Shown here: positions 1 to 23,998 of the stretch, in pieces | How positions within the stretch are numbered: the first letter of the stretch is position 1 | Layout of the letters: each line of letters starts with the position of its first letter | IMG/VR virus record: IMGVR_UViG_3300043466_000787 | Span: 1 to 23,998 of that record | Strand: one strand, 5' to 3' | Length of the DNA: 23,998 nucleotides | Source: a virus | Translations under genes and position numbers: made by a program | The notes under the pieces: model-generated | Databases searched by the model: none | Seen by the model: only the letters and a program-made list of their open reading frames with translations | What the model was told of the DNA's origin: nothing

Positions 1-21
1 TAATAATTTTATTTCAAAAAT

Positions 22-282
22 ATGATTTACACAATTAACAACATCGCTGATTTCTGTAACGTTGATTACGGATTTGTTAGACGAATTATCGAATCTAATG
101 AGTTGAGACCTAAACTAATAAGAGGAAACGAAAAAAAAGGATATAGCTTTTATCAGTTATTTATTATTCAGGCTTTTTTAGAACAACTATCTCAAAACAA
201 TTTACATTTTGATTTTGAGAATGAAGAGATTTATACAATTTACGAAAGCAAAATTAATTATTATGAACTACCTATTATCTAA
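22..282 (+). CDS. Putative small helix-turn-helix protein
   Basis: An 86-residue protein not assigned to a named family. Residues 4-30 (INNIADFCNVDYGFVRRIIE) read like a helix-turn-helix: a short helix, a turn around Asn13-Val14 and a likely recognition helix ending in Arg-Arg. A tyrosine/phenylalanine-rich second half resembles the wing and helix that follow MerR- or excisionase-type domains. It is rightward, opposite to the virion genes, and overlaps the next gene by 20 nt, so the two are probably co-transcribed. Only 21 nt of upstream sequence is present, so its promoter cannot be seen. It could be a regulator or an early protein; the HTH call is an inference from sequence pattern only. 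Confidence 0.6.
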   Translation: MIYTINNIADFCNVDYGFVRRIIESNELRPKLIRGNEKKGYSFYQLFIIQAFLEQLSQNNLHFDFENEEIYTIYESKINYYELPII

Positions 283-505
283 AGAGCATTTTTTAGCTCA
301 CGACCAATTAATCAATGATTATAAAAATTTAATTTGCCATTACGCAGATTTTAAACTTTATCGCAAAGGCACAGCACAAAGCCACAAAGCAAAGCAAAAC
401 TGCCATAAGTATTTAATATCAATTATCGTCAATAAGAACATATTAAAAATCGATACTACTGCTGATGAAACTATGTTGGATGAATTGTTTGACAGGATTA
501 AATAA
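263..505 (+). CDS. Hypothetical protein, end of rightward transcript
   Basis: An 80-residue basic protein of unknown function. The open frame extends upstream to 209, but the ATG at 263 is preferred because it overlaps the previous gene by 20 nt, as is usual here, while the longer form would bury about 70 nt in that gene. It is rich in Lys, His and Tyr (residues 22-50), with an acidic C-terminus (Asp and Glu within residues 64-78) and no signal peptide or membrane segment. Its stop codon touches the terminator of the opposing leftward block, so it marks the convergence point between the two directions of transcription. Confidence 0.55.
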   Translation: MNYLLSKEHFLAHDQLINDYKNLICHYADFKLYRKGTAQSHKAKQNCHKYLISIIVNKNILKIDTTADETMLDELFDRIK

Positions 506-536
506 AAAAAACCCCTTCCATTTTGCGTGAAGGGGT
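503..536 (-). terminator. Rho-independent terminator of the leftward block
   Basis: Stem ACCCCTTC (511-518) pairs with GAAGGGGT (529-536) around a 10-nt loop. Read leftward, the hairpin is followed by an uninterrupted U tract (complement of the A run at 504-511). There is no U tract on the rightward side, so it should stop only leftward transcription, 30 nt after the last leftward gene. Confidence 0.85.
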
Positions 537-566
537 AATCAACTTAAACCAAATTATTATGAAGCT

Positions 567-1067
567 TCAAATGTAATGTTTATATTTTTTATAAGCAAAA
601 TAAATCGGTATTAAAAGCAATAACCAAAGCAGCCACCAATAAGACTCTTTTCGTTCTGTTTGTTTCACTTCAATTATTTTGTTTCTTTTAACCATCACTA
701 CAGCCTCTTTTTGTGCTTTGTGTTGGATTTTTACATCTTTTGCAACGGTTATATTGTTTTTACTTTTTTTGTGCCTTATTTTGACGTTTTTATACTCTTT
801 ACCATTAACAGTAAAAGGTAAAGTGTTGTCGACTGGAACTATCTCAAATTCATCTGTTGTTGAAGTATCAACTATTTTAGTGTTGTCTGTTACTCTCGTT
901 TCAGTTTCAAGAGTAATTTTTTCAGTTTTTTGCTCTTGTTCTTTTGTTTCTGACTTCTGAACCTTTCTACTACCGCAAGACGTTAGTACTATTGCAAAAA
1001 ATAAAGCCAGTATAATAGCTACTAAAATTAAATTGTTTTCGTTTTCGTTGTTGTTGTTTATTGTCAT
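567..1067 (-). CDS. Candidate unimolecular spanin (lipoprotein with C-terminal TM)
   Basis: A 166-residue protein with an unusual two-anchor layout. A hydrophobic N-terminal segment (13-28) ends in a lipobox, Leu28-Thr29-Ser30-Cys31, predicting signal peptidase II cleavage and lipidation at Cys31. The middle (32-140) is hydrophilic, Lys/Glu/Thr-rich and likely extended. A second hydrophobic segment, WWLLWLLLLIPIYFAY (144-159), is followed by a basic tail. An outer-membrane lipid anchor plus an inner-membrane C-terminal TM is the architecture of u-spanins such as T1 gp11, which fuse the two membranes at the last step of lysis. The start overlaps the upstream stop as ATGA. Caveats: the n-region (MTINNNNENENN) has no positive charge, which is odd for a signal peptide, and the gene lies about 2.1 kb and one terminator away from the endolysin. 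It could otherwise be an unrelated membrane lipoprotein. Confidence 0.65.
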   Translation of the reverse strand: MTINNNNENENNLILVAIILALFFAIVLTSCGSRKVQKSETKEQEQKTEKITLETETRVTDNTKIVDTSTTDEFEIVPVDNTLPFTVNGKEYKNVKIRHKKSKNNITVAKDVKIQHKAQKEAVVMVKRNKIIEVKQTERKESYWWLLWLLLLIPIYFAYKKYKHYI

Positions 1068-1219
1068 TCGTGTTCTTTTAAAAGTTCATCAATCCATTGT
1101 TGAGTATATCCACAAAATAAAAGCATTAATTTTAACTTCGGAATTAAATCGAAAATACTACTATCATCGTGTAATTCCATTGTAATTACTTCTCCGTTTG
1201 TTTCAACTGTTATTTTCAT
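1064..1219 (-). CDS. Hypothetical small protein
   Basis: A 51-residue protein beginning MKITVETNGE. The frame stays open to a TTG at 1252, but the ATG at 1219 is chosen: it has a purine-rich GAGACGAGA just upstream, and a TTG start is unlikely. The first half suggests a short beta-hairpin and the second half an amphipathic helix (PKLKLMLLFCGYTQQWIDEL). Its stop overlaps the start of the lipoprotein gene by 4 nt, so the two are translationally coupled. Function unknown. Confidence 0.6.
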   Translation of the reverse strand: MKITVETNGEVITMELHDDSSIFDLIPKLKLMLLFCGYTQQWIDELLKEHE

Positions 1220-1313
1220 TCTCGTCTCTAATTTAGTGTATATTTGGGACAAAAGTTATTACTTTTTGTGTCAATTTAAACCTTAAAAATTAGGGTCTAT
1301 CTTTAAACGATTA

Positions 1314-1401
1314 GTAACTTATAAGTTACATTTATTCGTACATTATATTGTACATTTTATACACTTTTTAGTTTTTTTGTATAGTATAATATACATACTA
1401 T
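1314..1401. repeat. Cluster of three inverted repeats in an intergenic gap
   Basis: The gap between the genes starting at 1219 and ending at 1398 contains three palindromic elements. First, GTAACTTA-TAAGTTAC (1314-1329) is a perfect 16-bp palindrome whose half-site TAAGTTAC recurs at 1401-1408. Second, GTACA, 6 nt, TGTAC (1338-1353). Third, ATAGTAT, 7 nt, ATACTAT (1381-1401). All are AT-rich and lack adjoining U tracts, so they look more like protein-binding sites or mRNA structures than terminators. They precede the two-gene unit that ends with the candidate spanin. Confidence 0.6.
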
Positions 1402-1670
1402 AAGTTACTTTCTTTTTTATAGATTTCTAATAGTTCTTTAGGTGTATAATCTTCTTCAAATGTTGCAAATCTTTTTTCTTGATTTCCATACAAAATAGAA
1501 TACTTTGATTTTTCACTTGTTATCCACTTTGCAAATCCAATAGCAAAATCATCTGCTATTTGTTCTAAACGATTTAACTCACTTGGATTTAATATTGTGC
1601 ATTTAATATCACAATAAGGCATATCGCAATCTTTACAACTTATTTTATCAAACTTTTCTTTTAGTGTCAT
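1398..1670 (-). CDS. Hypothetical Cys-cluster protein
   Basis: A 90-residue protein with a compact N-terminal cysteine cluster (Cys12, Cys15, Cys20, Cys24; CxxC-x4-CxxxC) that could bind one zinc ion. It is followed by a mostly helical region with an aromatic patch (FAIGFAKWIT) and a C-terminal YTPKELLEIYKKE helix. It overlaps the upstream Cys-rich gene by 4 nt (ATGA). No specific family was recognised. It belongs to a run of small Cys-containing genes downstream of the metallophosphoesterase. Confidence 0.65.
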   Translation of the reverse strand: MTLKEKFDKISCKDCDMPYCDIKCTILNPSELNRLEQIADDFAIGFAKWITSEKSKYSILYGNQEKRFATFEEDYTPKELLEIYKKESNL

Positions 1671-1990
1671 AAGTTAATTTGTATTTTACGTGTTGGGCAA
1701 CTCATCTTGTGTTCACTATCTAACTTATGGCAGTACTCGCAGTAATAATCTTGTACGCATTTTGGATACGTGCAATAATCTAAATTACACATTTCTCCCT
1801 CACGTTTAACACCATTCAATTTACATTTGTTTGAATCAATACCATTACTCCAAAACATATCGCAGTTGTCAGCATCATCTTCACGATTGAAAGATGCCCA
1901 ACTTTGGTACATTCCTGCTGGAGCAGTAAACCTATGGCAGTATTTACTACTTGGACATAAACTGTCATTGCACTTACTTATATCAGCCAT
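1667..1990 (-). CDS. Cys-rich, probably zinc-binding phage protein
   Basis: A 107-residue protein with 11 cysteines. The N-terminal half, with Cys7, Cys12, Cys18 and Cys43 around a CHRFTAPAGMYQSWASF stretch, resembles a small Cys-rich protein common in Bacteroidota phages. The C-terminal half has Cys56, Cys68, Cys73, Cys78, Cys84, Cys87 and Cys98, suggesting one or two zinc knuckles. It looks like two Cys modules joined. It overlaps the small gene upstream by 8 nt and the next gene by 4 nt. The biochemical role is unknown; the family resemblance is from memory and not checked. Confidence 0.65.
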   Translation of the reverse strand: MADISKCNDSLCPSSKYCHRFTAPAGMYQSWASFNREDDADNCDMFWSNGIDSNKCKLNGVKREGEMCNLDYCTYPKCVQDYYCEYCHKLDSEHKMSCPTRKIQINL

Positions 1991-2123
1991 TTTTTTGTTT
2001 TATTAATTCTCTATAAATAGCATTTGTTTTCTCGCAGTTTTGACCTCGTAAATATTGTCGAAGCATTTTATTAGCTACTTTCTCAATTTGCGAATCAAGA
2101 TTTGGCGGAACTTTGTTTTCCAT
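1983..2123 (-). CDS. Hypothetical 46-aa protein
   Basis: A short frame in the gap between the metallophosphoesterase and the Cys-rich gene. Its ATG (2121-2123) overlaps the upstream TAA as TAATG, and its TGA overlaps the next start by 8 nt, the spacing seen throughout this block. The predicted protein (MENKVPPNLDSQIEKVANKM at its start) is helical and basic with one cysteine, Cys30. The tight overlaps at both ends support a real gene; function unknown. Confidence 0.55.
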   Translation of the reverse strand: MENKVPPNLDSQIEKVANKMLRQYLRGQNCEKTNAIYRELIKQKNG

Positions 2124-3148
2124 TACACAATTTTATAATTGATTATTCTAATGTTCTTTAACTCGTAATTGCCATCGCTTCCAATTTTAGCGTGAGCGAA
2201 CCCATGATTGTAATTATTATAAGGCGCATATTCAGGCTCTAATCCGCAAAGGCATCCTGTTGACCAAGTTGTAGTAACTTCACCGCTTAAACTCTTTTCA
2301 TTGTGTTCACTCGTTCTATGGTGATGTCCTACTAAACAACTCTCTTTTGCCTTCATAAATAAACCCCTTGCAGGATTAACAGGCGGAGCAAATCCCCCAA
2401 ACCATTCATGTCCATGAAGTATTGGAAGCTTACCCGCTAAAGCCATTTGCTTATCCTTAACCAACGTAACACCAAACTCCCTAAATCTTAAAAGCTGTTC
2501 AAGTTTAAAATCATCAATTCCTAATAACTCCGGAGCTTTAATCATTAAATAATCTTCATACCTTTTTTCGTGATTTCCGATTTTATAGTAAATAGGGCAT
2601 TTAAACAAGTCTTGCATCATTTTTAGAAAGCCTCTAACCATTTCTAACTCTCCCGCCATATCCCTCAATCGTCTGTCTTTTGTAAATCTACTGCATTGAT
2701 AAAAGTCTGCAATATCACCATTTAAGTAGATTGTATTTACTTTGTTTTCAAGTCCGTAATTAATTGCCAATTCAAGTGCTTTATTGTCCTGGTATGGGAA
2801 ATGAATATCGCTTAAGATTAAAATATTGTTTTGGCCTTTTGGAATAATAAACGCTTCGCACTTTTCGTAATCGCTATCAGGTAAGTCTATTTTTTTGTTT
2901 ATACATTGTTTTTTTTGGATTTCAGTACGTTCACCAGTTTTAGAAATAGGTGAATTATTTACTCCGTTTTCGCCTCTGTATCTTCTAACATTTGACCTTA
3001 CTGTATCTAACGAACTAAAGTCTAATTTATGTTTATCATAAATCATTCTTGCAATAGCCATTGTTGGTGCATTTGGAAATTGATTGATAAAAGATAAAAC
3101 AATATCTTTTTTGTAAGTTGCAGCGTTTTGATTCCCTTTTAGGCTCAT
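2123..3148 (-). CDS. Calcineurin-like metallophosphoesterase
   Basis: A 341-residue protein with the full metallophosphoesterase motif set: Asp114-x-His116 (SDIHFP), Gly144-Asp145, Gly191-Asn192-His193-Glu194, His245-x-His247 and Gly274-His275-His276-His277. These residues build the two-metal site that hydrolyses phosphomonoesters or phosphodiesters. Residues 1-60 form a separate N-terminal region with helix-turn-helix character (TMAIARMIYDKH, then DTVRSNVRRYRG), so it may act on or near DNA. The substrate cannot be told from sequence. It is the first gene after the endolysin terminator and has its own consensus host promoter, so it may be expressed at a different time from the virion genes. 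Confidence 0.9.
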   Translation of the reverse strand: MSLKGNQNAATYKKDIVLSFINQFPNAPTMAIARMIYDKHKLDFSSLDTVRSNVRRYRGENGVNNSPISKTGERTEIQKKQCINKKIDLPDSDYEKCEAFIIPKGQNNILILSDIHFPYQDNKALELAINYGLENKVNTIYLNGDIADFYQCSRFTKDRRLRDMAGELEMVRGFLKMMQDLFKCPIYYKIGNHEKRYEDYLMIKAPELLGIDDFKLEQLLRFREFGVTLVKDKQMALAGKLPILHGHEWFGGFAPPVNPARGLFMKAKESCLVGHHHRTSEHNEKSLSGEVTTTWSTGCLCGLEPEYAPYNNYNHGFAHAKIGSDGNYELKNIRIINYKIV

Positions 3149-3168
3149 AAGTTTATAGTTTGGTTGTT

Positions 3169-3198
3169 CAAACCTACAAAAAAAGTATTGAATAACAA
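3169..3198 (-). promoter_or_regulatory. Host-type promoter for the metallophosphoesterase unit
   Basis: Read leftward: TTG (3198-3196), exactly 19 nt, then TAGGTTTG (3176-3169), a full match to the Bacteroidota primary-sigma consensus TTG-N19-TAnnTTTG. The expected start is near 3164, giving a leader of about 15 nt before the ATG at 3148. The -33 element lies inside the hairpin of the endolysin terminator. Confidence 0.75.
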
Positions 3199-3204
3199 TA
3201 CTTT
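3178..3204 (-). terminator. Rho-independent terminator after the endolysin
   Basis: Perfect 9-bp stem AAAGTATTG (3182-3190) and CAATACTTT (3196-3204) with a 5-nt loop, followed leftward by a seven-U tract (A run 3178-3184, shared with the stem foot). It starts within the endolysin stop codon. The stem is AT-rich, so termination may be incomplete. Confidence 0.7.
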
Positions 3205-3652
3205 AAGGAGTAAAATATAAATCAGCTTCTTTAGTACGTCGATTAGTTAAGCCTTTTAATGCAACTCCATTAGCTTTATTCCATCGTAAAAATTCGTTTC
3301 TAATAGTTACATCGTTTGGGTTTACATTTACCTTTTTCAATAGAGTGGATGAGGCTAAAGCTCCCGAACCTAAATTGTATGCGAAGGATGTTAAAGCATT
3401 TAGTTGATTTTGAGTAATTGGTTTTTTAACTAAATTAACCACTTTAGCAGCAAACCGGTCAGCACTTATTTGAAGTAACTCATCTGCACGTTGTTTAGTA
3501 ATTGGCGGATCAGACATTAAAATTTTTTTGTTATTCTCGTAAAAAGTTGAACCATATCCAATAGTCGGCACTTTTGCGCTACATAAATACGGTTTAAGGC
3601 TTAATCCTTCAAATAATTTTATAAGGTCGTATCCTTCTTTATTCAGCTTCAT
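3203..3652 (-). CDS. Endolysin, GH24 lysozyme (muramidase)
   Basis: A 149-residue soluble lysozyme of the T4/P22 type that cleaves MurNAc-GlcNAc bonds in peptidoglycan. The GH24 signature is clear: catalytic Glu15, then eight residues, Cys24 at the position often held by Asp, five residues, then Thr30 (FEGLSLKPYLCSAKVPTIGYG spans residues 14-34). The QNQLNALTSFAYNLG motif (101-115) and a C-terminal GLTNRRTKEADLY helix (134-145) complete the fold. No signal peptide, so release through a holin is expected. The upstream small membrane protein gene overlaps it by 14 nt, and a terminator follows at once, making it the last gene of the portal/fibre/lysis unit. Confidence 0.93.
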   Translation of the reverse strand: MKLNKEGYDLIKLFEGLSLKPYLCSAKVPTIGYGSTFYENNKKILMSDPPITKQRADELLQISADRFAAKVVNLVKKPITQNQLNALTSFAYNLGSGALASSTLLKKVNVNPNDVTIRNEFLRWNKANGVALKGLTNRRTKEADLYFTP

Positions 3653-3809
3653 TTTTTTTATTTTTTTCCATCAGCCACCATCTGCGAGTAGTATATCCAA
3701 TAGCTAATAATAATGAAAAAATCTTCAATCCTAATTCAACATTTGAAAAAGAGAAACTAATTAAAAAACCATTTACAAGTAAAAGTTTTATGTCGTGTGC
3801 ATTATTCAT
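3639..3809 (-). CDS. Small membrane protein, holin-like candidate
   Basis: A 56-residue frame immediately upstream of the endolysin, overlapping its start by 14 nt. It has two hydrophobic stretches, residues 9-21 and 26-39, split by a short polar turn (SNVE), then Arg-Arg-Trp-Trp and a strongly charged tail (MEKNKKNEAE). Size, topology, charged tail and position directly before a signal-less lysozyme fit a holin or holin partner. The two stretches are short for TM helices, so a single tilted helix is also possible. The adjacent 60-aa two-TM protein is a competing holin candidate. Confidence 0.6.
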   Translation of the reverse strand: MNNAHDIKLLLVNGFLISFSFSNVELGLKIFSLLLAIGYTTRRWWLMEKNKKNEAE

Positions 3810-3811
3810 TA

Positions 3812-3994
3812 TTATGTTTTTATTTTAGCGACTATATCAGTAAAACCTTGAATGCCTATATAAGCAGTTGCAATTATTACCCAGTCACCGGATGTTATAT
3901 TAGTTGAAAATAAACCTACACAAGCTACTATAAATACTAATAGCTTTCGGCTTATCCATTTGTTTAACAACTTATCTAATGTTTCTTTACTCAT
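3812..3994 (-). CDS. Putative holin, two TM segments
   Basis: A 60-residue membrane protein. A basic amphipathic N-terminus (LDKLLNKWISRK) leads into TM1 (18-31), a polar loop (NITSGDW) and TM2 (38-52), ending in a charged tail. Small two-TM proteins of this layout sit beside the lysozyme in many Bacteroidota phages and are usually regarded as holins. It lies 2 nt before the other small membrane protein and two genes before the endolysin, so together they form the lysis cassette. Pore formation is inferred from layout and position. Confidence 0.65.
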   Translation of the reverse strand: MSKETLDKLLNKWISRKLLVFIVACVGLFSTNITSGDWVIIATAYIGIQGFTDIVAKIKT

Positions 3995-3997
3995 TTT

Positions 3998-4165
3998 TTA
4001 TTCTATTGCTCCCTCGTAAAACTCTCTTGTTTCAAAATTGAAATAAGGCTTTTCATATAAAACAGTTAATAGTTCATCTATTGCTATTTCATTTTCTTGC
4101 AATACATATTCTACTGCTGTACAATACATAAACTCTCCAGTAATTCCGTTGACTATTGATTTCAT
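3998..4165 (-). CDS. Hypothetical 55-aa protein
   Basis: A short frame between the tail fibre and the holin-like gene. Its ATG overlaps the fibre's TAA as TAATG and its stop lies 3 nt before the next ATG. The protein is acidic, with aromatic clusters (EFMYCTAVEYVLQ, then KPYFNFETREFYEGA) and no TM segment. It could be a small fibre-associated or lysis-timing protein; no evidence decides this. Confidence 0.55.
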   Translation of the reverse strand: MKSIVNGITGEFMYCTAVEYVLQENEIAIDELLTVLYEKPYFNFETREFYEGAIE

Positions 4166-6543
4166 TAGTTTGTAATATTAAATAAATTAGGCGTAACACT
4201 ATCAGCAATATTTGTTATTTGAACTGTAAAAAATAAATATAATGTATTTGCAGTATTGTAAGGAGTATTATTATAAACATTTGTTAAAACAGTTGCCTCA
4301 TCAGTAATTGTGTTTGTTAAACTAAATTGCATTCCGTGTAAATTACCACCATTTAACATAAAGTTTCTTTTTAAAATTAATGCATTTGCAGTAGTGGTTA
4401 ACATTCCAGCTATTGTAACGGCTCCAGTAAGCGTATTTGAAGTATTTATTTTAATTCTTATTGTTGCACTTATAGCTGCTGATTTATTTGCACCATAAAT
4501 AACTTTCATAACATCTGTACTATTAAAAGTTCCACCAGCAATAGTTGCAGTTGCTACAATAGTTTCAGCTACTGTCCCAGTATGAGCAGTTTGTGAAGTT
4601 TGAACAAATCTATAAGGTGTATATCCTAAAATTGTACCAAGTGATTTATTTTTCCAAAGGTCAGTTGAACTTTCATAAGTTAAAACTTGATTGTTAGTTG
4701 GCGCATTAGTTATTAAATCGATGTCATGTATCTCCGACAATTCATATCCGTTTTGGATACGAACATACATTCTACCCGCACTTCCATTTGAGGCTGTTGT
4801 AACAACACCTAAATAAACTAAATGATTAGGTGCATAAGGTTTAACATTTGTGATTGTTCCTGCTGTTGCGCCAAGATAAACAGCATCACCATCAGCAAAA
4901 GTTGCTGTTGGAAGGATGCTTAACCCATCCAATAACCCTTGCATCATTATTAATCCCTTTTGATTAGCTCCAATGGATGTCGATAATACTAATCCAACTG
5001 TTTGAGCAGATGAAGAATCTAATGTATTATTCGCTCTCTTTACAGTCATTCTATCTCCTGTGCCACTAAAAGCATAAACAGGCATTCCTTTTGTTAAAGT
5101 AACAGAGTCATCATTTGTAACATAGGCAAATAAACTATTTGGAGCAGTTCCAATTACTTGAAATCCGTTTAAAGAAGTGTTATAAATGCAAAGCATTTCC
5201 CCTCCATTAATAATATCACCACCAATTAGAGCGCCATCGTTATTTCTGTAAAGAGTTTTTGCCCCTAAAGCATTTATGTTTAAAGTTGCTCCTGTTGTAT
5301 TGCCATTTGTAAACCTAATTAAATAAGCGTCGGCATCATTATAAGCAGCAACACCTGTAATTGTTGCAGTATATGTATCAGTTCCGGATGCTGTTGCGTG
5401 AGGTATTCCGCTACCTGTTGGAATGTCAGCTAAAGTTGCTAACGGACTTGATGAGCCACTTGGAAACGCATAATTAACAGAATCAACGTTAATACCATCT
5501 TTATTTATTATAACATTATCACTACCGGCAACATTCCCTAAATAAACAACACCTGCTCCAATATTTGTAAGCGTGTCATTAACTACACTTTTTAAAGCTA
5601 TTTGCCCATCTCCAAATTCATTAATACTTGTTTCGAAATCATTTGCAGTATTGCTTAAAAAAATGGCACTATCTACTACCGCATCTCCTTCGTCTAAAAC
5701 TTCTTGAAGCGTTGGAGTAGTTATATCAGAAGTTAAAGCCATTGTACCACCTAAACCTCTAATTTCAATTTCTTGAGACGCTGCTGATGTATTTATAAAT
5801 CTTAAAATAGTATTTCCACCTTCATCTATATCTTGATAATTAATTCCGTTAGTTTGTAAAGTAACTGATTTTTCGCTATCCTTAACTATTATGTCATTTG
5901 TAGTTTCATTATTACCATTATCAGTAACTTGTTGAAGTGTTGGAGTAATACCTGTATTAACTAATTCCCAAGCCGCAGCTCCTGTTGTATCATCAATACA
6001 AACATAAACATCGCCATTATCTAAAATCCAACGGCTACCAACAACAAATCCTTTCGTATCGTCATCATTAAGTGTTGGAAGAGTTGTAAAATTATGTGAT
6101 ACTTCACGAATAGTAAAGCCATCGCCACCCATTACATATAATCTACCCGCTTCCCATTTCAACTCGTAATCAACAGCACATCGCAAAGCTATTCCTTTAG
6201 TTCCACCAAGTCCGGCATCGGTTGTGCCTTTTTTTAAGTTTGCTCCATTGTCTAAAACAATTTTGTCGCCATCGGAAATGGATATGTCAGTACCATCAGT
6301 AATATTGCCTTCAACTAAAACTTGTGCAAGTGTTTGAGAACCACCGCCACCTGTATTTAAATCGCTTAATGCCTCATCTAAAGTAGTTTCTGTTGAAGTA
6401 ACCGGATTGTTAACGGTAATATTTGCACCTCCTTCATCGTACAATTCGCCAAAATTTGAATTAACTTTTATAAAGGCATCCCTTACTTTATCCCCTGTGC
6501 CATCATTGGCAGTTGTGCCGACATTAATTATTTGCTTTGCCAT
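4165..6543 (-). CDS. Tail fibre / receptor-binding structural protein
   Basis: A 792-residue fibre-like protein. The N-terminus (QIINVGTTANDGTGDKVRDA, residues 4-23, continuing to a Phe-Gly-Glu-Leu-Tyr near 35) is a widespread attachment module of phage tail fibres. Three repeat units follow, each opening with a TLxxV-x-(D/E)-x-G motif: residues 71-79, 202-210 and 278-286, each followed by short beta-strand text (for example DGDKIVLDNGANLKKG). Later segments are Gly/Thr/Asn-rich beta material, with a distinct module near 600-640 (ELSEIHDIDLI, then LWKNKSLGTILGYTP). No enzyme motif was seen. It probably binds the host surface at the tail tip. The start overlaps a 35-aa gene and its stop overlaps the next gene. 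Confidence 0.8.
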   Translation of the reverse strand: MAKQIINVGTTANDGTGDKVRDAFIKVNSNFGELYDEGGANITVNNPVTSTETTLDEALSDLNTGGGGSQTLAQVLVEGNITDGTDISISDGDKIVLDNGANLKKGTTDAGLGGTKGIALRCAVDYELKWEAGRLYVMGGDGFTIREVSHNFTTLPTLNDDDTKGFVVGSRWILDNGDVYVCIDDTTGAAAWELVNTGITPTLQQVTDNGNNETTNDIIVKDSEKSVTLQTNGINYQDIDEGGNTILRFINTSAASQEIEIRGLGGTMALTSDITTPTLQEVLDEGDAVVDSAIFLSNTANDFETSINEFGDGQIALKSVVNDTLTNIGAGVVYLGNVAGSDNVIINKDGINVDSVNYAFPSGSSSPLATLADIPTGSGIPHATASGTDTYTATITGVAAYNDADAYLIRFTNGNTTGATLNINALGAKTLYRNNDGALIGGDIINGGEMLCIYNTSLNGFQVIGTAPNSLFAYVTNDDSVTLTKGMPVYAFSGTGDRMTVKRANNTLDSSSAQTVGLVLSTSIGANQKGLIMMQGLLDGLSILPTATFADGDAVYLGATAGTITNVKPYAPNHLVYLGVVTTASNGSAGRMYVRIQNGYELSEIHDIDLITNAPTNNQVLTYESSTDLWKNKSLGTILGYTPYRFVQTSQTAHTGTVAETIVATATIAGGTFNSTDVMKVIYGANKSAAISATIRIKINTSNTLTGAVTIAGMLTTTANALILKRNFMLNGGNLHGMQFSLTNTITDEATVLTNVYNNTPYNTANTLYLFFTVQITNIADSVTPNLFNITN

Positions 6544-6631
6544 CTTTTTTTACTTGTTTTTTAAATAAAAATTGCTTCAATTTTTCTTCGTTTCTTAAAC
6601 GTGCTATGTTTGGCTTTTTAGTCTTGTCCAT
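6524..6631 (-). CDS. Hypothetical 35-aa basic peptide
   Basis: A short frame spanning the gap between the connector-like gene and the tail fibre. It starts 14 nt inside the upstream gene and ends 20 nt inside the fibre gene. The product is highly basic (MDKTKKPNIARLRNEEKLKQ, then Lys-rich) and helical. Overlap at both ends matches the local style, but the length and Lys/Asn bias of AT-rich DNA mean it could be chance. Confidence 0.4.
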   Translation of the reverse strand: MDKTKKPNIARLRNEEKLKQFLFKKQVKKDGKANN

Positions 6632-7157
6632 AAGTGTCGATTTCTATATTTCCGCAATCATTACAACTGTTATTTCCAAACCACCAACTGCCTACATTTA
6701 GTTTTTTACGTGAAATTGTATCGCTGTGTTTAGTGTATTCCGGAATTCTGTTGTAAGATAACCATTTTTGCATTCTAAGTCCAAATACTTCTTGCTTACT
6801 TCTTTGTTGTACCATTAAATAATCAACCTCTGATTTGCTTACGCTTTCAGCATTGTCAGCAGTATGCTTATAAACACCACCATTTGATATTTGATAAGCT
6901 AAAACCAAAAGAACATTTTTAGCGGTTGCACGAATTAAAAAGTCAACTATAAAATCCTCGTATAAAGTCAAATATTTATCTTCTAAATCGTCATTCTCAA
7001 AATCGGTGCAAATCTTATCATATAAAACTTGACCTATTAAAGGCTCTAAATCTGTTATTTGTGCATCCTCAATGCAAGGCACTATTTTATCAAAGTCAAT
7101 GTTGCCATTTAAAGGCGTTTTTGCGACTACTTGCTGCGGTGTTATTAATAGTATCAT
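6618..7157 (-). CDS. Head-tail connector-like protein
   Basis: A 179-residue protein directly after the portal. Its N-terminus (MILLITPQQVVAKTPLNGNI, residues 1-20), followed by CIEDAQITDLEPLIGQVLYD (28-47) and a helical middle, matches a family common next to portals in Bacteroidota phages (possibly DUF6712; recalled, not checked). The mainly helical make-up and position fit an adaptor that binds beneath the portal. The C-terminus has aromatic and Cys residues (WWFGNNSCNDCGN) that could bind metal. Only 8 nt separate it from the portal gene. Confidence 0.6.
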   Translation of the reverse strand: MILLITPQQVVAKTPLNGNIDFDKIVPCIEDAQITDLEPLIGQVLYDKICTDFENDDLEDKYLTLYEDFIVDFLIRATAKNVLLVLAYQISNGGVYKHTADNAESVSKSEVDYLMVQQRSKQEVFGLRMQKWLSYNRIPEYTKHSDTISRKKLNVGSWWFGNNSCNDCGNIEIDTYGQD

Positions 7158-7165
7158 AATTTATT

Positions 7166-8980
7166 TTATATGTCGTGAGGTGCTATTCCTGCTATTCCAC
7201 TTGCTCTATCTTTTTTCGCATCGTCAATAGCAATTGGTGATTTAACATCAGGTTTAACATCTTTAATTTTATAGGTTAATTTTTCCCAATAGTGTTTACA
7301 AGTTCCCCCTGTAAATGTGGCACTTAACAAGCCACCGCCCTTATATTTCCAAATAGAATAAGGATTATTTGGGTTAGGATGTTTACCGAATCCAGGGTTT
7401 ACTGTAACATCGCCCATGGCCTCAATATCCTCTCTTCTGTAAATCTTATTGGCACTCATCATATTTTTACAAAATTCTCTTTCGGGTGATGAATTACCTG
7501 CATATCTATAACGAAAAAGATAAAAATCAGTATCGTAAATACTTCTTCGGTTTGAGTTTGCAGTTCCGGTGCTTGTGGCAAATTTATAAGTTAGCTTTTC
7601 TTCTTCATCATAGTCAACAGGTTTACACTCTATTAACTCATAATTCTCTAAATCTTCATCCTCACCTAACTCAATAAGCTCACTACCTATTTTTTTTTTT
7701 TCTTCTGATAGTTTTTGAACTGAACTTCCAACGGTAAACATTGAAACCGCCACATCTTTATCCAATTTTAAGAATTGAATTAAGAAAACCATAGCTTGTT
7801 CTTTTGTTAAAATGCCATCTTTCACATTTTGCAATATTTCAACAGCACTTGATATTTGCGCACCATTATAAGAACTTTCATTTTTGTTATTCTCAACATC
7901 AACATCCCTTAAATTTTCAAAATACAACTGCAAAGTAATTTGATTTTGACCTAAAACGTACTCAAAGCCATCTACTAAAGCGTTTTGCATTGGAGTTATA
8001 ACATTCAACATTGTTTCATCAAATGCTGTTGCAATTTCATCCGCATTACTACTAAATCCTGTTCCCGATTGAATACCTAAAATTGCACCGCTTACAACTT
8101 TGTGAGCTGTCAATAATTGCTTTCTTGCTTCTTCTGTTAAAAATTGATATTGTTGGTGTGCATCTGCTATGGTTATAGTTTCAATCGTAGTGGCATTATC
8201 CTTATTCGAGTTGAAGGATAATATAAACTTATTAGCGTTATTTGCACCTGTCCATTTTTTAATAATGTTACGTTCAAATTGTGTTTTAACCTCATCATCA
8301 GTAACACCTTCATTTACATTTATAATATGCCCTGCGCTCAATCCGTTTTTAATATGGTTCACACAATACACAGAAATTTGTTCCTCTAATTCGGCATAGT
8401 TTAATCCTGAATAATATGATGGCCTTGCAAAATAGAAATCGTTAATCGAATATTCCTTAATTACAAAGACTGTCTTTTTTTCTGTTGTGCCTTGTACAAA
8501 TACCGGTATTTGAGTTGGCGGATATTTTCTTGTATCACTCCAATCGTAAGAATACCAATATGAATTAATAACTCCATTTTCGTCAACTTCATTTGGAACT
8601 ACTTTATTTTTTGGCAAGTGATTTATTTGTGCAATTTCATTTCCTGTTTTACCTAAAATTATCTCAAAACTACATTCGTGAAATAAGGTATAATCTTTTA
8701 CTAATTTACGAACTATATCTTTTGTAAATAGTTTGTTTACTTTAGCCATTTGGATGGCCTGGTTAGCCATATAATTTGCAGTCAAACCTTGGCCATAAGT
8801 ATAAGAATAGTAACTATCTAAAATTGCTGCGTTTGTTGGAGAATATTTGTAACGATTAATAACATAATCATACCCTTCATTGTTTTTGCCATTTAATACA
8901 TAAGTTTTACCGCTTGGCTTTACTTCGTCAAAAATTTGTGTATCAAATGCGCTTAAACTTATTGTTCTTAAATCTCCCAT
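7166..8980 (-). CDS. Portal protein with extra C-terminal domain
   Basis: A 604-residue protein. Residues 40-430 carry the portal core: ILDSYYSYTYGQGL (53-66), the clip/wing text around HLPKNKVVPNEVDENG (121-136), and the stretch at 186-225 (RPSYYSGLNYAELEEQISVY, then HIKNGLSAGHIIN), close to the Bacteroidota phage portal signature. The dodecameric portal is the DNA entry channel and terminase docking site. A Lys/Glu linker (425-460) joins a C-terminal domain (460-604) with a Cys/His/Trp pattern (REFCKNM near 501-507, GGTCKHYW near 558-565) reminiscent of MuF-like modules; that link is tentative. It lies about 1.9 kb downstream of the capsid gene, in a separate unit, which is unusual. The start overlaps the upstream stop as TAATG. 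Confidence 0.85.
   Translation of the reverse strand: MGDLRTISLSAFDTQIFDEVKPSGKTYVLNGKNNEGYDYVINRYKYSPTNAAILDSYYSYTYGQGLTANYMANQAIQMAKVNKLFTKDIVRKLVKDYTLFHECSFEIILGKTGNEIAQINHLPKNKVVPNEVDENGVINSYWYSYDWSDTRKYPPTQIPVFVQGTTEKKTVFVIKEYSINDFYFARPSYYSGLNYAELEEQISVYCVNHIKNGLSAGHIINVNEGVTDDEVKTQFERNIIKKWTGANNANKFILSFNSNKDNATTIETITIADAHQQYQFLTEEARKQLLTAHKVVSGAILGIQSGTGFSSNADEIATAFDETMLNVITPMQNALVDGFEYVLGQNQITLQLYFENLRDVDVENNKNESSYNGAQISSAVEILQNVKDGILTKEQAMVFLIQFLKLDKDVAVSMFTVGSSVQKLSEEKKKIGSELIELGEDEDLENYELIECKPVDYDEEEKLTYKFATSTGTANSNRRSIYDTDFYLFRYRYAGNSSPEREFCKNMMSANKIYRREDIEAMGDVTVNPGFGKHPNPNNPYSIWKYKGGGLLSATFTGGTCKHYWEKLTYKIKDVKPDVKSPIAIDDAKKDRASGIAGIAPHDI
7690..7701 (-). other. 12-A tract in the portal mRNA (possible slippage site)
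   Basis: The portal coding strand contains 12 consecutive A residues, encoding Glu-Lys-Lys-Lys at residues 427-430, exactly at the junction between portal core and extra C-terminal domain. Loss of one A gives AAA TAG at once; gain of one A gives AAT AGG TAG. Both alternative frames therefore stop within three codons. Polymerase slippage on such tracts is known in AT-rich bacteria; whether it happens here is unknown. Confidence 0.4.
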
Positions 8981-9270
8981 TATTGATTGATTTTATAATT
9001 TTGTAAATCTGTTTGATCCGTTGCAAATGCTTTGCCTCGAAATAGTGTATTTTCATTATCGTAAACTTCAAATTCAAAAGTGCTTCCTTCGCTTACTGTT
9101 TTGTCAAATTCAAAAGTCAAATAACCATAACTATAAACAGCCGACAAATCCTCAAAAGTTTCTTCTGTGGCTTTGCTTTCATCACGTATTTTTAACGTAA
9201 CTAAACCCGCTTCATAACGAGGTATAATAGTTACCGTTTGAGTTTCTTCAGATGGTCTAAATATTATCAT
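8980..9270 (-). CDS. Small beta-rich virion-associated protein
   Basis: A 96-residue protein starting MIIFRPSEETQTVTIIPRYE. Alternating hydrophobic/polar residues over the whole length predict a beta-sandwich (for example YGYLTFEFDKTV and STFEFEVYDNENTLFRGKAF). No enzyme motif, signal peptide or TM segment. It overlaps the portal gene start by 1 nt and is the first gene after a strong terminator, carrying the bipartite ATCA/TCGTTATAT element directly before its ATG. Small beta proteins beside the portal are common in Bacteroidota phages; a minor capsid or connector role is plausible but not shown. Confidence 0.65.
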   Translation of the reverse strand: MIIFRPSEETQTVTIIPRYEAGLVTLKIRDESKATEETFEDLSAVYSYGYLTFEFDKTVSEGSTFEFEVYDNENTLFRGKAFATDQTDLQNYKINQ

Positions 9271-9300
9271 ACTTATATAACGATAAAAATAATTTTTGAT
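9271..9300 (-). promoter_or_regulatory. Bipartite late-promoter candidate, copy 1
   Basis: Read leftward: ATCA (9300-9297), 13 nt, TCGTTATAT (9283-9275), AAGT, then the ATG at 9270. The same two boxes with identical spacing precede the ATGs at 11975 and 19640. This copy lies just after the terminator of the capsid unit, where a new promoter is needed for the portal-to-lysis genes. The box is only 4 nt from ATG, so the mRNA would be leaderless or nearly so. Confidence 0.7.
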
Positions 9301-9302
9301 AC

Positions 9303-9335
9303 AAAAAAAAAGACAGCGTAACCTAATACGCTGTC
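9303..9335 (-). terminator. Strong rho-independent terminator after the capsid unit
   Basis: Perfect 9-bp stem GACAGCGTA (9312-9320) and TACGCTGTC (9327-9335) with a 6-nt loop, followed leftward by nine U residues (A run 9303-9311). It lies 23 nt past the stop of the gene ending at 9359 and separates the capsid unit from the portal unit. Confidence 0.9.
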
Positions 9336-9358
9336 CTTAAACTCTATTTTAAAAAATA

Positions 9359-9895
9359 TTAATCGTTTACATATTGGTCAGAAACCAATGCAAGTAAAGA
9401 AGTAATAGCTGCACTTGATAATATTGGAGCAGTTTCAGGCTCTAACGCTTGTAACGTCATTTTCAATCCGTAGAAATCACCTAAAGCACCACCTAATTCT
9501 CTTGTTCCTGTTGTTTTATCAGCACCATTTTTCAATCCAATAGCGTGATAAGTTCCGTTGTTATCTTCTAAAAATATCAACATTCTATCTCTTGAAAGCA
9601 ATTTAGCCTGGTTTACTAAAGCAGCAGTTAAGCCGGTTAGTACTAAACTTAATTGACTATCATAAAAAATAGTTCCGTTATCTCTTGATGCTGTTTCAGT
9701 TTCAACATAAGTATTACCGGTATTTTTTAATTCAAATTTAAAAACTTCATCTAAAGTTCCTAAACCTGTAAGTTCTGAATTAACTACCGTTGCACCAATA
9801 TCTGAAAATGGAGCAAAAAAGGCATTAACTAAACCACCTGTAAAATTTTTGCATTCTAAAAGTCTGCCGTTTGTTATAAATTCACACGCTGCCAT
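9359..9895 (-). CDS. Virion structural protein (tail tube- or capsid-associated)
   Basis: A 178-residue protein made directly after the major capsid protein. The central pattern, FELKNTGNTYVETETASRDN (53-72), GTIFYDSQLSLVLTGL (73-88), LSRDRMLIFLEDNNGTYHAI (99-118), then a Gly-rich GALGDFYGLKMTLQALEPE (135-153), recalls an abundant Bacteroidota phage virion family. The beta-hairpin layout and the acidic loop before the last strand would suit a tail tube protein, while its place after the capsid gene could suit a capsid-stabilising protein. I cannot decide from sequence. A hairpin precedes it and a strong terminator follows, so it is probably highly expressed with the capsid gene. Confidence 0.65.
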   Translation of the reverse strand: MAACEFITNGRLLECKNFTGGLVNAFFAPFSDIGATVVNSELTGLGTLDEVFKFELKNTGNTYVETETASRDNGTIFYDSQLSLVLTGLTAALVNQAKLLSRDRMLIFLEDNNGTYHAIGLKNGADKTTGTRELGGALGDFYGLKMTLQALEPETAPILSSAAITSLLALVSDQYVND

Positions 9896-9913
9896 TATTA
9901 TAATGTTTTAAAT

Positions 9914-9936
9914 AAGGCGGTATTTTCAACCGCCTT
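9914..9936 (-). promoter_or_regulatory. Intergenic hairpin after the capsid gene
   Basis: Stem AAGGCGGT (9914-9921) and ACCGCCTT (9929-9936), 8 bp, 7-nt loop, starting 9 nt after the capsid stop. Leftward it is followed by only ATTTA, so it is at best a weak terminator. It may stabilise the 3' end of capsid mRNA or lower expression of the next gene. Confidence 0.55.
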
Positions 9937-9944
9937 GTTATTTA

Positions 9945-10859
9945 TTAAACTGTGTAAGTTGTGTATAAAACAACCTCTGAACCTCTTACATATTGTACTC
10001 CGGCTGTGTAAACCATTTTGTAACGTACTGTACCGCTCAAATCAGTTTCATCCATGTCTTTGATACGAACTTCATTGTGATCGCTTAAAAGACCTGTTCC
10101 AAAATAAAGATTTTTCTTTTGGTAGATTACCATTGTGTTAGCAGGTAAACCATTGATTATTTCTAATTTGTACATTCCTAAATACAACTCTTGACCTTGA
10201 CCACCTAAACCGTTGTTGATTCCTGCAGTAATTAAAGCATTGTTGTAAGCTTGTGCCACATCAGCAGATATAGCGAAAACTAAATCAGCTTTTCTTCTCA
10301 AAGCTACAGGAACTGCGTTTGATGCTTTTTGCATTTCAGCTACTACGTTTGAAGCAGTAATAGTTGCAGGTGAAGCCACATCGATTACAGTTGCATCTCC
10401 TAAAAACAATGGAATAAATCCATCAAAGTGACCATCATCTGTAGCCTCTCCAATCCAAATATCTGAATCAGTTGCTTGAGCAGTATCAGCTAAAATTTCT
10501 ACTAATAAAGCTTGTTCTTCATCTACCGGCATATTGTCATTATGAGCAGAGAATCCCATTGTAGCAGTATCCCATACATTTCTGAAATCTTCTTTACAAA
10601 GTTCAGCCTCGTTTTTGATTTTCTTTGGCTCTAAAATTACCTCGTCAAGTGTTACACTTCCCGCAGGAGCGAAACCACATGAATAATCTTGACGACCATT
10701 TCCGTAGTCAATTTTACGGATTACTTGTTTTACCGGAATGTTTGGTAAAATAGTTACCAAACCTTTTTGAATAGTATCTGCTTCTTTAAAAGCTTTTCCT
10801 ATTATTTCCCCTGCCACCGTTCCAGCATAGGAACTGTTTACTGTTGTTGTTGTTGCCAT
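9945..10859 (-). CDS. Major capsid protein, HK97-like fold
   Basis: A 304-residue protein in the size range of a mature-type HK97-fold capsid subunit. The N-terminal part (AGTVAGEIIGKAFKEADTIQ, residues 12-31), an E-loop-like stretch, a Cys-containing middle (AELCKEDFRN), and the C-terminal ALRRKADLVFAISADVAQAY followed by GLPANTMVIYQKKNLYFGTG fit capsid proteins of Bacteroidota siphophages. No scaffold (delta) domain is present; scaffolding is probably supplied by the C-terminal part of the adjacent protease gene. It starts 6 nt after the protease stop, with an A-rich upstream stretch typical of strong Bacteroidota translation starts. Confidence 0.85.
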   Translation of the reverse strand: MATTTTVNSSYAGTVAGEIIGKAFKEADTIQKGLVTILPNIPVKQVIRKIDYGNGRQDYSCGFAPAGSVTLDEVILEPKKIKNEAELCKEDFRNVWDTATMGFSAHNDNMPVDEEQALLVEILADTAQATDSDIWIGEATDDGHFDGFIPLFLGDATVIDVASPATITASNVVAEMQKASNAVPVALRRKADLVFAISADVAQAYNNALITAGINNGLGGQGQELYLGMYKLEIINGLPANTMVIYQKKNLYFGTGLLSDHNEVRIKDMDETDLSGTVRYKMVYTAGVQYVRGSEVVLYTTYTV

Positions 10860-10865
10860 TTTTTT

Positions 10866-11975
10866 TTAGTTTTTATTTTTTAATTCTGTTAATGATAATG
10901 CTAATCTTCCTTTTAATGTTTTTGGTTTTTCTGTTGTAGCTTGTATTGGTGCTACTTTTGTTTTGCTTACCGCAGGAGTTTCTGATAATTCAACTTTTAA
11001 AGTTTCGTTTTCTTTAACTTGCTCCGATAATTTAGTTTCGATTGCTGAAAATCTTTGCTCTAAATTCTCATTGAATTTAATTAGCATTGAACTAATAGCA
11101 TTTTTCAAATCTGAAACCTCACTTGTGTTTACTGATGCAGGAGCAGCCATTTCTTCAACCGGTGCTTCAACTACTTCTTCTTCTTCTTTTGCTGAAATCT
11201 CTGCAATTATGCCAACCTCTGCAACTGAAATTTTAGTTCCATCATTAAGAACGTACTCTCCAATTGGAGCAGGAACATTTCCATCAGGAGTTGCAACTGA
11301 AATAGTACCGCCAATCTCCGGAATTTCAGTTTCTGTTACCAATGTTAAACTGCCATCTTCGGTTTTCCATTCGGCCAATTTAACTTGTTTGCCTAAAAGA
11401 GTTTTAAACTCATTTAGCAAATCGTCTTTCATTTGTTTAAAATCCATATTTACTTTTGTTAATGTTACTTTTTCGTCAAACATACCTTCTATTGAAAATC
11501 CGCTTCCGTTATCTTTACACAATTGCCATTGCTCTTCATCTTCTATTTTCATAGCCACAACCCAACTGCCAACAGGCGCATCAATTCCGTATAATGCTGT
11601 TTTATCTTTTTCTAAATCTTCAACGATCCAACTCTCTACGATTGTTCCATTCAAAGTATATTTAGAATGCTCTAAATTTGCATTACTTTGATTGCCTTTT
11701 TTAAGATACAACTCCGAGGCACGTTTTATTGTTTCTTTAGAAAAATATACATAGTACTCTTCCTTTGTTTTTTCGTCAAATCGATAAATCTTTTTTTCGG
11801 GAATTAATGCAACCCCTAATAAGATTTTCTTTTCATTATCGATTTTAGCAAACTGTACTTTTTTTTCATCTGCCAAAGCAATAAACTTGCTTTCCATGGC
11901 TGGAGATCCAACTACTGCAATAGAGTCTACCCCTTGCAAATCTTCATCCGATAAAAATAGCTCGTATGTTTTCAT
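10866..11975 (-). CDS. XkdF-like prohead protease fused to scaffold domain
   Basis: A 369-residue protein. Residues 1-190 resemble the XkdF/herpesvirus-type prohead serine protease: His103 in NLEHSKYTL, the VESWIVEDLEKD strand (113-124), GSWVVAMKI (136-144) and the GFSIEGMF motif with the likely nucleophile Ser161. Such proteases cut scaffold and capsid N-termini during head maturation. The C-terminal third is acidic then Lys-rich (EEEEVVEAPVEEM near 265, a predicted coiled coil at roughly 285-335, then a Lys tail), as expected of an internal scaffold that is degraded. It directly precedes the capsid gene and carries its own bipartite ATCA/TCGTTATAT element. The exact catalytic triad is inferred. 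Confidence 0.8.
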   Translation of the reverse strand: MKTYELFLSDEDLQGVDSIAVVGSPAMESKFIALADEKKVQFAKIDNEKKILLGVALIPEKKIYRFDEKTKEEYYVYFSKETIKRASELYLKKGNQSNANLEHSKYTLNGTIVESWIVEDLEKDKTALYGIDAPVGSWVVAMKIEDEEQWQLCKDNGSGFSIEGMFDEKVTLTKVNMDFKQMKDDLLNEFKTLLGKQVKLAEWKTEDGSLTLVTETEIPEIGGTISVATPDGNVPAPIGEYVLNDGTKISVAEVGIIAEISAKEEEEVVEAPVEEMAAPASVNTSEVSDLKNAISSMLIKFNENLEQRFSAIETKLSEQVKENETLKVELSETPAVSKTKVAPIQATTEKPKTLKGRLALSLTELKNKN

Positions 11976-12005
11976 AACTATATAACGATTTTTTTTTTTA
12001 GTGAT
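11976..12005 (-). promoter_or_regulatory. Bipartite late-promoter candidate, copy 2
   Basis: Read leftward: ATCA (12005-12002), 13 nt that are almost all A, TCGTTATAT (11988-11980), AGTT, then the ATG at 11975. Both boxes and both spacings match the copies at 9270 and 19640. The intervening bases differ between copies, so the boxes rather than the whole region are conserved. No terminator lies between it and the tape measure stop at 12015, so it would add to readthrough from the tail unit and boost the head genes. Confidence 0.7.
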
Positions 12006-12014
12006 ATATTTTTT

Positions 12015-13964
12015 TTATCCAAAAGTTGAAGTAGCCACCGCATTTCTGTCTAAAGATTGCTGTGTGCTTACTTGGTTACCCACAACATAAGTTTGTATAG
12101 GTCTGTTCTGCTGTCCTGCAATAGTTTGACTTAATTGGTTAGTTGAACTTTGACCTACGATATTAAATTGTGGTGGTGGTGGTGGTGGTGCAAAACCTCC
12201 GCCTCCTGCCGCTCCGCCGCCGCCGCCGCCGCCCGGAGTTTTAACTGCTAAAATCTTTTTAACAGATGCGTAACCGGAAGCCAATGCTCCTGCTGCTGCA
12301 ACTGCTCCCAAAGCAATACCAACCGGTCCTGGAACTGCTGCCACCATTCCTTTAAATGCTGAAACTCCGGATTGAATTGTGTCTATTGTTGTTGCTGCTA
12401 CTGCCGCTGCTTTTCCTGCCGCTGTACTTTCACCTATTAAACCTGCCAATGTTTTTAGGCCTGAAGAAAATGATTGTAATGCTTTCTCTTTTGCGGCTTG
12501 TTTTTCTTCTTCTATTTTAATTTCTGCATCAGCACCCGCTTTTTTATTATCATAATCTTGTTTTTGATATTTTAAATTAATTTCATTAATTTCATTTTCT
12601 TGCGATTCTTTTAAAGCACTTGCATCTAATCCATTTTGTTCAGCATAAGCCAAATCTGCTTCATACTTTAAACGCACTCTTTCAATGTCCGCTTCCTGTT
12701 CAGTCATTTTTGAAAGCTCATTGTTTTTTCTCGCTTCCATTTCTTTATCAAAGAATGCAGTATCTGCTTTTTCTCTATCTAAAGCCGCTTGATTTGCTGC
12801 ATCAGTTTCAGCACGTTTTAATCTTAAAAACTCATCAATTCGTTCCTGATTTGCCTTTTTTTGATTTGCTAATAATTCATCATTATGTTTCTTTTGTGCC
12901 TCTGCTGCTTTTTCATTTGCCTTATTTCTTGCATCAGTTTCTTCTTGAACTTCAGCAACTCGGTTATCAATTATTAATTTTCTTCTATTTAAAACCGATG
13001 TTTTTAACGCCTCATTAGCTTCGTTAAATTCTTTTAATGCTCTTTTTGCAGTTTCTTTTTGAGCATCCGTTGCATCTTCTAAACCTGCAACTCTCATAGC
13101 CTCGATTGCGATTGCTCTTAAAGTTTGAGCGTTTGCCATTTTTTGCGCTACTTCTTGATTTGCTAATTCAAGAGATAGTTTTCTAATTTCTGCCGAACTT
13201 TGACCTGAAGCCTTTGCCATTTTTAATTGCGCATCTCTCGACAAATCTGATTCTTGCGTGGCTAACTTTTGGTTTTTTACTTGCGTGTCTAATTCTTTGT
13301 TTAATGCCTTGTTAGCCGCCTCTGCTTTTTGAGTGGCTTCAGAACTTGCAATAAACATTTTTACTAAAGCATAACCCGCAGCAATTAAAGCAGCAACAAC
13401 AGCCACGATTGCACCTATTGGATTGGCAGCCATAGCAGCATTCCAAATTAATTGAGCGGCAGCACTAATTCTTTGAACAATTGTAAAAGATTTAACTACT
13501 GCGCCAAGTTGTTTAAATGAATCTATGCTTTCACCTAATGCTTGTGCGCCACTTGCTATGGCCATGGCAGATTGAACTTTTAAAATCGCTCCTTCTACTT
13601 CTTTACTTTCCGTTCCAAGTGTTCCCATCAATCCGGTAACAACACTAAATCCACCTGCAACACCCGTCAACGCTCCGCTTAATGCTTTGAATTTTGCATC
13701 AGGGTTGAATGCTTCTGTAAGATTTTTGGCATCACCTATTCTATCTTTTAATTCTGCGGCTCTTTTAGCAGCTTCAACCGCTTCTCTTGAAGTTGCCCCA
13801 AACTTATCAGATAAGGCTGCTACATCCGCTTGAGCCTCTCGTAATTGTGTGCGTAAAGATTTGGCCGCTTCCTCACTTTGCTTAAAATTTTGCGTGAAGT
13901 TTTCAAGTCCGCCATTGGCACGTACTACATCAACATCTATCTCTATCGTTTTCTTAATAGCCAT
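12015..13964 (-). CDS. Tail tape measure protein
   Basis: A 649-residue protein. A coiled-coil-rich N-terminus (residues 25-80) is followed by small-residue helices, a hydrophobic segment (PIGAIVAVVAALIAAGYALV, 182-201), a long heptad-like region full of Lys/Glu/Ala/Gln (about 210-490), another hydrophobic Ala/Gly region, and a low-complexity C-terminus with seven-Gly and six-Pro runs. This is typical of tape measure proteins, which set tail length and help DNA cross the inner membrane. By the usual rule of about 0.15 nm per residue the tail would be near 100 nm. It lies after the large tail proteins and before the head genes, the reverse of the common order. Confidence 0.85.
   Translation of the reverse strand: MAIKKTIEIDVDVVRANGGLENFTQNFKQSEEAAKSLRTQLREAQADVAALSDKFGATSREAVEAAKRAAELKDRIGDAKNLTEAFNPDAKFKALSGALTGVAGGFSVVTGLMGTLGTESKEVEGAILKVQSAMAIASGAQALGESIDSFKQLGAVVKSFTIVQRISAAAQLIWNAAMAANPIGAIVAVVAALIAAGYALVKMFIASSEATQKAEAANKALNKELDTQVKNQKLATQESDLSRDAQLKMAKASGQSSAEIRKLSLELANQEVAQKMANAQTLRAIAIEAMRVAGLEDATDAQKETAKRALKEFNEANEALKTSVLNRRKLIIDNRVAEVQEETDARNKANEKAAEAQKKHNDELLANQKKANQERIDEFLRLKRAETDAANQAALDREKADTAFFDKEMEARKNNELSKMTEQEADIERVRLKYEADLAYAEQNGLDASALKESQENEINEINLKYQKQDYDNKKAGADAEIKIEEEKQAAKEKALQSFSSGLKTLAGLIGESTAAGKAAAVAATTIDTIQSGVSAFKGMVAAVPGPVGIALGAVAAAGALASGYASVKKILAVKTPGGGGGGGAAGGGGFAPPPPPPQFNIVGQSSTNQLSQTIAGQQNRPIQTYVVGNQVSTQQSLDRNAVATSTFG
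12172..12233 (-). repeat. Trinucleotide repeat runs in the tape measure gene
   Basis: A GGT run (12172-12190) encodes six prolines on the leftward strand, and a CCG/GCC run (12215-12233) encodes seven glycines. The GC-rich codons contrast with the AT-rich surroundings. Such triplet runs are prone to length change without frame loss, so the linker length may vary between relatives. Confidence 0.7.
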
Positions 13965-14092
13965 CTCTTATACTGTTTAATTGTTTCTTTAAAAGTTCTC
14001 GGGCAACGATAAGCACCTTTTGCAAATTCTATATTTTCGCTACCGTTATAATATTCCATTGTATTTAATAATTCTACTAAATTGCTTATCAT
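13943..14092 (-). CDS. Hypothetical 49-aa protein before the tape measure
   Basis: A short frame that fills the 124-nt gap between the large tail protein and the tape measure. Its ATG overlaps the upstream TGA (ATGA) and its TAG lies 22 nt inside the tape measure gene. The product starts MISNLVELLNTMEYYNGSEN and ends in a basic YKRWLLRKR tail, with one cysteine (Cys30). Position just before the tape measure is where tail chaperones often lie, but it shows no chaperone feature. Function unknown. Confidence 0.55.
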   Translation of the reverse strand: MISNLVELLNTMEYYNGSENIEFAKGAYRCPRTFKETIKQYKRWLLRKR

Positions 14093-16557
14093 CGTGTTTG
14101 TGTTATTGTTAATGTAAAAGTGTCAATCCCTATAACCACTTCTAAATCCATAGTTCTAACATCTGTTGGGTTTGTTATTGCACTTGTGTATTCTGAAACT
14201 TTAATTAAAAGATATGCGCTTGTATTTCCAAAAGTATTTTCTAAATCAACCCATCCAACACCATCGCCTGTATCAACTTTAGTAACTACATAAGGACTAT
14301 TTGCGAGTATTTTTAAATCATAATTTTGCGCTCCACTTGTAACGTTTAAAGTATCATACTGAATGCTGTTTTCAAATGGTGAATATTGTGGCAAATAGTA
14401 GTAAGTAGCATCCGCACTTATGTCAGTTGTATCAACCGAGTATTCAATAGTATCAACTGTAATAGCTATAATTGAGTTTACACTCTTAAAAGGCGCACCG
14501 ATATAGTTTAAAAGTTCATAATTTACCTCTCCTGTGGTAAGATTTGAACGCATTGAATTGATAATATATGCCTTATCGCTTATTTGTATCCTATCATTTA
14601 GGTTAATATCAATCATTTTGCCTATTGGCAACTGCGCTCTGTAGTTACCTAATCGTCTTTTACTTGAATATAAGTCTGAAATAAAGTCTTGCCAATAGTT
14701 GCTGAATAAATTTTTATTTATTTCAGAGTATAAAAACGTTGATACGTCAGTAGAAAAGTTTACCGATTGGGTAACCTGGTCTAAAAAACTATCATTTTCA
14801 GTTGAAGTAAACCATGTATAATCTAAATCAGAATGTTCAGCAGCCTTAATTGGTAAATCATAAAACTGATAACCGGATCTATAAAACAAATAAGGCTTAC
14901 CAATGTAAGGTTTAAGATTTTTATCAATCGATTTACCAACTTGCACGTTTGTAACATCATCATTACTTCTATCAATCAATCTTTCAAACATTAAGTTATC
15001 AAATTGAGTTTCAACTTTTAACTCACCACCATCAATATCGTAGGTAGTAGCCAAGTCACCATAACCTAAATCAAGTCCGTTGTTTTCTCTAAATCGCTCA
15101 TTTAATATTTGCCCTGACTTTTGATGTTTAAAGTCTATACGTTTAAAGAGCTTCGGTTTTTTTATTGTAATATCTTTGGTATCTATGTAATTTGTAATAT
15201 CAACTAATTTACCCTTACTATACCAATCGTCTAATGGAATGAATGAAAAGCTATTGTTTGAGATTGGTGTTAAAACCAAATTAAACATCTTAATAATTGA
15301 AGTAATAAAATCCCTAACTTTTAACTTTGGTATTTGTTCATTGATTTTTAAAATAGAATTAGATGTTGTTTGACTTGGTGAAGTTGCATATAAATATCTT
15401 ATAGCTATTAGGGGTTGAGGTGTAGGAAAAGGAGGATACTGTATTAAACCTTGATAAAATATAGCAGATGTAAATGTTAAATTACCTCCAATGCTTGAAA
15501 TTTTAAATGTAAATAAATGATTTGAGGGATCTTCTGATTCATATTTATTATATATTAAAGTTTGTGAATTTTGAAATAAATTTGTATGTGTATAGTATAA
15601 AACACCATTATCATAAATTTCTAAATTATAAGGATAAGAAGATGTTGTATATATAAATACAGAAAAACCAGCTTTTTTAACGCCCGGTGCTATATTATAA
15701 GTAGAAAAATTATTCTCCCAATCTATTAAAACAGAGTTTGTAGTAATATTAATTTCAGGACTTGGAACAGCCCAATCATCATTCAATACTGTTAAACTTG
15801 TAATATCTATTTCTAATGATGTTGAAGTGACTTTAATTTGTTCTGAATAAGAATGCAACCACATAAACAAATTACCAAAGGCAGCACGATTTAAAAACTC
15901 CCTATCAAATGTAATATTATATTTATTCTCTATGGCTTCTATTATACGAATTACTCTAATAGCAGGTTTTAAATCAGTAAATTTTATCTGTCCTAAAACA
16001 TCAGTAATATCATCAGTATTTGATGTTCCAATTTGAAAGTTTCTAACGCTTGAAATTAATGGGTAATAAATATCGCCATTATTTATACTTTCGTCTTGTG
16101 TTGCATTGAAAACAACAGCTCTGCTAAACTCATGGTTAAACTCTGATAAGTCTAAACCTGTTAACTCATCATCTCCAAATTTATCAGATAGGTTTACTAC
16201 TTTTGAAAAGAAGCGAATTGTATAACTTGTAGGTTGAGTATTTTTTAGCTTAACATCTTCCAACTGAATTAACCCAAATCTAAAAGGTAAACTGCCAATC
16301 TCAATTAACGAGCTTACACGAATATTAGGGTTAAAACTTCCATCAACATCGGAGTTATAATAGTGTTGAAATATTCTATTATTTGTATCACTTGCCGGAA
16401 CTGTAAAACTCTGACTAAAATCGCTGAAGGTTTTTGAAATATCGTTTATATTTGAAACGCTTGAATTTAACTCAAAGTTTTCATCCTTAAACAAATCAAC
16501 CTTTATAAAATTATTGGGGTTGTTTATATCTAATATGTATAGGTTAGTTCCTATCAT
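14089..16557 (-). CDS. Large tail protein with BACON-like C-terminal domain
   Basis: An 822-residue virion protein. The N-terminal part, with SVSNINDISKTFSDFSQSFT (33-52), VPASDTNNRIFQHYYN (53-68), a PFRFGLIQLEDVKLKN stretch and SYTIRFFSKVVNLSDKFGDD, matches a tail/baseplate protein type shared by many Bacteroidota phages. The middle contains long beta-rich and Asn/Ser-rich segments. The last 100 residues, ending in WVDLENTFGNTSAYLLIKVS and a terminal FTLTITQTR strand, resemble a BACON domain, a beta-sandwich that in Bacteroidota proteins often binds mucin or glycans. A baseplate-hub or tail-tip role is likely; glycan binding is inference. It starts 1 nt inside the previous stop. Confidence 0.7.
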   Translation of the reverse strand: MIGTNLYILDINNPNNFIKVDLFKDENFELNSSVSNINDISKTFSDFSQSFTVPASDTNNRIFQHYYNSDVDGSFNPNIRVSSLIEIGSLPFRFGLIQLEDVKLKNTQPTSYTIRFFSKVVNLSDKFGDDELTGLDLSEFNHEFSRAVVFNATQDESINNGDIYYPLISSVRNFQIGTSNTDDITDVLGQIKFTDLKPAIRVIRIIEAIENKYNITFDREFLNRAAFGNLFMWLHSYSEQIKVTSTSLEIDITSLTVLNDDWAVPSPEINITTNSVLIDWENNFSTYNIAPGVKKAGFSVFIYTTSSYPYNLEIYDNGVLYYTHTNLFQNSQTLIYNKYESEDPSNHLFTFKISSIGGNLTFTSAIFYQGLIQYPPFPTPQPLIAIRYLYATSPSQTTSNSILKINEQIPKLKVRDFITSIIKMFNLVLTPISNNSFSFIPLDDWYSKGKLVDITNYIDTKDITIKKPKLFKRIDFKHQKSGQILNERFRENNGLDLGYGDLATTYDIDGGELKVETQFDNLMFERLIDRSNDDVTNVQVGKSIDKNLKPYIGKPYLFYRSGYQFYDLPIKAAEHSDLDYTWFTSTENDSFLDQVTQSVNFSTDVSTFLYSEINKNLFSNYWQDFISDLYSSKRRLGNYRAQLPIGKMIDINLNDRIQISDKAYIINSMRSNLTTGEVNYELLNYIGAPFKSVNSIIAITVDTIEYSVDTTDISADATYYYLPQYSPFENSIQYDTLNVTSGAQNYDLKILANSPYVVTKVDTGDGVGWVDLENTFGNTSAYLLIKVSEYTSAITNPTDVRTMDLEVVIGIDTFTLTITQTR

Positions 16558-17954
16558 TATTGTACGTTATTAATGATGTCAAATGAATATTTAAAGTTGA
16601 ATGAGTATTGTATTAGCTTGTCGTTTAATTGCGTTTTATAAGCTACCGATTTGCTTTCTAAATTTACCGGAAGTATTTCGCCATCTTCAATAAACCATAT
16701 TTTCTCTGACAATAACATTTGTTTTATATTCTCGTTTTCAATCTCGTTTAAGTAATCAGTATTACAAACTATTTCACTTCTTCCGTTTAAATTAAAGTTG
16801 CTGTATTGATGATCCGCTGTATTGTAAATACCAAAGTTAGAAGTCAACCCTCTGTAATCTTCGCTATCAACTTGGTCTGTTATTTTGTTTACTAACGTAA
16901 GAAAAAATGATTGTGGAAATCCGAACTTATTTATAAATACGCAATTGATAACCGGATAAATACAGCCATCTAAAACATCATAAGTTATTGTGCGTGTTTC
17001 ATCTTCATAAACAAACTCACAAATTATAGCATCGTCAGTATCGTAGTCTTTTAAATTGATACTTTGAATGTACTCTGTATTCAAATCCAAATTGGCAGTA
17101 ATAGTAATTGCATCGCCATTAACCTCCAAAGAAGTTAATCCATCCGTAATAAAATACAGCCTATTATCTTGGTCTCTAAAATGTCTTTGATTGTTATTAG
17201 ATATTAAAACTTTACTTGATAATTGAGGATTGAAACCCTCGTTAAAATAACCATAGCCATATACACCTAATAAAGTTCCTGATGTTTCGTATATGTTATC
17301 ATTATTATTATAACAAGCCACATAATAATAAACCCAAGTACTCGCATTATAATTAGATGGTTGCACTCCCGAAAGCAAATAATTTGAAATATCGCCTTGA
17401 GTAAATTCTTTTATTAAATTATTAATATCAAAATTTATCGTTGTTTGCCCTAATTGAACAACTTGCTTTGATAGGTTATAACTTGCAACAATAGGAACGT
17501 TATTTATATCCCCTTGCCATATAAACAACCCTAATTCTGCTGTGTCATATAATTCAGATGGGGTAATTCTTAAAGAATAAGTTGAACGTGCTAAAGCTAT
17601 TCTTAAAGGCTCTTCAATAGGTGGCACTATTTCATTAATTAATACATCAGCACTCGATGAATCAAGAATTGGGAATGATAATATTGATTCATCTACTACA
17701 TCAAAATCAAAATATATAATATTACTTGTTAATGTTATTGTTTGGATCGCCGTTTGCCAAGCAGGAAATTGCCCCGGTAATAAATACCAATTATACAAGT
17801 TCAATGCAGTAGCTTCCTTATTTAATCCTATGCTTACAGTTATGCCTAAAGTAGCACCTTTAAAGTTGCTATTAGCTCCATAAGTAACTTCAAATCCTAT
17901 ATTTGTTCCTGATGAAGGATTGTTTACAAATTCTATTTTAATTCTTTTTGCCAT
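16557..17954 (-). CDS. Tail structural protein, probable distal tail component
   Basis: A 465-residue beta-rich protein upstream of the large tail protein. Recognisable segments are an N-terminal MAKRIKIEFVNNPSSGTNIG, a middle with LRIALARSTYSLRITPSE (116-133), and GCIYPVINCVFINKFGFPQS near residues 330-349, a motif common in tail proteins of Bacteroidota phages. It has no signal peptide and no enzyme motif. Gene position after the terminator-like and gp10-like proteins suggests a distal-tail or baseplate role. It overlaps the upstream gene by 17 nt. The exact homologue cannot be named. Confidence 0.55.
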   Translation of the reverse strand: MAKRIKIEFVNNPSSGTNIGFEVTYGANSNFKGATLGITVSIGLNKEATALNLYNWYLLPGQFPAWQTAIQTITLTSNIIYFDFDVVDESILSFPILDSSSADVLINEIVPPIEEPLRIALARSTYSLRITPSELYDTAELGLFIWQGDINNVPIVASYNLSKQVVQLGQTTINFDINNLIKEFTQGDISNYLLSGVQPSNYNASTWVYYYVACYNNNDNIYETSGTLLGVYGYGYFNEGFNPQLSSKVLISNNNQRHFRDQDNRLYFITDGLTSLEVNGDAITITANLDLNTEYIQSINLKDYDTDDAIICEFVYEDETRTITYDVLDGCIYPVINCVFINKFGFPQSFFLTLVNKITDQVDSEDYRGLTSNFGIYNTADHQYSNFNLNGRSEIVCNTDYLNEIENENIKQMLLSEKIWFIEDGEILPVNLESKSVAYKTQLNDKLIQYSFNFKYSFDIINNVQ

Positions 17955-18477
17955 CTTCTAAAGTAAATTTTAAAAACGTTTCAACATCTAATCCGTATGC
18001 TTCTATTACTGTATTGTCCAATCCTTTAAATCCAACTGCAAAAGCATCCGTAAAAAATAAACTTGGCCTTATCCCTGTGTTGAATATTGACCTGCGAATA
18101 TTGAATAACATTTGGGATCTACTTGCAAACTTTCCGTTTGCTCTTGGTGCTATTCCTTTTCTAATTACCCAAGCATTAATAGCAGTTTTGAACATTCCTT
18201 TTGGAGCTGTTCCTGTGCCAAACTTATACGGACTATTTGGTGCTTTAGTGCTTGACCTTGCACCCTTAACTCCCAGGTCTTGAAACGTTCCATAATCTTC
18301 CATTGAGAAAGATAATTGAAAGCTATTAGGACTTACTTTGTAATCGCCACTTATTGATTTCGATAAATTACCACTTGCGTTTTTGCCCTTACGTGCTAAA
18401 TTAGTTCTCGCCTTTGAAACAACCTCATTGATAAATTGCTTCAAAGCTATCTCTGTATTTTTCTTACTAACAGACAT
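17938..18477 (-). CDS. HK97 gp10-like neck/tail protein
   Basis: A 179-residue basic protein. A helical N-terminus (EIALKQFINEVVSKARTNLA), a GNLSKSISG turn and the strand FQLSFSMEDYGTFQDLGVKG (53-72) reproduce the HK97 gp10-like pattern (YG.F.D.GV.G). Proteins of this family lie at the head-tail interface and are often called neck or minor tail proteins. The Ser/Thr/Gly/Pro-rich loop (75-95) and Arg-rich segment (106-132) are typical. It overlaps the preceding tail-terminator-like gene by 11 nt. Confidence 0.75.
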   Translation of the reverse strand: MSVSKKNTEIALKQFINEVVSKARTNLARKGKNASGNLSKSISGDYKVSPNSFQLSFSMEDYGTFQDLGVKGARSSTKAPNSPYKFGTGTAPKGMFKTAINAWVIRKGIAPRANGKFASRSQMLFNIRRSIFNTGIRPSLFFTDAFAVGFKGLDNTVIEAYGLDVETFLKFTLEDGKKN

Positions 18478-18922
18478 TGATTTCGTTGTTTGGAATTATC
18501 AGTTCCAATTCAGTTCGCCATCCATCCAACAAATTCATATCTTCAAATATGATAGGTGTTAATGTAGGTATGTTATTCAATTCAATCTTATCAGCATTAT
18601 TTTGAAGTCTTAACTTTGTAACCAATCTATTTAAAACAGCGTGGCAAGTGTTAAGATTATCCAATTCGTTATCATTTTGTAACCATTTATCAGTTACTAT
18701 CTTTTTACTTATATTTCTTAAATCCACTACAGCAACCTCAAACGTAAAAGATATAAATTGATTGTCAGCAGTTGATGATGTAACTTGCAAATGCGCCAAA
18801 GGAAATACATTTTTTTTATTTATATCCATGCCGGACTTCAACCCATGAACAATAGTATGAACATTTACATCATCTTCAAGTAAGTCTTTTAATAGTTCAA
18901 TCGTTAAATAAAATCCTCTCAT
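18467..18922 (-). CDS. Tail terminator-like protein
   Basis: A 151-residue alpha/beta protein. The sequence MRGFYLTIELLKDLLEDDVN, a central FPLAHLQVTSSTADNQFISF strand pair, a long helix (NLNTCHAVLNRLVTKLRLQN) and a final LDGWRTELELIIPNNEI strand follow a family found in Bacteroidota phages in the tail-completion position. A terminator/completion protein caps the tail tube at the head-proximal end. Its ATG overlaps the TGA of the frameshifted chaperone extension (ATGA), which indicates that the extension frame is really translated. The family assignment is from memory. Confidence 0.6.
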   Translation of the reverse strand: MRGFYLTIELLKDLLEDDVNVHTIVHGLKSGMDINKKNVFPLAHLQVTSSTADNQFISFTFEVAVVDLRNISKKIVTDKWLQNDNELDNLNTCHAVLNRLVTKLRLQNNADKIELNNIPTLTPIIFEDMNLLDGWRTELELIIPNNEINVC

Positions 18923-19185
18923 TTGTTTTGCTTTTTAATCATTTCAATTGCGCACTCTGACTTTTCCTTTTCAAATTCCAATATTCTTAACGTTTTTGTA
19001 ATTGGATATTCCAATACTTCTTCTTCTTCTTTGTGGTTTAATTCTGCTAAAGCTCGAATGCTAACGTACCAACCCCACTTTGCGTTAAATAGGCTCTCCC
19101 TTGTTTGCTCTTTTTCAAAATAGACATCGAATAATCCACTGTGTAATTTCCTAAGTCTTTCAGTAAAGCGAAAAAAAAAGCACAC
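18919..19185 (-). CDS. Tail assembly chaperone, -1 frame extension
   Basis: This open frame, entered by GTG at 19185 and without a good start of its own, overlaps the end of the 197-aa chaperone gene. It is best read as the C-terminal part of a -1 frameshift product: ribosomes slip at the T tract (19171-19179) and continue with RFTERLRKLHSGLFDVYFEK and then KWGWYVSIRALAELN, LRILEFEKEKSECAIEM and a Lys tail. The predicted fusion is about 240 residues, 156 from the upstream frame. A KWGWY segment followed by an Ile/Leu-rich helix looks like the C-terminal part of other Bacteroidota tail chaperones. The TGA overlaps the next ATG, as expected for a translated frame. Standalone translation from GTG is possible but less likely. 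Confidence 0.7.
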   Translation of the reverse strand: MCFFFRFTERLRKLHSGLFDVYFEKEQTRESLFNAKWGWYVSIRALAELNHKEEEEVLEYPITKTLRILEFEKEKSECAIEMIKKQNK

Positions 19186-19640
19186 GCACCAAAATAATAC
19201 TCACTTGGAGCATCTTTAAATAATTCATGAGTGCCGGTATAAGGAGCAATATCATAAAATGGCTCTGTTCTTTTAAACCAATTACGCTTAAACTTTACAA
19301 CAGGGCGATATAATATTGACATCGCTTTGTAAAACGTTTCAGGCTTGGCCATATACATCTCCAAATCGATATATTCAGCGGTTGAAAGGTTATCTAACTT
19401 TGGGATAAATCCATAATGAACACCTTTGTAAACAAATCTGCGATGAAAATTAGGATCAATGGTTAAAGTCTTATTAACTATTTCAGTTATCTCTTGAAAG
19501 TCTTTTAACTGCAATAGGTTTGTGTTTTCAATCTCACAAAAGATTGACACTAAATCCTGATTAGTTTGCTCGGAGTTTTGAAACTCGACAAATTGATTTA
19601 GTGTTATATCCTGTAGCGATGTTGGTATGTTTATCTTCAT
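19047..19640 (-). CDS. Tail assembly chaperone, short (G-type) form
   Basis: A 197-residue protein beginning MKINIPTSLQDITLNQFVEF. It is mainly helical, with an acidic region (EYIDLEMYMAKPETFYKAMS, 89-108) and an aromatic-rich stretch (KRNWFKRTEPFYDIAPYTG). Position at the head of the tail unit, and an overlapping -1 frame reached through a T tract, mark it as the G/G-T chaperone that coats the tape measure during tail assembly. Without frameshifting, translation continues 40 residues past the tract to the TGA at 19047; with it, a 240-aa form is made. The family is assigned mostly from this frameshift layout. It carries the third bipartite ATCA/TCGTTATAT element before its ATG. Confidence 0.75.
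   Translation of the reverse strand: MKINIPTSLQDITLNQFVEFQNSEQTNQDLVSIFCEIENTNLLQLKDFQEITEIVNKTLTIDPNFHRRFVYKGVHYGFIPKLDNLSTAEYIDLEMYMAKPETFYKAMSILYRPVVKFKRNWFKRTEPFYDIAPYTGTHELFKDAPSEYYFGACAFFFALLKDLGNYTVDYSMSILKKSKQGRAYLTQSGVGTLAFEL
19171..19179 (-). other. Slippery T tract for programmed -1 frameshift
   Basis: The leftward strand reads GCT TTT TTT TTC in the chaperone frame, so T TTT TTT (19179-19173) is a perfect X-XXY-YYZ heptamer. Slipping back 1 nt enters the overlapping frame, which is open to 18919. A weak hairpin (CTTT-ACTG-AAAG) follows. The nine-base run could also support transcriptional slippage or be an assembly error. Confidence 0.65.
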
Positions 19641-19670
19641 ACCAATATAACGACAAAAAAGTGTTTTGAT
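19641..19670 (-). promoter_or_regulatory. Bipartite late-promoter candidate, copy 3
   Basis: Read leftward: ATCA (19670-19667), 13 nt, TCGTTATAT (19653-19645), TGGT, then the ATG at 19640. Spacing is identical to the copies at 9270 and 11975. It falls in the 31-nt gap between the terminase gene and the tail unit, and no terminator is visible there. Confidence 0.7.
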
Positions 19671-19671
19671 T

Positions 19672-20835
19672 TTATCTAAAGTCGGAAGCTGTCTTTTGAG
19701 TTTTTATTCCTATTGTTTCCATTTCATGATAGCGAACTGCATCCATGGCGTGGTTAAACATATCTATTGGCTTATTTGTTTGGCTTCCTGTACGTTTGTC
19801 TTTATCCCAACTATATTTCCTAAATTCATTTATAAGATTAACAGAGGACTTTGTAATAAGATAATCCTGCTCCTGCATTATTTGAATACCAAAGTTAATA
19901 CTATCAGCACCCTTTTTAACACCGGTTGCGTTTAATCCTAACCGTCTTAATTCTGCTATTGATTTAGGCTCGGCACTATCACAATAGCAAGGTAAACGAT
20001 TTGTAATATACTTTGATATTTGAGCGTTTGATAATTGTGTTTGATAGCATATCTCGTTTAATATCCTTTGGTTATTCCATTTATAAACTTCTATAATTGC
20101 AGTTGGATCATTTGTATATCCAAAGTCAATTCCTGTGCCTAATAACTTTGCATCATTTGGAATAGTATCTATTTGTTTCCAATTATTAAAGATAACACCC
20201 TCCAGGCTTCCTATCTGACCAAGACCGTAAACGTTCCACCAATTAGCCCAATAAGAAGAAGTTAAAGCTTTATCTTTTGCACGTTCTATTTCGCTTACTA
20301 TGGCCTTATCTAAAGCCTCATTATCTTTATAGGTAAGTATTACAAAATCTGAATTTTTATCGCTTAAAAGCTCTGTGTGTACCCAAAACTCGTTTGTTGG
20401 ATTGTAGTCTAAATAAATAAACTTTTTAGTTCTTATTGATAGTTGCTGATAGCTTTCAAAGGTTACATTGTTGCACTCGTTTATAAATAAAATATCACGC
20501 CTCGCACCTCGAAGTTTGTCAGGCATATCGGCAGAAAAAAACTCAATATAACTTCCGTTACTAAAATTATAAATTAGGTTTGATTTATTCCAATTATCCT
20601 CTTTAAAATTACCGACCCAATTCATTATTTTAATAAAGTCTTTGATTGCACCACGCCTTAAATGCGGTATGCTTTCAGCTACTATTGATATCTCGCTGTT
20701 GGGAGTTTGAATAGCATATTGAATAAGCAAAGGGATAATGCTAAAGGTCTTTGATGAAGAAGTTCCACCTTGAACAATACGCACCCGCTTTTTAAGATTG
20801 CTTATTTTATTCTGCGCTGTCGTTTTGGTCAACAT
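19672..20835 (-). CDS. terL: Terminase large subunit
   Basis: A 387-residue packaging motor. The ATPase domain has Walker A GGTSSSKT (23-30) and Walker B DILFINE with catalytic Glu120. The C-terminal RNase H-like nuclease has acidic residues at Asp237 (GTGIDFGYTNDPTA), Asp286 (YCDSAEPKSIAEL) and Asp365 (NHAMDAVRY). The protein pumps DNA into the prohead through the portal and cuts concatemers. The gene overlaps the small-subunit gene by 29 nt. It is somewhat short for a large terminase but has all motifs. Its end is 31 nt before the tail unit, not beside a portal gene as is common. Confidence 0.95.
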   Translation of the reverse strand: MLTKTTAQNKISNLKKRVRIVQGGTSSSKTFSIIPLLIQYAIQTPNSEISIVAESIPHLRRGAIKDFIKIMNWVGNFKEDNWNKSNLIYNFSNGSYIEFFSADMPDKLRGARRDILFINECNNVTFESYQQLSIRTKKFIYLDYNPTNEFWVHTELLSDKNSDFVILTYKDNEALDKAIVSEIERAKDKALTSSYWANWWNVYGLGQIGSLEGVIFNNWKQIDTIPNDAKLLGTGIDFGYTNDPTAIIEVYKWNNQRILNEICYQTQLSNAQISKYITNRLPCYCDSAEPKSIAELRRLGLNATGVKKGADSINFGIQIMQEQDYLITKSSVNLINEFRKYSWDKDKRTGSQTNKPIDMFNHAMDAVRYHEMETIGIKTQKTASDFR

Positions 20836-21184
20836 CTAAATCGATTGTTTTAAATATTGGTTTCTCAACTTCTTCAACTGCATTGTGAGTCATAGATAGT
20901 TTGCGCAGCTCTTCAGGAGTTGAAATTAATTTCATCAATCCCATTTGCAAAGTTGGATTGTCAGATTGATACCACTTGGATCGCATTGATGTTTTAATTT
21001 GAGTTTTGTTAATTGAAATTAACTCTTTTAATGTATCCAATTCATCCGACTTATTAGGAAAAAAATCATAAAAAGTAGAACGACTGCAAGGCAAAAAGTC
21101 AGGAACTTCATCCATAAAAAACAATTTATGTTTAACTACCATTTCTTTTGCCTGTTCAAATATTTTAATCTTGTCGTATGCCAT
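20807..21184 (-). CDS. terS: Terminase small subunit
   Basis: A 125-residue protein directly before and overlapping the large-subunit gene. Residues 8-45 contain a likely helix-turn-helix (KHKLFFMDEVPDFLPCSRST, 18-37, then FYDFFPNKSDE), followed by a helix (LKELISINKTQIKTSMRSKW), a FYDFFPNK motif typical of small terminase subunits in Bacteroidota phages, and an acidic tail. It would bind the packaging site and present DNA to the large subunit. The assignment rests on position and HTH pattern. It overlaps the methyltransferase gene by 20 nt. Confidence 0.75.
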   Translation of the reverse strand: MAYDKIKIFEQAKEMVVKHKLFFMDEVPDFLPCSRSTFYDFFPNKSDELDTLKELISINKTQIKTSMRSKWYQSDNPTLQMGLMKLISTPEELRKLSMTHNAVEEVEKPIFKTIDLDVDQNDSAE

Positions 21185-22346
21185 TGCGTTTTATTTCAAG
21201 TGTTGGATCTAACTTTTTCATTCGGTCAATTATAACTTGGCAGTATTTAGGGTCTAGTTCCATTCCGTAGCATTTGCGATTTAATTGGTGTGATGCAACC
21301 ATTGTTGAGCCACTACCTAAAAAACAATCATATATGATGTCTTTTAATTTACTACTATTTTCTATTGCTCTCGATGGAAGTTCAACTGGCTTTTGTGTTG
21401 GATGGTAATCGTTTCTTTGGTCTTTTTTTAATTCCCAAACACTTTTCTCATCAGTCGCACCAAACCACTGTGGATTTTTACCTTTCTTAAAAGCATATAT
21501 GCAAGGCTCAAAGTTTGGAATGTATTGTGCCATAAATGCTCCTAATCCACTTTTTACTTTATACCAACACAATATTGCCCTTACTTCTAAATTTAACTCT
21601 GAAAATGATAAAAATGTTTCTTGTGCTTTATTAGTACTAAACCAAATGTAAAAAGCTGAATAATCCTTGCTGAATAAGTCTGCATTCAATAAACTGTCCC
21701 TAAAAAGATTTGTTAAGTCTTGACCTTGTAAAGTGTCGTTTTCAATTCCTTTTCTTTTCTTTTCATTATGACCTCCCGTATAACTAACTCCATAAGGCGG
21801 GTCAGTAAATACCATATCAGCTTTCTCTCCATTCATTAACTTTGCAACCGTATCACTGCAAGTACTATCTCCACATAACAACCGATGCTCTCCAATCTCA
21901 AACAAATCTCCAAGTACAATATCGGTTTCAATACCGTCTTCAGGAACTTCAAAGTCATCCTCTTCAGCTTCTAGTACTTCAGTATTAAAATCAATCGGTA
22001 AATCCAACCCCCAGGATTCCAATTCTTCACTATCCCATTCGTTTGCTAATATTTCCCAATCCCACTCGCCACCGCTTGTATTATCTTTGATTAAAAACTC
22101 TCTTTGCTGATCTTCAGTTAGGTCAGTTACAATAATAGGTATTTCTTTTAATCCGGCTTCTTTACATGCCTTATATCGCATATTGCCACCAAGAATAATC
22201 ATATCCTTATTAACTACAATAGGCCGGATGTTTAGCATTTCAGGAAAGTCTTTAATAGACTGAACTAACTTTTTAAACTTATCGTCTTTAATTAAACGAG
22301 GATTGTTTGGATTAAGTTTAACATTCTGTATTTTTTCTAATATCAT
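21165..22346 (-). CDS. ParB-like domain fused to beta-class DNA methyltransferase
   Basis: A 393-residue fusion. Residues 8-90 form a ParB-like N-terminal domain (LNPNNPRLIKDDKFKKLVQS, then IILGGNMRYKA with the GGxxR motif at 53-57). Residues 140-380 are an N6-adenine/N4-cytosine methyltransferase with DPPY (182-185) before the AdoMet-binding FLGSGST motif (342-348), the beta-class order, and HPTQKP (315-320). An acidic linker (124-140) joins the two. No restriction enzyme is adjacent, so it is probably an orphan enzyme that protects phage DNA or marks packaging DNA. Its place directly before the terminase genes suggests late use. The target site cannot be told. Confidence 0.9.
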   Translation of the reverse strand: MILEKIQNVKLNPNNPRLIKDDKFKKLVQSIKDFPEMLNIRPIVVNKDMIILGGNMRYKACKEAGLKEIPIIVTDLTEDQQREFLIKDNTSGGEWDWEILANEWDSEELESWGLDLPIDFNTEVLEAEEDDFEVPEDGIETDIVLGDLFEIGEHRLLCGDSTCSDTVAKLMNGEKADMVFTDPPYGVSYTGGHNEKKRKGIENDTLQGQDLTNLFRDSLLNADLFSKDYSAFYIWFSTNKAQETFLSFSELNLEVRAILCWYKVKSGLGAFMAQYIPNFEPCIYAFKKGKNPQWFGATDEKSVWELKKDQRNDYHPTQKPVELPSRAIENSSKLKDIIYDCFLGSGSTMVASHQLNRKCYGMELDPKYCQVIIDRMKKLDPTLEIKRNGIRQD

Positions 22347-22669
22347 AAAAGCTTCTTTAATTTCTTAATAAATGACTTCCAAACCCCAGGACAATTTGTG
22401 CAAGGATCAAATGGCTTCACTCGGTAGCATTTAAAATATATGCTTGAGATTTTATGTTGCATTTCTTTATTTAGTTCTGTTGGATTAGATGCAAACAATG
22501 TACCTAAATATTCTCTTTCGTCATCTTCTAAATCCAATGCTCCAATCGGGAAAAGATTGTTAAGCTTTTCTTTTCTTTTATTGCAGTCATCACATGGCTC
22601 AATTCCTACTGCTTCGGTTATGGATGCTATTATATCTCCCGCTCCTGTAATTTTTTTACGTCTTCCCAT
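22343..22669 (-). CDS. Hypothetical Cys-containing protein
   Basis: A 108-residue protein with a Gly-rich start (MGRRKKITGAGDIIASITEA), a CxxC pair (Cys26, Cys29) followed by KRKEKLNNLFP, and a second Cys group (Cys81, Cys90, Cys93, pattern C-x8-CTNC). Two CxxC-type pairs could together bind one zinc. Similar proteins with a GAGD start and a CxxC motif occur in Bacteroidota phages near the terminase genes. It overlaps the sigma-like gene by 40 nt and the methyltransferase gene by 4 nt. Function unknown. Confidence 0.65.
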   Translation of the reverse strand: MGRRKKITGAGDIIASITEAVGIEPCDDCNKRKEKLNNLFPIGALDLEDDEREYLGTLFASNPTELNKEMQHKISSIYFKCYRVKPFDPCTNCPGVWKSFIKKLKKLL

Positions 22670-23094
22670 AGTTGTTCTTTTGTTTTTTTTACCGTTTTTT
22701 GAATCACCAATAAATTTATGCCGGTTTGTCGAGATAATTCTCGTTGGCTCATCTCCTGGGTTGTTACTTTTAAAAGTTCACGTTCAAAAAAAGGTAATTG
22801 TTTTACTTTTTTTAGTGTTATTTCTTTTATTTCGTCTAATTCAAAATCGTAAGTATCAGCGAAGATATTAAAATTATCAATTAGTTCAACTGTTTTTGTT
22901 TTTTTGTCTTTTAATTTGTCAAGCCAAATGGACTTGATTGCAAAGTAAATATAAAAATCATTGACCTTTTTATCGTAATTAGCAAATTTAAGATACATAT
23001 CCTGGACAAGGTCGTCAGCGGTATCATGGCTTTTACAAATATGAAATGCCATTTTGCGCCAATCTTTATCTCGCTTTGCTAATTCTTCAAGCAT
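22630..23094 (-). CDS. Sigma-70-like factor (regions 2 and 4)
   Basis: A 154-residue protein with the layout of a short (ECF-like) sigma factor. Residues 12-60 match region 2: HDTADDLVQDMYLKFANY (23-40), then FAIKSIWLDKLKDKK. Residues 96-146 match region 4: QLPFFERELLKVTTQEMSQR (99-118), ELSRQTGINLLVIQKTVKKT (119-138). The HTH in region 4 would read a -35 element and region 2 the -10. The linker between (66-95) is acidic. Such genes occur in Bacteroidota phages but their targets are unknown. Here it lies in the first leftward unit, upstream of three copies of a non-host bipartite promoter-like element, making it the natural candidate to read them. It could also be a sigma-derived regulator without RNA polymerase activity. 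Confidence 0.8.
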   Translation of the reverse strand: MLEELAKRDKDWRKMAFHICKSHDTADDLVQDMYLKFANYDKKVNDFYIYFAIKSIWLDKLKDKKTKTVELIDNFNIFADTYDFELDEIKEITLKKVKQLPFFERELLKVTTQEMSQRELSRQTGINLLVIQKTVKKTKEQLWEDVKKLQEREI

Positions 23095-23310
23095 TTAGTT
23101 CTTATCCATTAGGTTTCTAATAGCAATATTTTTTTTAACCTCATCGTACAGCTCCCCATTAAACTCCAATATAAAATCAGTTCCTTTTATAACCAAGCAC
23201 ATTGTCTCGCTGTCAATCACATAACAGCCATTGACATCAGAGATAACAAAATCGAAATTTCTATATTCCTGATCCTCTTCCGTTTGAATTAAAACTCTTG
23301 GCTGCTTCAT
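23095..23310 (-). CDS. Hypothetical 71-aa protein, first leftward gene
   Basis: A small, acidic, beta-rich protein (MKQPRVLIQTEEDQEYRNFD, then FVISDVNGCYVIDSETMCLV and FILEFNGELYDEV). No family recognised, no TM segment. Its stop adjoins the ATG of the sigma-like gene without overlap. An exact -7 element TATCTTTG ends 5 nt before its ATG, so its mRNA would be leaderless or nearly so. As the first gene of the leftward block, it could be a regulator, but nothing in the sequence shows this. Confidence 0.6.
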   Translation of the reverse strand: MKQPRVLIQTEEDQEYRNFDFVISDVNGCYVIDSETMCLVIKGTDFILEFNGELYDEVKKNIAIRNLMDKN

Positions 23311-23315
23311 AAAAA

Positions 23316-23323
23316 CAAAGATA
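23316..23323 (-). promoter_or_regulatory. Host-type -7 element before the first leftward gene
   Basis: Leftward, TATCTTTG (23323-23316) matches TAnnTTTG exactly. No TTG lies 19 nt upstream, so the promoter may need an activator. The start would fall at about 23312, one or two bases before the ATG at 23310. Confidence 0.45.
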
Positions 23324-23345
23324 TATAAAAATAATTAGAAAAATG

Positions 23346-23376
23346 TTTGGTAGTTTATTATAAATAACTATATTTG
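23346..23376 (+). promoter_or_regulatory. Consensus host-type rightward promoter
   Basis: TTTG (23346-23349), 19 nt, TATATTTG (23369-23376): an exact match to the Bacteroidota consensus with optimal spacing. The start should be near 23382 with a 25-nt leader before the ATG at 23408. An imperfect 18-bp palindrome (AGTT at 23352 to AACT at 23369, TTATAA centre) fills the spacer and could be an operator. It is divergent from the leftward block. Confidence 0.8.
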
Positions 23377-23407
23377 CATATAATTAATCACTAAAAAATC
23401 AAAAATT

Positions 23408-23539
23408 ATGACAACTCAAGAAATTAAAACAAACATTGAAAGATTAGAAAATACAATTAAAATGAATATTTGGAATAAAGGTTATGTTGAAAATTGTAAA
23501 TCGCAAATTGAAAATTATAAGTTAATGTTAAATGAATAA
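23408..23539 (+). CDS. Hypothetical 43-aa protein, first rightward gene
   Basis: A short helical protein (MTTQEIKTNIERLENTIKMN, then WNKGYVENCKSQIENYKLML), with a heptad-like pattern suggesting a small coiled coil. It is the first gene after the consensus rightward promoter, with an AAAAATT leader typical of Bacteroidota. It overlaps the next gene by 8 nt. Early expression is expected; function unknown. Confidence 0.6.
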   Translation: MTTQEIKTNIERLENTIKMNIWNKGYVENCKSQIENYKLMLNE

Positions 23540-23684
23540 ACTAATGATAATAGACAATGCCATTAATAATTGGAAACAAAGATATAATGGTGTTGTTTTT
23601 TGGTTTGATGTAAAAACATATTCAAAAGAATGGTGTTTAGAACAAATATTATTTTTTAAAAAATTAAAAAAACAAAACAAATGA
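23532..23684 (+). CDS. Hypothetical 50-aa protein
   Basis: A small Trp/Phe-rich protein (MNKLMIIDNAINNWKQRYNG, VVFWFDVKTYSKEW) with a basic C-terminus (KKLKKQNK). Its ATG overlaps the upstream stop by 8 nt and its TGA overlaps the next ATG (ATGA), which supports a real gene. No TM segment is clear. Function unknown; early phage proteins of this size are often host-takeover factors. Confidence 0.55.
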   Translation: MNKLMIIDNAINNWKQRYNGVVFWFDVKTYSKEWCLEQILFFKKLKKQNK

Positions 23685-23767
23685 AAACATTTTTATCAAA
23701 ACAGAAGTACCAAGTTTACGCAATCGGAATTATTGCAGTATATTTTTTAACCCGATTTTTATATTAA
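23681..23767 (+). CDS. Hypothetical 28-aa membrane peptide
   Basis: A very short frame: MKTFLSKQKYQVYAIGIIAV, then YFLTRFLY. A basic N-terminus is followed by one likely TM segment (residues 12-24). ATGA overlap with the upstream stop supports translation. The length makes it uncertain. Confidence 0.4.
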   Translation: MKTFLSKQKYQVYAIGIIAVYFLTRFLY

Positions 23768-23772
23768 TTATT

Positions 23773-23998
23773 ATGAGTATCAGAGCAAAACAAAAGTTTT
23801 ATAACAAGGCCAAAAGTTTAGGAATAGACATGGCAAATGTGAACTACGATTTAGTGGATTTATCACAACCGCAGAAACACAAGAGCAGTTTTAAAAAACG
23901 TGCTTCAGAAATAAAAGAAATGTACAACTATCGCTTCCCTGTTTATGTAGAGCCTCGAAGTTTTGATTTCGGATTGTTTAATATTGAATTTACAAGAA
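23773..23998 (+). CDS. Hypothetical protein, cut by the window edge
   Basis: The first 75 codons of a gene that runs past the right end. The N-terminus is basic (MSIRAKQKFYNKAKSLGIDM, then KHKSSFKKRASEIKEMYNYR), with an aromatic/Pro segment at the cut end. It starts 5 nt after the membrane peptide gene. It may be an early or replication gene, but the visible part has no recognised domain. Confidence 0.55.
   Translation, partial: MSIRAKQKFYNKAKSLGIDMANVNYDLVDLSQPQKHKSSFKKRASEIKEMYNYRFPVYVEPRSFDFGLFNIEFTR

Follow-up and report, generated by a model that had tools for sequence, protein, structure and literature searches.

Background

For the transcription of its late genes, phage T4 uses a σ-like subunit of its own (gp55/gp33), and the T4 late promoter is a -10 box, TATAAATA. 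These promoters are described as having the sliding clamp as co-activator (PMC2988020). A second arrangement is described for phiEco32 (gp36), phage 7-11 and SU10, in which a phage σ of the ECF class serves middle and late promoters while early genes have host-σ promoters (PMC4331800, PMC4281155, PMC7881722). The hallmark of ECF promoters is given as AAC in the -35 and CGT in the -10 element, the canonical EcfG promoter being AAC/CGTT (PMC8103513).

The DNA considered here (the window) is the whole of record G000, 23,998 nt of an incomplete genome. Three two-box elements within it are very probably late promoters of a tailed Bacteroidota phage, at which host core RNA polymerase (RNAP) together with a phage-encoded ECF-like σ (22630-23094) would generate leaderless mRNAs; we infer the σ-RNAP binding, the start site, the late timing and the leaderless translation.

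Three two-box elements and the units that they head

A search of the full record for ATCA-N13-TCGTTATAT-N3-T-ATG finds three zero-mismatch copies, all on the minus strand, and no others. The first-pass annotation had reported the same boxes, gap and ATG distance at the genes starting at 19640, 11975 and 9270, with varying bases between the boxes; both observations are confirmed, as the copies are exact and their spacers differ. No exact match arose in 400 simulated windows (first-order Markov, same composition). When up to three mismatches are allowed, the 24 matches versus 15.9 expected are too noisy to be of use; what stands out is the exact class alone.

Candidate late promoter 1 (19641..19670, minus strand) has ATCA at 19667-19670 and TCGTTATAT at 19645-19653, with the CGTT core at 19649-19652; this copy, which spans 19645-19670, is followed by NNNT and then the ATG of gene 19047-19640 in the tail unit. 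Candidate late promoter 2 (11976..12005, minus strand; ATCA 12002-12005, TCGTTATAT 11980-11988, copy 11980-12005) heads the unit of an XkdF-like protease (gene 10866-11975, Pfam PF14550) and the major capsid protein. The probable major capsid gene (9945..10859, minus strand), our anchor for finding relatives, matches phrog_11320 and phrog_1623 (virion structural protein, 2.3e-5), and its distant homologs are annotated as major capsid protein. Candidate late promoter 3 (9271..9300, minus strand; ATCA 9297-9300, TCGTTATAT 9275-9283, copy 9275-9300) heads the portal-to-lysis unit (gene 8980-9270). Just upstream of it, an intrinsic terminator (9309..9338, minus strand), a stem of 12 bp followed by a T run, ends the head unit; the strong terminator noted earlier beside one copy is therefore real. 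The proposal that each copy opens a functional unit (tail, head, portal-lysis) is likewise supported; the element is present at three of the 29 listed minus-strand starts of the window, one per unit.

ATCA is what can be seen of a longer -35 box, which in most relatives reads (A/T)CAAA. In the window the boxes are ATCAAA (-35) and CGTTATAT (-10), and most relatives have AACAAA at -35; among the three copies, degeneracy is greatest in the -35 box at 11975 (ATCACTAA). In the second box, the CGTT core is constant among close relatives of the window and varies at its first two positions across the wider family. No host-type TAnnTTTG is present within 60 nt upstream of the three late starts. A scan for σ70-type promoters was uninformative (83 sites, 90.8 expected).

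Conservation in relatives and in phage P12024L

All three candidate promoters are conserved in relatives, promoter 1 at the orthologous start. Within 161 loci, 108 ORF starts have CGTT or NGTTA at -12, and 82 of these 108 belong to orthologs of the three window genes. Across 2,083 upstream regions, CGTTA occurs 65 times at -12 versus a mean of 2.9 per position, and CAAAA occurs 67 times at -28 versus a mean of 11.4; thus, the upstream box, about 28 nt from ATG, is also fixed in position. Four long relatives (30-35 kb) have the motif at these three genes as well. That related phages should share the element at corresponding gene starts had been set in advance as a point on which the promoter claim could fall, and the claim survived. 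The accompanying suggestion of a -35/-10-type pair unlike the host TAnnTTTG is in turn supported by this comparative evidence. In several distant relatives (e.g. L047-L049, L054, L058, L063, L064) the protease start has no NGTT at -12. A scan of genome contigs yielded one close relative, L163, which lies in a Bacteroidetes MAG.

The cultured Nonlabens phage P12024L has six motif-bearing starts, with ATGs at 179, 3031, 5412, 24771, 26011 and 27612; its σ is gp35, and the host-type element there lies before 20463. Its spacing from CAAA to CGTT is two bases longer, and gp40, the homolog of gene 19640, is without the motif, which instead precedes gp42. When a position matrix is trained on relatives that are not in the window's exact-motif clade, the window sites come out at ranks 1, 2 and 5; the top 14 of this matrix in P12024L include only one of the six sites. 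The σ gene and the motif share one record in the window, in the four long relatives and in P12024L. In seven Bacteroidota phages without the σ, the full motif is found at 0 of 549 ORFs. The -35 regular expression was wider for the relatives and the window than for these controls and P12024L; this cannot change the contrast much because only 3 of the 549 control ORFs have GTTA at -11. As far as comparison of sequences can speak, the reading of the three elements as promoters is strongly supported.

A phage-encoded ECF-like σ and its operon

The gene at 22630..23094 (minus strand) encodes 154 aa and is likely an ECF-like σ, the proposed reader of the three promoters. Its domains are σ2 (residues ~1-64), a linker (65-82) and σ4 (~84-153). 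Pfam finds region 2 below the cut-off (PF04542, 4.6e-4, 20.4 versus 24 bits) and shows no region 4; phrog_1740 (σ factor) matches at 4.4e-5, and TIGR02937 (σ70-ECF) matches over residues 13-142 at 6.8e-9, with 35.6 bits versus a cut-off of 42.9. The σ of relative L110 scores above that cut-off (43.4 bits). Among the A3 members, Pfam detects region 2 at E <= 0.1 in 7/7 and r4_2 in 1/7. The best PDB sequence match is the σ of Bartonella quintana RpoE-NepR (5uxx, E 1.4e-4 over 13-145). An AF2 model places helices within 2-65 and 84-153, with a low-confidence linker at 65-82 and a pTM of 0.42; the model thus has σ2 and σ4 only, joined by a linker of <50 residues, as ECF σ factors do. Foldseek with this model gives five matches at E <= 0.001, four of them ECF σs, and superimposes region 4 of E. 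coli σE with a TMt of 0.79 at 1.6 A (E 0.15, prob 1.00). Whole-chain matches have TM of ~0.3-0.4 and rmsd of ~11-26 A; these values, with the pTM, do not fix where the two domains lie relative to each other. The gene had escaped the first-pass annotation.

On the DNA side, the family consensus, AACAAA / [C,A,T]GT[T,C], resembles the AAC/CGT of ECF promoters, and the window's own -35 has ATCA, not AAC. The first-pass annotation had taken the form to belong to no described phage promoter class in Bacteroidota, whereas the consensus of the relatives is near the published ECF type.

Directly upstream of the σ gene lies a small ORF of 71 aa (23095..23310, minus strand), presumed to be the first gene of the σ operon, which has no PHROG match up to E 0.1. 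Five nt before its ATG at 23310 is a host-type -7 element, TATCTTTG (23316..23323, minus strand), the probable host-σ promoter of the operon. A host-type element is similarly placed in 11 of 39 σ clusters versus 1 of 39 on the opposite strand; by record, it precedes the σ operon in the window, the G001 contig, G002, G004, G006 and P12024L, and is absent in G003. No late motif that could indicate autoregulation is present before 23310 or 23094 in the window, where TATCTTTG is found instead.

In the proposed scheme, the σ operon would be transcribed early from TATCTTTG, and the phage σ would then take the place of the host primary σ on core RNAP. Region 4 of the phage σ would bind the -35 box, while region 2 would bind and open the -10 box CGTTATAT. 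Transcription would begin at or beside the A of ATG, so that the transcripts of the tail, head and portal-lysis units would lack a leader.

Geometry of the start

The -10 box lies exactly 12 nt before ATG in 58 of 79 cases. T is present at -1 in 72 of 77 boxed starts, compared with 43% at 1,938 other ORFs; in another set it is found in 80/81, although there one of the five points used in site selection was given to T at -1. In these phages, the host-type TAnnTTTG is likewise most frequent at -12 and is often placed for leaderless starts. Since the F. johnsoniae host promoter is numbered T-12...G-5 (PMC6847099), a peak at -12 puts +1 at ATG. From the fixed distance between box and ATG, the late transcripts are probably leaderless. 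The placement of the box, then, fits the earlier claim of leaderless transcripts and has comparative support, while the 5' end itself is what we infer from it.

Covariation of σ residue 59 with the -10 box

Residue D59 of the window σ (codon 22918..22920, minus strand) lies in region 2.4, and this position covaries with promoter position -11 and partly with -12. With a first regular expression for the late promoter (N-GT[T/C]), no site was selected for 69 of the 150 distinct σ proteins; seven of the 69 had <1.5 kb downstream, many others had shifted or changed -10 boxes, and a few had nothing recognisable. Because of these failures we repeated the analysis, picking the downstream gene by protein homology alone. 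This gave 132 distinct σs. Eleven were dropped and named ahead of the count, for lack of either an NNTY box in register (L213, L276, L258, L221) or a -35 box (L205, L149, L152, L255, L316, L098, L157); several of them lie at visibly wrong starts. Two of the dropped cases, L098 (M59/CATT) and L258 (D59/AGTT two bases further up), would fit the -11 rule. The 121 remaining pairs still hold wrong or ambiguous picks, such as L004 (gp40 without the motif) and L133/L158 (register ambiguous).

Of the 107 pairs with D, N, S or E at residue 59, 104 have G at -11; of the 14 with other residues none does, and these residues go with NATT or NCT(T/C). Among the relatives, L094 combines D59 with CGTT and L095 combines N59 with TGTT. 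After clustering at 80% the counts are 39/42 and 0/13. Residue 59 is the top column for -11 (z 8.0, next 4.6), with shuffle z-scores that ignore relatedness. Tree contrasts account for relatedness and offer few independent pairs: the well-supported ones go the same way in 3-4/4 and 4-5/6 cases and the opposite way in none, with a sign test not <0.05. At least some of the 3 in 93 D59 pairs without G stem from wrong or ambiguous site choice. For position -12, N59 accompanied T in an earlier set of 81 σs (phi 0.95, next column 0.61; five changes each on the tree); the top columns listed for -12 in the larger set do not include residue 59. L327 (N59, AGTT) and the dropped L276 (N59, AGTA) do not fit the N-to-T rule, and the L156/L157 site (N59/TGTT) is weak, lying at the edge of a contig or ahead of a short ORF; if it is left out, the rule rests on four lineages. 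An apparent covariation of -28/-29 with region-4 residues was rejected, since it is confounded by spacer length and clade and residue 15 scores equally high.

The evidence leans, by a modest degree, toward a broader picture in which a widespread lineage of Bacteroidota phages would use a compact ECF-like σ of its own to run the late programme, from promoters fused to the start codon that head leaderless late units. The region-2.4 residue (D59 in the window) would act as a recognition switch, with D/E/S/N specifying G at -11 (N mostly also T at -12), Q/R/A/T specifying A, and Y/K and one of two H specifying C; residue and late promoter would have switched together repeatedly. Host-type promoters, also placed for leaderless starts, would make this a phage-wide strategy in hosts with mostly leadered mRNAs.

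Alternative explanations

ECF start sites vary by 1-3 nt, and in 28 of the 121 pairs the box is at -11 or -13 rather than -12. Thus, the promoters could be real and read by the phage σ, with transcription starting a few bases upstream or within the ORF to give a short leader or an internal start. This is unlikely, however, given that T at -1 followed by the A of ATG is near-invariant (72/77), as a pyrimidine-purine start would be, and that the host-type element peaks at a position that also places +1 at ATG. Late promoters of fixed geometry are also a property of T7-like phages, yet a phage-encoded single-subunit RNAP is hardly credible as the reader: the elements have a two-box layout with σ-type spacing. 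PF00940 (T7-type RNAP) has no match in eight records, comprising relatives and the complete P12024L, in a search whose positive control, T7, was matched.

To our knowledge, Bacteroidota lack Shine-Dalgarno sites, and the fixed distance to ATG might suggest that the element is a translation-initiation signal and no promoter. That is very improbable, since the element occurs at 3 of 29 listed window starts, each opening a unit, the box some 28 nt upstream of ATG is also fixed in position, and the covariation is with a residue of a σ. In F. johnsoniae, moreover, initiation is described as aided by A at -3 and -6 (PMC6847099), whereas G stands at -3 before two of the three window genes, although A is common there in the wider set. 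The boxes could also be promoters or operators for a host factor, either the primary σ with a phage activator or one of the arsenal of ECF σs that host Bacteroidota are reported to hold (PMC7366714), the phage σ-like gene having some other role. This explanation is quite improbable, because the three starts lack TAnnTTTG in the preceding 60 nt, the motif is absent from the seven σ-less Bacteroidota phages, and the promoter bases track residues of the phage's own σ.

Significance and comparison with known systems

If promoters read by the phage σ are the correct explanation, late transcription can be read from sequence (σ, promoters and late units) across a large group of Bacteroidota phages from the environment, and the σ-promoter pairs provide a natural experiment on ECF -10 recognition and its change, as well as possible genetic parts for Bacteroidota. 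P12024L on Nonlabens/Persicivirga IMCC12024 is a cultured phage-host pair, open to direct test. Leaderless late mRNAs would be notable because host mRNAs are mostly leadered: 87% of predicted F. johnsoniae transcripts are given leaders >10 nt (PMC6847099), and ~3.7% of B. thetaiotaomicron 5' UTRs are <10 nt (PMC7366714).

Relative to the literature matches listed, which include no paper on a Bacteroidota phage σ or leaderless late promoters, the σ family, the bipartite promoters and the leaderless geometry look new compared with known phage ECF σs (phiEco32). The available portions of three flavophage papers (PMC4615864, PMC8776804, PMC7077304) mention neither subject. Like the phiEco32 or Kuravirus type, the proposed scheme combines a phage ECF-class σ with host-σ early promoters. 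However, the phiEco32 type is found in Enterobacteria phages and the present σ in Bacteroidota phages, and the motif described for the former, tAATGTATAtA, lies 6-8 nt upstream of the start, whereas here there are two boxes, AACAAA and NGTT; by inspection, the tAATGTATA consensus is absent from the three window sites. Homology of the window σ to phiEco32 gp36 is not detectable (BLASTP E 13; hhalign probability 0.6%).

T4 resembles the proposal in using a phage σ-like subunit for late genes, but its -10 box TATAAATA is absent here. The host Bacteroidota primary-σ promoters (TAnnTTTG / TTTG) apparently serve the σ operon; TAnnTTTG is absent at the three late sites. Bacterial ECF σs (group IV) share with the phage σ the architecture of σ2, short linker and σ4 and the AAC/CGT promoters; a co-transcribed cognate anti-σ factor and positive autoregulation are typical of them, whereas the window σ does not have its own motif upstream and the 71-aa ORF before it matches no PHROG. 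Unlike them, the σ described here is phage-borne, its promoters abut the start codon, and it is proposed to control structural genes.

The two-box element and the genes that it precedes

The pattern ATCA-N13-TCGTTATAT-N3-T-ATG is present exactly three times in the window (a linear IMG/VR record of 23,998 bases). All three copies are minus-strand and end in the start codons of genes 19047-19640, 10866-11975, and 8980-9270. The same exact search found no copy in 400 simulated windows that kept the dinucleotide make-up. Thus, the first-pass annotation, which had described one bipartite element used three times, is borne out. The element lies at 3 of the 29 minus-strand starts printed for the window, and the remaining starts lack it; a looser flag also marks a plus-strand 50-aa ORF at 23532, which we take as a chance match.

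Gene 10866-11975 encodes an XkdF-like prohead protease (PF14550, 5.2e-14), and the next gene, 9945-10859, probably encodes the major capsid protein (phrog_11320; distant homologs carry that annotation). A terminator at 9338-9309 (12 pairs followed by a T run) closes this head unit directly before the third element copy, in agreement with the strong terminator noted earlier. Downstream of gene 8980-9270 comes the portal gene (7166-8980; phrog_33693, 1.1e-96). Gene 19047-19640, which follows the terminase gene (19672-20835), matches phrog_32199, a PHROG without assigned function, and 12015-13964 is recognized as a tape-measure gene by eye. It is therefore fair to describe the units, as the first-pass annotation did, by the names "tail", "head", and "portal to lysis". 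Within the putative tape-measure gene, a run of GGTGGT/CCGCCG repeats (12170-12240) codes for a Gly/Pro-rich stretch near the C-terminus.

A phage sigma factor

The first-pass annotation made no mention of a phage sigma gene; one is indicated by matches to sigma profiles and ECF folds. The gene, at 22630-23094 on the minus strand, lies upstream of the terminase genes and encodes a protein of 154 aa. This protein has matches to Sigma70_r2 (4.6e-4, under the Pfam cut-off), phrog_1740 "RNA polymerase sigma factor" (4.4e-5), and, across residues 13-142, TIGR02937 "sigma70-ECF" (6.8e-9; 35.6 bits, where the cut-off is 42.9). The sigma of one relative (L110) reaches 43.4 bits with the last profile, and a nine-relative profile matches the sigma of PDB 5uxx across 13-145 (1.4e-4). 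In an AF2 model of the window sigma (pLDDT 76.5, pTM 0.42), a linker modeled with low confidence (65-82) connects two helical domains. Foldseek gives five matches at E <= 0.001, four of them ECF sigmas, with whole-chain TM values of just 0.3-0.4 because the domains are placed differently; taken by itself, region 4 of E. coli sigmaE aligns at 1.6 A (TMt 0.79, E 0.15). The fifth match is to an "RNA-guided transcription complex" (9n9q, chain C), and the modeled sigma could possibly be structurally akin to a sigma-like subunit of that system. Farther downstream, one gene past the neighbour of the sigma gene, 21165-22346 encodes a 393-aa protein that appears, by eye, to combine a ParB-like N-terminal part with a DNA methyltransferase.

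When three different sigma members were used as tblastn queries (E 0.01-0.1) against 50,697 phage records, the sole matches were four Nonlabens phage P12024L/S records. The sigma is common in IMG/VR, where one scan found it in 167 of its 281 candidate stretches. Five sigma and one capsid IMG/VR scans, one genome scan, and P12024L together gave 252 sigma-bearing loci with 150 distinct sigma proteins, overlapping loci from one contig being tallied separately. One locus, L163 (CANLAV010000016.1), belongs to a Bacteroidetes MAG: this contig of 32 kb carries a phage whose sigma is 97% identical, perhaps an infecting phage that was binned with its host and would thus be a lead to that host.

Conservation of the boxes

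The full motif is absent from all 549 ORFs of seven Bacteroidota phages without the sigma (no tblastn match at 0.01), and GTTA at -11 from the ATG is found at 3 of these ORFs. By the same rule cultured P12024L has the motif at 6 of 65 ORFs; under a somewhat wider -35 rule it is present at 3 of 32 ORFs in the window and at 2-3 of 47-54 in each of five long relatives.

Relatives fetched by capsid protein (76 loci) were read before the orthologs of the three window genes. Among the orthologs listed, the element is kept in relatives, though not in all of them, down to about 30-45% protein identity; at the protease start of several distant relatives (including L047-L049, L054, L058, L063, and L064) NGTT is absent at -12. 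The element thus withstood the refuting test set by the first-pass annotation, which asked whether related phages keep it at the same gene starts. Among 2,083 non-redundant ORF upstream regions from 161 loci, CGTTA peaks at -12 (65; per-position mean 2.9), GTTAT at -11 (89; mean 5.1), and CAAAA at -28 (67; mean 11.4), and 82 of the 108 ORFs with CGTT or NGTTA at -12 are orthologous to the three window genes (31, 26, and 25). Four relatives of 30-35 kb each carry the element at the three orthologous genes and at no further called ORF. The L163 contig has it at two ORF-called starts, plus one found by pattern. P12024L has six sites (genes 179, 3031, 5412, 24771, 26011, and 27612), with a CAAA-CGTT gap two bases wider, and its homolog of gene 19640 is without the motif. 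One result runs counter to this: when 40 relatives' sites from outside the exact-motif group of the window were used to train a matrix, it ranked the window sites 1, 2, and 5 rather than 1-3 (scores 20.5, 14.8, and 10.4; maxima in 200 null windows averaged 11.4, the largest being 19.8), and its top 14 in P12024L recovered one of the six sites.

Promoter geometry and probable leaderless transcripts

In 58 of 79 matches the box lies exactly 12 nt from the ATG, every other distance having at most 5, and T directly precedes the ATG in 72 of 77, versus 43% of 1,938 other ORFs. The host-type element TAnnTTTG also peaks at -12 in the 2,083 upstream regions (21, plus 10 at -13, of 181), with lesser peaks at -54 (13) and -39 (12). 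Since F. johnsoniae promoters run from T-12 to G-5 relative to +1 (PMC6847099), an element at -12 puts +1 at the ATG, which suggests that many early genes of these phages are leaderless as well. Such a start precedes the sigma operon in 11 of 39 clusters, compared with 1 of 39 in an opposite-strand control under a looser rule. Host mRNAs are mostly leadered (PMC6847099 for F. johnsoniae; PMC7366714 for B. thetaiotaomicron); leaderless placement, with start sites predicted from geometry, therefore looks like a phage habit. In P12024L, small minus-strand ORFs (2750-2980, 5123-5365, and 25649-25945) diverge from the proposed late promoters. At the first two, the late promoter region also contains a host-type TATATTTG on its other strand, which would possibly place early and late promoters back to back.

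Covariation of sigma residue 59 with promoter bases

Residue 59 (D59 in the window) sits in the stretch aligning with 5uxx, which we take to be region 2.4. In a set of 81 distinct sigmas, each paired with one late promoter by a regex blind to -12 but demanding GT, all 10 sigmas whose promoter has T at -12 have N59, as does one other sigma (phi 0.95; next-best column 0.61). On the sigma tree, residue and promoter base each show five changes. Because this regex demanded GT, a second analysis picked the downstream gene by protein HMM (210 of 242 loci, 132 distinct sigmas) and used only the third and fourth letters to place the tetramer in register -12, -11, or -13, keeping 121 pairs and dropping 11. 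Where residue 59 is D, N, S, or E, 104 of 107 pairs have G as the second letter; where it is A, H, K, Q, R, T, or Y, none of the 14 pairs does. After clustering at 80% identity (55 clusters) the counts are 39 of 42 versus 0 of 13. The second letter is A in 7 of 7 Q59 pairs and C with Y59, K59, and one of two H59 pairs. Residue 59 is the top column for this letter (z 8.0; next 4.6). For the first letter it is not within the six best columns listed, and N59 accompanies T in 9 of 10 pairs. The tree of this set has 14 promoter and 12 residue changes; among six well-supported independent pairs, 4-5 agree and none disagree, and the sign test stays short of 0.05. Two N59 sigmas (L327 and L276) are exceptions to the N-to-T rule, their late promoters having AGTT or AGTA rather than TGTT. 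Between the L116-L135 group and L118/L340, AGTC replaces AGTT at -12 to -9 while the region-2.4 segment is identical (NSYIYTILRNLFYDS), so residue 59 does not explain the fourth letter.

Such covariation is the trace expected of a sigma that reads its own promoter, and it would be hard to explain if something else read the boxes. A T7-type polymerase was not found in eight related records, in a search that detected the T7 positive control. In the proposed scheme, host holoenzyme would use TATCTTTG, located before 23310, to express the sigma operon. Core RNAP would then be guided by the sigma to the three late promoters and would make leaderless transcripts spanning the tail, head, and portal-lysis genes.

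Comparison with known systems

ECF sigmas of phages are already known from phiEco32 and its kin (PMC4331800, PMC4281155, and PMC7881722). Their motif differs from the two-box element, and no protein similarity of the window sigma to the phiEco32-type sigma is detectable. Since the architecture and promoter type are those of ECF sigmas, while the window protein falls below the profile cut-off and autoregulation is not seen in the window, we call it "ECF-like". The system appears to work like an ECF sigma with AAC/CGT promoters, the hallmarks that PMC8103513 gives for ECF promoters.

Follow-up and report, generated by a model that had tools for sequence, protein, structure and literature searches.

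Transcription of the late genes

How does a tailed phage of Bacteroidota switch on its late genes, and does it encode the specificity factor that would do so? The question is raised by a 23,998-base virus record from IMG/VR, analyzed at its full length and called the window here, from such a phage. Its late genes lie on the minus strand and encode the terminase large subunit, tape measure, an XkdF-type head protease, a capsid candidate, and portal. An initial annotation proposed that a sigma-like gene at 22630–23094, in a leftward unit with a host-type –7 element, is expressed first by host polymerase, and that its product then activates late units from three bipartite elements, for which no coordinates were given. 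It further suggested that this would be a new circuit, comparable to that of T4 gp55. We have located the elements, asked what kind of protein the gene encodes, and followed both through related phages.

A predicted two-domain ECF-type sigma factor

The putative sigma gene is second in its leftward unit, which also carries a ParB–methylase fusion and the terminase gene. The features of the promoter-proximal part of this unit are as follows.

23316..23323, minus strand: host-type –7 element TATCTTTG (Bacteroidota consensus), 5 nt before the first ATG (23310) of the sigma unit
23095..23310, minus strand: 71-aa gene, first of the sigma unit (ORF list)
22630..23094, minus strand: predicted ECF-type phage sigma factor, 154 aa (family profiles, PDB profile search, predicted fold)
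22894..23094, minus strand: sigma region 2 (residues 1–67), containing the ADDLVQDMY motif for core binding and the helix that reads –10
22918..22920, minus strand: codon of D59, the residue that aligns to N92 of sigma-H and changes together with promoter base –11
22636..22845, minus strand: sigma region 4 (residues 84–153), the –35 reading domain (match to 2h27)
22343..22669, minus strand: 108-aa four-cysteine protein, overlapping the sigma gene; a neighbor kept in relatives (locus counts, alignment)

Taken as a single sequence, the 154-residue protein matches sigma factor families weakly: Pfam Sigma70_r2 at E=4.6e-4 and TIGR02937 sigma70-ECF at E=6.8e-9, both under the curated cut-offs, and the sigma factor family phrog_1740 at 4e-5. 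The family profile (33 relatives) matches sigma factors only in the PDB, mainly of the ECF type (best 5uxx, 7.5e-8). The AlphaFold (AF2) model (pLDDT 83.7) has two helical domains, with a linker of low confidence between them at approximately residues 68–83, and its top structural matches in the PDB are likewise sigma factors, mainly ECF, with each domain matching separately. The N-terminal domain (helices 2–67) superimposes on ECF region 2 of 5uxx (2.3 Å over 72 residues) and 1h3l (1.9 Å over 62), and the C-terminal domain, which contains the helix-turn-helix of region 4, on 2h27 (sigma-E region 4 on –35 DNA; 1.7 Å over 68 residues) and 4nqw (1.7 Å over 62). We used the single-domain matches alone; the linker is flexible, and full-length superposition gives a poor rmsd (15–18 Å). 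The ADDLVQDMY stretch is the best-conserved part of the protein and near-invariant among relatives, and the absence of regions 1.2 and 3 and the short linker (154 residues) are ECF traits. Thus, the weak single-sequence scores, the sigma-only profile matches, and the two-domain fold together identify the protein, by sequence and predicted fold, as a complete, minimal, two-domain ECF-type sigma factor, in which both of the regions initially recognized, 2 and 4, are confirmed.

The four-cysteine protein encoded next to it may either act with the sigma factor as a partner or regulate it. Of the 161 loci that have both genes, 146 carry its relative no more than 100 nt beyond the sigma gene on the downstream side, and an alignment of the relatives shows a conserved motif, GLGD...C..R..LN...CxxC. 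A predicted structure of this protein (pLDDT 77.7) gave no significant match in the PDB.

Three bipartite boxes precede late units

The pattern ATCA-N13-TCGTTATAT-N4-ATG occurs exactly three times in the window, always on the minus strand, versus 0.004 copies expected from base composition, and these copies correspond to the three elements of the initial annotation.

19645..19670, minus strand: predicted late promoter 1, with ATCA at 19667–19670 (–35-like) and TCGTTATAT at 19645–19653 (–10-like); predicted start ~19640
19047..19640, minus strand: gene after TerL ("BOX1g"), behind promoter 1
11980..12005, minus strand: predicted late promoter 2, upstream of the genes for head protease and capsid; predicted start ~11975
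10866..11975, minus strand: head maturation protease (Peptidase_S78_2/XkdF type; match 5e-14), behind promoter 2
9309..9338, minus strand: terminator-like hairpin immediately before promoter 3, ending the capsid unit
9275..9300, minus strand: predicted late promoter 3, between the hairpin and the portal unit; predicted start ~9270
8980..9270, minus strand: 96-aa gene preceding the portal gene, behind promoter 3

The boxes thus lie 4 nt before an ATG, beside the terminase gene (at the gene after it), the head protease and capsid genes, and the portal genes. A looser version of the pattern gives 0.19 matches per shuffled window, and its sole additional match in the real sequence is on the other strand. 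The boxes have the textbook ECF form (AAC/N15–17/CGTT) on the late strand, and none of those read contains the host TAnnTTTG (–7) element. A sigma-70 consensus scan of the window was of no use here, returning 63 promoter-like sites versus 66 expected.

These features bear on the possibility that the phage protein belongs with the sigma-like activators ArpU, RinA, and Ltr and would aid the host sigma factor at late promoters rather than replace it. Its gene does occupy the position that late regulators have in Firmicutes, upstream of terminase where early and late genes meet (PMC13123087). But region 2 of the protein is complete, contains the motif for core binding, and has the –10 readout of ECF factors, and the boxes lack the host TAnnTTTG. 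The binding sites of Ltr proteins are repeats that lie upstream of a sigma-A promoter (PMC13123087). We therefore regard an activator as very unlikely, although it is the strongest of the three alternatives considered here.

Across genomes, the core of the first box is found again at other starts, in 48 of 1635 ORFs on the same strand versus 1 of 661 on the opposite strand. Box variants are common to two or three promoters within a genome and differ between sigma clades: two promoters each carry TGTT in L070, AGTT in L098, TATT in L278, and CGTT in L063, and three promoters each carry CGAT in L145 and L156. Because the clade variants change together within a genome, the promoters of one genome seem to follow a common reader.

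Co-occurrence of sigma factor and box in related phages

Over 550 contigs are related to the window phage by one late gene. About 100 related viral contigs combine a sigma relative with a conserved gene order (sigma, four-cysteine protein, terminase, next gene), and most of these have such a box. Scans based on sigma gave 75 viral loci and one MAG contig, the latter, with a window-type phage, from a single scan of genome contigs. In most loci, sigma and the four-cysteine gene precede TerL in this order at the end of the early cluster, just upstream of terminase. The box precedes the post-terminase gene in many relatives whose sigma proteins are approximately 35–72% identical, and its general form is (A/T)(A/T)CA, 14–16 bases, [C/T/A]GTT. 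In the 78 loci scored, AACA, ATCA, or TACA is followed after 14–16 nt by NNTT (mostly CGTT), with clade-specific spacing. With AAC at –35 and CGT at –10, this general form is that of an ECF promoter. Nine of 41 pattern matches in viral contigs (L030, L032, L035, L037, L038, L041, L044, L046, and L050) were taken as chance because these contigs have no genes in common with the window phage.

The proposal that sigma and box should occur together was examined in a set collected without sigma, using the post-terminase gene as bait and requiring at least 9.5 kb of sequence upstream. Of the 29 contigs in this set, 28 have sigma upstream of the bait gene and in the same orientation. The box variants track the sigma clades. 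The one case of a box without the sigma gene is L303 (IMGVR_UViG_3300022836_000035), which has a box-like AACA...TGTT site before the post-terminase gene and, in its 25.6-kb record, no recognizable sigma or four-cysteine protein. This linear record may be a fragment, or the phage may rely on another sigma factor. Conversely, several sigma-bearing clades, including L139, L169, and L310–L323, have no recognizable box before the post-terminase gene; their late promoters may be of another form or in another place. Among these, L139, L169, L310, L311, L312, L319, and L323 have Q at residue 59.

The only cultured relatives found are the Nonlabens phages P12024L and P12024S, whose sigma proteins (P12024L_35 and P12024S_33) are annotated merely as "containing Sigma-70 region 2". 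They resemble the window phage in gene order and in having five boxes, each at an annotated CDS start, versus 0.2 in shuffles. They differ in that sigma is 31% identical, the boxes read AACAAA...CGTTAATA with a longer spacer, and none lies directly after TerL.

Residue 59 of the sigma factor co-varies with promoter base –11

Comparison of sigma type with box type reveals a correspondence between one residue and one base. In 83 sigma/box pairs, D, N, or E at residue 59 occurs with G at –11 (numbered with A of the ATG as +1), and Q, R, M, S, or Y with A or C, with no exception (73/0 versus 0/10). This table excludes L114, whose start is doubtful, and L304, which has a gap at residue 59. Box calls in the variant clades were made partly by eye and later checked at a fixed register, where the box was chosen by the upstream element and TT only, without looking at –11. 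The fixed register gives the same picture except in three D rows, two with boxes shifted by one base and one boxless. Among all protein columns, residue 59 has the highest excess mutual information with –11 (0.51, versus 0.28 for the next column) and also ranks first for –12. On a tree made without column 59, residue 59 and base –11 each change 7 times, marking the same rows; 5 of 5 independent pairs on supported branches agree (sign test p=0.06). These independent changes are few, with only 5 pairs on well-supported branches and 7 on the best tree.

The ECF factors sigma-H of Mycobacterium tuberculosis and sigma-R of Streptomyces coelicolor, cellular stress sigma factors with anti-sigma factors, differ from the phage protein in having low sequence identity to it. 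They recognize a –35 GGAACA and a –10 GTT at –11 to –9 (PMC6411747). The phage GTT also falls at –11 to –9, as in sigma-H, provided that transcription starts at the A of the ATG. D59 aligns, via sigma-R, with N92 of sigma-H, which in the sigma-H open complex hydrogen-bonds the C of the –11 G:C pair (PMC6411747). Thus, the residue that co-varies is the known contact for that base pair, and the co-change of residue 59 and base –11 points to the phage sigma factor as the reader of the late promoter.

Alternatively, the boxes could be promoters that serve an ECF sigma factor encoded by the host, with the phage protein doing something else. Bacteroidota have many ECF sigma factors, and the shape of the box is generic for the class. 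However, the box variant tracks phage residue 59 through 7 changes, and the promoters within a genome change together; a host factor leaves unexplained the coupling to a phage residue at a position of contact in a solved complex. We consider this even less probable than an activator.

Other couplings are less clear. Residue 62 and base –12 show a pattern that is suggestive only, as it is not tree-corrected: R62 occurs with C in 28 of 28 cases, and K62 with C in 20 or A in 12. The –35 letters and the spacer also showed coupling to region 4, most strongly at column 128, but the length of the spacer varies with the large clades, and we make no claim for this coupling. In one lineage only (L136, L142, L145, and L156), CGAT replaces CGTT, and in L136 and L142, the members with sigma in hand, residue 55, which aligns with the –10-contacting N88 of sigma-H, is G.

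Order of expression and form of the late mRNAs

The element TATCTTTG, spaced N5 from the first ATG of the sigma unit, matches the Flavobacterium –7 consensus, which lies 4–5 nt from the start (PMC6847099), and is kept in close relatives. In 23 of 104 loci, versus 3.9 in shuffles, an ATG no more than 600 nt from sigma is preceded by such a –7 element. An own-type late box within 400 nt upstream of sigma was found in none of 84 genomes. With a host element and no late box before sigma, host polymerase would make sigma first and the late units would follow. The order initially proposed, in which host-made sigma turns on the late units, thus gains support from the –7 element and the absence of late boxes (0/84). 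A second host-type –7 element, TATATTTG (23369–23376, plus strand), faces rightward to small genes from 23408, so that two units diverge from one host-promoter region.

The distance from the –10 box to the ATG is 12 nt in 63 of 77 cases, and on this spacing the late mRNAs are predicted to be leaderless or nearly so. Most mRNAs of F. johnsoniae are leadered, 87% with leaders of over 10 nt (PMC6847099). The nearly fixed spacing, and the fact that Bacteroidota lack Shine–Dalgarno sequences (PMC6847099), might instead suggest that TCGTTATAT-N4-ATG is a signal for translation initiation or mRNA stability and no promoter, but this is the least probable alternative, given the second element (AACA/ATCA) 14–16 nt upstream with clade-specific spacing, the co-variation of base –11 with a sigma residue, and the presence of the box at unit starts only and its absence from most phage genes.

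Discussion

Taken together, these data, all of them comparative, make it very probable that the phage ECF-type protein is the specificity subunit for the phage late promoters, acting on host core polymerase. In the mechanism we propose, host polymerase with the host main sigma factor would transcribe the leftward unit from the host-type –7 element, producing the phage sigma factor. This would join host core polymerase and direct it to the three ATCA-N13-TCGTTATAT boxes, where region 4 would read the AAC/ATC element, region 2 would read CGTT, and D59 would read the –11 base pair. The late units, whose expression would then depend on the phage factor, would start at or beside their ATG, yielding leaderless or nearly leaderless mRNAs.

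How new is such a circuit? The suggestion of a phage sigma factor with its own promoter set is supported, but the logic is already known from phiEco32 gp36 and its relatives (Kuravirus ECF sigma; 7-11, SU10, and GAP52). Sigma factors of this type direct host core to a few phage promoters before structural genes (PMC4281155, PMC4331800, PMC7881722), and the present phage likewise appears to combine an encoded ECF sigma factor with dedicated promoters preceding structural genes. The two differ in that the host of phiEco32 belongs to a different phylum and its motif is tAATGTATAtA, versus AAC-N15–17-CGTT in the present phage. Moreover, 7-11 and SU10 have sigma-dependent middle promoters, from which the 7-11 sigma gene is transcribed, whereas here late boxes precede sigma in 0 of 84 genomes. 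Without an own-type box before sigma, the system is similar in working to the phiEco32 gp36 type but not a member of it.

T4 gp55 and gp33 also accomplish a late-gene switch via a small divergent sigma factor on host core (PMC2988020). There, gp55 resembles domain 2 only and gp33 separately mimics domain 4, acting on an 8-bp promoter with activation by the sliding clamp; in the present phage, both sigma domains are predicted in one chain, and the promoter is bipartite. Being a two-domain ECF-type factor, the phage protein has a closer precedent in phiEco32 gp36 than in the split gp55/gp33. A review of T4 asks why no fused late sigma factor has been found (PMC2988020). Finally, RinA, Ltr, and ArpU of Firmicutes share the place at the early/late border upstream of terminase and a role in late transcription, but these are activators, binding repeats near a host-sigma promoter, rather than sigma factors with two domains (PMC13123087).

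In the open-access papers searched, we found no description of late transcription control of this kind in phages of Bacteroidota. Judged by that literature, the novelty lies in the Bacteroidota lineage, a class of bipartite promoters of the AAC/CGTT form, the code linking residue 59 to base –11 in a phage family, and the predicted leaderless arrangement. More broadly, we think it reasonably likely that a very large lineage of Bacteroidota phages, most of them uncultured, conducts its entire late program through one two-domain sigma factor with leaderless mRNAs, and that its promoter code has been rewritten approximately 7 times, with residue 59 matched by base –11. If so, several consequences follow. 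First, a sigma factor, its promoters, and a residue-to-base code would be in hand for a lineage of over 550 contigs. Second, the approximately 7 rewritings by single changes at residue 59 would be a natural record of sigma–promoter co-evolution, providing natural pairs that are one residue and one base apart. Third, the protein would be a fused two-domain late sigma factor, the kind whose absence the T4 review remarked on (PMC2988020). The Nonlabens phages P12024L and P12024S would then be the cultured model pair.

Other genes of the unit vary among relatives. The fusion of a ParB-N domain to an N6/N4 DNA methylase (21165–22346, minus strand), within the sigma/terminase unit, is missing or replaced in several close relatives. 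TerL (19672–20835) is of two types, only approximately 33% alike, among phages with 95–98% identical sigma factors and near-identical boxes; one type is found in the window and L003, L006, L007, L009, and L010, and the other in L002, L005, and L012. Thus, TerL has been swapped within a fixed regulatory frame.
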